This document shows positions 1 to 64,000 of a DNA stretch of 64,000 nt, one piece after another. Within the stretch, counting starts at the first letter, position 1. The number at the start of each line of letters is the position of its first letter. A model generated the notes under the pieces. The model searched no databases. It was not told the origin of the DNA and saw only the letters and a program-made list of their open reading frames with translations. This DNA comes from Lentzea aerocolonigenes (GTDB lineage: Bacteria > Actinomycetota > Actinomycetes > Mycobacteriales > Pseudonocardiaceae). Made by a program: the position numbers and the translations under genes. The stretch is taken from assembly GCF_000974445.1 (NCBI RefSeq), contig NZ_BBOJ01000003.1, positions 372,001 to 436,000 of the forward strand. Reading direction: 5' to 3'.

Positions 1-19
1 AGGAAGCGTGCGGACACCG

Positions 20-1150
20 ATGACTGAGACCGGCGGCAAGCCGTTGTACGACAATTACGGCCCGGAAGCCCGCGCCGCCGTCGAACGCGAGGCCCAGCTG
101 CCGACCACCGGATGGGAGCGCGAGGTCGCACGCGGCCTCGAGCTCGGGCTCCCCGCCGCGGACTCCGTCGTGGACCGGCGCATCCCCACGTTCTCCCGCG
201 GTGAGCTGCCGCACTTCGCGGGCATCAACACCTTTCTCAAAGCGCCGTACGTGGAGGACGTCCGCACGTGCGGCGAGTACGACGTGGTCGTGCTCGGCGC
301 CCCGTTCGACGGCGGTACCACCTACCGGCCGGGCACCCGGTTCGGGCCGCAGGGCATCCGCAAGATCTCCGCGCTGTACGGCCCGTACAACTTCGAGCTC
401 GGCGTCGACCTCCGCGAGTCCATCAGCATCGCGGACGTCGGCGACGTGTTCACCATTCCCGGCAACATCGAGAAGACGTTCGACCAGATCAGCAAGGCCG
501 TCGGTCACGTGTACGCGTCGGGCGCCTTTCCCGTCGTGCTCGGGGGCGACCACTCGATCGGTTACCCCACCGTGCGCGGTGTTTCCGAGCACCTGCGCGG
601 CAATCTCGGCATCATCCACTTCGACCGGCACGTCGACACCCAGGAAACCGACCTCGACGAGCGGATGCACACCACCCCGTGGTTCCACGCGACGGACATC
701 CCGAACGTGCCGCCGCGCAACCTCGTCCAGATCGGCATCGGCGGCTGGCAGGCCCCTCGGCCGGGCGTGAAGGTGGGGCGTGAGCGCGGCACCACGATCA
801 TGACGGTGACCGACTGCGTGGAGATGGGCATCGAGGCCGCCGCGCAGCGAGCACTGGACGTGGCGTGGGACGGCGCGGAAGCCGTCTGGCTCAGTTTCGA
901 CGTCGACTGCCTCGACGCGGCGTTCGTGCCCGGCACCGGCTGGCCGGAGCCCGGAGGTTTCCTGCCGCGCGAGGTGCTCAAGTTCATCCAGCTGGTGGCC
1001 GCGCAGCCGCTCGCCGGCATCGAGGTCGTCGAGTGCTCTCCCCCGTACGACCACGCGGAGATCACGTCGTTGATCGCCACCAGGGTCATCTGCGACACCC
1101 TCGGCTGTCTCGTCCGCGCGGGCCACCTGCCCCGCTCTGCCGGCGAGTAG
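20..1150 (+). CDS. Ureohydrolase (arginase/agmatinase fold), guanidinase-like subgroup
   Basis: This is a binuclear-metal ureohydrolase of about 376 residues. The ligand motifs are GGDHS (about residue 175), HFDRHVD (about 200-206) and SFDVDCLD (about 292-299), followed by PGTGWPEPGG. Typical agmatinases read DAHxD and PGTGTPEPGG. The Arg in DRHVD, the Trp in the last loop (about residue 308) and the long N-terminus are, as I recall, marks of the nickel-dependent guanidinases (GdmH, Synechocystis Sll1077), which split guanidine into urea and ammonia. An SsuA/NrtA-type ABC importer follows directly, as in the cyanobacterial guanidine locus. The start is uncertain: ATG at 20, or GTG at 8, which lies too close to AGGAAG (1-6). 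Agmatinase activity remains possible. Confidence 0.85.
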   Translation: MTETGGKPLYDNYGPEARAAVEREAQLPTTGWEREVARGLELGLPAADSVVDRRIPTFSRGELPHFAGINTFLKAPYVEDVRTCGEYDVVVLGAPFDGGTTYRPGTRFGPQGIRKISALYGPYNFELGVDLRESISIADVGDVFTIPGNIEKTFDQISKAVGHVYASGAFPVVLGGDHSIGYPTVRGVSEHLRGNLGIIHFDRHVDTQETDLDERMHTTPWFHATDIPNVPPRNLVQIGIGGWQAPRPGVKVGRERGTTIMTVTDCVEMGIEAAAQRALDVAWDGAEAVWLSFDVDCLDAAFVPGTGWPEPGGFLPREVLKFIQLVAAQPLAGIEVVECSPPYDHAEITSLIATRVICDTLGCLVRAGHLPRSAGE

Positions 1151-1184
1151 CCCTCCCACAACGCGAATCTCACAGGAGTTCGGT

Positions 1185-2171
1185 TTGTTTTCCCGCCGCA
1201 TCAACGGTCTTTTGATCGCGCTCGTGTTGCTGTGCGCCACGGCGTGCACGTCGAGCCCGGCCTCAACGGGCAAGGTGACGCTCGGGTTGAGTGCCTGGCC
1301 CGGCTGGTTCCCGTGGCAGGTCGCGCACGAGCAGGGACTCTTCGCCCGCAACGGCGTCGACGTCGAGCTCAAGTACTTCGACAGCTACACCGACAGCCTC
1401 AACGCGTTGTCGAGCGGCGCGATCGACGCCAACAGCCAGACGCTCAACGACACGCTCGCGTCGGTCAGCGGTGGCGCGCAGCAGACGATCGTCCTCGTCA
1501 ACGACAACTCGACGGGCAACGACCAGGTGATCGCCCGCGAGGGCATCTCGGGCGTCGCCGACCTGAAGGGCAAGAAGGTCGCCGTCGAACAGGGCACGGT
1601 CGACCACTACCTGCTGCTGCTCGCCCTGACCGAGGCCGGTCTGTCGCAAAAGGACATCGAGCTGGTGCCGCTCGCCACCGACGCGGCGGCGGCGGCCTTC
1701 GTCGCGGGCAAGGTGGACGCGGTCGGTGTCTTCGCACCGTTCACCACCACCGCGCTGCAATGCCCCGGCAGCCGCACCATCGCGACCTCGGCCGAGTTCC
1801 CCGGCGCCATCCCCGACCACCTGGTCGTGTCCAGCGCGTTCGCGAAGAACCGCCCGGAGGCGGCGCAGGCGTTGGTGAACACGTGGTTCGACACGCTCGA
1901 GTGGATCAAGCAGAACCCCGGCCAGGCCATCGAGATCATGGCCAAGCGCGGCGGCGTGAGCGCCGAGGACTACCGGACCTACGACGCGGGCACCACCATC
2001 TTCACGTTGCGGCAGAACCTCGACGCGTTCACGCCGGGGGTCACGCCCGCGCACCTCAACCACCAGGCCGGCCAGATCGCGGACTTCATGGTGAGCACGG
2101 GGCTCACGCCGAACCGGCCGTCACTGGACGGGCTGTTCGACGACCGGTTCGTCAAGGCGGTGAAGAGGTGA
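1185..2171 (+). CDS. ABC transporter substrate-binding lipoprotein, NMT1/SsuA/TauA type
   Basis: This is the solute-binding subunit of an importer for small nitrogen- or sulfur-containing compounds. A short basic N-terminus and hydrophobic stretch lead to a lipobox-like ATAC, so Cys about 20 should be lipidated and the protein held at the outer membrane face. The SAWPGWFPWQVAHEQGLF stretch and the two-lobed layout over 328 residues fit the NMT1/ThiY-like family. The start is TTG at 1185 with AGGAG at 1174-1178. It sits 34 bases after the ureohydrolase gene and overlaps the permease gene by four bases. The likely ligand is guanidine or a guanidino compound, inferred only from the neighbour. 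Confidence 0.88.
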   Translation: MFSRRINGLLIALVLLCATACTSSPASTGKVTLGLSAWPGWFPWQVAHEQGLFARNGVDVELKYFDSYTDSLNALSSGAIDANSQTLNDTLASVSGGAQQTIVLVNDNSTGNDQVIAREGISGVADLKGKKVAVEQGTVDHYLLLLALTEAGLSQKDIELVPLATDAAAAAFVAGKVDAVGVFAPFTTTALQCPGSRTIATSAEFPGAIPDHLVVSSAFAKNRPEAAQALVNTWFDTLEWIKQNPGQAIEIMAKRGGVSAEDYRTYDAGTTIFTLRQNLDAFTPGVTPAHLNHQAGQIADFMVSTGLTPNRPSLDGLFDDRFVKAVKR

Positions 2172-3025
2172 AGACCGCACTGGCAGGCCGCACCACCGAC
2201 GTCCGCGCCGCGTGGCCGCCGCTGCCCCGCCGGACCCGCCCGCACCGCAAGGTGCTCACCATCCGCACACCGATCCCCCGCCGCGCCGCGGTCGTCCTCA
2301 CCGCGCTCTCGCTGGCCGTGCCGCTCGTCTCCTGGGTGGCGCTCAGCGCGAGCGGTCTCGTGCCGGCCACCTTCCTCCCCTCACCAGGTGCCGTGCTGTC
2401 CGCCGGCTGGGAGATGGCGCGTTCGGGCGAGCTCGCGGTCGACGTGGGCACGACGACCCGGCGCGTGCTGGAGGGTTTCGGGCTCGCCGTGCTGGTGTCC
2501 GTTCCGCTCGGCATCCTGATGGGCACGTTCCACGCCGCGCAGGCCGCGTTCGAGCCGGTGATCGGGCTGCTGCGCTACCTGCCGGCGAGCGCGTTCATCC
2601 CGCTGCTCATCATCTGGCTCGGGCTCGGCGAGCCCTCGAAGATCGCGATCCTGTTCATCGGCACGGTCTTCTTCAACACGCTGATGACCGCCGACGCCGT
2701 CCGGAGCGTGCCGCGGTCCCTCATCGACGTCTCCTACACGCTCGGCGCCCGGCGTGGTGAGGTGCTGCGCAAGGTCGTGGTGCCGCACTCGTTGCCGGGC
2801 ATCATCGACGCGGTCCGCGTCAACGCGGCGGCGGCGTGGAACTTCGTGGTGGTGGCGGAGCTCGTCAACTCCACGGCTGGACTGGGCTACCGGATCGTTC
2901 GCGCGCAACGCTTCCTGCAGACGGACAAGATCTTCGCGGTGCTCGTCGTGATCGGCGTCATCGGTCTGACGATCGACGTGGCCCTGCGCCTGCTGCGTGC
3001 CAGAGCGGGGCGGTGGGCCGCATGA
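2168..3025 (+). CDS. ABC transporter permease, SsuC/TauC/NrtB type
   Basis: This is the inner-membrane channel subunit of the importer, about 285 residues. After a proline- and arginine-rich N-terminal tail it has a string of hydrophobic helices and the EAA-loop region (DVSYTLGARRGEVLRKVVVP, about residues 180-200) that docks on the ATPase. The start is GTG at 2168, overlapping the lipoprotein stop (GTGA). The end overlaps the ATPase ATG (ATGA at 3022). The unbroken coupling of three subunits shows one transport complex. The open frame extends far upstream of 2168, but that part lies inside the lipoprotein gene and is not coding. Confidence 0.88.
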   Translation: MKTALAGRTTDVRAAWPPLPRRTRPHRKVLTIRTPIPRRAAVVLTALSLAVPLVSWVALSASGLVPATFLPSPGAVLSAGWEMARSGELAVDVGTTTRRVLEGFGLAVLVSVPLGILMGTFHAAQAAFEPVIGLLRYLPASAFIPLLIIWLGLGEPSKIAILFIGTVFFNTLMTADAVRSVPRSLIDVSYTLGARRGEVLRKVVVPHSLPGIIDAVRVNAAAAWNFVVVAELVNSTAGLGYRIVRAQRFLQTDKIFAVLVVIGVIGLTIDVALRLLRARAGRWAA

Positions 3026-3789
3026 CGCTGGCACTCACCGACGTCTCCAAGGAATACGGACGGAAGCTCGCGCTGGACGGGGTTAACCTCACGGTGACCC
3101 CCGGCGAGTTCCTCTGCGTCGTCGGCGCGAGCGGGTCGGGCAAGTCGACCCTGCTGTCGCTGGTCGCCGGACTCGCGATGCCGACCGCGGGCCAGATCAC
3201 CGTCGACGGTCACCTGATCACCGGGCCGGGACCCGACCGCGGACTGGTCTTCCAGACCGGATCGCTCTACCCGTGGCGCACCGTGGAACGCAACGTCGCT
3301 TTTGGACTCGAGCTGCTCGGGCTGGACGGCGCCGAACGCGCGCGCAGGATCGACTGGTACCTCGCCGAGACCGGTCTCGCGGACGTGCGGCGCTCGCTGC
3401 CGCGTCAGCTGTCCGGCGGTCAGCAGCAGCGCGTCGCGATCGCGAGGGCTCTGGTCTGCGAACCGGATGTGCTGCTGCTCGACGAACCGTTCGGCGCGCT
3501 CGACGTGCAGACCAAGGAGGACATGCAGCTGTTGATCAGACAGATCTGGCGCGACACGGGGACCACCGTGCTCATGGTCACCCACGACGTCGAGGAGGCC
3601 GTGTTCCTGGGCACACGGGTGGTCGTGCTGGCGAGCGATCCCGGTCGCATCGCCGCCGAGACCCCGATCCCCCTCGCCGACGACAGGGATCTCGCGATCA
3701 AGCGCACGTCCGACTTCCTCCGGCTGCGAGCGTCCACTGAGGACATGGTCCGCACCTGGCACCGGCTCCGCGGTGAGGTGACCAGGTGA
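3022..3789 (+). CDS. ABC transporter ATP-binding protein, SsuB/TauB/NrtD type
   Basis: This is the ATPase subunit powering the importer, 255 residues. Walker A is GASGSGKST (about residue 36). The signature is LSGGQQQR, Walker B is VLLLDEPFGALD and the H-loop is MVTHD, all in normal order and spacing. The length is typical for the nitrate/sulfonate/taurine subfamily. ATG at 3022 overlaps the permease stop. Its own stop overlaps the GTG of the following sensor kinase (GTGA at 3786), so transporter and conservon are probably on one transcript. Confidence 0.9.
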   Translation: MTLALTDVSKEYGRKLALDGVNLTVTPGEFLCVVGASGSGKSTLLSLVAGLAMPTAGQITVDGHLITGPGPDRGLVFQTGSLYPWRTVERNVAFGLELLGLDGAERARRIDWYLAETGLADVRRSLPRQLSGGQQQRVAIARALVCEPDVLLLDEPFGALDVQTKEDMQLLIRQIWRDTGTTVLMVTHDVEEAVFLGTRVVVLASDPGRIAAETPIPLADDRDLAIKRTSDFLRLRASTEDMVRTWHRLRGEVTR

Positions 3790-6086
3790 GGAGAGGTGTG
3801 CTGCACGGGCACTCCATCGGCAGGAAGCTGAACCTGCTGATCGTGCCCCCGCTCGTCGCCGCGGTACTCGTGTCGGTGCCCTTCCTCCTCGGCCAGGCGG
3901 GGGACGCGGGATCGGCCGCGGGCACGGCCGAGTCCGCACGGCAGGTGCGCGAGCTGGGGAACCTGATCTGGGAACTGCAACAGGAACGCGTGCTCACGGC
4001 CGCGCACCTGGCGACGCCCGCCGACGACGGCGAGAGCCTGAAGCGCCAGCACGGCAACGTCGACAGGGCGGTGGAGGGCGTGCGCGCCGCGCTCGGCTCC
4101 GACATGTCCGACGAGCTCACAAACGCGTTGGTGCGCCTGGGTTCGCTCACCGGACTGCGGCAGAACGCGCTGCGCGGCGGCGCCTCGTCCGACGGTGTCG
4201 CGCGGACGTACCACGCCGCCATCACCGCGGTCATCGACTCGCTGCGCCTCGTTCCGCAGCAGACCGGTGACGCGGAGGGCACGAGACAGCTCACCGCGCT
4301 CGAAGCCCTGCTGCGCGCGACCGAGCAGAACTCGCTGCACGACACCAGCCTGATCATCGCCGCGGCGAGGAGGCAGACGGGACAGGACCTGCTGAACGAC
4401 GCCGCGATGCAGTCCCGCGCGTTCACCGAACGCTTCGTGCAGCAGGCCGACGCGGACCACGCCGCGATGGTCGTGACGGTGGAGGAGGGCCCCGAGGGCC
4501 GCCGGGTCGACGAGCTCGCCACCAGGCTGCCGAAAGATCCGAGCCCGTCGTTCGCGGCCGAGGCGCTGACCGCGGTGACCGCGCAGGCTCAGCTGCGCAA
4601 GGTCGCGCAGGACCGGGTCACCGACGAGATCACCGCGGCGGCCGAGGCCCGCGCGAGCAGCGCCAACGCGGTCGCGTGGAGCGTCGGTGCGGGCGGTGCC
4701 GCGTTGTTCGCCCTGGTCGTGTGGCTCGTGATCGTCGTGCGTCGCTCGATCGCGAACCCGTTGCGCAGCCTCACCGACGCGGCGGGCGCGGTGGCCGATC
4801 TCGCCGGCAGGGAGCTGGTCCGCGTCTCCGACACCGAGGTGCCCGACGAGCAGGTGCCGCGGCTCAGCGCGATCGACGTGTCGTCCGGCAACGAGCTGGG
4901 CCGGCTCGCCGAGGCGTTCAACCGCGTGCAGGGCACGGCCGCGCAGCTCGTGGAACGGCAGGCGATCACGCGGCGCAACGTGAGCCTGATGTTCGCCAAC
5001 GTCGCCAAGCGCACGCGCAGCCTGGTCAGCAGGCAGCTCGCCCTCGTCGACGAGCTGGAGCGCGACGAGCAGAACGAGCGGTTGCTCGCGAGCCTGTACC
5101 AGCTGGACCACCTCGCCACCCGGTTGCGCCGCACCTCGGACAACCTGCTCGTGATCGCCGGAACCCGCGAGGACGCCCGGCTTTCCGGTCCGATGGAGCT
5201 GGGCACGGTCCTGCGTTCGGCGCTGGCGGAGATCGAGGACTACCAACGCGTCCGGCTCGACGTCGCCGGCAGGAGCACCATGCCGTCCGCGCTCGGGACG
5301 GACCTGATCCAGCTGTTCGCCGAGCTGCTGGAGAACGCGACCTCGTTCTCGCCACCGGAGTCCACTGTGGAGGTCAGCACGACACGGCCGGCTGACGGGT
5401 CCTGCGTCGTGCAGATCGTCGACCGCGGCATCGGGATGACCGAGGCCAGGCTCGCCGAGGAGAACCTGCGCCTGGTGCAGCGCGAGCGGCTGGACATCGC
5501 GCCGACCAGCGTTCTCGGCCTGTTCGTGGTGGGCAGGCTGGCGCGCAGGCACTCGCTCACCGTCGCGCTGTCCCCGACCGAGGGCGGCGGTGTCACCGCA
5601 CGCGTGACCCTGCCGCCCGGCGTTCTGAAGCAGGAGGACGCGCCCTCGAGGCCGCTCACCCTGCCGTCGGCGCCGTTCCGCGGCAAGGACTTCGGCTGGT
5701 TCATGGACGACGAACCGGCCGCCGCGACGGACGTGTGGGAGCAGCCGGACCGGCTGTCTGGCGAGCTGACCGCCGAGATCGCGCTGGTGTCGACGGCCGT
5801 CGCGCGCGTCGCGGTCCTGCCGCAGCCCGTCGCGACACCCGCGATCGAGCCCGAGCGGCAGGGACGTGCCGGGCTGACCCGGCGCGTGCCGGGAGCCAGC
5901 CTCGCGGCGAGCCTGCGCAACGATCCCCCCGCGACACCCGCAAAACCCGCTCCTGAGAACACCGCCTCCTGGCAGCAGCGCGATCCCGCCGCCGAACGGG
6001 CCGCGCTCGACGCGTTCGCGAACGGCCTCGCGGAGGGCGCCGCCGCCGGAGCAGGCACGCACACGATGAAAGAGGGCATTGATTGA
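3786..6086 (+). CDS. cvnA: Conservon sensor kinase-like protein with NIT sensor domain (CvnA type)
   Basis: This membrane histidine-kinase-like protein of 766 residues is the first gene of a conservon. It has a first membrane helix (about 18-38), an extracytoplasmic helical region resembling the nitrate/nitrite-sensing NIT domain (about 50-290), a second helix (about 298-320), HAMP, a dimerisation-like stretch (YQLDHLATRLRRT) and HATPase_c with NATSFSPP and GLFVVGRLA boxes. A disordered Ala/Pro-rich tail follows. CvnA-like proteins act with Roadblock, DUF742 and GTPase partners at the membrane. GTG at 3786 overlaps the ABC ATPase stop. The TGA stop lies within the TTGA terminus of the inserted relic, so the native C-terminus may have been altered. 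Confidence 0.85.
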   Translation: MRRGVLHGHSIGRKLNLLIVPPLVAAVLVSVPFLLGQAGDAGSAAGTAESARQVRELGNLIWELQQERVLTAAHLATPADDGESLKRQHGNVDRAVEGVRAALGSDMSDELTNALVRLGSLTGLRQNALRGGASSDGVARTYHAAITAVIDSLRLVPQQTGDAEGTRQLTALEALLRATEQNSLHDTSLIIAAARRQTGQDLLNDAAMQSRAFTERFVQQADADHAAMVVTVEEGPEGRRVDELATRLPKDPSPSFAAEALTAVTAQAQLRKVAQDRVTDEITAAAEARASSANAVAWSVGAGGAALFALVVWLVIVVRRSIANPLRSLTDAAGAVADLAGRELVRVSDTEVPDEQVPRLSAIDVSSGNELGRLAEAFNRVQGTAAQLVERQAITRRNVSLMFANVAKRTRSLVSRQLALVDELERDEQNERLLASLYQLDHLATRLRRTSDNLLVIAGTREDARLSGPMELGTVLRSALAEIEDYQRVRLDVAGRSTMPSALGTDLIQLFAELLENATSFSPPESTVEVSTTRPADGSCVVQIVDRGIGMTEARLAEENLRLVQRERLDIAPTSVLGLFVVGRLARRHSLTVALSPTEGGGVTARVTLPPGVLKQEDAPSRPLTLPSAPFRGKDFGWFMDDEPAAATDVWEQPDRLSGELTAEIALVSTAVARVAVLPQPVATPAIEPERQGRAGLTRRVPGASLAASLRNDPPATPAKPAPENTASWQQRDPAAERAALDAFANGLAEGAAAGAGTHTMKEGID

Positions 6087-6412
6087 CCTCACTCCCAGCT
6101 GAAGCAGGGAGATTCTTCCCTCGCGGGTCGAGTTTTCTGCTTCACAGCCCGTTGCCGCCTGGGGTTACCAGCGAAGGGACGGTGTACCGCCCACGGTCTT
6201 ACACAAGCTCCACAGACCTGACATCCCACCAGCTCGGCGGTAGACCCCGCCGACGTGGTTGTCGCCGACCGGGCGCGACAACCGTACCAGCCGCTCCGCC
6301 AACTGCCGCACCCGCCGGTCAGAGCACGGTCATTCACCCTGGCGGCGAAGGACCGCCCTTGCCCTGCTCCGCAGGCGTCCGTTTCCTCCCCGGTCTGAAG
6401 ACCGGGGTATCC
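6083..6412 (-). mobile_element. IS200/IS605-type relic or non-autonomous element (tnpB-less)
   Basis: This ~330-bp stretch separates conservon genes that normally abut. On the minus strand it ends in a hairpin (6092-6111, loop TGAA on the plus strand) followed by TCAA (complement of 6083-6086), the arrangement typical of IS200/IS605 right ends. The other side has a perfect 8-bp stem with the same TGAA loop (6388-6395/6400-6407). Both hairpins face the same way, as expected for this family. No TnpA or TnpB catalytic motif remains. A minus frame reading QRAVKQKTRPAREESP near the right end resembles the disordered TnpB tail, suggesting a deletion derivative. The boundary near 6412 is approximate. 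Confidence 0.6.
6257..6283. repeat. 8-bp inverted repeat inside the IS605-type relic
   Basis: The arms GGTTGTCG (6257-6264) and CGACAACC (6276-6283) are perfect complements around an 11-base loop. The hairpin lies in the interior of the relic, upstream of its right end on the minus strand. In intact tnpB elements this general region encodes the structured omega RNA. Whether this hairpin is a remnant of such an RNA cannot be decided by eye. Confidence 0.5.
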
Positions 6413-6426
6413 ACGAAGGAATCCCG

Positions 6427-6864
6427 ATGAGCACGTTCCCCGCAGCACGAACCAGCGTCGAGGCGCAGAACTTCAACTGGCTGGTCACCCGCTTCGCGCA
6501 GGGCACCCCCGGCGCCCTGGCCGCGATCGCCGTGTCCTCCGACGGCCTGCTCATCGCGATGTCGTCGGACCTGGCGAGGGAGAACGCCGATCGGCTGGCG
6601 GTGATCTGCTCGGCCGTGCTGAGCCTCGCGGGCGGTGTGTCCGAGTGCCACCCGCTCGGCGAGCCGGACAAGGTCATCGTCGAGCTGGGGCACGGTTACC
6701 TGATCGTCTGCACCATCAGCATCGGCTGCGCCCTGGGCGTGCTGGCGTCCAAACAGGCCAGTCTCGGCACGATCGGCTACGAGATGGCGATGTTCGCGAA
6801 CCGCGCCAGCTCCGTCCTCACCCCGCAGGTGATCGAGGAACTCAAGTTCTCGGTCGGGCGGTAG
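6427..6864 (+). CDS. cvnB: Roadblock/LC7 domain protein (CvnB type)
   Basis: This is a small cytoplasmic Roadblock/LC7 protein of 145 residues. Proteins of this family in conservons form the scaffold or GTPase-regulating partner of CvnA and CvnD. The GALAAIAVSSDGLLIAMS strand-turn-strand and the VSECHPLGEPDKVIVELGHGYLIV region are typical. ATG at 6427 has GAAGGA at 6415-6420. This ribosome site lies just outside the relic and was probably the original one. It is followed after three bases by the DUF742 gene. Confidence 0.9.
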   Translation: MSTFPAARTSVEAQNFNWLVTRFAQGTPGALAAIAVSSDGLLIAMSSDLARENADRLAVICSAVLSLAGGVSECHPLGEPDKVIVELGHGYLIVCTISIGCALGVLASKQASLGTIGYEMAMFANRASSVLTPQVIEELKFSVGR

Positions 6865-6867
6865 GAC

Positions 6868-7218
6868 GTGCCCGACCGAGACGTCTCGCTGCTGCGGCCG
6901 TACCTGCTCACGTCCGGACGGACCGAGCCGATCGACCGGAACCTGGAGATCGAGACCCAGGTGCTGACCAGTGAGCTCGGCGCGGCGTCCCACGCGAGCC
7001 TGTCGTTCGAGCGCCGCGACATCGTGGCGCTGTGCACCAAACCTGTGTCGGTGGCGGAGGTCGCGGCGATTCTCGGGCTGCACATCGGTGTGGCCCGAGT
7101 CCTCGTGGCGGACCTGGCCGCGCTCGGGTACCTCGCCGTCCACCGACCGGTCGCAGGCCTCGCCGGCGACCCCGCCATGATCGAGAGGATCATCCGCCGC
7201 CTTGAAGCCATCAGTTGA
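6868..7218 (+). CDS. cvnC: DUF742 protein (CvnC type)
   Basis: This DUF742 protein of 116 residues is the third conservon member. The N-terminus carries VSLLRPYLLTSGRT, and the C-terminal half is a winged-helix-like fold (PVSVAEVAAILGLHIGVARVLVADL) ending in a basic helix. Family members are small cytoplasmic proteins of unclear function encoded between the Roadblock and GTPase genes. GTG at 6868 lies four bases after the cvnB stop. Its last codons overlap the start of the GTPase gene. Confidence 0.88.
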   Translation: MPDRDVSLLRPYLLTSGRTEPIDRNLEIETQVLTSELGAASHASLSFERRDIVALCTKPVSVAEVAAILGLHIGVARVLVADLAALGYLAVHRPVAGLAGDPAMIERIIRRLEAIS

Positions 7219-7789
7219 GACCCGCACCCCGACACCGGTCAAGATCATCATCGCGGGCGGTTTCGGAGTCGGCAAGACGACAGCGGTGTCGTCCATCTCG
7301 GAGATCACGCCACTGCGGACCGAGGCGGCCATCACGACGGTCTCCGAGGACGTGGACCGCACCGCCCACGTCCCGGACAAGACCACCACCACGGTGGCGC
7401 TGGACTTCGGCTGCATCACCATCGACGACGACGTCAAGCTGTACCTGTTCGGCACACCGGGCCAGGACCGCTTCGGCTTCATGTGGCGCGACCTCGCGCT
7501 GGGCGCGCTGGGCGCACTCGTCATCGTCGACACCCGGCGCATCGACGACTGCTACCCGGCCGTCGACTACTTCGAGAAGACAGGGCTGCCGTTCGTCGTC
7601 GCCGTCAACCTGTTCGAGGGCAAGCTCAGCCACGCCCAGGCGGACATCCGCTGGGCGCTGGCGATCGGCGACCACGTCCCGTTGATCACCTTCGACGCCC
7701 GCGTCAAGCTCTCGGTCCGGGACGCGCTCCTGACCGTCCTGCGCACCACGTTGGACCGTGCGACCTCCCAGCAGCAACCCGGCCGTTAG
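7202..7789 (+). CDS. cvnD: Conservon GTP-binding protein (CvnD type)
   Basis: This small Ras-like/Gtr-like GTPase of 195 residues closes the conservon. The P-loop is GGFGVGKTT, the switch II motif is GTPGQDRF, and the base-binding loop reads VAVNLFEG instead of NKxD, as is usual in this family. The start is TTG at 7202 inside the end of the DUF742 gene; the sequence before the P-loop (about 17 residues) is normal in length. With the kinase-like protein, Roadblock and DUF742 partners it should form a membrane-associated GTPase signalling complex. Confidence 0.88.
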   Translation: MKPSVETRTPTPVKIIIAGGFGVGKTTAVSSISEITPLRTEAAITTVSEDVDRTAHVPDKTTTTVALDFGCITIDDDVKLYLFGTPGQDRFGFMWRDLALGALGALVIVDTRRIDDCYPAVDYFEKTGLPFVVAVNLFEGKLSHAQADIRWALAIGDHVPLITFDARVKLSVRDALLTVLRTTLDRATSQQQPGR

Positions 7790-7867
7790 GGTCGTTCGGC
7801 CGTAGGAGGCGCTCGCGAACGGACCTAAGCTTTGAGCGGGTCGGGGCAGGCACCTGGAGGATTTGTC

Positions 7868-10800
7868 ATGCGCCGCACCCGCATGTTCGTCCTGGCCGCC
7901 GTCGTGCCGATGGTGGTCGTGTCCCCTCCCGTGACCGCCGCGGCGGCTCCCTCAGCCGGAGCCGCCGCGCGGGCCGTGTTCTTCGCCTCCGACGGCATGA
8001 GGCCCGACCTGGTCGACAAGTACGCGGCCGCGGGTGCCATGCCCACCTACGCCAAATTGATGGCCGACGGCGTCAAGGGCGCGAACGGCATGGTCCAGGC
8101 GTTCCCGCCCAACACCGGGGTCGGCTGGTACACCATGGCCACCGGCACCTACCCCGGCGAGCACGGTTCGACGAACAACACCTTCCACCGCACCGGTGAG
8201 CCGAACTTCAACAACCGCACGTCGTTCTCCGCCAGCGGGGTGCTGCAGGCGGACACGCTGGCCGCCAGTGCCGAACGGGCGGGCAAGAAGGTCGCCCAGA
8301 TCGACTGGGTGGGCGGTGCGGCGGCGAAGATCACGGGACCGACCGTGGACTTCGCGAACTTCTTCTCCACCCGCGGCGTGCTGACGGCGCCGGTCGTGGC
8401 GGACGAGCAGGCGGGCGCGGCGGCGTTCGGGCTGTCGTACCAGGTCGCGGCGTTCAGCCCGGCCGACGGCTGGACGAACGTGCCCGCCGGCGATCCCGCG
8501 GCTGTCCCGCAGCAGACCACGCTGACCATCGCGACGACGTTCGCGGCGCAGAACCCCACCCGCGTCTACGACGTCTACGTGTACGACTCGAACAGCGACG
8601 GCACCGCGGCGTACGACCGCGTGCTGCTGGCACCGACGAGCGCGGGCAAGAACGCCGCGCAGGCCGTGTCACTGGCGCAGGGCGACTTCAAGGAGGTCAA
8701 GCTGCGCGGCCCGGACGGGTTGATCGGCGCACGCGCGGGGCAGGCCGCGGGCTTCTACACGAAGCTGATCGGCCTCGCGCCCGACCTGTCGTCGTTCAAG
8801 CTGTACTTCACCTCGGTCGAACGCCTCATCGCCACGTGCGGCACGGCGGCGTGCAATGCGCTGCCCGCGGGCGGGGCCGGTGAGGACCGGCTGGAGAAGT
8901 ACCTCGCCGAGAACGTGCCGACCGCGGTGGCCGCGGACTTCGCCCCGATGGAGGCGCGGATCATCGACGAGGACACCTACGTCCAGCAGGGCCTCGACCT
9001 GGAGAAGGCGTACGGCGACGCGGTGCTCGAGTACGTCCTGGGCACGTTGCAGCCGGACACCCAGCTCGCGCAGGTCGGCTACCCGGTGACCGACGAGTTC
9101 TCGCACCAGTTCCTCGGGCTCACCGTCCCCACCGACATGGACGGCGCCGCGAACCCGTACTTCGACGACCTCAACGGCGACGGCGTGAAGGACAACCGCC
9201 TGGCCATCCGCGAGGGCTACCTCCGCGCGGCCTACCACGAGGCCGACGCCAAGCTCGGGCGTGCCCGCGCGCTGATGGGCGGCAACCCGACGACGATGGC
9301 GGCCAGTGACCACGGGTTCGCGCCGCAGTGGTACGCGCTCAACGCGGGCAAGGTGCTCGCCGACGCGGGCCTGCAAGGTGCCGAGCAGACCGGCAACTGC
9401 CGGGTCGCGGCGAGTGGTGTCACCAAGGCGAAGGCCTGCTACGCCGGTGGCACCGCGCAGATCTACATCTCACTCGCCGGCCGCGATCCCGGCGGCGTCG
9501 TGCCCGCGGCCGACTACGAGGCCGTGCGCACCCAGATCATCAACGCCTTCAGCGGACTCACGCACAACGGCAAGCAGGTCGTGCTGAAGGTCATGAAGAA
9601 GGAGGAGCTGCGCAACGTCGACGGCTCCGACTCGCTGCACCCGTCGCGTTCCGGTGACGTGGTCGTGGTGACCAGGCCGCCGTACCAGTTCGACGCGGCG
9701 ACTCCCGGCCAGACGGTCGCGTTCAGCCAGTTCTTCGGCCAGCACGGCTACCTGCCGGAACTGGTGGACCTCGCGCACAGCGTGAACATGCACGCGGTGT
9801 TCATCGCGTCGGGTCCCGGCATCCGCAAGCAGAAGCCGCTCGCCGGCGTCCGCGCGATCGACCTGGCGCCGACCATGGCGTTGCTGCTCGGCGTGCCCGG
9901 CCCGCAGAACGCGCGCGGCCGCATCCTCTACTCGCTGCTGCCCCAGCCCGGCGCGTTGAAAGAGCTGACCGTGCTGAACATCAGCGACTACCACGGCCAG
10001 CTGGTGCCGCTGTCCGAGGCGGCCGACACGGTGCCCGGCGGGACCGACCCGGTGTTCGGCATCGGTGGTTCGGCGTTCCTCAAGCCGTGGTTCGACCTCT
10101 ACCGCGCGGAGGCCACCAACGGCTCGATCACCGTCGCCGGCGGTGACTCGGTGGGTGCCACACCGCCGATCTCCGCGTTCTTCGGCGACAAACCGACGAT
10201 CGAGCTGATGAACGCGATGGGCTTCACGTTCGACGGGCTCGGCAACCACAACTTCGACAAAGGCCAGGCGTACCTGCGCCAGACCTTGATCCCGTTGGCG
10301 CAGTACAAGTTCCTGTCCGCCAACATCGTGGACGCGAACGGCAAGACTCCCCCGGAGTGGGCGCCGTCCGCGGTCGTCGACGTCTTCGGCGGCGTCAAGC
10401 TCGGCATCATCGGGTACTCCAACGACGATCTGCTGGAGCTGACCGCGCCCGGTGCGATCGCCCCGTTCCAGCTGACGAACTCGACGGCGGCGGTGAACGC
10501 GGAGGCCGCGCGGCTGAAGTCCCGCGGTGTCAACGCGATCGTGGCGCTCGGCCACCTCGGGGCCACGGCGGGCACGATCACCAACCCGACGGGTCCGGTC
10601 GTGAACCTGGCCGACAACGTGTCCAATGTGGACGCGGTGCTCGGTGACCACACCGACTTCCAGGTCGTCGCCACGCGCTCGAACAACGTGCTGGTGACGG
10701 AGAACCGCAGCAAGGGCCTCCGGTTCACCCGCGTGCGCCTGGTCGTCGACACGAACGTCAAGAAGGTCGTCTACAAGACCGCGGACTTCCACAAGCCGTG

Positions 10801-11575
10801 GGACATCAGCGTCACCGCCGATCCCGCGATCCAGGGCCGCATCAACGACCTCAACGCACAGCTGGCACCGGTGCTCAGCACGGTGATCGGCAGTTCCACC
10901 CGCGTCATCCCGCGTGCCGACGCGTGCGGCAACGCCCAGGGACGCACGTGCGAGTCGTTGGTGGGCAACACGGTCACCGACGGCATGAGGCTCAAGTACG
11001 GCACGGACTTCGCCATCACGAACTCCGGTGGCCTGCGCGCCGACCTGACGTGCCCGGCGACGGACAACCCGAGCGACTTCTGCCCGGCTTTCACCCCGCC
11101 GCCGTACCCGATCACGCGCGGCCAGGTGCTGGGCGTGCTCCCGTTCGGCAACGTCGTGACGACGCTGAACGTCAACGGTGCCGAGCTGAAGACCATGCTG
11201 GAGAACGGTGTCTCGCAGATGCCCGCCGTGAACGGCCGCTTCCCCGAGGTGTCCGGGCTCTGCTTCACCTACGACATCGCGGCTCCCGCCGGGTCCCGCG
11301 TGGTGTCCTCGGTGCGGCAGGCCGCCGACGGGTCGTGCACCGGAGCACCGGTGGACCTGACGGCCGCGGCGACGTACTCGTTGGCGTCGAACGACTTCAT
11401 CTCCAACGGCGGCGACGGCTACCCGAACTTCTCCAGCCGGGTCACCACCAGGGAGATCATGGACCAGGTGCTGGCCGACCACATCGCCGCGAACTCGCCG
11501 GTCAGCCCGGCGATCGTCGGCCGGGTCACCTGCACGACGAGCGGCGCTACCGCGTGCCCGGTGGTGGTGCCGTGA
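7868..11575 (+). CDS. Secreted phosphodiesterase/pyrophosphatase fused to 5'-nucleotidase
   Basis: This exported two-enzyme protein has 1,235 residues. A signal peptide ends near an Ala-rich site (about 30). Residues about 35-700 form a type I phosphodiesterase/nucleotide pyrophosphatase (alkaline phosphatase superfamily): metal ligands in SDGMRPD, DEFSHQ, SDHGF and GQHGYL, and nucleophile Thr in [13 protein letters not shown]. Residues about 700-1,235 form a 5'-nucleotidase, with metallophosphatase motifs ISDYHGQ and [10 protein letters not shown] and a C-terminal substrate domain ending with [14 protein letters not shown]. Together they could cut extracellular nucleotides or dinucleotides to nucleoside and phosphate. 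ATG at 7868 has GGAGG at 7856-7860. Confidence 0.88.
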
Positions 11576-11864
11576 TCCTCATGCCGGGTCGGCGCTGGTG
11601 CGAGGTGAGGTAGGCGAGCCCATTCGCACCGGCCCGCACCGACCGGCGGCTGCCGCGTGGCAACCACACCACGGCGCCGGGCACGAGCCGTTGGTCGCCG
11701 CTGTCGAGGTGCACCACGCCGTCACCCTCGACCGCGACCAGGAGCACGTCGAGGTCGGGCTCGACGTGCTCGCCGATGTGGTGCTCCGGGTTCAGGCGCA
11801 CCAGGTTCGCGTCCAGCTGCCTGCCTGGATCTGTCAGCCGCCAGTCGACCGTCGCCCCTGTCAT
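11547..11864 (-). CDS. Cupin-domain protein
   Basis: This single-domain cupin of 105 residues shows [25 protein letters not shown] (a His-rich first cupin motif, written in two parts in the chain) and a second motif around [13 protein letters not shown]. It could bind a metal and act as a small-molecule sensor or enzyme; no substrate is evident. Its 3' end overlaps the convergent nucleotidase gene by 29 bases. It is divergent from the HTH regulator gene at 11915, and a palindrome lies between the two starts, so it is the likely target of that regulator. Confidence 0.8.
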
Positions 11865-11884
11865 GACCCCATTCTAACTATTTC

Positions 11885-11901
11885 CACGAGTGGGACTCGT
11901 G
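11885..11901. promoter_or_regulatory. Palindromic operator between cupin and HTH genes
   Basis: CACGAGT and ACTCGTG form a perfect 7-bp inverted repeat around GGG. TAATAC follows at 11902-11907, eight bases before the HTH start codon, and would make a nearly leaderless mRNA if it is the -10 box. The palindrome also sits at the -35 position for the divergent cupin gene. Binding by the adjacent HTH protein is inferred. Confidence 0.6.
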
Positions 11902-11914
11902 TAATACTGCTCGC

Positions 11915-15996
<4,082 letters not shown>

Positions 15997-16000
<4 letters not shown>

Positions 16001-16554
16001 GAACGACCTTCCGCTCGTCGTTCCCGGAACGCGATCATGTTCATCCGGTTGCCGCACCGCACGCTGCAGAACCGCTTGAGGCCGTTGCGGGACAGGTCCA
16101 GCAGGAGCCCGGTGCAGTCGTCGGCCGCGCAGATCCGCAGGCGGTCCATCTCGTTCATGCGGATCACGTCGATGAATCCGAGCGCGGCCTCGACCCGGAT
16201 CCGTTCGGCGAGCGGCGAGCTGGGCTCGGTGGCGTGGATGTGCCAGTCGAGGTCGTCGTGCCGCACGAGGTACGGGAGCGCCTTGGCGTCGCGGAGCATC
16301 TTGTTCACGGCCTCGACGGCGTCGTCACGGCTGAGCGACCACACCTGCCGGAGCAGCGCGCGCGTGCGGTGGACGTCGCGCAGTTCCGCCTCGTCGTGGT
16401 CGATCCGCCCGGTGTACGGGTAGCGCGCGAGCAGGGCCGCGAGCTGGTCCACCGTGGCCAGCTCGTCCGTGCCGCTGCGCGAGGCCTCCGGTTCGGTGTT
16501 GCACAGCTCCACGACGAAGGCGAGAGAGTCCTCCGTGTCAGGGGCAAAACGCAA
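15997..16554 (-). CDS. CGNR zinc-finger / ABATE-domain regulator
   Basis: This 185-residue protein has an N-terminal ABATE-like helical region and a C-terminal CGNR zinc finger. The finger residues are visible as RICAADDC and FCSVRCGNRMNM, about 20 residues apart. Proteins of this class are presumed stress-linked or metabolic transcription regulators. It is divergent from the EamA transporter gene with 83 bases between the starts, so it is a natural candidate to regulate the transporter. Confidence 0.85.
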
Positions 16555-16637
16555 ATTGACTCCTTACCCTTATCAGCCTACCGTCAGGGGCATCATTCAG
16601 GTTAGGCCATGACACGACACCGGGCCGGGAGGCAAGC

Positions 16638-17588
16638 ATGGGGATTCCGTCGAAGTCCACCGGCCTGATCGCGGCAACGGTCTCGTTCATCTCGTTCGGC
16701 ACCTCCGGAGCGTTCGTCAAACCACTCCTGGACCACGGCTGGTCACCGACCGCCGCCGTCACGGCCCGCGCGCTCACCGCGGGACTCGTGCTGCTCCCGT
16801 TCGTGCTGATGTCGTTGCGCGGCAAGTGGAACGTGCTCTGGCAGGCCCGGTGGCCGGTGCTGGGCATGGGCCTGTTCGGCGTGGCGATCACCCAGGTCCT
16901 GTACTTCGCCGCGATCGCGCGCATCCCGGTGGCGACCGCGCTGCTCATCGAGTTCCTGGCGCCAATCCTGCTGGTCGGCTTCACCTGGGCGGCCAGCAGA
17001 CGAACGCCCGCACCGGTCGTCCTCTTCGGCTCGCTGCTGGCAGTCGGCGGCCTCCTGCTGGTGATCGGCCCCGGCGCGATCCAAGCCGTGGACCCGATCG
17101 GCCTGGCCGCCGCATTCGGCGCCGCCATCGGATGCGCCGTGTACTTCGCGATCGCCGCACGCCCCAACCACGGCCTGCCCCCGGTAGCGCTGGCCGGAGC
17201 GGGCCTGCTGGTGGCCGCACCCGTCCTGGCGGTCGTAGGGCTGATGGGCCTGCTCCCGTTCACCGCGACGTTCGACGACCTCCCACTCCTGGGCACGACC
17301 ACGGCGTGGTGGGTGCCGCTGCTGGTCGTCGCGGTCGTGGGCACGGCGCTGGCCTACGCAACCGGCATCACCGCCTCGGGCCTGCTCGGCTCACGGGTGG
17401 CGTCGTTCATCGCACTGCTGGAGGTCGTGTCCGCCTCGGTGTTCGCCTGGCTCCTGCTCGGCGAAGGGCTCGCGCCGCTGCAACTCGTCGGTGGTGGGCT
17501 GATCCTCGCTGGGATCGCGTCGGTGCGGGCTGAACGGCAGAAGGTGGAACCGGTCGTGACGCCGGCGGTTGAGGTGGCCTGCCCGTAG
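16638..17588 (+). CDS. EamA/DMT-family transporter
   Basis: This 316-residue inner-membrane protein has about ten hydrophobic helices arranged as two EamA repeats. The first begins with SFISFGTSGAFVKPLLDHGW and the second with AAFGAAIGCAVYFAIAA. Members export amino acids, purines or other small metabolites. The substrate cannot be read from sequence. ATG at 16638 follows GGGAGG at 16625-16630. The gene is divergent from the CGNR regulator and is followed by a 650-bp non-coding repeat region. Confidence 0.88.
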   Translation: MGIPSKSTGLIAATVSFISFGTSGAFVKPLLDHGWSPTAAVTARALTAGLVLLPFVLMSLRGKWNVLWQARWPVLGMGLFGVAITQVLYFAAIARIPVATALLIEFLAPILLVGFTWAASRRTPAPVVLFGSLLAVGGLLLVIGPGAIQAVDPIGLAAAFGAAIGCAVYFAIAARPNHGLPPVALAGAGLLVAAPVLAVVGLMGLLPFTATFDDLPLLGTTTAWWVPLLVVAVVGTALAYATGITASGLLGSRVASFIALLEVVSASVFAWLLLGEGLAPLQLVGGGLILAGIASVRAERQKVEPVVTPAVEVACP

Positions 17589-17670
17589 CTGACGTTCGGG
17601 TCCTGCCGATAGGCGGGTCGCGAAGCAGCTTCCGGGGGTTGGCTTGCGTTGGAGGGTGCTCGGTGCGCGG

Positions 17671-17734
17671 GTCGGGTTTCGCCGGGGTCGGGTTACGCCG
17701 GGGTCGGGTTACGCCGGGGTCGGGTTACGCCGGG
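17671..17734 (+). repeat. Four tandem copies of a 16-bp repeat
   Basis: The unit GTCGGGTTACGCCGGG occurs four times head to tail, with one base changed in the first copy. It lies in non-coding DNA between the transporter gene and the left inverted repeat of the HNH element. There are no spacers, so it is not a CRISPR array. It is probably a slippage-generated minisatellite. Confidence 0.85.
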
Positions 17735-17758
17735 GTGTGCGCGGGTCGTTTTGGGATG

Positions 17759-18085
17759 GTTCGGCGCGGGTTCCAGCGGGGTTGGTCACCTTTTGCTGGT
17801 GTGGTCGCCTTTGTGTTGGTGGTTGCGTGGGTTGTATGACGAGCCGGGTCATTTCATCGCCGCTTCGCGACGATTGCGATTGGGGCTTGACTTCGGGGCC
17901 CTTGCGAGGCGCTGTGTCGTGCGGAAAAGGTCGGATGCTTCGCACCCGCCCGGTCCGAAAAGGCTAGCACCTCGCTCCCAAAGTCAAGCCCCAATCGCAA
18001 GCGTGCGTGGTTGCGTTTGTTGGTCGGCTCACCTCATTACCGCTTGCCCGCGTTCGCATTGCCCTGTCCGGCTCGGCTTCGCCAT
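17759..18085 (+). repeat. Left long inverted repeat
   Basis: This is the inverted counterpart of 19502-19827. It starts near TCGGCGCGGGTTCCAGC and ends near TCCGGCTCGGCTTCGCC. The match is close except between 17912 and 17970, the centre of the embedded palindrome, and around 17788-17815. The boundaries were set by eye. Confidence 0.8.
17876..17998 (+). repeat. Palindromic mini-element, copy 1
   Basis: Sixteen-base arms GCGATTGGGGCTTGAC (17876-17891) and GTCAAGCCCCAATCGC (17983-17998) are perfect complements enclosing about 91 bases. Inside the arms, GCGAGGCGC and TAGCACCTCGC can extend the stem. The centre differs from copy 2 although the arms are conserved. Confidence 0.75.
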
Positions 18086-18236
18086 CGCGGTTGTTGGGGC
18101 CTCGGCTTCGCCATTGCATGCGTTGCGGTGGGAGATTCAGCTCGGCGACGCCATTGCCGCTTGCTTCGCAGAGCGCCCTTCATCAGGCTGCTTCCCCCGT
18201 GGCCAGGCGACCTTCATCGACACCGCGTCGCTGTGG

Positions 18237-19433
18237 TTAGGCGGTGTTGACCAGGTTGCGTCTGGGTCTTTGTTGCGGGTCGAGCCAGGCTGGTGCGTAG
18301 AAGGTCGGGATGCCGTTCACCATCCCGACTTCCCACTCGCTCTGGTGGATGAGCGTGTGGTGGTGGCGGCAGAGCAGGACGGCGTTGTCCACCGAGGTGT
18401 CGCCGCCGTTGGCCCAGTGTTTGATGTGGTGGGCGTCGCACTGTCTGGGCGGTCTGCCACAGCCGGGGAAGGCACAGCCTCGGTCTCGGGTGACCAGGGT
18501 GCGGCGGATTGCGGCGGGGAAGGTGCGGGTTTTGCGGCCGACGTTGAGCGGCTGGCCCGCTCCGCCCAGGACCATCGGGATGATGCCCGCGTTGCACGCC
18601 AGCTCACGCACCTGCTCGACCGGGACACGGTCGCCGTTGTCGAGGGTGGCGTGGCCGACCTGGTTGGCCAGGTCGTCATAGGGCATGGTCAGCGTCAGGG
18701 TGACTGGTTCGCCGCCGTGCTCGGGGAGCTGGTCGGCGCGCAGCATCAGGTCGATCAGCTCGGCCAGGGCGTCGCCTTCGCGTTCCTCGCGGGGGCGCCG
18801 GTCCGGGCCCTCGTCCGGGGTCTGCGGGCGGGGCTTGGCCAGCGGGTCGATCAGCGCCTCGTACTTCGCGCCGGTCACCTTGTCCAGCTTGGCGCTGATC
18901 TCCAGCTTGCCGTTCTTCCAGCGCATCCAGTGCTGATTGCCCGGCGGCGCAGGCGCGGGGTCACGAGGTTCCGGGTCGTCCTGGTTGATGGCGTAGGCGA
19001 GTGTCGTGCCCAGGCGGCGGACCGTGACGGGCTCGAAGTCCCGCGCGTAACCCACCACCGTGACCTCGTGCTCGGCAGGCACGGTCTTCATGATCTCGGC
19101 GACCACCGCGACGTGCTCGATCGACAACGCGCCCTCGGCCACCGCCTCGGCGGTGAGCGGGAGCTTGGGAGCGAGTTCGCTGCCGGTCGGGGTGATCTCA
19201 TTGGTCAGCAATGCGGCATTGGCGATCCATCGCCTTGCGGCGGAAAGATCCCAGCGGACAGCATGCCGCAACACCTGCGGCAAATCCCTGTAACCCAGCT
19301 CCGCCGCAACTCCACGCCGATCCAATTCGGCGATCTTGTGCATCAACGAGTTCTCGCGGACGCGAATTTCCGTCACCTCGTCGACGACACTGCGCAGCAG
19401 CTCGTCAGTGGAGAGGAGGCGGGTTTCGATCAC
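18237..19433 (-). CDS. DUF222-HNH endonuclease-like protein (REP13E12 family)
   Basis: This 398-residue protein has an N-terminal DUF222 region (about 1-200) and a C-terminal HNH nuclease with zinc-type cysteines: CAFPGC, CDAHHIKHWANGGDTS and LLCRHHH. All catalytic and metal positions look intact, so the protein may be active. Family members are numerous in actinobacteria and of unclear function; a role in DNA cleavage linked to spread of the repeat is inferred. It lies alone between the long inverted repeats, opposite in direction to the transporter and nitroreductase genes. Confidence 0.9.
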   Translation of the reverse strand: MIETRLLSTDELLRSVVDEVTEIRVRENSLMHKIAELDRRGVAAELGYRDLPQVLRHAVRWDLSAARRWIANAALLTNEITPTGSELAPKLPLTAEAVAEGALSIEHVAVVAEIMKTVPAEHEVTVVGYARDFEPVTVRRLGTTLAYAINQDDPEPRDPAPAPPGNQHWMRWKNGKLEISAKLDKVTGAKYEALIDPLAKPRPQTPDEGPDRRPREEREGDALAELIDLMLRADQLPEHGGEPVTLTLTMPYDDLANQVGHATLDNGDRVPVEQVRELACNAGIIPMVLGGAGQPLNVGRKTRTFPAAIRRTLVTRDRGCAFPGCGRPPRQCDAHHIKHWANGGDTSVDNAVLLCRHHHTLIHQSEWEVGMVNGIPTFYAPAWLDPQQRPRRNLVNTA

Positions 19434-19583
19434 GTGTTCTAATCTACCGCAAGATCACGACAGGATAACGGGTAAAGCCGCACACGATCGAGTGAACCAG
19501 CAATGGCAAAGCCGAGCCGGACAGGGCAATGCGAACGCGGGCAAGCGGTAATGAGGTGAGCCGACCGACAAACGCAACCACGC

Positions 19584-19717
19584 ACGATTGCGATTGGGGC
19601 TTGACTTTGGGTGCGAGGTGCTATGCTGGTTGGATCGGCCGGGCTCCTTATGCCCGGCTTTTTAAGGCCGATGTGCGCCTCGCAAGGGCCCCGATGTCAA
19701 GCCCCAATCGCAATCGT
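19584..19717 (+). repeat. Palindromic mini-element, copy 2
   Basis: Arms at 19584-19605 and 19696-19717 are perfect 22-base complements around 90 bases. The inner stem uses GCGAGGTGC and GCGCCTCGC. The centre has its own hairpins (ATCGGCC with GGCCGAT, and the terminator-like stem at 19638-19663), unlike copy 1. The fold would be one long rod, in DNA or RNA. Confidence 0.8.
19638..19663 (+). terminator. Terminator-like hairpin with T-run
   Basis: GCCGGGC (19638-19644) and GCCCGGC (19652-19658) pair perfectly around seven bases and are followed by five T. This is the form of an intrinsic terminator on the plus strand. It lies in the centre of mini-element copy 2 and is absent from copy 1. Confidence 0.6.
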
Positions 19718-19862
19718 CGCGAAGCGGCGATGAAATGACCCGGCTCGTCATACGACCCACGCAACCACCACCGCAAAGCGACACGGCCAGCAGAAGATGA
19801 CCAACCCCGCTGGAACCCGCGCCGAACCACAAGCCGACCCACGCAAGCCCAACGGGTGGCCC

Positions 19863-19917
19863 GGGACGTTCCGGCCCTGAGCGACCTGCCCCAGTCCCTG
19901 CCACCTCGGGACCTTCG
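19863..19917 (+). promoter_or_regulatory. DosR-like boxes upstream of the nitroreductase gene
   Basis: GGGACGTTCCGGCCCT (19863-19878) resembles the DosR/DevR consensus, GGGAC then a few bases then GNCCC, with one extra base. A weaker GGGACCTTCG lies at 19908-19917. Acg-type nitroreductases belong to the DosR dormancy regulon in mycobacteria, which makes the sites plausible. No DosR gene is in the window. Confidence 0.4.
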
Positions 19918-19993
19918 ACGGTGGGACCGCCCCCGGAGCCACGCCGACAGTGGACGCCAGAACGTTCCAGGCGACACGGACGGGGTGAAAGAC

Positions 19994-20989
19994 ATGGCCG
20001 AAGTGCCGGCGGCTCTGGGACTGGAGTCCGGACAGATCGAGAGCGCGCTCGCGGCCGCTTCGCTCGCGCCGTCCGTGCACAACACGCAACCGTGGCGGTT
20101 CCGTGTCCGGCGGGACCGCATCGAGCTGCACCCCGACCCCAGCCGCAAGCTGGCGGCGACCGATCCCGAGGAGCGCGAGCTGCGGCTTTCCTGCGGTGCC
20201 GCGCTGTTCAACCTGCGGCTGGCTTTGCAGGCCTCGGGTGTGCGTCCGCTGGTGTCGATGCTGCCGGGCCAGGACGCGCCCGGTGCGCTTGCCGTGGTGC
20301 GCCGCGGCGGCACGATCAAGGTCGACGACGAGCAGCGGGCGTTGCTCCGGGCGGTGCCTCGCCGTCGGACCAACCGCCGGCCGTTCCTCGACACGGCCAT
20401 CGAGCCACGGCAGCGGCACGCGCTGGTCAGGGCGGCCGAGCTGGAACGGGCCTGGCTGCACGTCGTCACCACGCGGGAGGGTCGCGCCGACCTGAAGCGG
20501 TTCGTCCAGCGGGCGCACCAGATCCAGCTCGACGACGAGGGTGTGCAGGACGAGCTCGCCGCGTTCACCGGCCATCGTCCCGGCGCTGCCGACGGGGTGC
20601 CGCCCGCGTCGGCGGGGGTGCGGCCGGAGACGCAGGACGAGTGGGTGTTCCGCGACTTCCAGGGGTCGGAACGCCACCCCGCCAAGGATTACGAGTCCGA
20701 TCCGCTCGTCGTGGTCCTCTGCTCGTTCTACGACGGGCCGCTCGGTGATCTCCAGGCGGGACAGGCGATGCAACGCGTGCTGCTCACCGCGACCACGCAC
20801 GGGCTGTCCGCGTCGTTCCTGTCCCAGCCGGTCGAGGTCCGGCGCGTCCGCGAGGAGCTGCGGCGGTCGCTCGGCGGCATGCTGATCCCGCAAACGGTGC
20901 TGCGCCTGGGTTTCGGCGCTCCCGTCCCGCCCACTCCGCGGCGTTCCGTCTCCGAGCTCCTCCTCTCCGACGTGCACGTGGCTTGTTAG
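19994..20989 (+). CDS. Acg-like nitroreductase-fold protein
   Basis: This 331-residue protein has the nitroreductase fold split in two halves, as in mycobacterial Acg (Rv2032). It carries the SLAPSVHNTQPWRFRV signature, RRTNRRPFLD and ATTHGLSASFLSQPVEV. Acg binds FMN tightly and has no clear NAD(P)H reductase activity; a flavin-sequestering or stress role was proposed. ATG at 19994 follows a weak GGTGAAAG. A GTG at 19985 is an alternative. The gene is followed by the flavohaemoglobin gene on the same strand, and both have DosR-like boxes, pointing to a low-oxygen or nitric-oxide response. Confidence 0.85.
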   Translation: MAEVPAALGLESGQIESALAAASLAPSVHNTQPWRFRVRRDRIELHPDPSRKLAATDPEERELRLSCGAALFNLRLALQASGVRPLVSMLPGQDAPGALAVVRRGGTIKVDDEQRALLRAVPRRRTNRRPFLDTAIEPRQRHALVRAAELERAWLHVVTTREGRADLKRFVQRAHQIQLDDEGVQDELAAFTGHRPGAADGVPPASAGVRPETQDEWVFRDFQGSERHPAKDYESDPLVVVLCSFYDGPLGDLQAGQAMQRVLLTATTHGLSASFLSQPVEVRRVREELRRSLGGMLIPQTVLRLGFGAPVPPTPRRSVSELLLSDVHVAC

Positions 20990-21019
20990 TGGCACCAAGG
21001 CCTTCCGGGCGTGAGTTCC

Positions 21020-21033
21020 GGGACGAAGGTCCT
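21020..21033 (+). promoter_or_regulatory. DosR-like box upstream of the flavohaemoglobin gene
   Basis: GGGACGAAGGTCCT is nearly palindromic (GGGAC, four bases, GTCCT) and lies 90 bases upstream of the GTG at 21123. It has the half-site layout of DosR/DevR boxes. Confidence 0.45.
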
Positions 21034-21122
21034 GCCGCGAAGGCGACGTTCCGACCTGCGTTCGCCCGCACCTGATCACGCAAGCTCGAAGTCGCCCGTT
21101 CCCCACTTCCGAGGAGACCTCT

Positions 21123-22277
21123 GTGCTTTCCGCTGCTTCAGCCGCCGTGGTGCGCGCGACGCTGCCCGTCGTCCGCGAGCACGCCGCCGCGATCACCGCC
21201 GAGTTCTACCCGTCGATGTTCGCCGCGCACCCGGAGCTGCTGAACCTGTTCAACCGGGGCAACCAGGCCAGCGGGAAGCAACAGATCGCACTGGCCGCCG
21301 CGGTGGTCGCCTACGCGCAGCACCTGCTCGACGGGACGCCGTTCGGCCCGATCGCGGAACGCATCGCCCACAAGCACGTCTCGCTCGGCGTGCGGCCCGA
21401 CCAGTACCCGATCGTCGGCAAGCACCTCATCGGCGCGGTCGCCACCGTGCTCGGCGACGCCGTCACGCCCGAGGTCGCGGCCGCCTGGGACGAGGTCTAC
21501 TGGCTGTTCGCCGTGTCGTTGATCGCCGCCGAGGCGCGCCTGTACCAGCAGGCCGGTGTCACCGCGGACACGCTGTGGCGTCCGTGGCGCGTGGCGAAAC
21601 GGGACGAGGAGGCGGTCGACACGGTGTCGTTCACGCTGGTGCCCGACGACGGCGGCCCGGTTCCGGTGTTCGAGCCCGGGCAGTACGTGTCGGTCGCGGT
21701 CGACCTGCCGGACGGGCACAGGCAGCCGCGCCAGTACTCGCTGTCGCAGGCACCCGGACGGGGTGAGCTGCGGATCACCGTGCGGCGGGTGCGCGGTGTC
21801 GACGGCGCCCCGGACGGTGCGGTGTCGACGTTCCTGCACGACCACGTGCACGCCGACGACGTCCTGCTGGTCGGACCGCCCGCCGGTGAGGTCACGCTGG
21901 CTCCCGGCGAACGGCCCGTGGTGCTGGCCAGCGCGGGCATCGGCATCACCCCGATGCTCTCGATGCTCGACCACCTCGCCGCCACGCAGCCGGAACGCGA
22001 GGTCGTCGCCGTGCACGCGGAGCTGTCAGCGGATCGGCACGCACACTTGGCGGAGTACTCCCGTCACCCGCACCTGACCTGGTACGAGAACGGTGACGAG
22101 GGCGGCAGGGCAGGACTCGTCGACGTGGACGCGATCCCGTTGCCCGCCGGGGCGATCGTCTACCTGTGCGGACCGATCGCGTTCATGCGCGACGTGCGTG
22201 CCGGGCTCCTCCGCCGCGGGGTGCTGTCCGACGACATCCGTTACGAGGTGTTCGGTCCGGGCATGCTCGAAGGGTGA
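21123..22277 (+). CDS. hmp: Flavohaemoglobin (nitric oxide dioxygenase)
   Basis: This 384-residue protein joins a globin domain (about 1-140; proximal His in AHKHVSLGV) to an FAD-binding domain (about 150-260; RQYSLSQ) and an NAD-binding domain (about 265-384; ASAGIGITPMLSML, YLCGPIAFM, EVFGPG). It oxidises nitric oxide to nitrate in the cytoplasm. The length and all three domains are normal. GTG at 21123 follows GAGGAG. A DosR-like box lies 90 bases upstream. Together with the Acg-like gene it forms a nitrosative or hypoxic stress pair. Confidence 0.9.
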   Translation: MLSAASAAVVRATLPVVREHAAAITAEFYPSMFAAHPELLNLFNRGNQASGKQQIALAAAVVAYAQHLLDGTPFGPIAERIAHKHVSLGVRPDQYPIVGKHLIGAVATVLGDAVTPEVAAAWDEVYWLFAVSLIAAEARLYQQAGVTADTLWRPWRVAKRDEEAVDTVSFTLVPDDGGPVPVFEPGQYVSVAVDLPDGHRQPRQYSLSQAPGRGELRITVRRVRGVDGAPDGAVSTFLHDHVHADDVLLVGPPAGEVTLAPGERPVVLASAGIGITPMLSMLDHLAATQPEREVVAVHAELSADRHAHLAEYSRHPHLTWYENGDEGGRAGLVDVDAIPLPAGAIVYLCGPIAFMRDVRAGLLRRGVLSDDIRYEVFGPGMLEG

Positions 22278-22374
22278 ACGGCCGTCCCTCGTTCGGACGC
22301 GGTGCCCCGGTCCAGGCAGGACAACGGCTAGTCTCGTGCTGGACCGGCAGGTACTCGGCGATGAGGGTGGTCAG

Positions 22375-23184
22375 GTGAACCGACCGGCGTGGGCAGGTCC
22401 GGAGATCGACGTGGACAAGCCGAGTGCGGCCCGCATCTACGACGCGCACCTGGGTGGCTTCCACAACTTCCAGGTCGACAGGGAGGCCGCGGCGAAGATC
22501 GTCGCGTTCATGCCCGAGCTGCCGGACATCATGCGCGCCAACAGGTCGTTCCTGCGCCGCGCGGTCCGCCACCTCGTGGACCGGGGTGTCACGCAGTTCC
22601 TCGACCTGGGCTCCGGCATCCCGACCGTCGGCAACGTGCACGAGATCGCCTGGAAGGCGAACCCGCTCTGCCGGATCGTCTACGTCGACGCCGATCCGGT
22701 CGCCGTCTCGCACAGCCGCAACATCCTCGCAGGCAGCACCCTGGCCACGGCGGTCCAGGGTGACCTGCGCCGGCCGCAGGACATTCTCGGTGACCCGGAA
22801 ACCCAGCGGTTGCTGGACTTCTCGCAGCCGATCGCGGTGCTGATGTTCGCGGTGCTGCACTTCGTGGCGGACGAGGACGACCCGGCCGGCATCATCCGTT
22901 CCTACCTGGACGCGACGGTGCCGGGCAGCTACCTCGCGATCTCCCACGCCAGCCTGGAAGGGCCGGAACCGGAGAGGGTCGAGGAGGCCACGCAGCAGTT
23001 CCGGCGCAGCGTCACCGACTTCTCGATGCGCACGCGCGCCGAGATCACCGGCCTGTTCGACGGACTGGAACTGCTCGATCCCGGTGTGGTCTACCTGCCG
23101 GAGTGGCGACCGGACACCGGAGACGAGATCGGTGACGCGAAGCGCACGTCGACGTTCGCGGGAGTGGCGCGCAAGAGGGACTGA
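22375..23184 (+). CDS. DUF574 SAM-dependent methyltransferase
   Basis: This 269-residue protein of the DUF574/Methyltransf_19 family is very common in actinomycetes. It has the family N-terminus DVDKPSAARIYDAHLGG, motif I as FLDLGSGIPT, and YVDADPVAVSHSR. SAM binding is expected, but the substrate is unknown for most members. GTG at 22375 has GAGGGTGG at 22363-22370. Its 3' end overlaps an opposing membrane-protein frame by 94 bases. Confidence 0.88.
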   Translation: MNRPAWAGPEIDVDKPSAARIYDAHLGGFHNFQVDREAAAKIVAFMPELPDIMRANRSFLRRAVRHLVDRGVTQFLDLGSGIPTVGNVHEIAWKANPLCRIVYVDADPVAVSHSRNILAGSTLATAVQGDLRRPQDILGDPETQRLLDFSQPIAVLMFAVLHFVADEDDPAGIIRSYLDATVPGSYLAISHASLEGPEPERVEEATQQFRRSVTDFSMRTRAEITGLFDGLELLDPGVVYLPEWRPDTGDEIGDAKRTSTFAGVARKRD

Positions 23185-23738
23185 ACTCGGGACTGCCCGT
23201 CGAGCAGGCCCGCCACCACCGTTGTCCACAGCACGGCCGCGCCACCGAATCCCGGCACCAGCCGCCACGCCGCCGCCAGCCCGGCCACACCGAGCACGAC
23301 CGCCAGCACACCGGTGCCGCACAGCGCCGCGGCCAGCCACAGGAACCTGGTGGAGCCGAAGAGCCTCGCGAACGGCGCGAAGTGCGCGCCGACGACGAAC
23401 AGCACCCACGCGGGAATCGCCTGCGGCAGTTCGACCAGCGTCAGCAGCCGCGACCCCGCGAAGATCCCGACGACCATCAGCAGGACGGCGATCCCGTACG
23501 TCTTCCCGAACGGGCTGTCCGCACGCCCGCCGCCAGGAGGCAGTTGGCGGCCGGACCGGCCGACGCGGAGCACCCAGCCCACCAGGCACACGGCGATCAC
23601 GACGCCCAGGACCACCGCCGCGGGGCCGGCCAGCGCGGTGGCGGCGGAGAACCACCACCCGGTGCCGAACCCGACGCCGATCAACGATGTGATCATCAGG
23701 GTGATCACGTGGCCCTTGGTGAACTGCTCGTCGCTCAA
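23091..23738 (-). CDS. Integral membrane protein of unknown function
   Basis: This 215-residue frame has about five hydrophobic helices, starting with VITLMITSLIGVGFGTGWWF and ending in a polar, Arg-rich tail. No family was recognised. The start is TTG at 23738 with GAGGGG upstream. The last 94 bases run antisense to the end of the methyltransferase gene, which is unusual but keeps the frame open. The hydrophobic pattern makes a chance frame unlikely, though the C-terminal 30 residues look like antisense sequence. Confidence 0.6.
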   Translation of the reverse strand: MSDEQFTKGHVITLMITSLIGVGFGTGWWFSAATALAGPAAVVLGVVIAVCLVGWVLRVGRSGRQLPPGGGRADSPFGKTYGIAVLLMVVGIFAGSRLLTLVELPQAIPAWVLFVVGAHFAPFARLFGSTRFLWLAAALCGTGVLAVVLGVAGLAAAWRLVPGFGGAAVLWTTVVAGLLDGQSRVQSLLRATPANVDVRFASPISSPVSGRHSGR

Positions 23739-23939
23739 CTTCGCCCCTCAGCGTTGCGTGCTTCCACCAGGTACACACGCCACCAAAGCCCCAATACGTT
23801 GCATCGATCTGAACTGGGAGAAGAACTTCCAGGTCTCGGCGGGCCTGCACCGGAAACCCCTTGCGCGCCCTGCTACCGTTGCCACGATGATCACCTACTC
23901 GAGCGGATCGGGGGTCTCGTTCACCAAAGGTGAGTGCTG

Positions 23940-25205
23940 ATGCACCACTCGACCGTGAACGGACAGTCCCGCCTCAGTTTCTGGTCGCACGTGCGCGAGT
24001 TCGCCGTGCCGACGTCGATGATCGATTCCTCGACTGCCCGCCGTGCGGTGGGCGACTGGTCAGGTGCCTGCGCCGCCGCGCGGGTGGACGTGGATCTGAA
24101 CCTGCGTGCGGTGGGTCGCGCCCACGGAAGGCAGTTCGCGGAGACCGTCCGCGCCGATCTGCGTCATCTGGCCCCTGACCTGCTTCGCTGGCATTTTCCG
24201 AGAGTCAGTCCCGACGGCCTGCTGCGGCCGGGTCTCACCGTGTCGCTGGCCCGGTACCACCCTCCTGACGGCGGTCGCGCCGTGCACCTCGTCGCGCGCA
24301 CGCCACCGGCCTGGGCGGACGCGGGTCAGCGGATCAGCCTCGCGCTGTGGGAACCTTCGCGGCCCCTGGCCGGCGCGGGCCGACATCCCCATCCCCGGCC
24401 CGACCGGCGTTTCCGGCTCGACCTGCACCGCCACCTCTGGGACGCGCGCAGGACCTCCGAGCTCCGGGAACGGTCCGGTGCCGGCTGGGCGGCCGAGGCC
24501 GCGCTGCTCCTGCACGCGGACGGATGCGCGGACGGCGCCGTCACCGTGCGGCTCAGTTCCCGGCACCAGCTCGTGCTGCGCCTTCCGGACGAGGTGGTCG
24601 AAGTGCCGCCACGAGGTCTTGTCCCAACGCATCCGGTGCTGCCCGACGCGGCGACCTGGGTGCCGCCCGACCTCGAACTGCTGCACGCGGGGCTGATCGA
24701 CGCCGACCGGCTGCACCCGCTCGTCGCCTCCGCGCTCCTGCCGGACCACCGCCCGGCGTCACGAAGTCCCGACGGCACAACGTGTTCACGTCTCGTCGAG
24801 TGCCGCGGCTCCACGCACCGGATCGGTGTGGTCGACGGCGTGCTCGTCCCGCTGGACCACGACGCCGCCGAGATCCGCCGCGAGGAGCTGCTGGTCGCGT
24901 TGGGCGGCACCGGTTTGCCGTGCCTTCAGGCGATCGACGCGGCACACCGCCACCCGGAGAACCTGGCGGAAGTCCGCGGCCTGCTGGACCACGGGGACAC
25001 CGCCGGTGCCGTCGCGGCCGTCGAAAGTCTGCTCGGACCGGACGTGCTGCTGCGCAGCGGTGCGTTGCGCGACGAGCTCGAAACCGCGGTGCACCGCAAG
25101 CTGACGCACGGGTTGTACCGGGCCGGGCTCGCCGGAGCCGGTCCCGCCAAGTCCACTCGGGACAGTCGTCGTCGCTCGCGTCCGCGTCACGCGACCTTCA
25201 GCTGA
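23940..25205 (+). CDS. Unknown protein heading a MoxR/VWA operon
   Basis: This 421-residue protein has no family that I recognise. It is soluble and rich in Arg, His and Leu, with regularly spaced acidic positions, and ends with a basic tail (STRDSRRRSRPRHA). No signal peptide or membrane segment is seen. ATG at 23940 has AAAGGTGAG at 23926-23934. It is followed by a MoxR-like ATPase and a VWA/metallopeptidase protein. In such sets the extra gene often encodes the client or an adaptor, so it may be the specificity factor of the trio. Confidence 0.75.
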   Translation: MHHSTVNGQSRLSFWSHVREFAVPTSMIDSSTARRAVGDWSGACAAARVDVDLNLRAVGRAHGRQFAETVRADLRHLAPDLLRWHFPRVSPDGLLRPGLTVSLARYHPPDGGRAVHLVARTPPAWADAGQRISLALWEPSRPLAGAGRHPHPRPDRRFRLDLHRHLWDARRTSELRERSGAGWAAEAALLLHADGCADGAVTVRLSSRHQLVLRLPDEVVEVPPRGLVPTHPVLPDAATWVPPDLELLHAGLIDADRLHPLVASALLPDHRPASRSPDGTTCSRLVECRGSTHRIGVVDGVLVPLDHDAAEIRREELLVALGGTGLPCLQAIDAAHRHPENLAEVRGLLDHGDTAGAVAAVESLLGPDVLLRSGALRDELETAVHRKLTHGLYRAGLAGAGPAKSTRDSRRRSRPRHATFS

Positions 25206-25257
25206 CACCTCGCCTGGCCGGCGCACGGCCTCACACGACCCAAAGGTGATCGAACAC

Positions 25258-26454
25258 ATGACTTCTGCCACGCTCGACGTTGCCGCCGACCTGCTCGCTC
25301 TGCTTCAGAACACGACCACCGAGCTGCGGGCCGACCCGCAGCTGGAAGCCCTGACGCTGGCCGTGTCCGCCGACCTGCCGGTGTTGCTGTGGGGCGAGCC
25401 GGGGATCGGCAAGACCGCCGCCCTCACCCAGCTCGCCGACGCTCTCGCACTGCCGTTGACGACGGTGATCGCCAGCGTGCACGAACCGTCTGACTTCTCC
25501 GGTCTGCCGGTGGTCGGCGACGACCCGGCGACGCAGGGCGTTCCCATGGCGCCGCCGGACTGGGCGGTGCGCCTGGTCCAGGCGGGCCGCGGACTTCTGT
25601 TCCTGGACGAGCTTTCGACCGCACCACCGGCGGTGCAGGCCGCGTTGCTGCGCGTCGTGCTGGAACGCCGGGTCGGTGCCCTGCGACTGCCTCCTGGCGT
25701 CCGGATCGTGGCCGCCGCCAACCCGCGCTCCTCCGCCGCCGACGGCTGGGAGCTGAGCCCACCGCTGGCCAACCGGTTCGTCCACCTGCAGTGGACGCAC
25801 GACCACGACGTCGTGGTGCGCGGGCTCGGCGGGACGTGGCCGACAGCGCCGCTGCCGCGACTGGACCCCGGCCGGTTGGGCGACGCCGTGACGTTCGCCC
25901 GCCGCGCTGTGTGCGGGCTTCTGGCCGTGCGGCCCGCACTCGTGCACCAGCTGCCGAAGAGCGAAGCCCGTCGCGGTGGTGCCTGGCCCTCGCCGCGCAG
26001 CTGGGACATGGCGCTGCGCCTGATCGCGTTCGCGACCGCGGCGGACACGTCACGCGAGGTGCTGTCCACGCTGGTGAGGGGCGCGGTGGGCGACGGCCCC
26101 GGTCTGGAATTGTTGGCGAGCCTGGACCGCATGGACCTGCCGGATCCCGAGGTGCTGCTCGCGGATCCGGCGGCGGCTGTGCTGCCCGAACGCGGCGACC
26201 TGCGCCAGACCGTGCTCGACGGCGTGGTGGCGGCGGTGCGCAAGCGGCCGGAGCAGGACCGTTGGGACGCGGCGTGGTCGTTGCTGGTGCTGGCACTGGA
26301 AACCGGGGCCCCGGACCTGGTCGTCGTGCCGGCGGCCACGCTCGCCGCGCTGCGCCGCGACGACTGGGAGGTCCCGGCCGCGATCGAACGGCTCGCCGGG
26401 GCCGTGTCGGTGTCGCGGCGAGCGGACCGTGCCGCCGCGGGTGCCCGCGCATGA
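25258..26454 (+). CDS. MoxR-like AAA+ ATPase
   Basis: This 398-residue AAA+ protein of the MoxR kind has Walker A GEPGIGKT (about residue 45), Walker B GLLFLDEL, a sensor 1 region in RIVAAANPR and an Arg finger region in LANRFVHL. MoxR ATPases act as chaperones that fit cofactors or remodel client complexes, usually with a VWA protein. ATG at 25258 (AAAGG at 25241-25245) is chosen over GTG at 25246. Its stop overlaps the start of the VWA gene (ATGA at 26451). Confidence 0.88.
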   Translation: MTSATLDVAADLLALLQNTTTELRADPQLEALTLAVSADLPVLLWGEPGIGKTAALTQLADALALPLTTVIASVHEPSDFSGLPVVGDDPATQGVPMAPPDWAVRLVQAGRGLLFLDELSTAPPAVQAALLRVVLERRVGALRLPPGVRIVAAANPRSSAADGWELSPPLANRFVHLQWTHDHDVVVRGLGGTWPTAPLPRLDPGRLGDAVTFARRAVCGLLAVRPALVHQLPKSEARRGGAWPSPRSWDMALRLIAFATAADTSREVLSTLVRGAVGDGPGLELLASLDRMDLPDPEVLLADPAAAVLPERGDLRQTVLDGVVAAVRKRPEQDRWDAAWSLLVLALETGAPDLVVVPAATLAALRRDDWEVPAAIERLAGAVSVSRRADRAAAGARA

Positions 26455-27668
26455 CGAGCCTCGACGAGGAAAAACTGTTCGCCGCCCGGCTGCACGCTGT
26501 CCGGAACAGGCCGTACCTCGCGACCGCGTTGTTCGCCCTGCACGTGGTGGAGTCGCGGCAGGTGCCGACGATGGCCGTGGACCGGCACTGGCGCTGTTAC
26601 GTGTCGGCCGCGTTCGTGGACCGCACCCCGGTCGAGGAGCTGGCCGGGGTCTGGGTGCACGAGGTGTCCCACCTGCTGCGCGACCACCACGGGCGCAGCG
26701 ACAGGTTCGCGGCCGCGCACGAGCTGACCGGGCCGGGTGAGCGGCTGCGGATGAACATCGCCGCGGACTGCGAGATCAACGACGACGTGTTCGGCGACGG
26801 GCTGGTGCGTCCGAAGGATGCCGTTCGGCCGGGACTGCTCAGGTTGTCCGAGGGCGAGCTGATGGAGGACTACCTGCGCCAGTTCCGGCTCGGCCCCGGC
26901 ACGAACGGGTGGGTCTGGCTGGACTGCGGCAGCGGCGCCGACGGTCTGGAGCGGGAATGGGACCTGGGCCCCTGTGGCGCGCACGGGCTCAGCGCCCAGG
27001 AACGGGACGCCGTCCGGTTCCGCGTGGCGCAGGGCATCACCGCGAGTCCCGGCAGAGTCCCGAGAGGCTGGCGCAGATGGGCGGACGAGGCGTTCCAACC
27101 CCCGCAGCCGTGGCGGGAGCTGCTGGGGGCGGCGGTCCGCTCGGCCGTGTCCGGACCCGGCGTCGGCGAGGACTACACCTACGGCCGGCCCTCACGCCGC
27201 TCGGCCGGTCTGCCGGGGGTCGTCCTGCCGAGTCTGCGCCGCCGTCCGCCGCGTGTCGTCGTCATCGTGGACACGTCCGGATCCGTGAGCGACACCGAAC
27301 TGGGCAGCGCGATCGTCGAGATCGCCGCGATCATCCGCGCGGTGGGCGGCCGGCGTGATCTGGTGACGGTGATGTCCTGCGACGCCGCCGCGCACATCAC
27401 CGGGCCGTTGTGCCGCGCGGAAGGGATCCCGTTGGTGGGCGGCGGTGGCACGGATCTGCGGGAGGGCTTCGCCGAGGCGCTGCGCAGGAGTCCGCGCCCG
27501 GACGTGGTCGTCGTCCTGACCGACGGCCAAACTCCCTGGCCGCGAACGAAACCTGCCTGCCGTACGGTCGTCGGCCTGTTCCCCCGGGAGCGTCGGTACG
27601 ACGAGGACGACCCCGACTACGAGCCGGACGCACCACCCGAGTGGGCACGGGTCGTCGAAATTGGTTGA
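26451..27668 (+). CDS. VWA-like protein with putative metallopeptidase domain (DUF2201 type)
   Basis: This 405-residue protein has an N-terminal zinc-peptidase-like domain with HEVSHLLRDHH (about residue 70) and a C-terminal VWA-like domain with a MIDAS-type DTSGS (about 283), GGGGTDLREGF and VVVLTDGQTPWP. Similar proteins pair with MoxR ATPases as the partner that touches the client. Both motifs look intact. ATG at 26451 overlaps the stop of the ATPase gene. Proteolysis as well as metal-bridged binding is possible. Confidence 0.87.
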   Translation: MTSLDEEKLFAARLHAVRNRPYLATALFALHVVESRQVPTMAVDRHWRCYVSAAFVDRTPVEELAGVWVHEVSHLLRDHHGRSDRFAAAHELTGPGERLRMNIAADCEINDDVFGDGLVRPKDAVRPGLLRLSEGELMEDYLRQFRLGPGTNGWVWLDCGSGADGLEREWDLGPCGAHGLSAQERDAVRFRVAQGITASPGRVPRGWRRWADEAFQPPQPWRELLGAAVRSAVSGPGVGEDYTYGRPSRRSAGLPGVVLPSLRRRPPRVVVIVDTSGSVSDTELGSAIVEIAAIIRAVGGRRDLVTVMSCDAAAHITGPLCRAEGIPLVGGGGTDLREGFAEALRRSPRPDVVVVLTDGQTPWPRTKPACRTVVGLFPRERRYDEDDPDYEPDAPPEWARVVEIG

Positions 27669-27679
27669 TTTCCGTTGAG

Positions 27680-27704
27680 GTAGCGGACATCCACTGTCCT
27701 CTAC
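27680..27704. promoter_or_regulatory. Operator upstream of the VOC gene (WYL regulator site)
   Basis: GTAGCGGACA (27680-27689) and TGTCCTCTAC (27695-27704) are an inverted repeat with a single mismatch and five spacer bases. The same motif, without mismatch, occurs at 29152-29178 before the WYL regulator gene. It is very likely the binding site of that regulator. Confidence 0.7.
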
Positions 27705-27757
27705 GGACGGAACAGTAGCTCCTGAACGCCGGAACTCCACTCAGTCAGGAGCACGTC

Positions 27758-28168
27758 ATGTCCGTCACCACAGCGCCTCACCTCAACTTCCGCGGCGACG
27801 CCCGCGAGGCGCTCGAGTTCTACCAGAAGGTCTCCGGCGGGGACCTGGCCGTCATCACCTACGGGGACATGGGCAACGTGGAGAACCCCGACGAGGCCGG
27901 CCAGGTCGTGTGGGGGCAGGTCCGCGGCGCGAACGGCTTCCACGTCATGGCCTACGACGTGCCCGCGGCCAGGCCGTTCAGCCGCGGCGACGACCCGTTC
28001 TTCGTGTCGCTGCGCGGTGACTCGGCCGACGAGATCTCCGCGTTGTGGGACGAGCTGTCCGACGGCGCCACGGTCGTCGTCCCGCTGGCGGCCTCGCCGT
28101 GGGCACCGCTGTACGGCATGCTCAAGGACCGTTTCGGCATCACGTGGGTGCTGGACGTCGCGGCCTGA
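27758..28168 (+). CDS. VOC-superfamily protein (PhnB/3-demethylubiquinone methyltransferase-like)
   Basis: This 136-residue protein has the two beta-alpha-beta modules of the vicinal oxygen chelate fold. It starts PHLNFRGDAREALEFYQKVSGG and ends YGMLKDRFGITWVLDV, the usual PhnB-like pattern. The catalytic role is unknown; such proteins bind small molecules or metals. A WYL-type operator lies 54 bases upstream. The gene abuts the convergent WYL regulator gene with no gap, and this two-gene arrangement suggests a regulator and target pair. Confidence 0.88.
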   Translation: MSVTTAPHLNFRGDAREALEFYQKVSGGDLAVITYGDMGNVENPDEAGQVVWGQVRGANGFHVMAYDVPAARPFSRGDDPFFVSLRGDSADEISALWDELSDGATVVVPLAASPWAPLYGMLKDRFGITWVLDVAA

Positions 28169-29110
28169 TCATCCGGCGGAGTCGCGGTAACGGCGCGCCA
28201 GCACCAAAGCGGCGTCCCGCAGCTCCGCCGGACCGACGATGTGGACGGCGGCGTCGAAACGACCCAGCGACGCCGCCAGCCCGACCCACGACCACGACCC
28301 CGCGACGAGGCGGCACCGGTCGTCATCGATCGGCTCGACGATGCCGTCACCGGCGAACGGCGCCACCTCGGCGGCGGGCAGGTCGATCACCGCTTCCCCC
28401 TGGCACGGCCACGCGTCCCTCCCTCCCGCGGCGCCCTTGAACCTGGCGTTGACGAACGCCACGACGTCGCCGCCGGGGACCTCACGCGGGCTGAACCGGG
28501 GCCCTGTGGGCGTTTTCGGGGTCATCCGGTCGGCGCGGTAGACGCGCCAGTCGTCGCGGCCGAGGTCCCAGCCGACCAGGTACCAGCGCCCGGCCCGGTT
28601 GATCAGGTGGTGCGGTTCGATGCGGCGAGGCGACTCGTGCTCGTAGTCGAACCGCAGGACCTCGCGCGCTCGTACCGCGGCGCTGAGCGCCAGCAGCACT
28701 GCGCTGTCGATCTTCTGCGGCGAACGGTCGACCACGGTCACCTGCACGGCGTCGATGCGGTGCCGCAACCGGTTCGGCATCACCTGGCGCATCGTCGCCA
28801 GCGCACGTGTCGCGGCGTCGGCGATGTCCGCGCCCGAGCCGGCGGCGAGCTGCAACGCCACCGTCACCGCCACCGCCTGGTCGTCGTCGAACAGCAGCGG
28901 TGGCACGTCGGTGCCCGCTTCGAGCCGGTAGCCGCCGTCCGGTCCTTTCACCGCCACCACGGGATAACCCAGCTCGCGCAACCGGTCGATGTCACGACGG
29001 ACCGTGCGCGGGGTGACGTTGAGCCGCTCGGCGAGCAGCTGGCCCGGCCAGTCGCGGCGCGCCTGCAGCAGCGAGAGCAGGGACAGCAACCGGCCCGACG
29101 CCTGAGTCAT
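28169..29110 (-). CDS. HTH-WYL (DeoR-like) transcriptional regulator
   Basis: This 313-residue regulator has an N-terminal HTH (LLAERLNVTPRTVRRDIDRL), a middle linker, a WYL domain (RAGRWYLVGWDLGRDDWRVYR) and a C-terminal WCX-like domain. WYL domains sense small ligands or nucleic acid. ATG at 29110 is chosen over an upstream GTG at 29119. A perfect 11-bp inverted repeat lies 42 bases upstream and its near copy stands before the VOC gene, so it probably represses itself and the VOC gene. Its stop abuts that of the VOC gene. Confidence 0.9.
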   Translation of the reverse strand: MTQASGRLLSLLSLLQARRDWPGQLLAERLNVTPRTVRRDIDRLRELGYPVVAVKGPDGGYRLEAGTDVPPLLFDDDQAVAVTVALQLAAGSGADIADAATRALATMRQVMPNRLRHRIDAVQVTVVDRSPQKIDSAVLLALSAAVRAREVLRFDYEHESPRRIEPHHLINRAGRWYLVGWDLGRDDWRVYRADRMTPKTPTGPRFSPREVPGGDVVAFVNARFKGAAGGRDAWPCQGEAVIDLPAAEVAPFAGDGIVEPIDDDRCRLVAGSWSWVGLAASLGRFDAAVHIVGPAELRDAALVLARRYRDSAG

Positions 29111-29565
29111 GGCAACCACCTTCTCGACGACACAGGCCTCACCTTCTCCCCGGTAGAGGACACCCCCTGTCCTCTACCCCACCGGGCGGCCGTGGCGTGG
29201 ATCACCGAGCGCCCACCCGTCAGGCACCACAGCGCGATGACCGGGTCGCAGATCGCGCACCCGAGCGACGAGTGCTCGGCGAACGGGATGATCGGGTGGC
29301 CCTTGACGTGGTGGACGACGTCCCAGCCGGTGTGCAGCAGCCAGGCGATGCCGATGAACGTCCACGACTCCAGCCCGCGGTAGGCGCAGTACGTCACGGC
29401 GGCCGTGAACACGAACTCCCAGCCGCCCATGCCGCCGCCGCTCAGGTAGGCCGCGCCCGCACCCGCGACGAAGACCGCGTTGAACCGGCGGCGGTGCGGC
29501 TCCTTCAGCAACGACATCAGCACGACGAAGACCAGGCCGATCAGGATCGGCAGCACGATTGTCAT
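29107..29565 (-). CDS. DUF6010-type small membrane protein
   Basis: This 152-residue membrane protein has about four helices (IVLPILIGLVFVVLMSLL, AGAGAAYLSGGGMGG, then a conserved TYCAYRGLESWTFIGIAWL) and the His-rich loop LLHTGWDVVHHVKGHPI. It resembles DUF6010 proteins, function unknown. ATG at 29565 is preferred over TTG at 29574. The last 20 or so codons run through the WYL operator at 29152-29178 and overlap the regulator start by four bases, so DUF6010 and regulator are translationally coupled. Confidence 0.8.
   Translation of the reverse strand: MTIVLPILIGLVFVVLMSLLKEPHRRRFNAVFVAGAGAAYLSGGGMGGWEFVFTAAVTYCAYRGLESWTFIGIAWLLHTGWDVVHHVKGHPIIPFAEHSSLGCAICDPVIALWCLTGGRSVIHATAARWGRGQGVSSTGEKVRPVSSRRWLP
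29152..29178. promoter_or_regulatory. Operator upstream of the WYL regulator gene
   Basis: GGTAGAGGACA (29152-29162) and TGTCCTCTACC (29168-29178) form a perfect 11-bp inverted repeat with a CCCCC spacer. It lies 42 bases before the WYL regulator start, inside the end of the DUF6010 gene, and matches the site at 27680-27704. Confidence 0.75.
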
Positions 29566-29658
29566 GATCGGCAAGCTAGCCAGCCGCGCGTCCGGCGACC
29601 ATTGGCCAGAACGCCAACTTCCACCGGATTCTCGCCAGCGCCGCGATCCCCGGACGCG

Positions 29659-31218
29659 TCACGGGCGACTGGTTGGTGACTCTCGTTCCCCGGTGAGCCG
29701 TTGCCGGATCTCCGCCTTGAGCACCTTGCCCACCTTGGACCGAGGCAGGTCCGCCCAGATCTCCACCTGCTTGGGCGCTTTCACGCCGCCGAGCCGTTCC
29801 TTGACGAACGCCGTCAGCTCGGCGGCGTCGGCCTGCCGCGCGGCACGCAGCTGCACGACCGCGGTCACCCGTTCGCCCCACTTGTCGTCGGGCAGGCCGA
29901 CCACGGCGCTGTCCTGCACCGCCGGGTGAGCCTGCAACGCCTGCTCGACCTCGGCCGAGTAGACGTTGAACCCACCGGTGATGATCATGTCTTTGGTCCG
30001 GTCGACGATGAACAGGTAGTTGTCCTCGTCGAGGTAACCGATGTCGCCGGTGTGGTGCCAGCCGTGCCGGCTCACCTCGGCCGTGGCGCCGGGGTTCTCG
30101 TGGTAGCCGGCCATCACCAGCGGCCCGCGGACGACGATCTCGCCACGTTCCCGCGCGGGCAGCAGAGCGCCGTCCGGAGCCATGATCGCCACCTGGGTCA
30201 ACGGGGTCGGCCTGCCCGCCGAGGACAGCCGCGAGACCGCGATCGAACCGTCGGGCAGGAAGTGGTCGGCCGGGGCGAGGGTGGCGATCATGTTCGGCGC
30301 CTCGGTCTGGCCGAACAGCTGGCCCATCACCGGCCCGATCCGGTGCAGCGCCTCGGTCAGCCGTGCCGGTGACATCGGCGCGGCGCCGTACCACAGGCAC
30401 CGCAACGAACTCAGGTCCGTCGAGTCCAGCGCCGGGTGGTCGAGCAGGCCGTAGATCACGGTCGGCGGCAGGAACGCGTGCGTGATCCGGTGGTGCTCGA
30501 TCAACCGCAGGAACTCGCCGAGGTCCGGCGCCGGCATGATCACCGTCTCGCCGCCCTGGGCCATGATCGGGAACGTGAGCACGCCCGCCGAGTGCGTCAG
30601 CGGGGCGAGGGCGAGGTAGCGCGGCCTGTCGCCGAACGGGTAGCTCATCAGGGTCAGCGCGGTGGCGGTCTCCAGGTTGTGCCCGGTGAGCCGCACACCC
30701 TTGGGCCTGCCGGTCGTGCCGCCGGTGCCCGCCAGCACGCAGAGATCGTCGTCGGCCACGGTCACCTCGTCGGGTTCCCTGCTGTGCTTGGAAATCCACT
30801 CGTCGAACGTGACCGCGCCGGCGACCTCACCGTCGAGGCACACCAGCGTGGTGAGCGCGGGCAGGTCGCCCCGGATTCGGTCGACGAGCGGCGCGAACTT
30901 CGCCTGGAAGAACAGGCACCGGCAGCCGAACAGCTCCAGCAGCTCCCGGTTCTCCGCCGCCTCGTTGCGCGGGTTGACCGGGCACCACACCGCCCCGGCG
31001 CGCGAGATGCCGAACACGCACGTGAGCGCGAGCGGGTCGTTGGCGGACAACACGGCGACCCGGTCGCCCGGGTTGATTCCGCTGTCCTGCAACGCTCCCG
31101 CGATCGCGAACGAGCGTCGCCGCACCTCCGCGTAGCTCTGGGAGACGTCACCGACGGTCAGGCAGGGCGCGTCGCCGCCGAGCGACGCGCCCTTGTCGAG
31201 GTAGTCGCACAGTCGCAT
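29659..31218 (-). CDS. Acyl-CoA synthetase (class I adenylate-forming enzyme)
   Basis: This 519-residue AMP-binding enzyme has a P-loop-like GTGGTTGRPKG, GQTEAPN, the HHTGDIGYLDE region and catalytic Lys in the PRSKVGKVLKAE tail. It should activate a carboxylic acid to its CoA thioester. The family look (FACL-like, ITGGFNVYSAEVEQAL) fits medium-chain, aromatic or steroid side-chain acids. ATG at 31218 overlaps the stop of the reductase gene. It is the last gene of a three-gene operon opposite a TetR regulator. Confidence 0.9.
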   Translation of the reverse strand: MRLCDYLDKGASLGGDAPCLTVGDVSQSYAEVRRRSFAIAGALQDSGINPGDRVAVLSANDPLALTCVFGISRAGAVWCPVNPRNEAAENRELLELFGCRCLFFQAKFAPLVDRIRGDLPALTTLVCLDGEVAGAVTFDEWISKHSREPDEVTVADDDLCVLAGTGGTTGRPKGVRLTGHNLETATALTLMSYPFGDRPRYLALAPLTHSAGVLTFPIMAQGGETVIMPAPDLGEFLRLIEHHRITHAFLPPTVIYGLLDHPALDSTDLSSLRCLWYGAAPMSPARLTEALHRIGPVMGQLFGQTEAPNMIATLAPADHFLPDGSIAVSRLSSAGRPTPLTQVAIMAPDGALLPARERGEIVVRGPLVMAGYHENPGATAEVSRHGWHHTGDIGYLDEDNYLFIVDRTKDMIITGGFNVYSAEVEQALQAHPAVQDSAVVGLPDDKWGERVTAVVQLRAARQADAAELTAFVKERLGGVKAPKQVEIWADLPRSKVGKVLKAEIRQRLTGERESPTSRP

Positions 31219-32345
31219 CAGCGGTGCACTTCGACGATCGGGTCGAGCACCAGGCCGAACGACCGCAGCGCGCCCAGCAGCTCCCGGTGGCCGAACGCCT
31301 GACAGCCCGAGGCGAACCCGACCCGGCGAGGAGCGTCCTGCAACAGGTGCACGGCGGCGTGCACGTTCAGCAACGCGGTCTGCTTGTAGTTGCAGTTGCC
31401 GTGGATGACGCAATGCGCGCGCCCGAGCGGACCGGAGGCGTGCACCGAGTCCAGCGAGATGTTGATCCGCGGGTTCTCCCTGGGCGGCATCTCGCTGCGC
31501 ACCTGCGCGGAGAACTCGTCGACGATCTGGTACTTCTCCGCGTCCGACTTGCCCTCCATCTGCTGGAGCGCGGCGGTGACGATCTGCGGCACACCGAGCA
31601 TCAACGGCCGGTTGAACACACCGCCGAGCGCACGCACCGACGCGACCCGCGGATCCCTCTTGAACCACACCGGATGCGCGGTGCCGCCCCACGGCAGCGC
31701 GAGCCCGAGCTCGTGCTGTCCTGGCACGACGAGCTCGTAGAGCCCGGCGTCCGCCGGCCATTCCACGTACTCGTTCTGTTCGAGGTAGTAGGCCTTCGCG
31801 AACGCGGCGTTGGTGAGGATCGTGTTGGTGGAAGCGACTGTGGGATAACCCTTCCAGAACACTCCGATGTCCAAAGTGTCCAGTCCGGGCGTCTCCAGGC
31901 AGATCTGCGCGGCGATCTCGCCGACGGTGTACATCTGCGCGATTCCGGGTGACAGCAACAGGTTCTGGTTCGCGAACGCGGCACCGTACTGCGCGTCGGT
32001 GTCGATCATCCAGTCCTGTTCACCGTTGGTGTCGGTGTAGTGCGCGCCGATGTTGAGGCTCGCGCGCACCGCTTCGTGACCGTAGCGGGAGAACGGCCCG
32101 ACGGTGTTCAGCACGACCTTGGCTCCGGAGAACGCCTCGGTGAGCGCCTCCTCGGAGTGCTCCACCTCCACGATCTCGTAGTCGACCGTCTGGATGCCGG
32201 GGACCGCGTCGACGGCTTCCTTGACCCGTTTGCCGTCCCGGCCCGCCGCGAGGAACGGGACGCCGTACTCGCGGAGGTACTCGCAGATCAGGCGGCCGGT
32301 GTAACCAGAAGCGCCGTAGACGACGACAGGCTTGTTCGTGGGCAT
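31218..32345 (-). CDS. Saccharopine-dehydrogenase-like NAD(P)-binding protein
   Basis: This 375-residue protein begins with a Rossmann motif (VVVYGASGYTGRLICEYLREY) typical of the saccharopine dehydrogenase and trans-acting enoyl reductase family, followed by NTVGPFSRYGHEAVRASL and DTNGEQDWM. It is a probable NAD(P)-dependent reductase; the substrate is unknown. It overlaps the downstream CoA ligase start, and its ATG lies two bases after the SDR stop, so the three genes form one operon. The set suggests breakdown of a CoA-activated acid or alcohol. Confidence 0.85.
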   Translation of the reverse strand: MPTNKPVVVYGASGYTGRLICEYLREYGVPFLAAGRDGKRVKEAVDAVPGIQTVDYEIVEVEHSEEALTEAFSGAKVVLNTVGPFSRYGHEAVRASLNIGAHYTDTNGEQDWMIDTDAQYGAAFANQNLLLSPGIAQMYTVGEIAAQICLETPGLDTLDIGVFWKGYPTVASTNTILTNAAFAKAYYLEQNEYVEWPADAGLYELVVPGQHELGLALPWGGTAHPVWFKRDPRVASVRALGGVFNRPLMLGVPQIVTAALQQMEGKSDAEKYQIVDEFSAQVRSEMPPRENPRINISLDSVHASGPLGRAHCVIHGNCNYKQTALLNVHAAVHLLQDAPRRVGFASGCQAFGHRELLGALRSFGLVLDPIVEVHR

Positions 32346-32346
32346 G

Positions 32347-33150
32347 TCACATTCCCATTCCGCCGTCGACCGGAAGCCCCGCTCCGGTGATGAACTTCGA
32401 CGCGTCGGAAGCCAGGAACACCACGGCGTCGGCCATGTCGTCGACCTGCCCGAGCCGTCCGAGCGGGGTCAGCTCGACGACCGCGCCCGCGGCCGCCTCC
32501 GGCGAGGGGAACAGGCCCAGCTCCGCGCAGTCCACCGCGAGCTGGTTGCCCATCGCCGTCGGCGTGAGGCCGGGGTAGATGCAGTTGACCCGCACGCCGT
32601 AGCCGAGCTTGCCGGACTCCGCGGCGGCCACCCTGGTCAGACGGTCGATCGCGGACTTCGTCGCCGAGTAGACGCTGATGCCGGGGAAGGCGATGGTGGC
32701 GGCGACGGACGCGACGCTGATGATCGCACCGCCGTTGCCCGCGGAGCCGCCAGGACACATGGCGCGCAGGCCGTGCTTCATGCCGAGGGCCGTGCCCAGC
32801 ACGTTGACGTCGAGCATCTTGCGCACGTCGGCCGGGTCGAGCTCGGTGATCAGGCTGGTGATCTCGATGCCCGCGTTGTTCACGAGGATGTCGAGTCCGC
32901 CGATCACGTCGACCGTGGTGCCGACCGCCGAGGCCCAGCTCTCGTCGTCGGTCACGTCCAACGGCACGAACTCCGCGGTCGCGCCCGCGTCGCGCAACGC
33001 CTGAGCGGTGTGCTTGCCCTCCTCCTCCAGGACGTCGCCGATCACGACGGCCGCGCCGGCCGCTGCCAGCGCTTCCGCCATCCCGGCGCCGAGTCCGCGG
33101 GCACCGCCCGTGACCAGTGCTTTTCGCCCGCTCAGCTGATAACTCGTCAT
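32347..33150 (-). CDS. Short-chain dehydrogenase/reductase (SDR)
   Basis: This classical SDR of 267 residues has the cofactor motif TGGARGLGAG, NNAG, catalytic Ser in SVAS and YxxxK as YSATK. The acidic residue in IGDVLEEE at the end of the second strand points to NAD(H). It should oxidise an alcohol to a ketone or the reverse. ATG at 33150 has GGAGG at 33157-33161 on the complement. It is the first gene of the operon, and the palindrome upstream is shared with the TetR gene. Confidence 0.9.
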   Translation of the reverse strand: MTSYQLSGRKALVTGGARGLGAGMAEALAAAGAAVVIGDVLEEEGKHTAQALRDAGATAEFVPLDVTDDESWASAVGTTVDVIGGLDILVNNAGIEITSLITELDPADVRKMLDVNVLGTALGMKHGLRAMCPGGSAGNGGAIISVASVAATIAFPGISVYSATKSAIDRLTRVAAAESGKLGYGVRVNCIYPGLTPTAMGNQLAVDCAELGLFPSPEAAAGAVVELTPLGRLGQVDDMADAVVFLASDASKFITGAGLPVDGGMGM

Positions 33151-33190
33151 CAAGGCCTCCTCGGTGAGCTGGCTCACACCCTAAACGCGT

Positions 33191-33228
33191 TTGGACAGTC
33201 GTCAAGCTTTTCCTTGACAACTGTCCAA
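33191..33228. promoter_or_regulatory. TetR-type operator in the divergent SDR/TetR promoter
   Basis: TTGGACAGTCGTCAAG (33191-33206) and CTTGACAACTGTCCAA (33213-33228) are complementary at 15 of 16 positions around six bases. A third TTTGGAC follows at 33234-33240. TTGACA within the right arm could be a -35 box for the TetR gene. The adjacent TetR protein is the obvious binder. Confidence 0.75.
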
Positions 33229-33281
33229 GATTCTTTGGACGACTGCCCGACGAATCGGCGCGCAGAGGTTAGGATCCGGAC

Positions 33282-33911
33282 GTGACACAAGTCGCCGACA
33301 GCAAGCAGGACCGGATCGCTCGCCGGCAGGTGGACAAGTTCGAGGCCAGGCGGACCGAGCTCGCCGTGGCCACGCTGCACACGCTCGCCGAGCTGGGCTA
33401 CGCCCGCACGAGCCTGCGCGAGATCGCGCAGAACTCCGAGTTCTCGCACGGCGTCCTGCACTACTACTTCGCCGACAAGCGCGATCTGATCACCGAGGCG
33501 GTCAGGCAGTACGAGGCGGTCTGCGTGACGCGGTACGACGAGGTGGTCGCCCGCGCGACGAGTCCCGGACAGCTGCGCGACGAGTTCGTGGCGATGTTCT
33601 TCGACACCCTCAGCGAGGACGCGACGCTGCACCGGCTCTGGTACGACCTGCGCAACCAGAGCCTGTTCGACTCCTCGTTCCGCGCGGACGTGCTGGAGAT
33701 CGACAGCCACCGGGAAGCCATGGTGTGGAGGGTGATCAGCCGGTACGCCGAGCTGCGCGACACCGAGCCCGCGACCTCACCGGCCACCACCTACGTGACG
33801 CTCGACGGGATCTTCCAGCGGGCGCTGCTGCACCACCTCACCGACAGGCCCGAGACCGTCGCGGAGATGCGCGGCGAGCTGCCCGGCGTCATCGACCTGC
33901 TCGTGCGCTGA
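33282..33911 (+). CDS. TetR-family transcriptional regulator
   Basis: This 209-residue regulator has an N-terminal TetR HTH (YARTSLREIAQNSEFSHGVLHYYFADKRDLI) and a helical ligand-binding domain. It should repress the divergent SDR/reductase/CoA-ligase operon through the long palindrome between them until a pathway substrate or its CoA ester binds. GTG at 33282 is the chosen start. Its 3' end overlaps the convergent DAHP synthase gene by 23 bases. Confidence 0.9.
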   Translation: MTQVADSKQDRIARRQVDKFEARRTELAVATLHTLAELGYARTSLREIAQNSEFSHGVLHYYFADKRDLITEAVRQYEAVCVTRYDEVVARATSPGQLRDEFVAMFFDTLSEDATLHRLWYDLRNQSLFDSSFRADVLEIDSHREAMVWRVISRYAELRDTEPATSPATTYVTLDGIFQRALLHHLTDRPETVAEMRGELPGVIDLLVR

Positions 33912-35061
33912 CCTCGTCGGCCACGAGCAGCGCCTGTTCGTTGTTGAGTCGCGGGTCGCACAGCGAGGTGTAGCGGCGGGCGAGCGCCGTCTCGTCCGGC
34001 ACGCGTGAACCGCCGACGCACTCGGTCACGTCCTCCCCCGCGAGTTCGAGGTGCAGACCTCCCGGCCACTCGCCGAGTTCGCCGACGGTCTCGTGGAACG
34101 CCGCCGCCTCGCCGGCGACGTCGTCCAGATACCGGGTCTTGACGCCGGTGCCGGTGATCCTCGTGTTGGCGTGCATGGGATCGCACATCCACACGACCGG
34201 ATGACCGGCTTCGCGGACCGCTCGCACCAACGGCGGCAGCAGGGTCCGGGCGCGCGGTCCGAGGCGGCAGATCAACGTCAGCCTGCCGGGTTCGCGTTCC
34301 GGGTCGAGCTTCGCGCACAGTGCGACGACGTCCTCCGGCAGGGCGTTCGGGCCGATCTTGCACCCGACGGGGTTGTCGATGCCGGAGAGGAAAGCGACGT
34401 GCCCGCCGCCGGGGTCGCGGGTGCGCTCGCCGATCCACGGGAAGTGCGTGGACGCCAGGTACGAGCTGCCGGTGCGCGGATCCGTGCGGACCAGGGCCTC
34501 CTCGTAGTCCAGCAGCAAGGCCTCGTGGCTGACCCACATGCCGTGCAGCTCCCTCATCACCGCACGGGCCGTGTGGTAGGCGGTGACCATGCGCCGGGCG
34601 TCCGGAACCCGCAGTGCCGCAACGGGATGCGGGCTGTTCACCGCGAGCCCGCGGAAGGTCGGCACCACCTGGCCGTCGACGATCTCCGTCGGTTCCGAGC
34701 GCGGTTTCGCGAACTGCCCCGCCAGCCGTCCGATCGTGAGCACCGGGACGTCCAGCGCGCGGCTGATCCGCTCCGCCAGCGCGCCCAGGATCCTGTCCTT
34801 TGCCAGCGCGCCCCGGCGTGCGGCGACACCGAACGGTTCGGCGCAGTCGCCTCCCTGCACCACGTACGCCCTGCTTCCGGCCACCTCGGCGAGCGCGTTG
34901 CGAACCGCGCGGACGTCCTCGGGCGTGGTGAGCGGCGGCGCGCTCGCCAGCTGCAACCGGGCGCGGGCGAGCTCGCACGAGTCGGGCCAGTCCGGCTGGT
35001 GTGCCGCGGGTTTGTCGCGCCAGACCGCCGGGTCCCACGACGTCCGGGTGGCCGCGGTCAC
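33889..35061 (-). CDS. Class II DAHP synthase (secondary-metabolism type)
   Basis: This enzyme joins phosphoenolpyruvate and erythrose 4-phosphate in the first step to chorismate. At 390 residues it is the short class II form (PhzC-like), lacking the N-terminal extension of housekeeping mycobacterial-type enzymes. Seen motifs are VQGGDCAEPF, GMWVSHEALLLDYEEALVR, NPVGCKIGP and VVWMCDPMHANT. GTG at 35061 overlaps the stop of the lyase gene. A dedicated copy beside an aminodeoxychorismate synthase gene suggests boosted chorismate supply for the cluster. Confidence 0.9.
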   Translation of the reverse strand: MTAATRTSWDPAVWRDKPAAHQPDWPDSCELARARLQLASAPPLTTPEDVRAVRNALAEVAGSRAYVVQGGDCAEPFGVAARRGALAKDRILGALAERISRALDVPVLTIGRLAGQFAKPRSEPTEIVDGQVVPTFRGLAVNSPHPVAALRVPDARRMVTAYHTARAVMRELHGMWVSHEALLLDYEEALVRTDPRTGSSYLASTHFPWIGERTRDPGGGHVAFLSGIDNPVGCKIGPNALPEDVVALCAKLDPEREPGRLTLICRLGPRARTLLPPLVRAVREAGHPVVWMCDPMHANTRITGTGVKTRYLDDVAGEAAAFHETVGELGEWPGGLHLELAGEDVTECVGGSRVPDETALARRYTSLCDPRLNNEQALLVADEVSARAGR

Positions 35062-36389
35062 CGGGCGTCCAGCACGCGCTGCACGAGGTCGGCGGCCGCA
35101 CCGAGGTAGTCCGCGGGGTCGCACAGGCCTTCCAGCGCCGCCGGTGGTGTTCCGCCGCCGCGGGCTGCGGCGGCGATCGTGCGCATCGCCTCGGCCTTTC
35201 CCAGCTGTGGCGTCAGATGCGCGGACAGCCGTTCGGCCACGATCGTCCAGCCCGTGATCTCCAGGTTGGTCCGCATCCGTTCGGGGTGGACGCGCAGACC
35301 GGTGACCAGTTCCGCCGCCGTGTGCGCAGCACCTCCCGCCAGCCGCAGGCACTCGCGCAACGGCTGCCATTCCGCGTGCCAGGTCCCGGCGGGCCGCTCG
35401 TCCTCGGCGAGCAGGCAGTGGGCGAGGGTCGACGCGAGACCGGGTGTCTGGAGCGCCGCGGACCGGATCAGCGTGGCGAGGCTGGGATTCTGCTTCTGCG
35501 GCATCGCGGACGACACGCCCTTGCCGTCCGCGGTGGACTCGCTGAGCTCGGCGATCTCGGTGCGGCACAACGACTGCACGTCGACGGCGATCTTGCCGAG
35601 CGCGCCGGTGACCAGCGTGCACCACGCGGCGGTGTCGACGATCGGCGTCCGCAGCACGTGCCACGGCACCACGGGCTCGGCCAGCCCCAGCTCGTCGGCA
35701 TAGGCGGTGATGAGGTTCGCGGTGTAGTCCGCGGGCAGCCGGTCGAAGTGCGGCCGGGCGTGCTCCAGGTAGGCCGCCATGGTCCCGGCGGCGCCACCGA
35801 TCTGCACGGGCAGTCCACTGTGGACCAAATCCCGCGCCCGGACGTCCGCCTGCCGCACCAGGTGCAGCCAGCCCGCCGCCTTCAGCCCGAACGTCGTGGG
35901 CACGGCGTGCTGGGTGAGCGTGCGGCCGGCCATGACGGTGTCCCGGTGCCGTTCCGCCAGGTCCTCCAGCGCGCTGACCACCGCGGCGAGGTCCCGCCGG
36001 ACGTGGGTCACGACCTGCGCGACGACCAGGCAGCAGGCGGTGTCGAGGACGTCCTGGCTGGTCGAGCCGCGGTGGACGTACTCGGCGGCGGCGGGGTCGA
36101 TCGCGGCGACGCGCGCGGTGAGGTCCTCGACCACCGCGACGACCGGGTTCGCCGCTCCCCGCGACCGCGCGGCGATCGAGGCGATGTCGAGGCAGGCGTC
36201 GCGGGCGACCATGGTGATGACCTCGGCAGCCGGGGCGGGAACGGTGCCGACCCTGGCCTGGGCGCGGGCGAGTCCGGCCTCGGCCTCGCACATGGCCCGC
36301 AGCCAGGCGTCGTCGGAGGTCATCGCCTCGACCCGGGTGGTGGCGCGGACCGGGGAGAGGAGTCCGGTGTCGCGCAGGGTGTGAATCAC
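35058..36389 (-). CDS. CreD-like nitrosuccinate lyase candidate (fumarase/aspartase superfamily)
   Basis: This 443-residue lyase starts TGLLSPVRATTRVEAMTSDDAW, like 3-carboxymuconate cycloisomerases and CreD. The signature loop SSAMPQKQNP holds the catalytic Ser, and HRGSTSQDVLDTA is intact. CreD releases nitrite from nitrosuccinate, leaving fumarate. The assignment rests on the neighbour at 36418, a CreE-like FAD enzyme that would form nitrosuccinate from aspartate. Adenylosuccinate lyase or cycloisomerase activity is the alternative. GTG at 36389 has AGGAGGAC upstream, and its stop overlaps the DAHP synthase start. Confidence 0.8.
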   Translation of the reverse strand: MIHTLRDTGLLSPVRATTRVEAMTSDDAWLRAMCEAEAGLARAQARVGTVPAPAAEVITMVARDACLDIASIAARSRGAANPVVAVVEDLTARVAAIDPAAAEYVHRGSTSQDVLDTACCLVVAQVVTHVRRDLAAVVSALEDLAERHRDTVMAGRTLTQHAVPTTFGLKAAGWLHLVRQADVRARDLVHSGLPVQIGGAAGTMAAYLEHARPHFDRLPADYTANLITAYADELGLAEPVVPWHVLRTPIVDTAAWCTLVTGALGKIAVDVQSLCRTEIAELSESTADGKGVSSAMPQKQNPSLATLIRSAALQTPGLASTLAHCLLAEDERPAGTWHAEWQPLRECLRLAGGAAHTAAELVTGLRVHPERMRTNLEITGWTIVAERLSAHLTPQLGKAEAMRTIAAAARGGGTPPAALEGLCDPADYLGAAADLVQRVLDAR

Positions 36390-36417
36390 GTCGTCCTCCT
36401 GGGGTGGTGGCGCAAGG

Positions 36418-38349
36418 TCACATCGCCCTCCTCACGTCCTCACGCACCCGCCCAGGCACCCGCCGCACGCCCAGCGCCGCCCGCGCGATCGCGTCCGCAT
36501 CGCTGACGGTCGCCGAAGCCGAGCAAGGCCGAATCCCGACGGCGGTCGCCCAGTGCACCGACTCGGTCGGCACCCCCAACGCGTACAGCCCGGCGTTCGG
36601 CACGCCGTCCGCGGCGATCACCCGAGCAGGCCTCGGCGTCACGTCCAGCCCGCCCGTCTCCAGCACGCCGCCTTCCCCGTCGGGCACCCGGTGCGGCCTG
36701 CACCGTCCGGCGGCGAGCAGGTTCCGGAGCAGTTCGTCGGACGTGGTGCGGACATCCGGTGTGGGCATGCGCGCGTCGATCACCGCGGAGACCGGCAGCG
36801 GCTCGGCCAGCAGGTCGGCGACCGCGAGGAACGTGCCCTCGCCCGGCTCGACTCGAGTGCCGGGGCCGAGGACGTCCAGCACGCCGGCGGAGATCAGGGC
36901 CGCCATCTCCTCGATCCGCCGGGCGGGCGGGCCGATCGACAGGAACGCGTTGAGCGGGCTGAACCAGCGCTCCAGGTCGTCGCGGTGGGAGCGGCCGTGC
37001 AGGCCGCCGTGGTCGACGACCGCGCGGATCTCGTTGCGCAGGTCGCGCAGGACGTCGAGGGCCGCCTTGACCGGTCCGCGCACGTTGCCCTGCGCCGCCC
37101 TGGCCACGTCCTCGCGCAGGTGGCGCAGCAGCCAGGGGCGGAACTCGTCCAGCGAGCCGAAGACGCGGTCCAGCGGCTGCTCGATCCGCGTCCAGTCCCA
37201 GCGCGACTCCCCCGGAACGGAGTACTCGTCCAGCAGTGCCGCCTCCTCACCCGAAGGACACGCCCGGTACCGGGCGGAGAACCGAGCCACACCAAGGGGT
37301 TCCAGGCGTGACGCCAGCAAGGTCGCGTAGTAGACCGTCTCGACCTCCTTCGCGATCAACGGCCACAGGTGCGCGCGGAAGTCGACCGGCGCGGACCGCA
37401 ACGCGCGCACCACGTCCTCGGTCAGCACAGCCGCCTGATGACGGCCGTGGGCGCCCTTCTGGTTCTCACCGCGAGCGTGCAGCGGCACGCCTCGCCGCGA
37501 CCCCGCGTACAGCTGGGGCTCGTCGCCGGAAGGGACGTACGCGAGAACGCCGTCGCGGCGCTCGAACCGGCCGCCGCGGCCCGTGGTCAGGACGGCGAGG
37601 TGGTCGAAGAAGTTCAGGCCCAGGCCGAGCAACAACGTGGGCTCGCCCGGTTCGATCAGGGTGAGGTCGGCGTCGGCGGGGTTGCCCGGCGGCACGTACC
37701 GCAGGCCGTGGGTCGCGGCGAACTCGCCGAACGAACGCTCCCGCGCTCCCGGCCGGGCCGGCAGATGGCCCTGTGCCAGGACAACCGCGTCGAGGTCGCC
37801 GAGCACCTCTCCGTCGGCCAGCCGGACCTCACGCCCGGTCACGTCCACCGCACGCTGCCGGTGGTGCACGATCCGCACGCCCGCGGGCGCGTTCCGAACC
37901 ACCTCCCCCAACGCCCACACGAGGTAATGCCCGTAGAACGCCCGCGTGGGGTAGGAATCGGGTCCCAGACGCCTGGCCTCGGCCCGGATCGTGGCGTCCC
38001 AGTCGTGGCTCGCCGTCGACGCGACGGAGCGCGACCACTCGTACAGCGAGGGGCCGCGCCGGACCGGACCTTCCATCGGCACGCTGTCATCAGGGAAAAC
38101 CGTGACCTGCGAACACACCGTGTTCATCAGGAAACCGGCGGGTTGCCGCGTCTTCCACACAGATCCACAACCGTGCTCCGCGGGATCCACGACGTGCACC
38201 ACGAGCTCATCGCCCAGAACGAGCGGCGCCCAATTGGAACACGTTCTTTCCAGCACCGAGAGCCCTCTGGGCCCCATTCCGATGACCGCAATGCTGTATT
38301 TGGTGAGAATGGATTTACCAACTTCCGGAACAAGACCCCGAACGGTCAC
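36418..38349 (-). CDS. CreE-like FAD-dependent enzyme (nitrosuccinate synthase candidate)
   Basis: This large FAD/NAD(P)-binding protein of about 643 residues has its first Rossmann motif in SIAVIGMGPRGLSVLER. It then carries HGCGSVWKTRQPAGFLMNT and VTVFPDD, and a second dinucleotide region (TLLLGLGLNFFDHLAVL). This is the PF13454-like layout that I recall for CreE, which oxidises aspartate to nitrosuccinate. The start is taken as GTG at 38349; no strong ribosome site is visible and the frame stays open upstream. The lyase gene follows after 28 bases, so the two likely form the nitrite-forming pair. Confidence 0.75.
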   Translation of the reverse strand: MTVRGLVPEVGKSILTKYSIAVIGMGPRGLSVLERTCSNWAPLVLGDELVVHVVDPAEHGCGSVWKTRQPAGFLMNTVCSQVTVFPDDSVPMEGPVRRGPSLYEWSRSVASTASHDWDATIRAEARRLGPDSYPTRAFYGHYLVWALGEVVRNAPAGVRIVHHRQRAVDVTGREVRLADGEVLGDLDAVVLAQGHLPARPGARERSFGEFAATHGLRYVPPGNPADADLTLIEPGEPTLLLGLGLNFFDHLAVLTTGRGGRFERRDGVLAYVPSGDEPQLYAGSRRGVPLHARGENQKGAHGRHQAAVLTEDVVRALRSAPVDFRAHLWPLIAKEVETVYYATLLASRLEPLGVARFSARYRACPSGEEAALLDEYSVPGESRWDWTRIEQPLDRVFGSLDEFRPWLLRHLREDVARAAQGNVRGPVKAALDVLRDLRNEIRAVVDHGGLHGRSHRDDLERWFSPLNAFLSIGPPARRIEEMAALISAGVLDVLGPGTRVEPGEGTFLAVADLLAEPLPVSAVIDARMPTPDVRTTSDELLRNLLAAGRCRPHRVPDGEGGVLETGGLDVTPRPARVIAADGVPNAGLYALGVPTESVHWATAVGIRPCSASATVSDADAIARAALGVRRVPGRVREDVRRAM

Positions 38350-38468
38350 CTGAACGGCACCAGGGGCTACTACTGAGCGTGTGCGCCAGCACGCGGGCTG
38401 CCGATACTCCGCCCGGCGATGTGTGATCCACGTGAGGTTAGCGCTCACAGAATCAGTTGAACCCGCCT

Positions 38469-38498
38469 GCGCACACGCCCGTATGAATCCATGTGCGC
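38469..38498. promoter_or_regulatory. Inverted repeat in the divergent cluster promoter
   Basis: GCGCACA (38469-38475) and TGTGCGC (38492-38498) are perfect complements across 16 bases. A second small repeat, GTGAG and CTCAC, lies at 38432-38448. Both sit between the divergent CreE-like and ABM-domain genes, in the only long gap (205 bp) of the cluster. They are candidate operators. Confidence 0.35.
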
Positions 38499-38554
38499 GC
38501 TTTTCGGTGACACCGAACGGAGCAGCCGTCGCGCAAGTGGAGGCAGTCGATCCA

Positions 38555-39181
38555 ATGCCCGGGGAAAACGAAGGTGTCGTCATCAGCGCACACCGGGTGC
38601 GACCGGGCAGGATGGCGAGTTTCACCACGTCGGTAAAGGGACTGCTCAGCGCGGCTGCCAGATCACAGGGCTATCTCGACGGCAGAATGGAGAAAGCATC
38701 GGGTGATTCGGGTGACTGGCTGGTCATCTGCTGGTTCGACAGCGCGGAGAGCGCGGGCGAGTGGGCCCGGTCGCGATCTCACGCCACCTGGCGCGAGTAC
38801 GTGGGACGCTTCGCCACCCGAGTTGAACCGCCGGCGCAGGCACCGCCGGCCGCCGGGCCGCCGAAGCCCCCACCTCGCTGGAAGACCGCACTGGTCACGT
38901 TGGTCGCTGTCTTCCCCGCGGTCCTGCTGGTCAACGTCACCGTCATCCCGCGCGTCACCGGCCTGCCGCTCCTGGCGCGCACGCTGGTCCTCTGCGTGTG
39001 CGTGACGGGGCTGATGACCTGGGTGCTCATGCCGCAGGTGATGAAGGTGCTCGGCCCGTGGCTGCGCAGAGGCACCGCGGCGGCGCCACCCGCTCCCCGG
39101 CCCGAAGTCGATCCCGCTCCAGCGAAGGCATCCACCTCGATCCCGTCCACCACGACCTGGCGCGGCCTCCAGCCACCCTGA
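38555..39181 (+). CDS. ABM-domain membrane protein
   Basis: This 208-residue protein has an N-terminal antibiotic-biosynthesis-monooxygenase-like domain (about 5-90, with SAHRVRPGRMASFTTSVK and DWLVICWFDSAESAGEW). A Pro-rich linker, two membrane helices (ALVTLVAVFPAVLLVNVTV and TLVLCVCVTGLMTWVLM) and a polar tail follow. Its role is unknown; a membrane-bound cofactor-free monooxygenase or heme-binding protein is possible. ATG at 38555 has GGAGG at 38539-38543. The frame extends upstream without support. It is 33 bases before the aminodeoxychorismate synthase gene. Confidence 0.75.
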   Translation: MPGENEGVVISAHRVRPGRMASFTTSVKGLLSAAARSQGYLDGRMEKASGDSGDWLVICWFDSAESAGEWARSRSHATWREYVGRFATRVEPPAQAPPAAGPPKPPPRWKTALVTLVAVFPAVLLVNVTVIPRVTGLPLLARTLVLCVCVTGLMTWVLMPQVMKVLGPWLRRGTAAAPPAPRPEVDPAPAKASTSIPSTTTWRGLQPP

Positions 39182-39214
39182 CCCGTCGCCGCCGACCCCC
39201 TCGGAGCGTATTCA

Positions 39215-41401
39215 GTGCGGACCCTCCTGATCGACAACCACGACTCGTACACCTACAACCTGTTCCACCTCGTCGCGAGCGTGAACGGGGAAGACCCCCT
39301 GGTGCTGAGCAACGACGACCCGGCGCTCGGCAGGGTGTCGTTCGACGACGTGGACAACGTGGTGATCTCCCCCGGCCCCGGACGGCCGGGCAGGAGCCGG
39401 GACCTCGCCGGGTCGATCAGGTTCCTGGACCAGGACGTGCTGCCGGTGCTCGGCGTCTGCCTGGGTCATCAGGGGCTCGGGTTCCTGGCGGGCGCACGGA
39501 TCGCGCTGGCTCCGCAGGCACGCCACGGCCACCCGACCGCCGTCACGCACAACGGCCGTGACCTGTTCGAGGGCATCCCGCAGGGGTTCACGGCGGTGCG
39601 CTACCACTCGTTGCACGTGCCCGAACCCCTGCCGCCGGACCTGGAGGCCACGGCCTGGGCGGAGGACGGCGTGCTGATGGGGCTGCGGCACCGGTCGCGG
39701 CCGCACTGGGGAGTGCAGTTCCACCCCGAGTCGATCCTCACCGAGCACGGAACGCGGCTGCTCGCGAACTTCCGCGCACTGTCCGAAAAGGCCAGACCGT
39801 CGATCACCGTGCGCGCTCCCCGCGAGCCTGCGGACGTCGAAGTTCGCGTCCAGCCCACAAGTCACCGGTTGCACACCGCCGTGTACCGCGGGGTCGTCGA
39901 TCCCGAGCAGGTCTTCACGGAACTGCACTCGGCGTCGGAACGCGCGTTCTGGCTGGACGGCGCCGGTGCGGGCGAACGCGGGGCGCGGTTCTCCTACCTC
40001 GGCGACGACACCGGCCCGCTCGCCGAGTACTGCAGCTACGACGTGCGCGCGGGCGTGGTGACGGTGGAACGCGCGGGCCGACCGGCGATGAGGCTGCGCG
40101 AGGACGTCTTCACCTACCTGCGGCGCGGTCTGGCCGATCGAGCGCACTCCCAGCCGGACCTCCCGTTCGACTTCACCTGCGGCTGGGTCGGTTACTTCGG
40201 CTACGAGCTCAAGGCGGCGCTCGGCGGTCGTGCCGCCCACCGCAGCAGCACGCCGGACGCGGCCTGGCTGTTCGCCGACCGCGTGATCGTCATCGACCAC
40301 CAGGAGCAGACGGCACACCTGCTGTGCCTGGCCGAGGACACGCCGTGCGCCCGTGACGAGGCCGCGGGCTGGCTCGACTCGACGCTCGCCTTCCTCTCCT
40401 CGCTGTCGGCGCACGAGGCACCGCACGTCCGGTGGTGGCCGGAGGAGGAAGACGCCGTGGAGATCACCGAGCGCTGGCTGCTGCGCGAGGCGGAGGACTA
40501 CCGCCTGGACGTCGTCGCCTGCCAGGAACAACTGCGCTCCGGCGAGAGCTACGAGATCTGCCTGACCACCGCCGTGGAGCTGCCCGCGACGTGCGAGTCC
40601 GCGGACTACTACCGCGTGCTGCGCCGGGTGAATCCCGCGCCGTACTCCGCGTACCTGCGCTTCGGCGAGGTGGACGTGGCCAGCTCCTCGCCCGAGCGGT
40701 TCCTGCGCGTCGGCGCCGACGGCGTGGTCCAGGCCGAGCCGATCAAGGGCACCGCCGCCCGCGGTCAGACCCCGGAACAGGACGCCGCACTGCGCGACGC
40801 GCTCGCCGAGGACCCGAAGACCCGCGCCGAGAACCTGATGATCGTCGACCTCCTGCGCAACGACCTCGGCCGCGTGTGCCAGGTCGGCACGGTGCACGTG
40901 CCGGAACTGATGGGGACGCGCACCTACCGGACCGTGCACCAGCTCGTGTCGACGGTGCGCGGCGACCTCAAGCCGGGCCTCGACGCGCTGGACGTGGTGC
41001 GGGCGTGCTTCCCCGGCGGGTCGATGACCGGAGCGCCCAAGGAACGCACGATGGAGATCATCGACGACCTGGAGCCGAGCGCCAGGGGCGTGTACTCCGG
41101 CGCGCTGGGTTACTTGAGCTGCAACGGATCCGCGGACCTGAGCATCGTCATCCGGACCGCGGTCTTCTCGTCCGGACGGGTGCGCATCGGCGCGGGCGGG
41201 GCGGTCGTGCTCGACTCCGATCCGGACGGCGAGTACCAGGAGATGCTGCTGAAGCTGGCCGCGCCGATGCGGGCGTACTGGAGCTCGGGCGCGCACCGTC
41301 CGGCCGCGGTGCTGTCCGCCGAGCCGCGTCTGCACCGGCGGGGCAGGCACCGCAGGCGTCGCCGCGCCACCACCTTCGGCGCAGAGGTGGAGGCGGGCTG
41401 A
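39215..41401 (+). CDS. pabAB: Fused aminodeoxychorismate synthase (PabA-PabB)
   Basis: This 728-residue bifunctional enzyme makes 4-amino-4-deoxychorismate from chorismate and glutamine. The glutaminase part (about 1-195) has Cys82 in GVCLGHQG and His170-Pro-Glu in FHPES. The synthase part (about 215-690) ends with the chorismate-binding core. The loop PIKGT with Lys511 marks aminodeoxychorismate synthases, whereas anthranilate synthases read PIAGT. Fused forms are typical of antibiotic pathways such as chloramphenicol and candicidin. GTG at 39215 follows GGAG. Its stop overlaps a small 40-codon frame. Confidence 0.92.
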   Translation: MRTLLIDNHDSYTYNLFHLVASVNGEDPLVLSNDDPALGRVSFDDVDNVVISPGPGRPGRSRDLAGSIRFLDQDVLPVLGVCLGHQGLGFLAGARIALAPQARHGHPTAVTHNGRDLFEGIPQGFTAVRYHSLHVPEPLPPDLEATAWAEDGVLMGLRHRSRPHWGVQFHPESILTEHGTRLLANFRALSEKARPSITVRAPREPADVEVRVQPTSHRLHTAVYRGVVDPEQVFTELHSASERAFWLDGAGAGERGARFSYLGDDTGPLAEYCSYDVRAGVVTVERAGRPAMRLREDVFTYLRRGLADRAHSQPDLPFDFTCGWVGYFGYELKAALGGRAAHRSSTPDAAWLFADRVIVIDHQEQTAHLLCLAEDTPCARDEAAGWLDSTLAFLSSLSAHEAPHVRWWPEEEDAVEITERWLLREAEDYRLDVVACQEQLRSGESYEICLTTAVELPATCESADYYRVLRRVNPAPYSAYLRFGEVDVASSSPERFLRVGADGVVQAEPIKGTAARGQTPEQDAALRDALAEDPKTRAENLMIVDLLRNDLGRVCQVGTVHVPELMGTRTYRTVHQLVSTVRGDLKPGLDALDVVRACFPGGSMTGAPKERTMEIIDDLEPSARGVYSGALGYLSCNGSADLSIVIRTAVFSSGRVRIGAGGAVVLDSDPDGEYQEMLLKLAAPMRAYWSSGAHRPAAVLSAEPRLHRRGRHRRRRRATTFGAEVEAG

Positions 41402-41523
41402 TGAACCGGACCCGCACAACGGTGCTCGCCACGACGGCCCAGGGGCAGCTGATGAACCGGACCTGCAACACGGGCCGCCACCACCCGGCCCCGTTCAGCC
41501 CGGCGGCGGAGGCGTCCAGATGA
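41401..41523 (+). CDS. Small coupled frame (40 aa) between pabAB and ligase
   Basis: ATG at 41401 overlaps the pabAB stop (TGATG), and the stop overlaps the ligase ATG (ATGA at 41520), so the frame fills the gap exactly. The 15 bases CTGATGAACCGGACC occur at 41398-41412 and again at 41449-41463, 51 bases (17 codons) apart. This suggests a junction duplication rather than a conserved peptide. No motif is seen. It may serve only to pass ribosomes to the next gene. Confidence 0.4.
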   Translation: MNRTRTTVLATTAQGQLMNRTCNTGRHHPAPFSPAAEASR

Positions 41524-42983
41524 CCCGAACGTCCAACGCCTCCGCCGCCCTCTCCCGGCACGCCGACCGCGCCGGCTGGTCCTCCCGTCCCGCCTACCTG
41601 GTGGGCGACGAGACCTGGACCCACGGCCAGATCCACGACCTGGCCGCCCGAGCCGCCGGCGTCCTGCACGACCGCGGCATCGCCCGCGGCGACCACGTGC
41701 TGCTCGCTGCCCCGGACGGCGTCGCGTGGGTCGTCGCCTTCCTCGCGATCACCCGTCTCGGCGCGGTGGCCGTGCTGGTGAACCCGGAGCTCACCGAGGC
41801 AGATCACCAGCTCCTCCAGACCGACTGCGGCGCCAGGGCCTGCATCACCGACGAAGCCCTCGAACAACGCTTCGAAGGCACGTGGATCGACGTCGACCAC
41901 CTGCTCGACCAGGCCTGGACGACCTCGGCCGGTCCCGTCGCCGACGTGACCCCGGACAGTCCCCTCTACGTGCAGTACACGTCCGGCACGACCGGCCAGC
42001 CGAAGGGCGTGGTCCACGCGCACAAGGACCTCGCCCTGTACGGCGCGTCGGTCGGGCGTGACGTCCTGCGCATCGGCATCGGCGACATCGCGCTGTCGGT
42101 GTCGAAGATGTTCTGGGCCTACGGTTTCGGCAACGCGCTGGCGTTCCCGCTGCACTCCGGTTCGTCCGCAGTGCTCACCCCGCACCGGCCTGGCGCGGAG
42201 GAGATCGCCGGGCTCGTGGCCAGGCATCGGGTGAACCTGCTGTACTCCGTGCCCTCCTCCTACGCGGCACTGGTGTCCGCCGACGGCCGCGACGCGCTGA
42301 GGTCCCTGCGGGCCGCCATCTCGGCAGGCGAACCGCTGCCGGAGTCCCTCGGCGCACGCCTGCGTGACGAGCTGGGCGTCGAGACGCTCGAGCAGATCGG
42401 TTCCACCGAGGCCGGACACGCCTTCTGCGCCAACAGGATCGGCGACAACGTCCCCGGCACGCTCGGCCGTCCCGTGCCCGGCTGGGAGGTGCAGGTGCGA
42501 GACGAACAGGGCTTCCCGGCCGAGGACGGCGAGCTGTGGGTGCGCGGTCCGACGCTGTTCTCCCGCTACCTCAACCAGCCGGAGCTCACCAGAACCACCC
42601 TCGTCGACGGCTGGCTGACGACCCACGACCGCGTCCGTCACAACGACGACGGCACGCTCACCCACCTCGGCCGCACCGACGACATGGAGATGGTCGGCGG
42701 GATCTCGTTGTCCCCCTTGGAGATCGAACGCGTGCTGGCCGCACATCCGCTGGTGCGCGAGGCCGCCGTGGCCGCGGTGCTCGACCACCACGACGCGTCC
42801 CGTCTGCGGGCGTTCGTGGTGCCCGCGCACACCACCCCGGGGCTGGAGGACGAGCTCATCACCTGGACCCGGTCCCACCTCCCCTCGTTCAAGGTTCCGC
42901 GCACCGTTCGGCTCGTCCAGAAACTCCCGAGGACCGCCACAGGCAAGCTGCGCCGGCACGTCGTGCGCACCGGATCCTGGTAA
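41520..42983 (+). CDS. Benzoate-CoA-ligase-like acyl-adenylating enzyme
   Basis: This 487-residue class I adenylate-forming enzyme is close in look to benzoate-CoA ligases. It shows YTSGTTGQPKGVVHAHKD, SKMFWAYGFGNALAFPL (a benzoate-ligase hallmark), SAGEPLPESLG, GSTEAGHAF and PRTATGKLRRH with the catalytic Lys. p-Aminobenzoate or a derivative is the likely acid because the same cluster encodes its synthesis. It could load CoA or a carrier; no carrier protein is in the window. ATG at 41520 is coupled to the small frame upstream. Confidence 0.88.
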   Translation: MTRTSNASAALSRHADRAGWSSRPAYLVGDETWTHGQIHDLAARAAGVLHDRGIARGDHVLLAAPDGVAWVVAFLAITRLGAVAVLVNPELTEADHQLLQTDCGARACITDEALEQRFEGTWIDVDHLLDQAWTTSAGPVADVTPDSPLYVQYTSGTTGQPKGVVHAHKDLALYGASVGRDVLRIGIGDIALSVSKMFWAYGFGNALAFPLHSGSSAVLTPHRPGAEEIAGLVARHRVNLLYSVPSSYAALVSADGRDALRSLRAAISAGEPLPESLGARLRDELGVETLEQIGSTEAGHAFCANRIGDNVPGTLGRPVPGWEVQVRDEQGFPAEDGELWVRGPTLFSRYLNQPELTRTTLVDGWLTTHDRVRHNDDGTLTHLGRTDDMEMVGGISLSPLEIERVLAAHPLVREAAVAAVLDHHDASRLRAFVVPAHTTPGLEDELITWTRSHLPSFKVPRTVRLVQKLPRTATGKLRRHVVRTGSW

Positions 42984-43001
42984 CCCAGCAAGGAGCTTCC
43001 C

Positions 43002-44576
43002 GTGCAGCAAAAGCTTTTCTCCGGCAGCGGTTTCTACATCGGACAGATGTTCCGCGAGGCCGCGTCGCGTCACGGCGCCGTGCCCGTCGTCCTGGACCGT
43101 CCCCTGGACGTGGCTCCCGAGTCCGGGCTGCAGCACACCTACCGCTCCCTCGCCGACCTGGTGGACCGGCTGGCCGACCAGCTGTGGACCGCCGGGGTCC
43201 GGCCCGCGAGCCACGTCGCGATCCACAAGCGGGACAACGCGGACATCGCACTGCTCGGCTGTGCCGCGTCACGCATCGGCGCGATCCCCGTCCTGCTGTC
43301 CCCCGGCCTGGACGCCGCCGCGGCGAGCATCCTGCTCAGCAGGCTCGACCGGCCGTTCCTGGTCACGGACGAGGCGACGCTGTCCGGCCTGGCCGCGCAC
43401 ACCGACATCGCCGCACTGACCGGCAAACGCATCGTCGTCAGCGGTGTCTTCCCCGGTGCCGTCACTCTGGACGGCCTGGAGGTGACCGGGCGCGCCAGGC
43501 TCGTGCGGCTGCACCCCGACGAGCCCGCCATGATCACGCACAGCTCCGGCACCACCGACGTGCCCAAGCTCGCCGTGCACTGCGCCCGCGCGCTGTGGAA
43601 CAGGCTGGTGCCGCAGAAAGCGATGGCGCTGCCCGTGCGCGGGGAGACCGCGGCGTTCTGCATGTCGTTCGTCCACTCGCGCTTCTACCACGCGCTCGGC
43701 ACGTTCCTGTCCGGCGGAAGCCGCCTGCTGCTCCTGGTGGACCACGACCCCGCCTCCGTCGGCCCGTTGCTGGCGCGGTGGCAGCCCGGCGTCGTCGAGA
43801 CGCACCCCAACACGTTCGTGCTGTGGGAAGACCTCGCGGACGCGCCAGGCGCACCGCTGCGCAACGTCCGTTGCTTCGGCAGCACGTTCGACGCCATCCA
43901 CCCGCGCACCGTGCAACGGCTGCTCGGCGCGTCACGACGACGTGGCAAGTACCTCATGCAGCTCTACGGACAGAGCGAGACCGGGCCAGTCGCCGTGCGC
44001 CTGTTCACCGAACGCGGCGCGGCCCGCAACGGCCGGCTCGTGGGCGTCGGCATCCCCGGTTTCACGAAGGTCAGGATCACCGACGACTCCGGCGCTCCGG
44101 TGCCGCGCGGAACGGTCGGGCACATCGAGGCGCGCACCCGCGGACGGATCATCACCTACCAGGGCGCCCAGGACCGTTACGACGCGCAGCTCAACGGCAG
44201 CTGGTGGCGCATGGGCGACATGGGCACCCGCAGCTGGTGGGGCGGCCTGAACCTGATCGACCGCGAGATCGACCGGATCGACGACGTGGACAGCAACCTC
44301 CGCATCGAGGACGTGCTGATGTCCCGCCTCGACGAACTGCGCGAGGTCGTCGTGGTCCCCGGCGCGGACGGGGTGGCGGTGCCCGTGGTCTGCACCCGCA
44401 CCGGCGCACCGCTGGCCCCGGCGCGCTGGCGAAGCGCGACGGCCGACCTGCCTGTTTTGGCCACGCCGCAGCAGTGGGCGTTCGACGACCTGCCGAGGAC
44501 GTCGACGTGGAAGATCAAGCGGGTGGCGCTCGCCCAGCTGATCGCCGCCGGGGACAGCGCGGTGGCTCATGGCTGA
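43002..44576 (+). CDS. Divergent AMP-forming ligase, candidate diazotase
   Basis: This 524-residue adenylate-forming enzyme has THSSGTTDVPKLAVH as its ATP loop, HPNTFVLWEDL, LYGQSETGP, the WRMGDMGTRSWWGGLNLIDRE hinge and Lys in STWKIKRV near the end. It is distant from ordinary CoA ligases. In cremeomycin-like pathways a CoA-ligase relative (CreM) uses ATP and nitrite to diazotise an aromatic amine. The presence of a nitrite-forming pair makes this a candidate for that step. A second CoA or carrier-loading ligase is the alternative. GTG at 43002 has AAGGAG at 42990-42995. Confidence 0.8.
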   Translation: MQQKLFSGSGFYIGQMFREAASRHGAVPVVLDRPLDVAPESGLQHTYRSLADLVDRLADQLWTAGVRPASHVAIHKRDNADIALLGCAASRIGAIPVLLSPGLDAAAASILLSRLDRPFLVTDEATLSGLAAHTDIAALTGKRIVVSGVFPGAVTLDGLEVTGRARLVRLHPDEPAMITHSSGTTDVPKLAVHCARALWNRLVPQKAMALPVRGETAAFCMSFVHSRFYHALGTFLSGGSRLLLLVDHDPASVGPLLARWQPGVVETHPNTFVLWEDLADAPGAPLRNVRCFGSTFDAIHPRTVQRLLGASRRRGKYLMQLYGQSETGPVAVRLFTERGAARNGRLVGVGIPGFTKVRITDDSGAPVPRGTVGHIEARTRGRIITYQGAQDRYDAQLNGSWWRMGDMGTRSWWGGLNLIDREIDRIDDVDSNLRIEDVLMSRLDELREVVVVPGADGVAVPVVCTRTGAPLAPARWRSATADLPVLATPQQWAFDDLPRTSTWKIKRVALAQLIAAGDSAVAHG

Positions 44577-45768
44577 CGAGGCCCCGGTGATCGTGGTGGG
44601 CGCCGGACCGGTCGGGCTCTTCGCCGCACTGGCCCTGCGCGCTCACCACGTCCCCGTCGTCCTGCTCGAAGCCGACCCCGCCGAACGACACCGCACCGGC
44701 AGCCGCGCCCTCTACGTCCACGGGAAGTCGTTGGCACTGCTGGAATCCACCAGCGAAGGACTCGGAGCGGAGCTGGCGGCCCAGGGCGTGCTCTGGAACG
44801 TGCGCCGCACGTTGTTCCGCGGGAGAGAGGTGTACGCGCGGGAGTTCCCGCCGCACGACCCCGCCCGCGGCCTGCCCCCGTTCACGAGCCTGCGCCAGAG
44901 CGAGACCGAGCGGATACTGCTGAACGCCTGCGCACGAGCGGGTGTGGACGTGAGGTGGAACCACCCCGTGACCGAGGTCGTCACGCATCCCGGTGGCGTC
45001 ACGGTCGCCACGGCCGACGGCGCGACCTGGTCGGGCAGCCACGTCGTCGGAGCCGACGGCGCCAGGTCGACCGTGCGCAAGTGCACCGGGACCGCGCTGG
45101 ACGGCTCGGCCGCGGACGGCTTCCACGTCGTGGTCGACGTCGCCGACGAGCCGGACGTGGCTCCGAGCCTGGAACGGATCATGCACTACGAGCACCCGGC
45201 CGCGGACGGCCGCGGCGTGCTCGTAGTGCCCTACGCCAAGGGTTTCCAGGTCGACGTGCAGAGCCGCGCCGGCGACTCGGCCGACGTCTTCGCCTCACCC
45301 GAGGAAGTGCGGCGGTGGCTGCCCGGGCTGATCGGGCCGACCGCTCCCGAACGCATCACCGCGATCTCGGTCTACCGGTTCCTGCAGCTGATCGCCGACG
45401 ACTTCACCGATCCTCACCACCGGATCCTCCTCGCGGGCGAAGCCGCCCACCTGTTCCCGCCGTTCGGCGCGCGCGGCATGAACAGCGGCTTCGTCGACGC
45501 ACACGCCGCGGCGGAGGCGATCGCGACCGGCCGCATGTTCCCGACGGCCAACGCCGAGACCGTCACGGCGTTCGCCACGTCGAGGCGGGAGGCGGCGGAG
45601 GTCAACAGCGCCGCCGCCGGCGCGGCCCTGCGGCACCTGAGGCCTCCCAGCACGGCGGCCCGGTTGCGGCGCAGGGCGGCGGCCTCGCTGGCGCCGGTGG
45701 TGCCACGACTCGGCGAGTGGCTGGAACACGCCCCCTACGGACCGCGCGCGGCACTGGCGAGGCACTGA
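44569..45768 (+). CDS. FAD-dependent aromatic monooxygenase
   Basis: This class A flavin monooxygenase has 399 residues. The FAD fold is VIVVGAGPVGLFAALALR, the middle motif is [13 protein letters not shown] and the second FAD motif is LAGEAAHLFPPFGARGMNSG. It starts inside the ligase gene (ATG at 44569, eight-base overlap). It would hydroxylate an aromatic ring, plausibly p-aminobenzoate or an activated form; decarboxylating hydroxylation or N-oxidation cannot be excluded. No NAD(P)H-binding subdomain detail was resolved. Its stop is coupled to the next start (TGATG). Confidence 0.87.
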   Translation: MADEAPVIVVGAGPVGLFAALALRAHHVPVVLLEADPAERHRTGSRALYVHGKSLALLESTSEGLGAELAAQGVLWNVRRTLFRGREVYAREFPPHDPARGLPPFTSLRQSETERILLNACARAGVDVRWNHPVTEVVTHPGGVTVATADGATWSGSHVVGADGARSTVRKCTGTALDGSAADGFHVVVDVADEPDVAPSLERIMHYEHPAADGRGVLVVPYAKGFQVDVQSRAGDSADVFASPEEVRRWLPGLIGPTAPERITAISVYRFLQLIADDFTDPHHRILLAGEAAHLFPPFGARGMNSGFVDAHAAAEAIATGRMFPTANAETVTAFATSRREAAEVNSAAAGAALRHLRPPSTAARLRRRAAASLAPVVPRLGEWLEHAPYGPRAALARH

Positions 45769-46511
45769 TGACGACCGAGGACACTCCCCTGCTGGTGGCC
45801 GACTCCTGGCTCGTGCTGGACGGATCGGTGCGGTCGCTGGACCGGCACGTCCGCAGGTTCACCCGATCGTGCCTGGAGATCGGTGCCGTCACGCCCGAGC
45901 AGCTCGACGGGTTCTGGCGCGAGACGATCTCCGTCCTGCCGCGCACCGGCGCGTGGTTCCCGCGGGTGGAGCTCGCGGGCGACCCGGCGACGTTGCGGCT
46001 GCGGATCCGCCCGGCACCCCCGCGCGGCGAGCACGTGCGCGTGTGGGTGCCGGACGTGCCCGACCACCGGCGCAGTCCCGCTCGCAAAGGACCGGATCTC
46101 CAGTCGCTCACCGCGCTGCGGGCCGAGGCGGAGAAGCACGGCGCCCAGGAGGCGTTGCTGCGCACGGCGGACGGTGTCGTCGTCGAAGCCGCGAGCTCGT
46201 CGGTGCTGTGGTGGGAGGACGACGTCCTGTGCTCACCACCCGAGGAGATTCCGGCGCTGCCGGGAACGACCGCCGGACTCGTGCTGGACCTGGCTGCCTC
46301 GCTCGAAGTCCGGACGGCGAGGCGCGCACGTCACGTCGACGAGCTGGCCGGCCGGGAGGTGTGGCTGCTCAACGCGCTGCACGGCATCCGACTGGTGAGC
46401 GAGCTGATCGGCTGCGACGCGGCTCCCGGCAGTGGCACGCGCTTCACGTCCTGGCGGGAGCGGGTCGAACGGCTGCGCACACCGCTGGACCCGCCCCCGA
46501 GCGGGCTATGA
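45768..46511 (+). CDS. pabC: Class IV aminotransferase-fold enzyme, ADC lyase candidate (PabC-like)
   Basis: This 247-residue PLP enzyme of the branched-chain aminotransferase/ADC lyase fold should split aminodeoxychorismate into p-aminobenzoate and pyruvate. The Lys that binds PLP lies in SPARKGPDLQSL, and the phosphate-binding Glu region reads VVVEAASSSVLWW. The C-terminal HVDELAGREVWLLNALHG fits the family. With the fused synthase at 39215 it completes PABA formation. ATG at 45768 overlaps the monooxygenase stop. It is the last plus-strand gene of the cluster and converges on an AhpD-like gene. Confidence 0.83.
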   Translation: MTTEDTPLLVADSWLVLDGSVRSLDRHVRRFTRSCLEIGAVTPEQLDGFWRETISVLPRTGAWFPRVELAGDPATLRLRIRPAPPRGEHVRVWVPDVPDHRRSPARKGPDLQSLTALRAEAEKHGAQEALLRTADGVVVEAASSSVLWWEDDVLCSPPEEIPALPGTTAGLVLDLAASLEVRTARRARHVDELAGREVWLLNALHGIRLVSELIGCDAAPGSGTRFTSWRERVERLRTPLDPPPSGL

Positions 46512-46982
46512 CTGGGAGTTCGGGGGCACCATGCGGGTGCTGATCGCGATGCGGTTGTAGGCGTTGATGACGGTGCAGACCCAGATCAGCGCGGCCACGC
46601 CCTCGTCGCCGAACTCGGTGGCGGCGGCCCGGTACACCTCGTCCGGCACCCGGCCGTCGTGCACCAGGGTGATCGCCTCGGCCAGCGCGAGCGCGGACTT
46701 CTCCCGCGCGTCGAACAGCGTGGACGTCTTCCAGGCGAACAGCGCGTCGAGCCGTTGCGGCGCCTCGCCACCGGTCCTCGCGTCACGGGCGTGGAGGTCT
46801 ATGCAGAACTCGCACCCGTTGATCTGGGAGACGCGCAGGCGCAGCAGTTCGAGCAGGGGGTCGGGCAGTCCGGCGCGAGCCGCGTTGCCCGCGGCCGCGA
46901 GGTGCAGCGCCCGCATCCCTGCGGACACGTCCGGGGTGACCGACTTCAGGTTGACCCGCGGCTCACTCGTGATGGTCGACAT
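46506..46982 (-). CDS. AhpD/carboxymuconolactone decarboxylase-family protein
   Basis: This 158-residue all-helical protein carries the redox pair CEFC followed by His (GCEFCIDLHARDAR). This is the AhpD-like thiol-peroxidase signature shared by the carboxymuconolactone decarboxylase family. It would act as an alkylhydroperoxidase or in disulfide exchange; no partner is adjacent. ATG at 46982 is used. Six bases overlap the convergent PabC-like gene. Confidence 0.9.
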   Translation of the reverse strand: MSTITSEPRVNLKSVTPDVSAGMRALHLAAAGNAARAGLPDPLLELLRLRVSQINGCEFCIDLHARDARTGGEAPQRLDALFAWKTSTLFDAREKSALALAEAITLVHDGRVPDEVYRAAATEFGDEGVAALIWVCTVINAYNRIAISTRMVPPNSQS

Positions 46983-47003
46983 GCCTCAACTCTAGCGGAG
47001 TTT

Positions 47004-48176
47004 TCACGCTTTTCCTTGCCGCACAAGAGAATTCTTCGTTGTTTCCACTGTGGACACAGCGCTCCGAGTGCTGCCCAGAAGGAACGTCAGCAGCTCGCGT
47101 CCTTCCGCCTCCAGCGCCTCCTGGTCCACCGCGGACATGTCGGTGAACGGTTCGACGACGAGCGTGTGGCCGTCCTTGTTCTTGTCCAGCCGCCAGATTC
47201 CGTGCAGCAGTCCGTCGATCAGCAGGTTCCCGCGCAGCACACCGCCCCGAGCGGTCATGAGCAGGCCGTGTTCGCGTGACCACTCCGCGAACGACCGGCC
47301 CTCCGGGATGATCCGGTCCCGTTCAGCGTGGGAGAGGAAGACGTTGTCGAACTCGGGCAGGAACCTCGGCGGCGCCGGGACGTCCGGATCCGGCAGCTCG
47401 ACCTCCGGCACGTCGAACAGCTCTTTCCCGCTCTCGTCCAGGTACGTGCGCAGCCGCGGCCGCATCCGGTCGAAGATCTCGCTCAGCCTGGTCAACCCGC
47501 ACCACGCCTGCACGTCGGCCGCGCTCGCCGGCCCGAAGGCAGCCAGGTACCGCAGGATCATCCGTTCCACCGACGGCGCCGGATCGAGCGGCCGGCCGAG
47601 CCACGTCCGCGCGGCCGCGTGGGTGGTGCGACCGGTGCCGCCCCACGTGCCGCGCGGCGGGATCTGCACCAGCGGCGCCAGGTTGCGCACCGCGTAGGCG
47701 AGGGTGTCGGGTTTGTGGTCCGGCCAGCGCTCGTGCAACGCCTTGCCGAGCTCGCTCGGTGTGCGCGGCCGTTCGTCGAGCAGTGCGAGGCCGTGCTCGA
47801 CCACGGCGTCCAGGTCGAGGCCCTGGACGACCTTCTTGTGGCTGGAGTTCTGGTAGAGGTCCCGGTCGAGCACCGGCTGCACCAGCGGGCGCAGCGTCAG
47901 GCAGTCCCGCGCGGTCACGAGGTGGATCGTCGACCTCATCAGCGCGGTGCGCACCAGCTCGCGTTCGGTGACCATTGTGGACAGTGGTTCCGGCCGGTAC
48001 GACTCCAGCCGCGACCACAGCGCGACGTACGGCCCGACGGGGATCTGCGCGTGCAGGCCCACCAGGTGCTCGACCACGTCCCGTTCGGGCAGATCTCGTC
48101 TGTCCAGCAGGTGCTGCCGCGACAGCAGGGCCCGGTTGAGAACGCGGGTGCTCAGCCGCGTCGGTGCCGCGTTCAT
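47004..48176 (-). CDS. Winged-helix DNA-binding protein (HTH_42, AlkX/YcaQ-like superfamily)
   Basis: This 390-residue protein belongs to the family named winged helix DNA-binding domain, related to the DNA glycosylases AlkX/YcaQ and AlkZ. It starts RLSTRVLNRALLSRQHLL and shows EHLVGLHAQIPVGPYVALW, MRSTIHLVTARDC and DGLLHGIWRLDK. The family repairs DNA lesions such as crosslinks or self-made genotoxin damage in some producers. A self-resistance role here is possible but unsupported. It is divergent from the large BTAD regulator gene. Confidence 0.82.
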   Translation of the reverse strand: MNAAPTRLSTRVLNRALLSRQHLLDRRDLPERDVVEHLVGLHAQIPVGPYVALWSRLESYRPEPLSTMVTERELVRTALMRSTIHLVTARDCLTLRPLVQPVLDRDLYQNSSHKKVVQGLDLDAVVEHGLALLDERPRTPSELGKALHERWPDHKPDTLAYAVRNLAPLVQIPPRGTWGGTGRTTHAAARTWLGRPLDPAPSVERMILRYLAAFGPASAADVQAWCGLTRLSEIFDRMRPRLRTYLDESGKELFDVPEVELPDPDVPAPPRFLPEFDNVFLSHAERDRIIPEGRSFAEWSREHGLLMTARGGVLRGNLLIDGLLHGIWRLDKNKDGHTLVVEPFTDMSAVDQEALEAEGRELLTFLLGSTRSAVSTVETTKNSLVRQGKA

Positions 48177-48280
48177 GCCGTCGATCCTTCCACAGGATTT
48201 CCGCGAATCCGCTCGACGGCGGCGGCGCCACCACTATCCTCCGGCGGCGGTGCGCGAGGATCGGAGGAGCCATCGGCGGA

Positions 48281-51007
48281 GTGAGCGTGCGGGTGCTGGG
48301 GCCGCTCGAGGTCTGGCGGGACGGCCGCGCGGTGAGCCTGGGCGGCGTCAAGCAGCGCAGCCTGCTCGCGCACCTCGCGCTGCACGCGAACACCGGCGTC
48401 TCGCTCGACGGGCTGGTCGAGGCGCTCTGGCCGGTGTCCCGGCCGCGGTCGGTGGTGTCGAACGTCCGCACGTACGTCTGGCAGCTGCGACAACTGCTCG
48501 ACGAACGCCTGCGCACCCACGGCACGTGCTACGTGCTGGCCGTGACGCCGCAGGAGCTCGACGCGTTGCTGTTCGACGAGGTCGTCGCCGACGCGCGCCG
48601 CAGGCCTGATGCCGCGCTGGAGTTGTTGCGGCAGGCCGAATCCCTCTGGCGCGGACGGCCGTTGGAAGACCTGCCCGACCACGACGCGTGGGCGCCCGCG
48701 ATCGCCCGGCTCGAGGAGGCCCGGCTGGCCGCGACGGAGCAACGGCTCGCGTTGCAGGTGGCACAGGGCGAGGGTGCCGCCGCGATCCCGCAGCTGCGCG
48801 CGTTGCTGGCGGAGCACCCGTACCGGGAGAGCGTGTGCGGGCAGCTCGTGGTCGCGTTGCAGCAGGAGAACAGGCGAGCCGAGGCGCTGCAGGTGTACGC
48901 GGACATGCGCGAACGGCTGGCCGGCGAGCTCGGCCTGGAGCCGGGACCGGCGTTGCGGGAAGCCCAGCTCGCGGTGCTGCGGGACGAGCCGGCGGGCGCG
49001 CCGATCCGCCAGCTGCCACCGTCGGTGTCCGATTTCTGCGGACGTGCGCAGGAGGTCGAGACGCTGATGGCGGCGTTGCGGCGCGGCTCGGTGTCCGCGC
49101 CGGTCGCGGGCGTGACCGGCGCTCCCGGTGTCGGCAAGTCGACGCTCGCGATCCGGGTGGCGCACCAGGTCGGTGACCACTTCCCGGACGGTCAGCTGTA
49201 CGTCGACCTCGGCGGAACGTCCGAGCACCCGCGCGACGCGAGCGACGTGCTCACGGAACTGTTGCACGCCTTCGGGATCACCGGCGCCGGCCTGCCCTCG
49301 CAGCTCACGGCCCGTGCCGCGCTCTACCGCTCCCGCCTGGCCGGGCGGCGGGTGCTGGTGGTGCTCGACGACGCCGCCTCGGTGAGCCAGGTCGTGCCGC
49401 TGCTGCCTGCCGACTCCGGCTGCGCGGTCCTGGTGACGAGCAGGCGCAGGCTGTCCGAGCTGCCCGGCGCGGTCCAGGTGGAGCTGCACCCGTTCGAGGC
49501 CGGGGAGGCCGTCGAGCTGCTCGCCGGCATCGCGGGTGAGGACAGAGTCAACGCCCAGCCGGACGAGGCCGCGGCGATCGCCCTGGCCTGCGGGCACCTC
49601 CCGCTCGCGATCCGGGTGGCGGGTGCGCGGCTGGCCGGCCGCAGCGGGTGGTCGATGCAGGTCCTGCGGGAACGGCTGGTGGACGAGTCGACGCGGTTGC
49701 GCGAGCTGAGCTCCGGCGAGCTGGCGGTGCGGGCGAGCTTCGACCTGAGCGTCCGGCAGTTGACCGCGCAGGAGTTCGCCGCGTTCGTGCGGCTGTCGTT
49801 GCTGGGACCGCACGACTTCCCCGGCTGGGTGGTCGAGACGTTGCTCGACGAGCCTGGCAGCGATCACCTCCTCGACGGGCTGGCCGACGCCAACCTGCTC
49901 GAGTCCTGCGGCGCCGACGGCATCGGTCAGCCGCGGTACCGGCTGCACGACCTGTTGCGCTGCCACGCGCTGGAGCTCGCCGGCTCGTTGCCCGACGCGC
50001 TCGAACGGACGTTGCGCGCGTGGCTGTGGCTGGCGGTCACGGCGGCGAACCGGTTGCCGGTCACGTTCGGCACGACGATCGCCGCGGTCGACCCGGTGCG
50101 CGCGCCGGAACACCTGCTGGCCGACCCGGTCGCGTGGTTCGAGGCGGAACGGCGGACGTTGTGCGGGGCGGTCGACGTCGCGGCGGCCGCGGGGCTCGAC
50201 GAGCTGGCGTGGCAGCTCGCGGCGGCCTGCGTGCCGTTCTTCGACCTGCACAGCCACTACGAGGACTGGGCCCGCACGCACACGCGGGCGTTGCAGTGCG
50301 TTCGCGCGGCGGGCAACCGGGCGGGAGAGGCGGCGTTGCTGCGCGGCCTCGCCCAGGTGCACATCTACCGCAACGAGTTCTCCGACGCCGAACGGGGGAT
50401 GCTTGCGGCACAAGAACTCTACCGCTCGGTCGGAGACGAGCGCGGCGAGGGCACCGCGGTCGCGGGCCTGGGCGTGATCCACCGGCTGCGGGCGGAGTAC
50501 GAGCGCTCGATGGACTGCTACGTCGAGGCGTTGCGACTCCTGGAGTCCGCGGGCGACCTGCACTCCGTCGCGCACGTGCGGGCGTCGATCGGTGCCGTTT
50601 TCGGCGCACTCGGCTCACCGGAGGAAGCGCGGAGCTGGCTCACCGACGCCCGGCAGCTCGCCGCCGATCTCGGTGACGCGCACCGGGAAGCGCTCGTGCT
50701 GGTCCGGCTCTCGGCGCTGTACCGCAGCACCGGCGAGCACGAGGAGGAGCTGGTCAGCGCCCGCCGGGCCGTCGCGATCCTGATGGACCTCACCGACGAG
50801 CGGTGCACGGCGTTCGCCCAGGTCGAGCTGGCCGAGGCGCTGCTGTCGAACGGCCATCCGCAAGCGGCGCACGACCTGGTGCAGCAGGCGTTGGAGACGT
50901 ACCGCCGCACGGGCAACAGGGAAGGCGAACCCGCCGCGCTGCGCACGTTGGCGCGCGCGGCGGGGTCGCTCGATCAGTTGCTGTTGCCGGGCTTCCAGCC
51001 GAGGTAG
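48281..51007 (+). CDS. AfsR-like BTAD/NB-ARC/TPR regulator
   Basis: This 908-residue SARP-type regulator has an OmpR-like DNA-binding domain (about 1-85, VRVLGPLEVWRDGRAVSLGG) and BTAD (about 90-235). An NB-ARC ATPase follows (about 255-500, Walker A TGAPGVGKST and Walker B VLVVLDDA). TPR repeats (about 600-890) complete it. This is the AfsR layout. Such proteins activate secondary metabolism, and the cluster just upstream is the natural target. GTG at 48281 has GGAGGAG at 48263-48269. Its 3' end overlaps the convergent secreted protein by 34 bases. Confidence 0.9.
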   Translation: MSVRVLGPLEVWRDGRAVSLGGVKQRSLLAHLALHANTGVSLDGLVEALWPVSRPRSVVSNVRTYVWQLRQLLDERLRTHGTCYVLAVTPQELDALLFDEVVADARRRPDAALELLRQAESLWRGRPLEDLPDHDAWAPAIARLEEARLAATEQRLALQVAQGEGAAAIPQLRALLAEHPYRESVCGQLVVALQQENRRAEALQVYADMRERLAGELGLEPGPALREAQLAVLRDEPAGAPIRQLPPSVSDFCGRAQEVETLMAALRRGSVSAPVAGVTGAPGVGKSTLAIRVAHQVGDHFPDGQLYVDLGGTSEHPRDASDVLTELLHAFGITGAGLPSQLTARAALYRSRLAGRRVLVVLDDAASVSQVVPLLPADSGCAVLVTSRRRLSELPGAVQVELHPFEAGEAVELLAGIAGEDRVNAQPDEAAAIALACGHLPLAIRVAGARLAGRSGWSMQVLRERLVDESTRLRELSSGELAVRASFDLSVRQLTAQEFAAFVRLSLLGPHDFPGWVVETLLDEPGSDHLLDGLADANLLESCGADGIGQPRYRLHDLLRCHALELAGSLPDALERTLRAWLWLAVTAANRLPVTFGTTIAAVDPVRAPEHLLADPVAWFEAERRTLCGAVDVAAAAGLDELAWQLAAACVPFFDLHSHYEDWARTHTRALQCVRAAGNRAGEAALLRGLAQVHIYRNEFSDAERGMLAAQELYRSVGDERGEGTAVAGLGVIHRLRAEYERSMDCYVEALRLLESAGDLHSVAHVRASIGAVFGALGSPEEARSWLTDARQLAADLGDAHREALVLVRLSALYRSTGEHEEELVSARRAVAILMDLTDERCTAFAQVELAEALLSNGHPQAAHDLVQQALETYRRTGNREGEPAALRTLARAAGSLDQLLLPGFQPR

Positions 51008-51498
51008 TTGCGGAAGTAGCTCACCGAGCTGCCGTGCCCGATCTTGCCGCCGACGCTGGTCGACCAGAAGCCGCCGTTGCCGTCGGCGATGCCCACGTGC
51101 CCGTACTGGCTGGTGTTCCAGAAGACGAACGCACCCTTGGGCGGCGTGCCGGTGGTGTGCCGGGCGCCGTCCGAGGACCTCCAGTGCGCGATGGCCGACG
51201 CGTGGTGCGTGCTGCGGCTCCACGCGAGGCGCACGGCCCGCTCGCAGTACCCCTCGTACGCGGTGCTGCCGCGGCGGTCGGACATCCACTTGATCGCGCC
51301 GGCCGCGGTCTGCTGGATGCCGATCTCGCTGTCGACCGACGGCGCGGTGGCGGTGTCCTCCAGCCACGGAGCCGCGACCTCGACGCCGGTGACGTAGGCG
51401 TCCCCGGCGGTGGCGCCCGCCTGCCCGGCGGTGCTGATGAGAGCCGCGCCCAGCAGGCCGACGACCGCGGCCGTCACTTTGGTGAACCGCATGAACAT
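50974..51498 (-). CDS. Small secreted protein, NlpC/CHAP-like cell-wall hydrolase candidate
   Basis: This 174-residue exported protein has a signal peptide (FTKVTAAVVGLLGAALISTAGQAGA). The mature part has a Cys in YEGYCERAVRLAW and a His in YGHVGIADGNGGFWST, the layout of papain-like cell-wall peptidases (NlpC/P60 or CHAP). A peptidoglycan hydrolase or inhibitor-like role is likely, but the family was not pinned down. It starts at ATG 51498 or 51492. The distance between BTAD regulator and this gene is negative (34-base overlap, convergent). Confidence 0.75.
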   Translation of the reverse strand: MFMRFTKVTAAVVGLLGAALISTAGQAGATAGDAYVTGVEVAAPWLEDTATAPSVDSEIGIQQTAAGAIKWMSDRRGSTAYEGYCERAVRLAWSRSTHHASAIAHWRSSDGARHTTGTPPKGAFVFWNTSQYGHVGIADGNGGFWSTSVGGKIGHGSSVSYFRNYLGWKPGNSN

Positions 51499-51579
51499 CC
51501 CCTTTTCACATGACTGCTGTGTTGCTCACGCAGCCTGTAGGGGCGTCATCCACGGCCGATACACGGTCAATACATGGCG

Positions 51580-51879
51580 TCAGTGCTCGTCGTAGTGCTC
51601 CTCGTGGACGGCGTGGCGGTGGCCGTCGTGCACGTAGTCGACGTGGTCGCCGTGCGGGACCGACACGTGCCCGCACCCCTCGCCGTGCGCGTGCCCGTGA
51701 TCGGAGTGCGGGCGGTGGTCGTCGCCCGGCTCGCACTCGTCGAAGTGCCCGTCGTGGGCCCGGTGCAGGTGACCGTCGTGCACGTAGTCGACGTGGTCAC
51801 CGTGCGGGACCGAGACGTGGCCGCACCCCTCGCCGTGCGCGTGGCCGTGATCGGAGTGTTCCAGGTGTGCCGTGGTCAT
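51580..51879 (-). CDS. His-rich metal-binding protein with internal duplication
   Basis: This 99-residue protein contains 25 or more histidines. The stretch HGHAHGEGCGHVSVPHGDHV occurs twice, about 55 residues apart, each followed by DYVHDGH and a His/Asp/Glu-rich link. It has no signal peptide or membrane helix. Such proteins occur next to zinc uptake genes in actinomycetes and probably buffer or deliver zinc or nickel. ATG at 51879 is divergent from the ATP-grasp gene, with 200 bases and a Zur/Fur-like box between them, suggesting joint control by metal. Confidence 0.85.
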   Translation of the reverse strand: MTTAHLEHSDHGHAHGEGCGHVSVPHGDHVDYVHDGHLHRAHDGHFDECEPGDDHRPHSDHGHAHGEGCGHVSVPHGDHVDYVHDGHRHAVHEEHYDEH

Positions 51880-52020
51880 GAGCCTGCCTTTCGCCTGTCA
51901 CTCGGACGACCTGAGCGGTCACCGAACGCAGCAAAGTATTAGGCCATGCGCATGAACGGCGCACGCCGAACGCTCACCCGATCGACCCCCTCAACGGGGA
52001 GGCGGTGGATCTTCGCAATC

Positions 52021-52039
52021 GACAATGATTACCATGTTC
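52021..52039. promoter_or_regulatory. Zur/Fur-like box upstream of the metallophore operon
   Basis: GACAATGATTACCATGTTC resembles Fur-family boxes (core ATGATNATCAT) with an imperfect dyad. It lies 41 bases before the ATP-grasp GTG. A Fur/Zur-type gene is the last member of that operon. The surrounding bases are AT-richer than the rest of the window, as expected for a promoter. Confidence 0.5.
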
Positions 52040-52079
52040 CTCAATCCGCCGCGGGTGTCGCGGCCGACGAGGAGGACAC

Positions 52080-53330
52080 GTGGCTCACCTGTTGATGATC
52101 GAGAGCTGGGTCGGCGCGATGAGCTCGCTGCTGCCCAGGGCGATCAACGAGTCAGGGCACCGCTTCACCTTCATGACCCGCGATCTGCACCACTACCTGC
52201 GCGCCGCGCCCGCGCAGCCGCACCCGTTGCTCGCGGCGGAGAACGTGCTCACCGCGGAGACCAACGACGTGAGCGCCCTGCTCGGCCACGTCGAGCGCCT
52301 GCACGCGGTCCTGCGCTTCGACGGCGTGATCTCCTCGTGCGACTACTACCTCCCGACGACCGCGCGGGTCGCGGCCCACCTCGGCCTGCCCGGTCCTGAT
52401 CCGCTCGCCGTGGAACGGGCCTGCCGCAAGGACCTCACCCGCACCGCCCTGCACGAGGCCGGGGTGCCGGGTCCTCGTTTCGCCCTCGCCGAGGACTGGC
52501 CCGCGCTCGCCAAGGCCGCCGCCGAGCTTGGCTACCCGCTGGTGGTCAAGCCGGTCGACCTGTGCGCCGGGATGTACGTGCGCAAGGTGACCGATGAAGC
52601 AGAGCTGCGCGAGGCGTTCGCCGCGATCGAGGCGTTCCCGGTCAACGCCCGCAACCAGCCGAGGGTGCCTGCCGTGCTGCTGGAGGAACTGCTGACCGGC
52701 CCCGAGGTGAGCGTGGAGACCGTCACGGTGGACGGTGCGACGCACGTCGTCGGCGTCACCGACAAGAGCGTCGCGGGCGAGCCGTGGTTCGTCGAGAGCG
52801 GCCACATGTTCCCCGCCGACCTGGACACCGCCGCGGCCGAGGCGGTCGCCGTCGCCGCGATCGAGGCGTTGGGCCTGGACCGGGGTGTCGCGCACACCGA
52901 GGTCAAGCTGACGCCGGAGGGCCCGAAGCTCGTCGAGGTCAACCCGCGCCCCGCCGGCAACCAGATCACCGAGCTCGTCCGGCGCGTCACCGGCATCGAC
53001 CTGCCCGCCGCGTACGCCCAGCTGGCCGTCGGTGAACGGCCCGACCTGCGCCCGGCGGACACCGGGGTGCGCAGTGCCGCGATCTCCTTCCTGCTGCCGC
53101 CGCGCTCCGGCCAGGTGGCGTCCATCCGCGGCGCGGAGAAGCTCGCCGTCACCGAGGGCGTCGTGGAGTGGGCGGTCAAACAACCCGGCCACAGGGCGGG
53201 AGATCCGACCAGCAACAACAGCTACCTCGGGCACGTCGTGGTGACCGACCCGGCCGGTCTCGGCGCGCGTGCGCGGGCCGAGCAGCTCGTCGGTGGTCTG
53301 TCCGTCGACTACGCCGAGGAGTCCGAGTGA
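52080..53330 (+). CDS. ATP-grasp ligase
   Basis: This 416-residue ATP-grasp enzyme has the central fold visible as YPLVVKPVDLCAGMYVRKV, LLEELLTGPEVSVETVTV and the metal-binding VEVNPRPAGNQITE. It should join a carboxylate to an amine through an acyl-phosphate. The first 100 residues resemble the N-terminal Rossmann part of amino acid and peptide ligases. GTG at 52080 has GAGGAGG at 52068-52074. It leads a run of genes each overlapping the next by four bases, so it is probably the amide-forming step of metallophore synthesis. Confidence 0.88.
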   Translation: MAHLLMIESWVGAMSSLLPRAINESGHRFTFMTRDLHHYLRAAPAQPHPLLAAENVLTAETNDVSALLGHVERLHAVLRFDGVISSCDYYLPTTARVAAHLGLPGPDPLAVERACRKDLTRTALHEAGVPGPRFALAEDWPALAKAAAELGYPLVVKPVDLCAGMYVRKVTDEAELREAFAAIEAFPVNARNQPRVPAVLLEELLTGPEVSVETVTVDGATHVVGVTDKSVAGEPWFVESGHMFPADLDTAAAEAVAVAAIEALGLDRGVAHTEVKLTPEGPKLVEVNPRPAGNQITELVRRVTGIDLPAAYAQLAVGERPDLRPADTGVRSAAISFLLPPRSGQVASIRGAEKLAVTEGVVEWAVKQPGHRAGDPTSNNSYLGHVVVTDPAGLGARARAEQLVGGLSVDYAEESE

Positions 53331-54109
53331 CGCTCGCAGACCTCGTCGAGCTCGTCCGCGGTGGCGGGCTCGGGCTCGATCCGGCCGGATGTCCGGTGAG
53401 CGTCGGGTTCACGACCAGGCAGGGCGCCCGGCACGCCACCCGTGGGCAGTCCTACCGCAACACGGTCGTGAGCCTCCGTGTGGAGGAGGCGGTCGGTTCC
53501 TGCGCGGTGGAGGACATCACCGAAGGTGAGGTGCACAGCTGTGTCGGCGCATCGGTGCTCGACCTGCTCGATCACTCGAACCCTGCCATCCGGACCGCCG
53601 TGTTGGACGCGTACCTCACGCACGTGCGTCCGCATCACTTGTGCGCCACCAAGTCCATCACCGTCGGCCCCGGTAGTTCACTGGCGAAGTCGATGGCGCG
53701 TGCGGAAGCCGTGATCGACCTGCTGGACCCCGCACCGGGTGACCGTGTGTTGGTGGTGGGCGTCGTCAACTCGTTGCTGCACCACCTGCGCGCGCGAGGC
53801 GTCACGTACGTGCCGTGTGATCTCAAGGGCGGCCGGACCGAGTGGGACGAACCGATCGCCACGGACGCAGAGAGCGCGCTCGACGCGTGCAACCTCGTGC
53901 TGGCCTCAGGCATGACGGTCGGCAACGGCACGTTCGAACCGTTGCTCGCGGCCGGCAAGCCGATGGTGATGTTCGCGCAGACGGCTTGCGCGATCCTGCC
54001 GTGGTTCATCGGCAGCGGCGTGCGTGCCGTGTCCGCTGAGCCGTATCCGTTCTTCTGGCTCGACGGCGGTCCGACGACGATCCACCACTACACGGAGCGT
54101 CCGTCGTGA
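53327..54109 (+). CDS. DUF364 (Rossmann-like, heavy-metal-chelation) protein
   Basis: This 260-residue protein has the DUF364/DUF4213 layout. It carries SVGFTTRQGARHATRGQSYRN (in part), RVLVVGVVNSLLHHLRARG as a dinucleotide-like loop, and ASGMTVGNGTFEPLLAAGKP near the end. Structures of family members show an enolase-N-like and a Rossmann-like domain with a proposed metal-chelation role. GTG at 53327 overlaps the ATP-grasp stop. Its placement between a ligase and a PLP enzyme suggests a biosynthetic or metal-loading job. Confidence 0.8.
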   Translation: MTLADLVELVRGGGLGLDPAGCPVSVGFTTRQGARHATRGQSYRNTVVSLRVEEAVGSCAVEDITEGEVHSCVGASVLDLLDHSNPAIRTAVLDAYLTHVRPHHLCATKSITVGPGSSLAKSMARAEAVIDLLDPAPGDRVLVVGVVNSLLHHLRARGVTYVPCDLKGGRTEWDEPIATDAESALDACNLVLASGMTVGNGTFEPLLAAGKPMVMFAQTACAILPWFIGSGVRAVSAEPYPFFWLDGGPTTIHHYTERPS

Positions 54110-55164
54110 TGATCCCCCGCCAGAACCGGCACCTGCTCGGTCTCCTGGGTCAGAGCCCAGTCGCCCGCATAGAAACGCCGCTGCCGCACCGGCACGGTGG
54201 TTTCTGGGCCAAGCTGGAATGTCTGAGCGCTGGCGGCATGAAGGCCCGGCCCGCCGTGTCGATGCTGCGCGCCGCACGGGAACGCGGCGAGCTGCGGCCC
54301 GGCGCGGTGGTCGTGGAGTCGACCAGCGGCACGCTCGGCGTCGGACTCGCGTTCGCCGGTCAGGTCTTCGGCCACCCGGTCGTGCTGGTGGTGGACAGCG
54401 AACTGGAGCCGTCGATGCGTGCCCTGCTGCGCGCGCACGGAGCCAGGTTGGAGGTCGTGGACCGGCCGCACCCGGTGGGCGGCTGGCAGCAGGCGAGGCT
54501 GGACCGGCTCCAGGCGGTGCTGCGCGAGTTCCCCGACGCGTACTGGCCCGACCAGTACAACAACCCGGACAACCCCAGGGGCTACGCCGGGCTCGCCAGG
54601 GAACTGGTGGAGCAGCTGGACCCCGTCGACGTGCTGGTGTGCAGCGTCGGCACCGGCGGGCACAGCGCGGGCGTCGTCCGGGAGCTGCGGCGGTACTGGC
54701 CCGGCGTGCGGCTGATCGGCGTGGACACGATCGGTTCGACGATCTTCGGCCAGCCCGCGCGGACCAGGGTGATGCGAGGACTGGGCAGCAGCATCCACCC
54801 ACGCAACGTCGCCTACGCCGAGTTCGACGAGGTGCACTGGCTGGGCCCGGTCGAGGTGGTCGACGCCTGCCGCAGACTGGCCCGCGACGCCTTCGTCACC
54901 GGCGGCTGGAGCACCGGCGCGGTCGCACTGGTCGCCGCCTGGGCCGCCAGGGTCGAGCCGGGAGCCGTGGTCGCGACGATCTTCCCCGACGGCGCGCACC
55001 GCTACCTCGGCACGATCTTCGACGACGAGTTCTGCCACGCCCGCGGCCTGCTCGGCACGGCGTCGGACCGTCCGGTGGAGATCGGCGACCCGCACCACGT
55101 CGAGGCGACGGGCTGGACGCGGACCCGGTCGGTCGTCGCGCCTCGCGCGGCGGTGCTCGCGTGA
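54106..55164 (+). CDS. Cysteine-synthase-like PLP enzyme (SbnA-type)
   Basis: This 352-residue fold-type II PLP enzyme resembles SbnA. Lys in AGGMKARPAV binds PLP, ESTSGTLGVGLAF binds the substrate carboxylate, GTGGHSAGV holds the phosphate, and YWPDQYNNPDNPRGY is typical of SbnA. SbnA couples O-phosphoserine with glutamate through a new C-N bond toward 2,3-diaminopropionate. No ornithine-cyclodeaminase-like SbnB partner is present. The enzyme may therefore build an aminocarboxylate directly into the metallophore. GTG at 54106 (or ATG at 54109) overlaps the DUF364 gene. Confidence 0.86.
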   Translation: MMIPRQNRHLLGLLGQSPVARIETPLPHRHGGFWAKLECLSAGGMKARPAVSMLRAARERGELRPGAVVVESTSGTLGVGLAFAGQVFGHPVVLVVDSELEPSMRALLRAHGARLEVVDRPHPVGGWQQARLDRLQAVLREFPDAYWPDQYNNPDNPRGYAGLARELVEQLDPVDVLVCSVGTGGHSAGVVRELRRYWPGVRLIGVDTIGSTIFGQPARTRVMRGLGSSIHPRNVAYAEFDEVHWLGPVEVVDACRRLARDAFVTGGWSTGAVALVAAWAARVEPGAVVATIFPDGAHRYLGTIFDDEFCHARGLLGTASDRPVEIGDPHHVEATGWTRTRSVVAPRAAVLA

Positions 55165-56168
55165 ACCTCACCTGGGAGGTCTACGGCCTCGACCTGGCCA
55201 CGCCGCTGCGCATCTCCAGGTCGGTGATGTCCCGCCGGGACGCCGTGCGGGTCGTTCTCGAGCACGACGGACTGCGCGGCCACGGCGAGGTGGTGACGAG
55301 CACGTACTACGGCCTCTCGGTGGACGCGATCACGTCCTGTTTGGACAGTCTTTCCCTGGACGCACCGGAGGCCGCACTCGACGTTCTGCACGCGGACGAC
55401 ACCATCCCGGCGGGAGTGCGGGCGGCGGTGGACGCGGCTCTGCACGACCTGCTCGGGTTGCGTCGTGCTGTTCCGGTGCACGCGCTCGTAGGTGTCGAGC
55501 GCTGGCAGGACGTCCCGACGGCTTACACGATCGGCATCACGGACGACCCCGCGGCATTGGCCTCGGAGCTGGTCGAGCGCGGGTTCTCCGTGCTGAAGCT
55601 CAAGGCCGGAGCGGATCCGGAACGCGATGTCGCCACCGTGACCGCGGTGCGAGCCGCCGCGCCCGACGCACGCCTGATCCTCGACCCCAACGGTGGCTGG
55701 AGCCCGGACGAGACGGTGCGCGTGGTCGAGAAGATCACCGCCGCTGGTGTCGTGCTGGACGCGGTGGAGCAACCGATCCCACCCGGTGATCCAGATGCGC
55801 TGGCGTGGGTTCGGGAGCGTTGTCCGGCACCGCTGGTCGCCGACGAGGACGCCGCCACGGTCGCCGACGTGCGGAGGCTGGCGGGCGCGGTGGACGGCGT
55901 GAACGTCAAGCTCGCCAAGTGCGGCGGCCTGCGCCCGGCGCTGGAGATCGTGTCGGCCGCGCGCGAGGGCGGGCTGGACGTGATGCTCGGCTGCCTGGTC
56001 GCCAGTTCGCTGGGGATCGCGCCCGCCGTTCACCTGGCGGGGCATGCGCGGTGGGTCGACCTGGACGGGCACCTGTTGCTGGCGCACGACCCGTGGACGG
56101 GGATCGGCGGGGAGGACGGCACGCTGCGGCTGGCCGGGGCGCCGGGGCTCGGGGTGGTGCGGCGATGA
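55161..56168 (+). CDS. Enolase-superfamily dipeptide-epimerase-like enzyme
   Basis: This 335-residue muconate-cycloisomerase-group enzyme has the catalytic KxK in LKLKAG, metal ligands in ILDPNGGW, VEQPI and VADEDA, and the second Lys in NVKLAKCGG. This is the set seen in L-Ala-D/L-Glu and other dipeptide epimerases. It would invert a stereocentre of an amino-acid unit, either in a metallophore precursor or in a recycled peptide. GTG at 55161 overlaps the SbnA-like gene. Its stop overlaps a 54-codon small frame. Confidence 0.87.
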   Translation: MNLTWEVYGLDLATPLRISRSVMSRRDAVRVVLEHDGLRGHGEVVTSTYYGLSVDAITSCLDSLSLDAPEAALDVLHADDTIPAGVRAAVDAALHDLLGLRRAVPVHALVGVERWQDVPTAYTIGITDDPAALASELVERGFSVLKLKAGADPERDVATVTAVRAAAPDARLILDPNGGWSPDETVRVVEKITAAGVVLDAVEQPIPPGDPDALAWVRERCPAPLVADEDAATVADVRRLAGAVDGVNVKLAKCGGLRPALEIVSAAREGGLDVMLGCLVASSLGIAPAVHLAGHARWVDLDGHLLLAHDPWTGIGGEDGTLRLAGAPGLGVVRR

Positions 56169-56329
56169 TCGGCTTCGCGCTCCCCCACCACCACCCGCGA
56201 TCGGGCAGCGCCCTGGGACTGGGCAGCGTCCCGCAGCCGGGCAGCGCCCCGCGACCGGGCAGCGCCCCGCGACCGGGCGGCGCCCCGCGACCGTCCGCGG
56301 CACCGGGCCTGGACGTGGTGCCCCGATGA
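56165..56329 (+). CDS. Small coupled frame (54 aa) with GSAPRP repeats
   Basis: ATG at 56165 overlaps the epimerase stop, and its TGA overlaps the MFS ATG at 56326. The first residues MIGFALP mirror the MFS start MTRFALP. The body is five 18-bp tandem units (56201-56290) that read GSAPRP-like hexapeptides. The arrangement suggests that the MFS start region was duplicated and filled by slippage. It may be expressed because it is coupled on both sides, but a function is doubtful. Confidence 0.35.
   Translation: MIGFALPHHHPRSGSALGLGSVPQPGSAPRPGSAPRPGGAPRPSAAPGLDVVPR
56201..56290 (+). repeat. Five tandem 18-bp repeats between epimerase and MFS genes
   Basis: Units related to CCGGGCAGCGCCCCGCGA repeat five times. 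Units three and four are identical and the others differ by one to five bases. The period of 18 keeps the small frame open. Confidence 0.85.
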
Positions 56330-57492
56330 CCCGCTTCGCCCTCCCCGTCCGGCTCCTGCTGCTCAACCAGTTCGCCGTCAACACCGGCTTCTACCTGCTC
56401 ATCCCCTACCTCGCCACGCACCTCGGCAGCCTCGGCATGTCCGCCGCCGTGATCGGCGTCGTGCTGGGCGTGCGCACGCTCAGCCAGCAGGGCCTGTTCC
56501 TGGTGGGCGGCACGGCGTCGGATCGGCTCGGCCCGCGCACCACGATCCTCGTCGGCTGTGCCCTGCGCGCGGTCGGGTTCGGGTTGTTCGCCATCGGCGA
56601 GTCGCTCGCCGTCGTGCTGGCCGCGTCGGTGCTCAGCGGGCTGGCCGGGGCGCTGTTCAACCCGGCGGTGCGCGCCTACATCGCGTTGGAGGCGGGCGAG
56701 GCGCGCACGGAGGCGTTCGCGCGGTTCAACGTCTACGCGCAGGCCGGTGCGTTGTTCGGGCCGGTGCTCGGCAGCGTGTTGCTGCTGTGGGACTTCCGGG
56801 TGTCCGCGCTCGTGGCGGCCGGGATCTTCGCGGTGCTGACGGTCGCGCAGGCCGTCGTGCTGCCCGCGCGCCCGGCGACCCGCACGGGCGGGTCGATCCT
56901 CGGCGACTGGCGGGAGTGCATGGCCAACCGCCGGTTCGTGGCATTCACGTGCGTGTTGAGCGTGATGTTCGTGCTGCAGAACCAGCTCTACCTGTTGCTG
57001 CCGATCCAGGCGCAGAAGGCCAGCGGGTCTAACGCGGTGGTCGCGGTCCTGTTCGTCGTCTCCACCGTCGTCACGCTGTTGTTCCAGGTCCGCCTCACCC
57101 GCTTGCTGGCGGAACGCGAACGCGGGCCGGTGATCGCGGTCGGACTTGCTGTCATGGGGGTGGGTTTCGCGGCGCCCGCGCTGTGGTCGGGGCTCGTGCC
57201 GGTGCTCGTCGCCACGCTCGCGCTGGCCGTCGGGGTGATGATCGCGCACCCGTTGGTCTACGACCTCATCCCGTCGTTCGGCCCGGACAGCCTGGCTGGA
57301 ACCCACTTCGGCGTGTTCTACCTCGGATCCGGGGTGGCCGCGGCCGCCGGCAACGCCGCGATCGGCTGGGTGAGCGGGTTCGGCGACCGGCTCGCGTCGC
57401 TGCTGTGCGTCGCGATCGGGCTCGCCGGGGCCGCCGGGATGGCCTGGCTGCACCGCCGTGGAGCTCTCACCCTGGAAGGGGCCGTCCGATGA
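56326..57492 (+). CDS. MFS efflux transporter
   Basis: This 388-residue major facilitator has about twelve helices. The loop motif between helices 2 and 3 appears as GGTASDRLGPRTTILVG. It resembles drug/metabolite exporters. Its position between biosynthetic genes and an Opp-type importer parallels CntE, the MFS exporter of staphylopine, so it probably exports the finished metallophore. ATG at 56326 is coupled to the upstream small frame, and its stop overlaps the methyltransferase start. Confidence 0.9.
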   Translation: MTRFALPVRLLLLNQFAVNTGFYLLIPYLATHLGSLGMSAAVIGVVLGVRTLSQQGLFLVGGTASDRLGPRTTILVGCALRAVGFGLFAIGESLAVVLAASVLSGLAGALFNPAVRAYIALEAGEARTEAFARFNVYAQAGALFGPVLGSVLLLWDFRVSALVAAGIFAVLTVAQAVVLPARPATRTGGSILGDWRECMANRRFVAFTCVLSVMFVLQNQLYLLLPIQAQKASGSNAVVAVLFVVSTVVTLLFQVRLTRLLAERERGPVIAVGLAVMGVGFAAPALWSGLVPVLVATLALAVGVMIAHPLVYDLIPSFGPDSLAGTHFGVFYLGSGVAAAAGNAAIGWVSGFGDRLASLLCVAIGLAGAAGMAWLHRRGALTLEGAVR

Positions 57493-58253
57493 ACCTGCTC
57501 ACCGACAACCCCGAGCTGTACGAGCACCAGTTCCCCGACTCCGGCCACGTCGCGGCCCGGTTCGTGCACGACCTGGTCACCCGGTTCGACGGAGGCCGGG
57601 ACCTGCTCGACGTCGGGTGCGGCACCGGCCGTGACGCGGGGTGGCTGTCCCGCAACGGTTACCGCGTGTCCGGAGTGGACAGTTCGGAGAGCATGCTCGC
57701 CCACGTCCGGAAGCACCACCCCGAGGTCGACGTGACGCTGGCCGACATGCGCGGCTTCGACCTGGGCCGCACGTTCGACGTGATCACGTGTCTGGACAGC
57801 GCGATGCTGTACTGCCACACCAACGCCGACCTCGACGCGTTCCTCAGCCGGTGCCGCGCGCACCTGAGGCCCCGCGGGTTGTTCGTCGCGGAGATGCGCA
57901 ACGGCGCGTTCTTCCTCGGCAACACCGAACTGCTCGACGGCGTGCGCACGCGTTCGGTGACGTGGCGCGGCACCGAGTACACCTCGCACACCGAGCTGTG
58001 GATCGACCACGCCGCGCAGTTGTTGCGCCGCCGCCGCACCTGGGAGTGGGGCGCGGAACCGCTCGTGCAGCGGTCCGCGTGGCGGCTGCTGTTCCCCCAG
58101 GAGCTGCGCCACCTGCTCGACCTCGCCGGGTTCGAGGTTCTCGCCCTGTTCGACTCCCCCGGTCCGCGCACGGACCAGCCGTGGTCGGCGAACGCCCCGC
58201 TGAGCACCGCGCTGTCCGGTGACCGCCTCCACGTCGTGGCCCGCCTCCGCTGA
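57489..58253 (+). CDS. Class I SAM-dependent methyltransferase
   Basis: This 254-residue methyltransferase has motif I DLLDVGCGTGRDAGWL, acidic motif DSSESML and GRTFDVITCLDSAM. It is similar to small-molecule methyltransferases. An N- or O-methylation of the metallophore is the natural guess. ATG at 57489 overlaps the MFS stop. It is followed by the solute-binding protein gene after 11 bases. Confidence 0.88.
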   Translation: MNLLTDNPELYEHQFPDSGHVAARFVHDLVTRFDGGRDLLDVGCGTGRDAGWLSRNGYRVSGVDSSESMLAHVRKHHPEVDVTLADMRGFDLGRTFDVITCLDSAMLYCHTNADLDAFLSRCRAHLRPRGLFVAEMRNGAFFLGNTELLDGVRTRSVTWRGTEYTSHTELWIDHAAQLLRRRRTWEWGAEPLVQRSAWRLLFPQELRHLLDLAGFEVLALFDSPGPRTDQPWSANAPLSTALSGDRLHVVARLR

Positions 58254-58264
58254 AAGGAACCAGA

Positions 58265-59782
58265 ATGTCCCTCAACCGCCGCGGTTTCCTCGGTCTCACC
58301 ACCTTGACGGTCGCCACCCTGGCAGGGTGCGGCAGCGCCCCGGTTTCGGCCCCGCGCACCGGTGGCAGGCTGCGTGCCGCCTTCGCGGGCGGCGGGGCCA
58401 AGGAGGTCCTCGACCCGCACCTCGCGAACCTGTTCGTCGAGGCCGCCCGGTCCAAGGCGCTGTACGACAAGCTCGCGGACCTCGGCACCGACGTGTCTCC
58501 GCAGCCGAGGCTGGCGGAGAAGTGGGAGCCGAGCGCGGACCTCTCCCGCTGGCGAATCACGTTGCGCCAGGCCAAGTTCCACGACGGCAGACCGGTCCGC
58601 GCCCAGGACGTCCTCGCCAGCTACGCGCGCATCCTCGACCCGAACCGGGCGTTCCGCGCCAAGTCGAGCCTCGCGCTGATCGACCTGCCGAACAGCCGCG
58701 CCGTCGACGACCGCACGGTGGAGTTCGCGCTGAAGCGGCCGTTCGCCGAATTCCCCAACGCCCTGGCGGCGTTCGGCGCGTACATCGTGCCCGAGGGCAC
58801 CGAGGACTTCACGAAGCCCGTCGGGTCGGGAGCGTTCAGCTTCGTGTCGTTCGAGCCGGGCAAGTCCGTGCTGGTCAAGCGGAACCCGGACTACTGGGAG
58901 GGCGCGCCGCTGCTGGACGAGCTGGAGTTCCTGATCGCCAACGAGGAGTCCGCGCGCACCAACGCGTTGCTGGGTGGCCAGGTCGAGTACGCGCACGACC
59001 TGACGCCGACCACCGCGCGCAGCCACGCCTCCGGTGACCGGATGGCGATCCACCGCGCGCCCAACAGCGCCGTGCAGGCGTTCGCCATGAAGCTCGACCG
59101 GGCGCCGTTCGACAACCGCGACCTGCGCGAGGCGTTGTTCCTGCTCGTCGACCGGCCTCAGCTCGTGGAGTCGGTGCTCGCGGGCAGCGGCCAGGTCGGC
59201 AACGACCTGTTCGGCAAGGGCTACCAGCACTACGCCGACGCAATTCCGCAGCGGGAGCGGGACCTCGACAAGGCGAAGTTCCTGATCCGCAAGGCAGGCG
59301 CCGAGGGCCTGACGGTCAAGCTCGACACGTCCACCGCCGCGGCCGGGATGGTCGAGGCCGCCACGGTGTTCGCCGACCAGGCCAAGGGATCGGGCCTGAC
59401 GATCGAGGTCGTCCAGGGCAACAAGGACAGCTACTGGGCCGACACGCTCAAGAACGGTTCGCTGTCGAGCTTCCGCTCCGGCGCGATGCCGATCGAGACC
59501 CACATCGCGCAACGCCTCCTCAAGGGCGCCGGTACCAACGTGACGAAGTGGAACCGCCCGGAGTTCGACGCCCTCTACGAGAAGGCGGTGTCCACTTCGG
59601 ACGAAGGCGCGCGGAACGAGGCGTACGTGGAGATGCAGCGCGTGCTGCATGCCGAGGGCGGTTACCTGATGTGGGGCTTCGCCGACTGGATCGTGGGCGC
59701 GAAGCCGAACGTCGGCGGAATCTCCGACGCGCCCGCGAACACGCTGGACTGGGCGCGTTTCGACAAGGTGTGGCTGGGGTGA
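58265..59782 (+). CDS. ABC importer solute-binding lipoprotein, family 5 (Opp/Nik/CntA type)
   Basis: This 505-residue SBP_bac_5 protein has a Tat-like start with NRRGFLG, then a lipobox LAGC at about Cys21. The fold is typical: LRQAKFHDGRPVRAQDVLASY, GSGAFSFVSFEPGKSVLVKR and MQRVLHAEGGYLMWGFADW. Members bind peptides, nickel chelates or staphylopine-type metallophores. Its place in this operon argues for a metal-metallophore ligand. ATG at 58265 has AAAGGAA at 58252-58258. Its stop overlaps the first permease gene. Confidence 0.9.
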   Translation: MSLNRRGFLGLTTLTVATLAGCGSAPVSAPRTGGRLRAAFAGGGAKEVLDPHLANLFVEAARSKALYDKLADLGTDVSPQPRLAEKWEPSADLSRWRITLRQAKFHDGRPVRAQDVLASYARILDPNRAFRAKSSLALIDLPNSRAVDDRTVEFALKRPFAEFPNALAAFGAYIVPEGTEDFTKPVGSGAFSFVSFEPGKSVLVKRNPDYWEGAPLLDELEFLIANEESARTNALLGGQVEYAHDLTPTTARSHASGDRMAIHRAPNSAVQAFAMKLDRAPFDNRDLREALFLLVDRPQLVESVLAGSGQVGNDLFGKGYQHYADAIPQRERDLDKAKFLIRKAGAEGLTVKLDTSTAAAGMVEAATVFADQAKGSGLTIEVVQGNKDSYWADTLKNGSLSSFRSGAMPIETHIAQRLLKGAGTNVTKWNRPEFDALYEKAVSTSDEGARNEAYVEMQRVLHAEGGYLMWGFADWIVGAKPNVGGISDAPANTLDWARFDKVWLG

Positions 59783-60723
59783 GCCTCGCCTCCTACGCGG
59801 CCCGCCGGGTCGCGCTCGGCCTGGTGCAGGTGCTGGCCGTGGTCACGCTGGTGTTCTTCTTGGTTCAGGCCCTGCCCGGCGACGCGGCGGTCGCACTGGC
59901 GGGCGACAACCCGGACCCCGCGCGGATCTCGGCGATCCGCGCGGCCATGGGCCTCGACCGCTCGGTCTCCGAACGGTTCGTGTCGTGGCTGGCGGGGTTG
60001 CCCCGGCTGGACTTCGGCGTGTCCCTGGTGTCAGGCCGTCCGGTGGCGGACTTCCTGTTCGCCGGCATCGGCCCGACGGTCGTCCTGGCGGCGCTGACCC
60101 TGGTGCTGCTGGTACCGATCTCGGTGCTGGCCGGGGTGCTGGCCGCGTTGCGCGAGGGCAGCCTGCTGGACCGAGCGCTGACGTCGGTGAGCGTGGCGCT
60201 GCACTCGATCCCGGAGTTCGCGCTGGCGATCGTGCTGATCGCGGTGTTCGGCGTCCAACTGGCCTGGCTGCCCCCGACCGCGGTGGGCGCGGATCTCCTG
60301 ACCCAGCCCGCGGTCCTGGTGCTGCCCCTGGTGGTGCTGCTGGCCCGCCCGATCTGCTCGATCAGCCGCCTGGTGCGCGCGGGCATGCTCGACGCGCTGG
60401 CCTCGGACTACGTGCGCCACGCCCGCCGCCTCGGCCTGGGCGAGTCACGGATCCGCTTCGCCCACGCCCTGCCGAACGCGCTGGCGCCGGCGGTGCAGCA
60501 GGTCGCGCGGACCACGGACTGGTTGCTGGGCGGGGTGATCGTGGTGGAGGCGGTGTTCGTGATTCCTGGGCTGGGGACGGTGCTGGTGGACGCGGTGGCG
60601 GGCCGGGACCTGCCGGTGGTGCAGGGGCTGGCGGTGGTGTTCGCGGTGACGACGGTGGCGGTGAACCTGGTGGCGGATCTGGTGGCGTTCCGGCTGGCGC
60701 CGCGGGCGGAGGTGGTCGCGTGA
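59779..60723 (+). CDS. ABC importer permease, DppB/NikB type
   Basis: This 314-residue permease has the N-terminal helix typical of DppB-like subunits (SYAARRVALGLVQVLAVVTLVFFLVQ in segments). It then has the core with YVRHARRLGLGESRIRFAHALPNAL as the EAA loop. It forms the inner-membrane channel with the permease at 60764. GTG at 59779 overlaps the solute-binding gene. Its last 13 bases are repeated 44 bases on, just before the next permease start. Confidence 0.9.
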   Translation: MSLASYAARRVALGLVQVLAVVTLVFFLVQALPGDAAVALAGDNPDPARISAIRAAMGLDRSVSERFVSWLAGLPRLDFGVSLVSGRPVADFLFAGIGPTVVLAALTLVLLVPISVLAGVLAALREGSLLDRALTSVSVALHSIPEFALAIVLIAVFGVQLAWLPPTAVGADLLTQPAVLVLPLVVLLARPICSISRLVRAGMLDALASDYVRHARRLGLGESRIRFAHALPNALAPAVQQVARTTDWLLGGVIVVEAVFVIPGLGTVLVDAVAGRDLPVVQGLAVVFAVTTVAVNLVADLVAFRLAPRAEVVA

Positions 60724-60767
60724 CGTTGGTGAGCAGCACGGCGACCGACTCGGCGGTGGTCGCGTGA
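60720..60767 (+). CDS. Tiny coupled frame (15 aa) between permease genes
   Basis: GTG at 60720 overlaps the first permease stop and its TGA overlaps the second permease GTG at 60764. GGTGGTCGCGTGA stands at both 60711-60723 and 60755-60767. The frame is the product of a 44-bp duplication of the gene junction. It probably preserves coupling and does not encode a functional peptide. Confidence 0.25.
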   Translation: MTLVSSTATDSAVVA

Positions 60768-61537
60768 AGCGCGCAGGCCTCGGCGCTCTCCTCATCGCAG
60801 CGCCCCTGACCCTCGCCCTTCTGGGCCCCCTCTTCGTCCCCGACGACCACCCCCGCGCCGCCCCCTTCATGCCGCAAGGCCTCCTGGGCACCGACTTCGT
60901 GGGCCGCGACGCCTGGCACCAGGTCCTCGCGGGCGGCCGAACAGTCGTGCTCGTGGCGCTCATCGCCACCGCACTCTCGTACGTCGTAGGCGTTCCGTAC
61001 GGCGTACTAGCGGCCACCGCGCGCCTCAGACTGGTCGACGAGGCGCTGATGCGGCCGCTGGACGTGGTGCTGGCGGTGCCGTCGCTGCTGGTCCTGATCC
61101 TCGTGGCGGCCATTGCGGGACAAGGACTTCCGGTCCTGATAGCGGTGGTCGCCCTCGTCAACTTCCCCGACGTCGCCCGCCTGTCACGCGCGGCGGCGCT
61201 GGAGATCTCCGGACGTCCCGCCCTGGAGGCGATGCGCATGCAGGGCGAGTCGTGGTGGCAGACCTCGATCGTCTACACCGGACGGTCGATGGTGCGTACG
61301 CTCGCCGCCGACCTGGGGGTGCGACTCACCGGGGCGTTGTACCTGGTGGCGTCGGCCAGTTTTCTCGGGGTCGGGGTGCCTCCCGGCGCGGCGGACTGGG
61401 CCGTGATGGTCGACCGCAACCGGGGTGGGTTGTTCCTGCAACCGTTGACGGTCGTGGTGCCCGCGTTGCTGATCGTCTCGTTGTCCGTCGGGCTGAACCT
61501 GGTGTTCGACCGCGCTCTCAGGAAGGTGCGGACGTGA
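60764..61537 (+). CDS. ABC importer permease, DppC/NikC type
   Basis: This 257-residue permease is the partner of the DppB-like subunit. It has the family start GPLFVPDDHPRAAPFMPQGLLGTDFVGRD (in segments), where LLGTDFVGRD is the DppC hallmark, then five or so helices. The EAA loop lies around AALEISGRPALEAMRMQGESW. GTG at 60764 is coupled to the tiny frame, and its stop overlaps the ATPase gene. Confidence 0.9.
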   Translation: MKRAGLGALLIAAPLTLALLGPLFVPDDHPRAAPFMPQGLLGTDFVGRDAWHQVLAGGRTVVLVALIATALSYVVGVPYGVLAATARLRLVDEALMRPLDVVLAVPSLLVLILVAAIAGQGLPVLIAVVALVNFPDVARLSRAAALEISGRPALEAMRMQGESWWQTSIVYTGRSMVRTLAADLGVRLTGALYLVASASFLGVGVPPGAADWAVMVDRNRGGLFLQPLTVVVPALLIVSLSVGLNLVFDRALRKVRT

Positions 61538-62952
61538 GCCCGGTCGTGCACGTCGAGGACCTGCGGGCCGAGGCGAACAAGAACGTCCTGCTCGACGGGG
61601 TCAGCTTCGCGTTGTCTGCGGGACGGGTTCTGGCGCTGGTCGGTGCCTCCGGCAGCGGCAAGACGACGACCGGCCTGGCACTGCTCGGTGAGCGGTCGCC
61701 CGGCGTGACCGTCAGCGGTCGGGTGAGCCTCAGCGGACGTGTCGGGTTCGTGCCCCAGCAACCCGCGTCCGCGCTCAACCCGGTGCGCAGGCTGGGCTCG
61801 GTGTTCCGGGAGATCGCGGCGCTGCACGACGGTGATCCCGAAGATCTCGTCGGCACGGCGCTGCGCCGGGCGCGGGTGCCGGCCGACCTGCTGCGGCGCT
61901 ACCCGCACCAGCTCTCCGGCGGTCAGCAGCAACGGGTCGTGCTCGCCCAGGCGCTGGTCGGCGACCCGGCGGTCCTGGTGGCCGACGAACCCACCACCGG
62001 GCAGGACGCCCTGACCCGCAACGAGGTCGTCGGTGAGCTCGCCGCCGTCGTCGCGCAGGGCGTGGCGCTGGTGCTGCTGACCCACGACGTCGAGGTGGTG
62101 CGGGCGCTCGCCGACGAGATCGTGGTGCTGCGCGCCGGACGCGTCGTCGAAGCCGGACCGGCGAACGAACTCCTGACCGACCCGCGCGACGACTACACCC
62201 GCGCGTTGCTCGACACCGTGCCGCCGGCACCCACCACTACACCGGAACAGGCGCCACGGTTGCGGGTGCGCGGCCTGACTGCCCTGTACCGCAACGCGAC
62301 CGTCCTGCACGACGTCGAGTTGGAGGTCGGCGAACGGCTGGCGGTCGTCGGGCGGTCCGGCAGCGGCAAGACCACCCTCGGCCGGTGCCTCGCCGGTCTG
62401 CACCAGCAGGCCAGCGGCGAGGTGCTGCTGCACGACCGGCTGCTCGCCCGGTCGCTGCGCCGCCGGTCGCGGGCGGAACTGGCCGCCGTGCAGTACGTGT
62501 TCCAGGACGCGCGGGGGTCGTTCGACGAGCACCGGCCAGTGCTGGACCAGGTCGCCAGGACGGCGGTGCGGCTGCGCGGAGTGCGTCCCGCCGACGCCCG
62601 TGCCGCAGCACTCACCGCCCTGAACCGCGTCGGACTGGCCCAGGAGACGGTGCTGCGCCGGCCGCGGGGCCTGTCCGGCGGCGAGCTCCAGCGGGCCGCG
62701 CTGGTGCGCGCCCTGCTCGCCGAACCCGAGGTGCTCGTGTGCGACGAGATCACCTCGGGCCTGGACGCGGTGACCCGCGCCGGGCTGCTCGACCTGCTCG
62801 CGGGCGTGCCGTGCGCGCTCGTGCTGATCAGCCACGACCTCGACGTCGTGGCCCGCCTCGCCGACCGGGTGGTCGTGCTCCACGAAGGACGTGTCGTCGC
62901 ACACGGCCCGGTGGAGACGACCCTCGACGGCGCCGAAGAGAGGATGAAGTGA
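61534..62952 (+). CDS. Fused double ABC ATPase (DppD-DppF / NikD-NikE type)
   Basis: This 472-residue protein carries two ATPase domains that are separate in most Opp/Nik systems. Domain 1 (about 1-235) has GASGSGKTT, LSGGQQQR and VLVADEPTTGQD. Domain 2 (about 245-470) has GRSGSGKTT, LSGGELQR and VLVCDEITSGLD. All catalytic motifs are intact. It completes the importer with the lipoprotein and two permeases. GTG at 61534 overlaps the second permease gene, and its stop overlaps the GNAT gene. Confidence 0.91.
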   Translation: MSPVVHVEDLRAEANKNVLLDGVSFALSAGRVLALVGASGSGKTTTGLALLGERSPGVTVSGRVSLSGRVGFVPQQPASALNPVRRLGSVFREIAALHDGDPEDLVGTALRRARVPADLLRRYPHQLSGGQQQRVVLAQALVGDPAVLVADEPTTGQDALTRNEVVGELAAVVAQGVALVLLTHDVEVVRALADEIVVLRAGRVVEAGPANELLTDPRDDYTRALLDTVPPAPTTTPEQAPRLRVRGLTALYRNATVLHDVELEVGERLAVVGRSGSGKTTLGRCLAGLHQQASGEVLLHDRLLARSLRRRSRAELAAVQYVFQDARGSFDEHRPVLDQVARTAVRLRGVRPADARAAALTALNRVGLAQETVLRRPRGLSGGELQRAALVRALLAEPEVLVCDEITSGLDAVTRAGLLDLLAGVPCALVLISHDLDVVARLADRVVVLHEGRVVAHGPVETTLDGAEERMK

Positions 62953-63509
62953 TCAAGCACCACAAGGGGTCCCACGAGGTGCGGCTGGCGACCCACGCCG
63001 ACCTGCCGGGCGCCCGCAGCGTCATGCTGGACACCTTCTACCGCGAGTTCGGTCACGGCTACCGCCCCCAGTGGCACACGGACGTGATCGACCTGGCCGG
63101 CACCTACCTGGACACCCCCAGGCACGCGCTGTTCGTCGCGGTGGACGGCGACGAGGTCGTGGGCACCACAGCCGTGCGGGCCCAGGGACCGGCCAGCCCG
63201 CCCCACCCGGCCTGGCTCGCCGAGCGCTACTCGGGCGACCGGACAGCGCAGCTGTTCCGGGTGTACGTCCGGCCGTCGCACCGCCGCCGCGGCCTCGCCC
63301 GTGCCCTCGTCGACGCCGCGGTCGGGTTCATCGCCGAAACCCCCGGCTACGAACAGATCTACCTGCACACGGACACCCGAGTGCCCGGCGCGGAAGCGTT
63401 CTGGCGCTCGGTCGCGGTCGAGGTGTGCGACGCGCGCGACGGAGATCCCGAGCGCAACCAGACCGTGCACTTCGAGATTCCCGTACCGGCACTGGCCGAA
63501 CTGAGGTGA
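62949..63509 (+). CDS. GNAT-family N-acetyltransferase
   Basis: This 186-residue acetyltransferase has the acetyl-CoA loop in VRPSHRRRGLARALVDAAV. An N-terminal strand (HEVRLATHADLPGARSVML) and AFWRSVAVEVCDA near the end complete the fold. It may acetylate the metallophore, its precursor, or a breakdown product after import. GTG at 62949 overlaps the ATPase stop. Its stop overlaps the Fur-family start. Confidence 0.87.
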   Translation: MIKHHKGSHEVRLATHADLPGARSVMLDTFYREFGHGYRPQWHTDVIDLAGTYLDTPRHALFVAVDGDEVVGTTAVRAQGPASPPHPAWLAERYSGDRTAQLFRVYVRPSHRRRGLARALVDAAVGFIAETPGYEQIYLHTDTRVPGAEAFWRSVAVEVCDARDGDPERNQTVHFEIPVPALAELR

Positions 63510-63925
63510 CGCACGTCGTGGGTGGAAAACGCACTGCTCGCAACGGTTTCCACCCACGACCGCTGTCGCCCAGCACACGGTTCGTGCTCACGGCTCTCGG
63601 GCGCGAAGACACGTTCGTCAGCACGAGCGAGCTCCACCAGCGGATCCACGACCTCGGCCACCCGCTGGGAACGTCCACTGTGTACAGAGCGCTCCGGCGT
63701 CTCCGTGAGCGCGGCCTGGTCGACGTCGTGGTCGACGAGCACGGTGAACGCCGCTACCGCCGGTGCTCGGACCGTCCCCACCACCACCTGGTCTGCTCGG
63801 CGTGCCACCGCACGATCGAGATCCCGGCGAGCTCGGCCCCTCTCCCGGCGTGGACACCCGCCGAGGGCTACACGGACGTGCTCGTGCGCGTGACGATCAC
63901 GGGCACGTGCGGCGAGTGCACGTGA
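63506..63925 (+). CDS. zur: Fur-family metalloregulator (Zur candidate)
   Basis: This 139-residue Fur-family repressor has a winged-helix N-terminal half (STVYRALRRLRERGLVDVV) and a dimerisation half with HHHLVC, CSACHRTIEIP and a final CGEC. The two CxxC pairs form the structural zinc site. His residues in DRPHHHLVC are regulatory metal ligands. Linkage to a His-rich protein and a probable metallophore operon suggests zinc sensing, but iron, nickel or manganese cannot be excluded. GTG at 63506 is coupled to the GNAT stop; GTG at 63518 is an alternative. It should repress its own operon through the box at 52021-52039. Confidence 0.87.
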   Translation: MTHVVGGKRTARNGFHPRPLSPSTRFVLTALGREDTFVSTSELHQRIHDLGHPLGTSTVYRALRRLRERGLVDVVVDEHGERRYRRCSDRPHHHLVCSACHRTIEIPASSAPLPAWTPAEGYTDVLVRVTITGTCGECT

Positions 63926-63928
63926 TGA

Positions 63929-64000
63929 TCAAGCGGTGCCGATGACGTCGTCGAAGCGGGCGTGGCGCACGTGAACCGCACTCGGCACACTGACGGTTTT
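63929..64000 (-). CDS. 3' end of a minus-strand frame running off the window
   Basis: An open frame enters from the window edge and stops at 63929-63931, four bases after the Fur-family stop. Its last 23 codons end FDDVIGTA. No family can be named from this piece, and it may be only a chance frame. Confidence 0.3.
   Translation of the reverse strand, partial: KTVSVPSAVHVRHARFDDVIGTA

What the first reader, a model, noticed from the sequence alone, without database searches (positions are those of the whole stretch)
33889..46511. Compact cluster pairing nitrite formation from aspartate with p-aminobenzoate synthesis
Seen: class II DAHP synthase, a fumarase-superfamily lyase, a ~640-residue FAD/NAD(P) enzyme, fused aminodeoxychorismate synthase (PIKGT), a class IV aminotransferase-fold enzyme, two AMP-forming ligases and an aromatic monooxygenase, mostly with overlapping ends. 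Known: CreE and CreD (cremeomycin) turn aspartate into nitrosuccinate and then nitrite, and a CoA-ligase relative uses nitrite to diazotise an aromatic amine. Inference: this locus makes PABA, makes nitrite, and joins them into a diazo, azo, triazene or hydrazine-type product. The combination with a dedicated PABA branch is one I do not know as described.
Basis: partly seen in the sequence, partly recalled or inferred. Interest (0 to 1): 0.9.

Follow-up and report, generated by a model that had tools for sequence, protein, structure and literature searches.

The report
Nitrite plus PABA diazo-type gene cluster
A soil actinomycete (genus Lentzea) carries a ten-gene cluster that very probably makes nitrite from aspartate and p-aminobenzoate from chorismate, and then uses an uncharacterised relative of known nitrite-using enzymes to form a nitrogen-nitrogen bond on the ring; this pairing was not found described in the papers searched.

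Summary
At 33889-46982 there is a compact cluster: class II DAHP synthase, CreD, CreE, an ABM-domain membrane protein, fused ADC synthase (PIKGT), a benzoate-CoA-ligase-like enzyme (LigA), a divergent adenylating enzyme (LigB), a group-A flavin monooxygenase, a class-IV aminotransferase-fold protein and an AhpD-like protein. The host genus is Lentzea.

CreE and CreD are true members of the aspartate-nitrosuccinate (nitrite) pathway. CreE falls in the clade of the solved aspartate N-hydroxylase with its arginine cluster intact. CreD has the E/H/D/H/R fingerprint and essential S/K/N, but KQNP replaces KRNP.

It belongs to an unnamed family that is sister to Tri17/AvaA6/CmaA6 (100/98) and sits within 25 kb of CreE in 22 of 59 members, against about 0.2% expected.

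The core ADCS-LigA-LigB-FMO-AT4-AhpD recurs in several genera, often without linked creDE. So creDE is an add-on, and not every host genome has it.

Most likely function: nitrite- and ATP-dependent diazotisation of a hydroxylated PABA derivative. Product, substrate order and LigB activity are inferred. This is a new variant of a known kind.

The parts
33889..35061 (-). short class II DAHP synthase (390 aa); supplies shikimate flux
   Evidence: PF01474 440 bits; start placed; orthologs 60-77% next to creD in Lentzea, and in the Kibdelosporangium cluster
35058..36389 (-). CreD, nitrosuccinate lyase (443 aa)
   Evidence: NF052556 620 bits, cut-off 650; 59% identity to CreD 5xny, fingerprint E49/H118/D125/H253/R341 and S302/K308/N310 conserved, R309 to Q
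36418..38343 (-). CreE, FAD/NADPH L-aspartate N-hydroxylase (641 aa)
   Evidence: 8cp2 612 bits, 56% identity; 10 of 12 residues discussed in PMC10404684 conserved; inside the CreE clade
38555..39181 (+). ABM-domain protein with C-terminal membrane helices (open frame from 38381); role unknown
   Evidence: PF03992 E=5.5e-4, below cut-off; recurs upstream of ADCS in Lentzea, Saccharothrix, Kibdelosporangium, Streptomyces, Actinoplanes
39215..41401 (+). fused aminodeoxychorismate synthase (PabA-PabB, 728 aa)
   Evidence: TIGR00553 over cut-off; GATase and chorismate-binding domains; PIKGT at 509
41520..42983 (+). LigA, benzoate-CoA-ligase-type adenylating enzyme (487 aa)
   Evidence: TIGR02262 350 bits (cut-off 375); best solved relative benzoate-CoA ligase 2v7b 278 bits
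43002..44576 (+). LigB, candidate nitrite-activating N-N-bond-forming adenylating enzyme (524 aa)
   Evidence: family profile best matches in PDB 9xb8 (143 bits) and Tri17 (134); clade with Tri17/CmaA6/AvaA6 100/98; co-localises with CreE; all ANL motifs intact
44569..45768 (+). group-A FAD monooxygenase (399 aa), candidate ring hydroxylase
   Evidence: PF01494 145 bits; nearest solved: rifampicin monooxygenase and PnpA
45768..46511 (+). class IV aminotransferase-fold protein AT4 (247 aa), candidate aminodeoxychorismate lyase
   Evidence: PF01063 92 bits; ADC lyase models weak; model pLDDT 94 matches class IV transaminases and an ADC lyase
46506..46982 (-). AhpD/carboxymuconolactone-decarboxylase-fold protein (158 aa), CxxC...H present
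   Evidence: PF02627 62 bits, TIGR00778; conserved beside the cassette in nearly all loci

Best explanation
This is a specialised-metabolite cluster in which two precursors are made locally and joined. CreE oxidises L-aspartate to nitrosuccinate and CreD releases nitrite from it (family function, strongly supported). The DAHP synthase, the fused ADC synthase and probably the AT4 protein (or the housekeeping lyase) make p-aminobenzoate (supported, except for AT4). The flavin monooxygenase hydroxylates the aromatic ring, most likely giving an aminophenol such as 4-amino-3-hydroxybenzoate or, by oxidative decarboxylation, 4-aminophenol (inferred). LigB activates nitrite with ATP and transfers the nitrosyl to the aromatic amine, giving a diazonium or quinone diazide that is kept or coupled further (inferred from phylogeny and genomic association). 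LigA activates the carboxylate as an adenylate or CoA thioester for esterification, amidation or chain building (inferred). The roles of the ABM and AhpD proteins are unknown. Where creDE is not linked, nitrite would come from another ANS locus or from general metabolism.
For: CreE and CreD identity by structure-matched residues, profiles and tree. PIKGT in all ADC synthases of the cassette examined. Window ADCS is additional to a second full-length one in the genome. LigB family profile ranks Tri17 and 9xb8 above every CoA ligase in the PDB. LigB plus Tri17/CmaA6/AvaA6/9xb8 form one clade against about 20 other adenylating enzymes of the same genome (100/98). 22 of 59 LigB-family members have CreE within 25 kb against about 0.17% expected, and 2 of 42 for more remote homologues; genome-level co-occurrence odds ratio 11, p about 1e-12. 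LigB keeps HSSGTT, YGQSE, GD and the A10 lysine. The linked creE of Lentzea and Kibdelosporangium form one clade, consistent with stable coupling. Ring hydroxylation fits published cases in which a hydroxyl group on the ring stabilises the diazo group or is needed by the diazotase (PMC11705231).
Against: No activity or product is shown. The core cassette occurs without linked creDE in at least 15 loci; creE-like genes above 1e-40 are absent from G202, G220 (87% complete) and G398, and only remote ones (35-36% identity) are present in G242 and G373. LigB is far from characterised diazotases (58 bits to the AvaA6 model), and its predicted fold matches the amide synthetase McbA slightly better than CmaA6 by E-value (rank 1 against rank 12). 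AT4 matches ADC lyase models only weakly, and its catalytic lysine is replaced in three Streptomyces members. CreD has KQNP in place of the proposed KRNP signature.
Confidence: 0.6

Rival explanations
1. LigB is an amide-bond or ester-forming adenylating enzyme of McbA type that couples a PABA carboxylate to an amine. The PABA cassette makes an ordinary aminobenzoyl amide, and creDE feeds a different step or sits nearby by chance.
For: Foldseek ranks McbA first for the LigB model; single-sequence phmmer gives McbA 72 bits, level with 9xb8; many cassettes lack linked creDE.
Against: The family profile prefers 9xb8 and Tri17 (143 and 134 bits) to McbA (100 bits); in the tree McbA groups with the window's Lig3, not LigB; strong CreE co-localisation of the LigB family.
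Confidence: 0.15
2. Diazotisation is cryptic, as in avenalumic and p-coumaric acid pathways: LigB diazotises the PABA-derived amine and the diazo group is then lost as N2, giving a deaminated hydroxybenzoate-type product.
For: That logic is established for ava and cma (PMC10777205); the same genome holds an ava-type cluster.
Against: The conserved core gene set listed contains no AvaA7-like NADPH reductase; removing nitrogen from PABA would give benzoates available more cheaply from other routes (inference).
Confidence: 0.12
3. The nitrite or nitrosuccinate made by CreED is used elsewhere (C-nitrosation, nitration, 3-nitropropionate, or the second ANS-dependent cluster), and the PABA cassette is an independent pathway co-located in some lineages.
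For: Many PABA cassettes have no linked creDE, and some genomes have none at all; the own genome has a second ANS cluster.
Against: creDE and the cassette share one compact arrangement in Lentzea and lie together in Kibdelosporangium; these CreE form one clade; LigB relatives outside the PABA cassette also sit beside CreE.
Confidence: 0.13

Closest known systems
Cremeomycin cluster (creE/creD/creM)
   Same: Aspartate-to-nitrite pair plus an adenylating enzyme and an aminobenzoate-type acceptor; CreD 59% identical over the aligned region
   Different: Cremeomycin's acceptor is 3-amino-2-hydroxy-4-methoxybenzoate (PMC11705231); no PABA branch is described there; LigB is not an AvaA6-type enzyme
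Penzonemycin (pzm) and tasikamide (aha) clusters
   Same: creDE plus a shikimate-derived arylamine; pzm also carries its own DAHP synthase (PMC9323291)
   Different: Arylamine is 3-hydroxyanthranilate (pzm) or alkyl 5-hydroxyanthranilate (aha), not PABA; diazotase is a CreM homologue (Pzm18, Aha11)
Avenalumic/p-coumaric acid clusters (ava, cma)
   Same: Nitrite pathway plus ATP-dependent diazotase; one such cluster is in this same genome
   Different: 3,4-AHBA starter, type II PKS, AvaA6-type diazotase (LigB scores 58 bits against 975), and an AvaA7 reductase not seen in the conserved core here
Triacsin Tri17
   Same: Nearest identified solved relative of the LigB family (134 bits); nitrite-using N-N ligase (PMC11705231)
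   Different: Acts in N-hydroxytriazene formation; sister, not member, of the LigB clade
Azoxymycin cluster
   Same: Aromatic amine ending in an N-N-bonded aryl product
   Different: N-N bond forms from nitroso/hydroxylamine made by the diiron enzyme AzoC, not from nitrite (PMC11705231)

Membership tests
L-aspartate N-hydroxylase (CreE/FzmM type) | Falls in the clade of the characterised enzyme 8cp2 | tested here: met
   Tree of 34, SH-aLRT 100 for the ANS clade; 56% identity
L-aspartate N-hydroxylase (CreE/FzmM type) | Arg/Asn cluster binding aspartate (R13, N62, R266, R276, R409, R412, N413, R416, R577) | tested here: met
   All nine conserved; R593 conserved, R597 to G and V571 to A
Nitrosuccinate lyase (CreD) | Fingerprint E49/H118/D125/H253/R341 and S302/K308/N310 | tested here: met
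Nitrosuccinate lyase (CreD) | SS-loop SSxMPxKRNP proposed for nitrite-using lyases | tested here: not met
   SSAMPQKQNP in all six cluster orthologs (R309 to Q only); other ANS CreDs keep KRNP
Nitrosuccinate lyase (CreD) | NCBIfam NF052556 equivalog cut-off 650 bits | tested here: not met
   620 bits; other CreE-linked Lentzea CreDs also score 605-640
3-aminoavenalumate diazotase AvaA6 (NF058622) | Equivalog cut-off 975 bits | tested here: not met
   LigB 58 bits; own-genome AvaA6-type protein 1030 bits as positive control
Nitrite-activating ANL group (CreM/AvaA6/Tri17) | Phylogenetic placement with characterised members | tested here: inconclusive
   LigB family is the sister of that group (100/98), not inside it
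Nitrite-activating ANL group (CreM/AvaA6/Tri17) | ATP- and nitrite-dependent diazotisation | not testable with these tools
   Needs enzyme assay
Aminodeoxychorismate synthase | PIKGT lysine, glutaminase domain, TIGR00553 cut-off 328 | tested here: met
   346 bits, PIKGT at 509, GVCLGHQ and HPES
Aminodeoxychorismate lyase (PabC) | Curated PabC model cut-off and PLP lysine | tested here: not met
   47 bits against 273; Lys present in the window protein but Thr in three relatives
Benzoate-CoA ligase family (TIGR02262) | Curated cut-off 375 bits | tested here: not met
   350 bits; the nearest solved relatives are benzoate-CoA ligases
Class II DAHP synthase | PF01474 over gathering score | tested here: met
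   440 bits; below the TIGR01358 cut-off (418 against 615), a short form of 390 aa

The most novel reading that the evidence does not exclude
LigB founds an uncharacterised family of nitrite-activating adenylating enzymes, sister to CreM/AvaA6/Tri17 and present in over 40 Pseudonocardiaceae genomes and in the Streptomyces violaceusniger group. One branch of it diazotises a p-aminobenzoate-derived amine, defining a widespread class of PABA-based diazo, azo or hydrazone natural products.
Probability: 0.5. Interest if true: 0.72.

Novelty: new variant of a known kind. Interest (0 to 1): 0.55.

Why it matters
Enzymes that put a nitrogen-nitrogen bond on an aromatic amine are few and valued as catalysts. 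If LigB is one, it opens a separate branch of the family acting on an acceptor made from p-aminobenzoate, and gives a marker gene set (ADCS-LigA-LigB-FMO-AT4-AhpD) for mining reactive diazo or azo metabolites across actinomycetes. It also poses a direct test: some cassettes carry their own nitrite genes and some do not, so where does the second nitrogen come from?

Tried and rejected
Adenylosuccinate lyase or cycloisomerase as identity of the lyase: rejected by profile and structure scores and residue fingerprint. Anthranilate synthase as identity of the chorismate enzyme: rejected by PIKGT and TIGR00553. LigB as an AvaA6 equivalog: rejected. The upstream operon 28169-33911 (DUF6010, Lig3, DUF5938, SDR, TetR) and the SARP and AlkZ genes downstream as cluster members: rejected, not conserved with the cassette. 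A shared extra enzyme replacing creDE in loci without it: none found among the flanking genes checked. Promoter scan of the creE/abm divergent region: no sigma-70-like site. Structure comparison of LigB: not decisive, since all ANL enzymes match. Structure comparison of AT4: not decisive between transaminase and ADC lyase. Literature: nothing pairing PABA with the nitrite pathway was found in the open-access library; most subscription papers and MIBiG could not be searched.
Full report
Setting. The window lies in a 10.7 Mb genome. So the host is a Lentzea.

The observation. Refined genes are: DAHP synthase 33889-35061 (-), CreD 35058-36389 (-), CreE 36418-38343 (-), ABM/membrane protein 38555-39181 (+), ADC synthase 39215-41401 (+), LigA 41520-42983 (+), LigB 43002-44576 (+), monooxygenase 44569-45768 (+), AT4 45768-46511 (+) and AhpD-like 46506-46982 (-). 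The two arms diverge from a 211 bp region.

Nitrite pair. CreD matches the solved CreD (5xny) at 442 bits, twice the next best. It keeps the fingerprint E49/H118/D125/H253/R341 and the essential S302/K308/N310 described in PMC13411527. One residue of the proposed loop signature differs: KQNP in place of KRNP. The change is shared by all six CreD orthologs of this cluster but not by CreDs of other nitrite clusters in the genus. CreE matches only one solved sequence, the L-aspartate N-hydroxylase 8cp2/8cp5 (612 bits; PMC10404684). All nine residues of its aspartate-binding and catalytic set are conserved. In a tree of 34 relatives it sits inside the aspartate N-hydroxylase clade, grouped with the CreE of other Lentzea and of Kibdelosporangium. 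Nitrite formation is therefore the expected family function; it was not measured.

PABA branch. The ADC synthase is over the curated PabB cut-off and carries PIKGT, as do all cassette copies examined. The genome has another full-length homologue at 51% identity, so this copy is extra. AT4 is weaker evidence. It has the class IV fold and its lysine is present in the window protein, but it matches ADC lyase models far below cut-off, and the lysine is lost in three Streptomyces relatives. A stronger class IV protein elsewhere in the genome could do the lyase step.

The two adenylating enzymes. LigA is closest to benzoate-CoA ligases. LigB is divergent. Against the curated 3-aminoavenalumate diazotase model it scores 58 bits, whereas the enzyme of a second nitrite cluster in the same genome scores 1030. 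A profile of 28 LigB relatives, however, ranks 9xb8 (143 bits) and the nitrite-using Tri17 (8tf7/9bq0, 134 bits) above every CoA ligase in the PDB; CmaA6 (8ztz) scores 105 (identities from PMC11705231). 9xb8 is annotated only as FadD, but it is one of only four solved sequences matched by the AvaA6-type protein below 1e-25. In a tree with about 20 other adenylating enzymes of this genome, LigB relatives and Tri17/CmaA6/AvaA6/9xb8 form one supported clade (100/98), with LigB as sister to the characterised group. The predicted LigB structure is good (pLDDT 89), but fold comparison does not separate diazotases from amide synthetases.

Genomic association. In 392 genomes of the family, 22 of 59 LigB-family members (at least 390 bits) lie within 25 kb of a CreE; about 0.17% would by chance, and only 2 of 42 more remote homologues do (p about 1e-4). 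At genome level the odds ratio is 11. These counts are not independent across related genomes, but the pairing recurs in many genera. CreE-linked LigB relatives without ADC synthase also exist (L109, L110), so the link is not only through this cassette.

Cassette distribution. ADCS-LigA-LigB-FMO-AT4-AhpD recurs in Lentzea, Saccharothrix, Kibdelosporangium, Amycolatopsis, Actinokineospora, Actinoplanes and the Streptomyces violaceusniger group. creE is linked in the window, in four other Lentzea (in one, L. indica, split over two short contigs), in Kibdelosporangium banguiense, and in the genomes G241 and G140. It is unlinked but present elsewhere in most of the rest. It is absent from G202, G220 and G398, and represented only by remote homologues in G242 and G373. 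So creDE is an attached module rather than part of the invariant core.

Mechanism. The most likely scheme is nitrite from aspartate; PABA from chorismate; ring hydroxylation by the monooxygenase (nearest solved relatives rifampicin monooxygenase and PnpA); ATP-dependent diazotisation of the amine by LigB; and carboxylate activation by LigA. Hydroxylation before diazotisation is inferred from published cases: Aha11 needs a para-hydroxyl, and spinamycin's diazonium is unstable for lack of an ortho-hydroxyl (PMC11705231). The order of steps and the final product are not determined.

Novelty. Known nitrite-dependent clusters found here use 3,4-AHBA, 3-hydroxyanthranilate, 5-hydroxyanthranilate or polyketide-extended arylamines (PMC10777205, PMC9323291, PMC11429834, PMC11705231). 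None of the open papers searched pairs the pathway with PABA. Earlier surveys that mined creD/creE/creM neighbourhoods (cited in PMC13061610) may have listed it without description. I rate it a new variant of a known kind.

Noticed in passing
G000:C34:192001-232000 (L053, L054): A second nitrite-pathway cluster in the same genome with a true AvaA6-type diazotase (1030 bits), so an avenalumate or p-coumarate-type cluster.
   Followed up: partly
29659-31218 (-): A third adenylating enzyme (Lig3) that groups with the amide-bond synthetase McbA in the tree (100/99); it lies in a separate operon with DUF6010, DUF5938, SDR and TetR genes.
   Followed up: partly
19856-22277 (+): A nitroreductase-like fragment followed by a flavohaemoglobin-like protein (globin, FAD and NAD domains), a possible NO-detoxifying enzyme 11-13 kb from the nitrite genes.
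   Followed up: no
3786-6086 (+): Histidine kinase with a NIT (nitrate and nitrite sensing) domain, 28 kb from the cluster.
   Followed up: no
52080-57492 (+): ATP-grasp amino acid ligase, DUF364, PLP-dependent enzyme and MFS transporter in a row: a likely separate small peptide-type cluster.
   Followed up: no
L118 (JOAA01000007.1): Record named Rhodococcus rhodnii NRRL B-16535 falls by genome in the same genus as Kibdelosporangium and is 12.4 Mb; probably mislabelled.
   Followed up: no
L124, L126, L135: AT4 homologues in three Streptomyces violaceusniger-group strains have Thr in place of the PLP lysine, yet the gene is kept.
   Followed up: no
L116 13952-15058: In Lentzea nigeriaca, which lacks linked creDE, a formyltransferase-domain gene sits directly beside the AhpD gene.
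   Followed up: no

Follow-up and report, generated by a model that had tools for sequence, protein, structure and literature searches.

The locus described here raises the question of whether one operon of Lentzea aerocolonigenes, which belongs to a genus of soil actinomycetes, could make, export and recover a metal chelator, and which metal and which regulator would be involved. The window, that is, the whole stretch of DNA analysed, comprised 64,000 nt (assembly GCF_000974445.1, contig NZ_BBOJ01000003.1, positions 372,001–436,000, forward strand). In the window, 12 co-directional genes lie on the plus strand at 52080–63925, with one additional divergent gene (Table 1). The sequence-only reading had listed an ATP-grasp ligase, DUF364, an SbnA-like enzyme, an epimerase-like enolase, an MFS protein, a methyltransferase, an Opp/Nik importer, GNAT and Fur genes, and a divergent His-rich gene; all of these families were confirmed by profile matches, and the His-rich gene was present in the orientation described. 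Four-base overlaps, said to join nearly all genes, were seen at 8 of the 11 junctions. At the other three junctions the genes are separated: the MFS gene is preceded by a gap of 157 bp containing imperfect repeats, the solute-binding protein gene by one of 11 bp, and the second permease gene by one of 40 bp. We consider it probable, at roughly 85%, that this is a Zur-repressed operon making, exporting and re-importing a zincophore; the gene families, the catalytic residues and the conservation of both operon and Zur box are direct sequence results, and from these we infer that the metal is zinc, what kind of compound is made, in what order the enzymes act and in which direction each transporter works. 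The system is apparently real and undescribed as far as the open-access literature shows, since no description of the operon was found in the open-access literature on DUF364, zincophores, or Zur with SbnA or ATP-grasp.

Table 1. Features of the operon and its divergent neighbour, in window coordinates.
Feature	Position	Strand	Evidence or remark
His-rich 99-aa protein, accessory, divergent from operon	51580–51879	-	duplicated HSDHGHAHGEGCGHVSVPHGDHVDYVHDGH unit
Zur-box-like site CGACAATGATTACCA (7-1-7)	52020–52034	+	46 bp before ATP-grasp start codon
ATP-grasp L-amino-acid ligase (LAL_C2)	52080–53330	+	profiles, PDB match, active-site residues kept
DUF364 protein (PF04016), core partner of SbnA-like enzyme	53327–54109	+	profile, predicted structure, fold matches
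SbnA-family PLP beta-replacement enzyme	54106–55164	+	TIGR03945, PDB matches, catalytic residues
Dipeptide-epimerase-like enolase (KxK + DxD motifs)	55161–56168	+	profiles, motif residues
MFS exporter	56326–57492	+	profile, 112 bits
Class I SAM-dependent methyltransferase, predicted tailoring enzyme	57489–58253	+	profile, 66 bits
Family 5 solute-binding lipoprotein (Opp/NikA type)	58265–59782	+	SBP_bac_5, 250 bits
Opp-type permease 1	59779–60723	+	
Opp-type permease 2	60764–61537	+	PF00528, BPD_transp_1
Importer ATPase	61534–62952	+	two ABC ATPase domains fused in one protein
GNAT acetyltransferase	62949–63509	+	profile, 56 bits
Zur-like Fur-family paralog, accessory in this strain's operon	63506–63925	+	FUR profile, 63 bits

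The conservation of the locus was surveyed in other actinomycetes, as the sequence-only reading had suggested. All ten core genes were held by 71 of 80 orthologous loci, mostly at 50–95% identity. The order ATP-grasp, DUF364, SbnA-like enzyme, epimerase, MFS, methyltransferase and Opp importer was kept in Lentzea, Saccharothrix, Actinokineospora, Saccharopolyspora, Micromonospora, Nonomuraea, Frankia and Streptomyces. Because the same order recurs in genera of several actinomycete families, the operon is not a chance arrangement. The methyltransferase gene was present in 74 of the 80 loci and the GNAT gene in 55; the latter lies on the same strand in Pseudonocardiaceae and is often divergent and upstream in Streptomyces.

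The regulation of the operon was then considered. The Zur-box-like site is the best match to the Zur consensus in the whole window, although it is imperfect (11/15 to TGAAAATGATTTTCA, 12/15 to the operon consensus). Almost every orthologous operon has such a box upstream. The S. coelicolor Zur motif, published independently, was matched at 9/11 or better upstream of 76% of orthologous operons (n = 78); at the same threshold the rate was 2.3% for control windows and 0.8% for shuffled sequences. About a quarter of the orthologous operons fell below this threshold. In this genome, two genes for ZigA-like zinc-chaperone GTPases have matches to the same box upstream, one of them the best match and the other also a good one. 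A predicted box at the promoter, kept in orthologs and common to known Zur targets, places the operon in the putative Zur regulon. The Fur-family paralog at the end of the operon is closest in the PDB to FurB (2O03) and ScZur (3MWM). It was found neither in any of the 80 named orthologous loci nor in a first set of twenty loci, and was therefore rejected as a conserved local regulator; a canonical Zur is encoded elsewhere in this genome. The proposed control by a Fur/Zur regulator thus holds for the conserved Zur box but not for the operon's own, non-conserved Fur gene. The His-rich protein arose by internal duplication and likely binds zinc. In other Lentzea its homologs are encoded next to ZigA-like (COG0523) genes at one locus (L199) and next to a group of P-type ATPase, ArsR and Zur-paralog genes at another (L196). 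Moreover, relatives of the Fur and His-rich genes adjoin ZnuA, COG0523 and P-type ATPase genes with Zur boxes.

The alternative that survives best, though we regard it as unlikely, is a metallophore for nickel, cobalt or iron instead of zinc. The best NCBIfam match of the solute-binding lipoprotein is of the NikA type, far below its cut-off (140 versus 600 bits), and aminopolycarboxylates bind several metals. However, the operon promoter contains no Nur box (best 6/12) and no convincing IdeR/DmdR1 box (10/19), whereas the Zur box is present and conserved.

The enzymes were examined for the chemistry they could support. In the ATP-grasp protein both domains scored above cut-off (PF13535, 70 bits; LAL_C2, 59 bits), and its best PDB match was the L-amino acid ligase 3VOT (E 1e-30). 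The predicted role of this protein is to create a peptide bond within the product. Relatives of this ligase at about 45% adjoin a nicotianamine synthase gene elsewhere. A possible Zur-like site at the starts of nicotianamine synthase genes (f22 genomes) was set aside because it lies within conserved coding sequence. For the DUF364 enzyme family two crystal structures exist, but to our knowledge no reaction has been assigned. The operon's DUF364 protein matched PF04016 at 35.7 bits (gathering score 23 bits) and its AlphaFold model had a pLDDT of 92.8. The best fold matches were 3L5O and 3NPG (probability 1.0, TM 0.58), and outside its own family the fold search returned weak partial matches to enolase and PLP enzymes only. 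It shares with 3L5O (Dhaf4260) the two-domain fold and the link to metal ABC transporters, but differs in that its partner is an SbnA-like enzyme, encoded with it in an operon preceded by a Zur box. A role of DUF364 in heavy-metal chelation has been proposed independently, from structure and context (PMC2954201).

The best NCBIfam match of the SbnA-like enzyme was TIGR03945, at 257.8 bits but below the equivalog cut-off of 349.95, and its best PDB matches were the SbnA structures 5D84–5D87. K46, R131 and Y151 were present in 79/79 aligned orthologs; we take K46 to be the Schiff-base lysine, and R131 and Y151 to be the equivalents of SbnA Arg132 and Tyr152. Its predicted reaction is the attachment of activated serine, as a C2-C3 unit, to the nitrogen of an amino acid. 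The enzyme resembles the SbnA step of staphyloferrin B, with the catalytic Lys, Arg and Tyr equivalents in place, and departs from it in that Ser185 of SbnA aligns with Gly182; no SbnB-type dehydrogenase or NIS synthetase was found among the scanned operon proteins. For the epimerase-like enolase the best NCBIfam match was DgcA (239 bits), with the NCBIfam equivalog cut-offs not reached. All residues sought were nevertheless found: the KxK acid/base lysines (K146, K148), the second Lys (K250), the Asp/Glu/Asp metal ligands (D175, E203, D228) and the DxD motif (D300, D302). Across orthologs, the PLP enzyme, the epimerase and the ligase keep their catalytic residues unchanged or nearly so. As to transport, the MFS protein is predicted to export the metallophore, and the solute-binding lipoprotein, whose best PDB match was AgaA (6HLX), is predicted to bind the metal complex. 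An importer-only remnant was observed at another locus of the same strain (C45).

Given these assignments, the following sequence of events would fit a zincophore operon. Zinc starvation would release the chromosomal Zur from its box and allow transcription. The SbnA-like enzyme would join activated serine and an amino-acid nitrogen into an amino-polycarboxylate unit of the N-(2-amino-2-carboxyethyl)-amino-acid type, on which DUF364 would act in a step we leave unspecified. The ATP-grasp ligase would append an amino acid, the epimerase would invert a stereocentre in the dipeptide-like part of the product, and the methyltransferase, perhaps with GNAT, would tailor it. The chelator would leave via the MFS protein, and the loaded complex would return via the lipoprotein, the Opp permeases and the fused ATPase.

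The DUF364 and SbnA-like genes also occur as a simpler pair. At loci L054, L179 and L060 it is accompanied by a FecBCD or Opp importer and a Zur box, and at L059 by a Zur box alone. Relatives carrying only this core (L051, L053, L055 and L056) have no ligase, epimerase or methyltransferase, and no Zur box was seen at their DUF364 promoters; in these relatives the metal served by the core may therefore be a different one. When boxes for other metals were sought at these loci, nothing clear was found except one Nur-like site (10/12) in L055. It is an evenly balanced proposition that the DUF364 and SbnA-type core defines an unrecognised, widespread class of actinomycete zincophores, with a new DUF364 reaction, with exchanged Opp or FecBCD importers, and with add-ons consisting of ligase, epimerase and methyltransferase, of a methyltransferase, or of PhyH.

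These loci bear on another alternative, that the operon is the [S,S]-EDDS cluster or a trivial extension of it, which we consider less probable again than a different metal. EDDS has no peptide bond, D-centre or methyl group, so the ligase, epimerase and methyltransferase would be left unexplained, and L059, L060 and L179 are better EDDS-type candidates. An SbnA-type step would be chemically plausible for EDDS, and [S,S]-EDDS is a Zur-controlled aminopolycarboxylate zincophore of a Pseudonocardiaceae species (PMC6103462, PMC9252823). The operon resembles the EDDS system (aes genes, Amycolatopsis japonicum) in its predicted Zur control, actinomycete family and predicted aminopolycarboxylate chemistry, and would be set apart from it, as judged by the structure of EDDS, through three enzymes that EDDS does not need.

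A very improbable alternative is a cluster for a diaminopropionate-containing, dapdiamide-like dipeptide antibiotic, in which the MFS protein would confer self-resistance by export. The Dap-type PLP enzyme, the ATP-grasp ligase and a weak DdaF match (32.9 bits) would suit it, but a dedicated importer within the same operon, the Zur box, the broad rather than sporadic conservation across families, and the link of ligase relatives to nicotianamine synthase argue against it. Least probable of all is peptide or murein-peptide catabolism, which would have the Opp-type importer take in peptides and the epimerase handle L-Ala-D-Glu-like dipeptides, as the L-Ala-D/L-Glu epimerase-like enolase with its DxD motif might suggest, but the operon holds an exporter, a conserved Zur box, an anabolic pair of ATP-dependent ligase and SbnA-type synthase, and no peptidase among its genes.

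The zincophore reading was also compared with other known systems. Like staphylopine (Cnt) and other opine-like zincophores, the operon combines an MFS exporter and an Opp-type importer in a logic of synthesis, export and re-import, and its predicted Zur-type regulation is shared with several of those systems. However, Pfam and NCBIfam scans of its non-transporter proteins gave no match to nicotianamine synthase (CntL-like) or opine dehydrogenase (CntM); instead it has an SbnA-type PLP enzyme, DUF364, an ATP-grasp ligase and a dipeptide-epimerase-like enolase. The Zur box, the synteny and the importer-linked pairs give good support to the proposal of a zinc metallophore operon with a gene set unlike Cnt; its suggestion that the operon's own Fur is the regulator is not supported. 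Coelibactin of S. coelicolor is a Zur-controlled zincophore made by an NRPS; the operon resembles this actinomycete system in its predicted Zur control, but is without an NRPS.

If the zincophore reading is true, the DUF364 family would gain a testable pathway context, and the operons would be a source of zinc chelators that are new and probably belong to the aminopolycarboxylates. Compounds of this class serve as EDTA replacements, and one of them, aspergillomarasmine A, blocks zinc beta-lactamases by zinc sequestration (PMC8319579). A zincophore system that involves neither NRPS nor NIS synthetase nor opine enzymes would be present in many strains of Streptomyces, Micromonospora, Frankia and Pseudonocardiaceae. 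Loci that keep just the importer, such as C45, would suggest that soil bacteria pirate zincophores from one another.

The operon consists of twelve genes on one strand, with four-base overlaps at 8 of its 11 junctions. This bears out the gene families and near-universal overlaps described in the sequence-only reading, and the His-rich gene was divergent from the operon, as that reading had it. The surrounding genome is 10.7 Mb (window, G000:C53:372001-436000). The gap between the epimerase and MFS genes (56169-56325) is made of imperfect direct repeats encoding a GQRPATGQRP-like sequence.

Genes of the operon and the divergent neighbour, in window positions
Feature	Position	Strand
His-rich protein with internal duplication	51580-51879	divergent from operon
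ATP-grasp ligase	52080-53330	+
DUF364 protein	53327-54109	+
SbnA-family PLP enzyme	54106-55164	+
Dipeptide-epimerase-like enolase	55161-56168	+
MFS protein	56326-57492	+
SAM methyltransferase	57489-58253	+
Family 5 solute-binding lipoprotein	58265-59782	+
Permease 1	59779-60723	+
Permease 2	60764-61537	+
Fused double ATPase	61534-62952	+
GNAT	62949-63509	+
Fur-family gene	63506-63925	+

The DUF364 protein has a relative in 135 of 299 genomes of the family. The full ATP-grasp-to-ATPase order was found in 12 of 20 loci examined from family genomes; one of the twenty, L044, has the first four operon genes only. Among 84,980 species genomes scanned, 311 relatives were found, and the best 80 were taken as the named-locus set. 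These come from Lentzea, Saccharothrix, Umezawaea, Actinokineospora, Streptoalloteichus, Saccharopolyspora, Actinoplanes, Micromonospora, Frankia, Nonomuraea and Streptomyces. In this synteny survey, which had been proposed as a check, all ten core genes lay inside the fetched stretch in identical order in 71 of the best 80 loci, and some of the remaining 9 were interrupted by contig ends. GNAT was present in 55 of the 80, in many Streptomyces upstream on the opposite strand. Judged by gene order, the operon is conserved.

Across the 64 kb, the sequence that best fits a Zur consensus is CGACAATGATTACCA at 52020-52034. A similarly placed site was present in all 14 ATP-grasp-led loci first examined (the window and 13 others), and a Zur-box-like site was found upstream in nearly all of the best 80 loci; matches were weak (9-10/15) in L087-L090, L096, L100 and L103, and the upstream sequence of L125 was masked. 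The published S. coelicolor Zur motif alone, tGaNNatSatNNtCa (PMC5472717), matched at least 9/11 in 76% of 78 upstream regions; among random 200-bp windows drawn from these loci the figure was 2.3%, and after shuffling of the upstream regions it was 0.8%. In this genome, the operon box consensus has its best match, with one mismatch, upstream of a COG0523 GTPase gene; a further match, with two mismatches, precedes a second gene of that kind. The first COG0523 protein scored 498 bits, below the cut-off of 600, against the model of ZigA, a zinc metallochaperone. Zur targets include COG0523 genes (PMC6103462). No convincing Nur or IdeR/DmdR1 box was found in the promoter. The predicted regulation and transport logic is well supported by sequence.

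The operon's own Fur-family gene, proposed earlier as its regulator, was rejected as a conserved regulator because it was missing from every orthologous operon examined. The zincophore operon claim is well supported in its regulation and transport logic, by the conserved Zur box and synteny, and is not supported in this part. The closest solved structures to the encoded protein are FurB/Zur, and it is 42% identical to the canonical Zur of the genome (C52:443637). In other Lentzea, orthologs of this protein, at 68-71% identity, adjoin zinc genes, for example a ZnuA gene with Zur boxes in L198 and a P-type ATPase and an ArsR gene in L196. In L199, His-rich homologs are flanked by COG0523 genes. 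Both accessory genes therefore come from zinc-regulon neighbourhoods, an independent tie of the locus to zinc. These three neighbourhoods, with their Zur-like boxes, hint at a two-Zur arrangement in Lentzea. In the paralog both CxxC pairs are intact, and one sensory site retains its Cys/His. Two His of canonical Zur are missing (aligned to P and R), and it may therefore sense zinc differently.

The operon enzymes look competent. The nearest solved structures to the PLP enzyme are SbnA, also its top NCBIfam model at 258 bits, below the equivalog cut-off of 350; the enolase is nearest to DgcA and L-Ala-D/L-Glu epimerases. Residue conservation was scored over the 80 fetched loci, with these two enzymes alignable in 79. 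No variation was seen in the PLP lysine or in the equivalents of SbnA Arg132/Tyr152, and little or none in the KxK, metal ligands and DxD dipeptide motif of the enolase or in the ATP-grasp residues. The ATP-grasp protein carries a C-terminal domain of L-amino-acid-ligase type and matches L-amino-acid ligase 3VOT. The predicted DUF364 structure was confident (pLDDT 92.8) and best matched the two solved DUF364 proteins; we know of no reaction for this family. A role in heavy-metal chelation has been proposed for DUF364 on structural and genomic-context grounds (PMC2954201).

In the proposed mechanism, zinc starvation would release Zur repression. The SbnA-like enzyme would form an N-(2-amino-2-carboxyethyl)-amino-acid unit, and DUF364 would work alongside it; the ligase would attach an amino acid, the epimerase would invert one centre in the dipeptide-like part and the methyltransferase would tailor the product. 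The MFS protein would export the chelator. Retrieval of the complex would fall to the Opp system; AgaA is the best solved match to its binding protein. Substrates, reaction order and product are those we infer.

The defining enzymes of opine zincophores are missing, so the gene set is indeed unlike Cnt; those of staphyloferrin B are also missing, and the operon has no NRPS. Among known systems, EDDS comes closest in regulation and in predicted chemistry. However, EDDS requires no peptide ligase, epimerase or methyltransferase, all present here, a distinction drawn from EDDS chemistry. No description of this operon was found in the open-access papers searched. antiSMASH 7 includes an aminopolycarboxylic-acid metallophore class (PMC10320115).

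DUF364 and SbnA-like genes also occur in other settings. They lie with a small-methyltransferase-domain protein in L059 and with an Opp importer and a PhyH-type-dioxygenase-like protein in L060, both with an upstream Zur-like box. In the core-only loci L051, L053 and L055, DUF364 and SbnA-like genes are accompanied by MFS and Opp genes but not by a ligase, epimerase or methyltransferase gene, and no Zur box was found; a PhyH gene is close by in L053. L059, L060 and L053 are candidate EDDS-type clusters. ATP-grasp relatives of about 45% identity occur in another actinobacterial family, f22 (L181-L184). In L181 and L182, the two loci with genes read, the ligase directly follows a PF03059 nicotianamine synthase gene (E 6e-64 and 5e-62), from the family of enzymes that serves metallophore synthesis in plants and bacteria; this suggests a different ligase-containing metallophore. 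In the window strain, two more ATP-grasp relatives (36% and 27%) lie outside the window (L010, G000:C53:339131-342606) near N-hydroxylase-like and acyl-CoA-dehydrogenase-like genes, possibly another biosynthetic cluster. A second locus in other Lentzea (L054, L179) combines a divergent MFS gene, a Zur box, a FecB-type binding protein, FecCD permease and ATPase with the DUF364 and SbnA-like pair. Of this locus, the window strain has retained the MFS gene, Zur-box-like site and FecB/FecCD/ATPase importer (L178:1511-5596; G000:C45 ~25500-29600), whereas DUF364 and the SbnA-like enzyme are gone, a possible importer-only (piracy) state.
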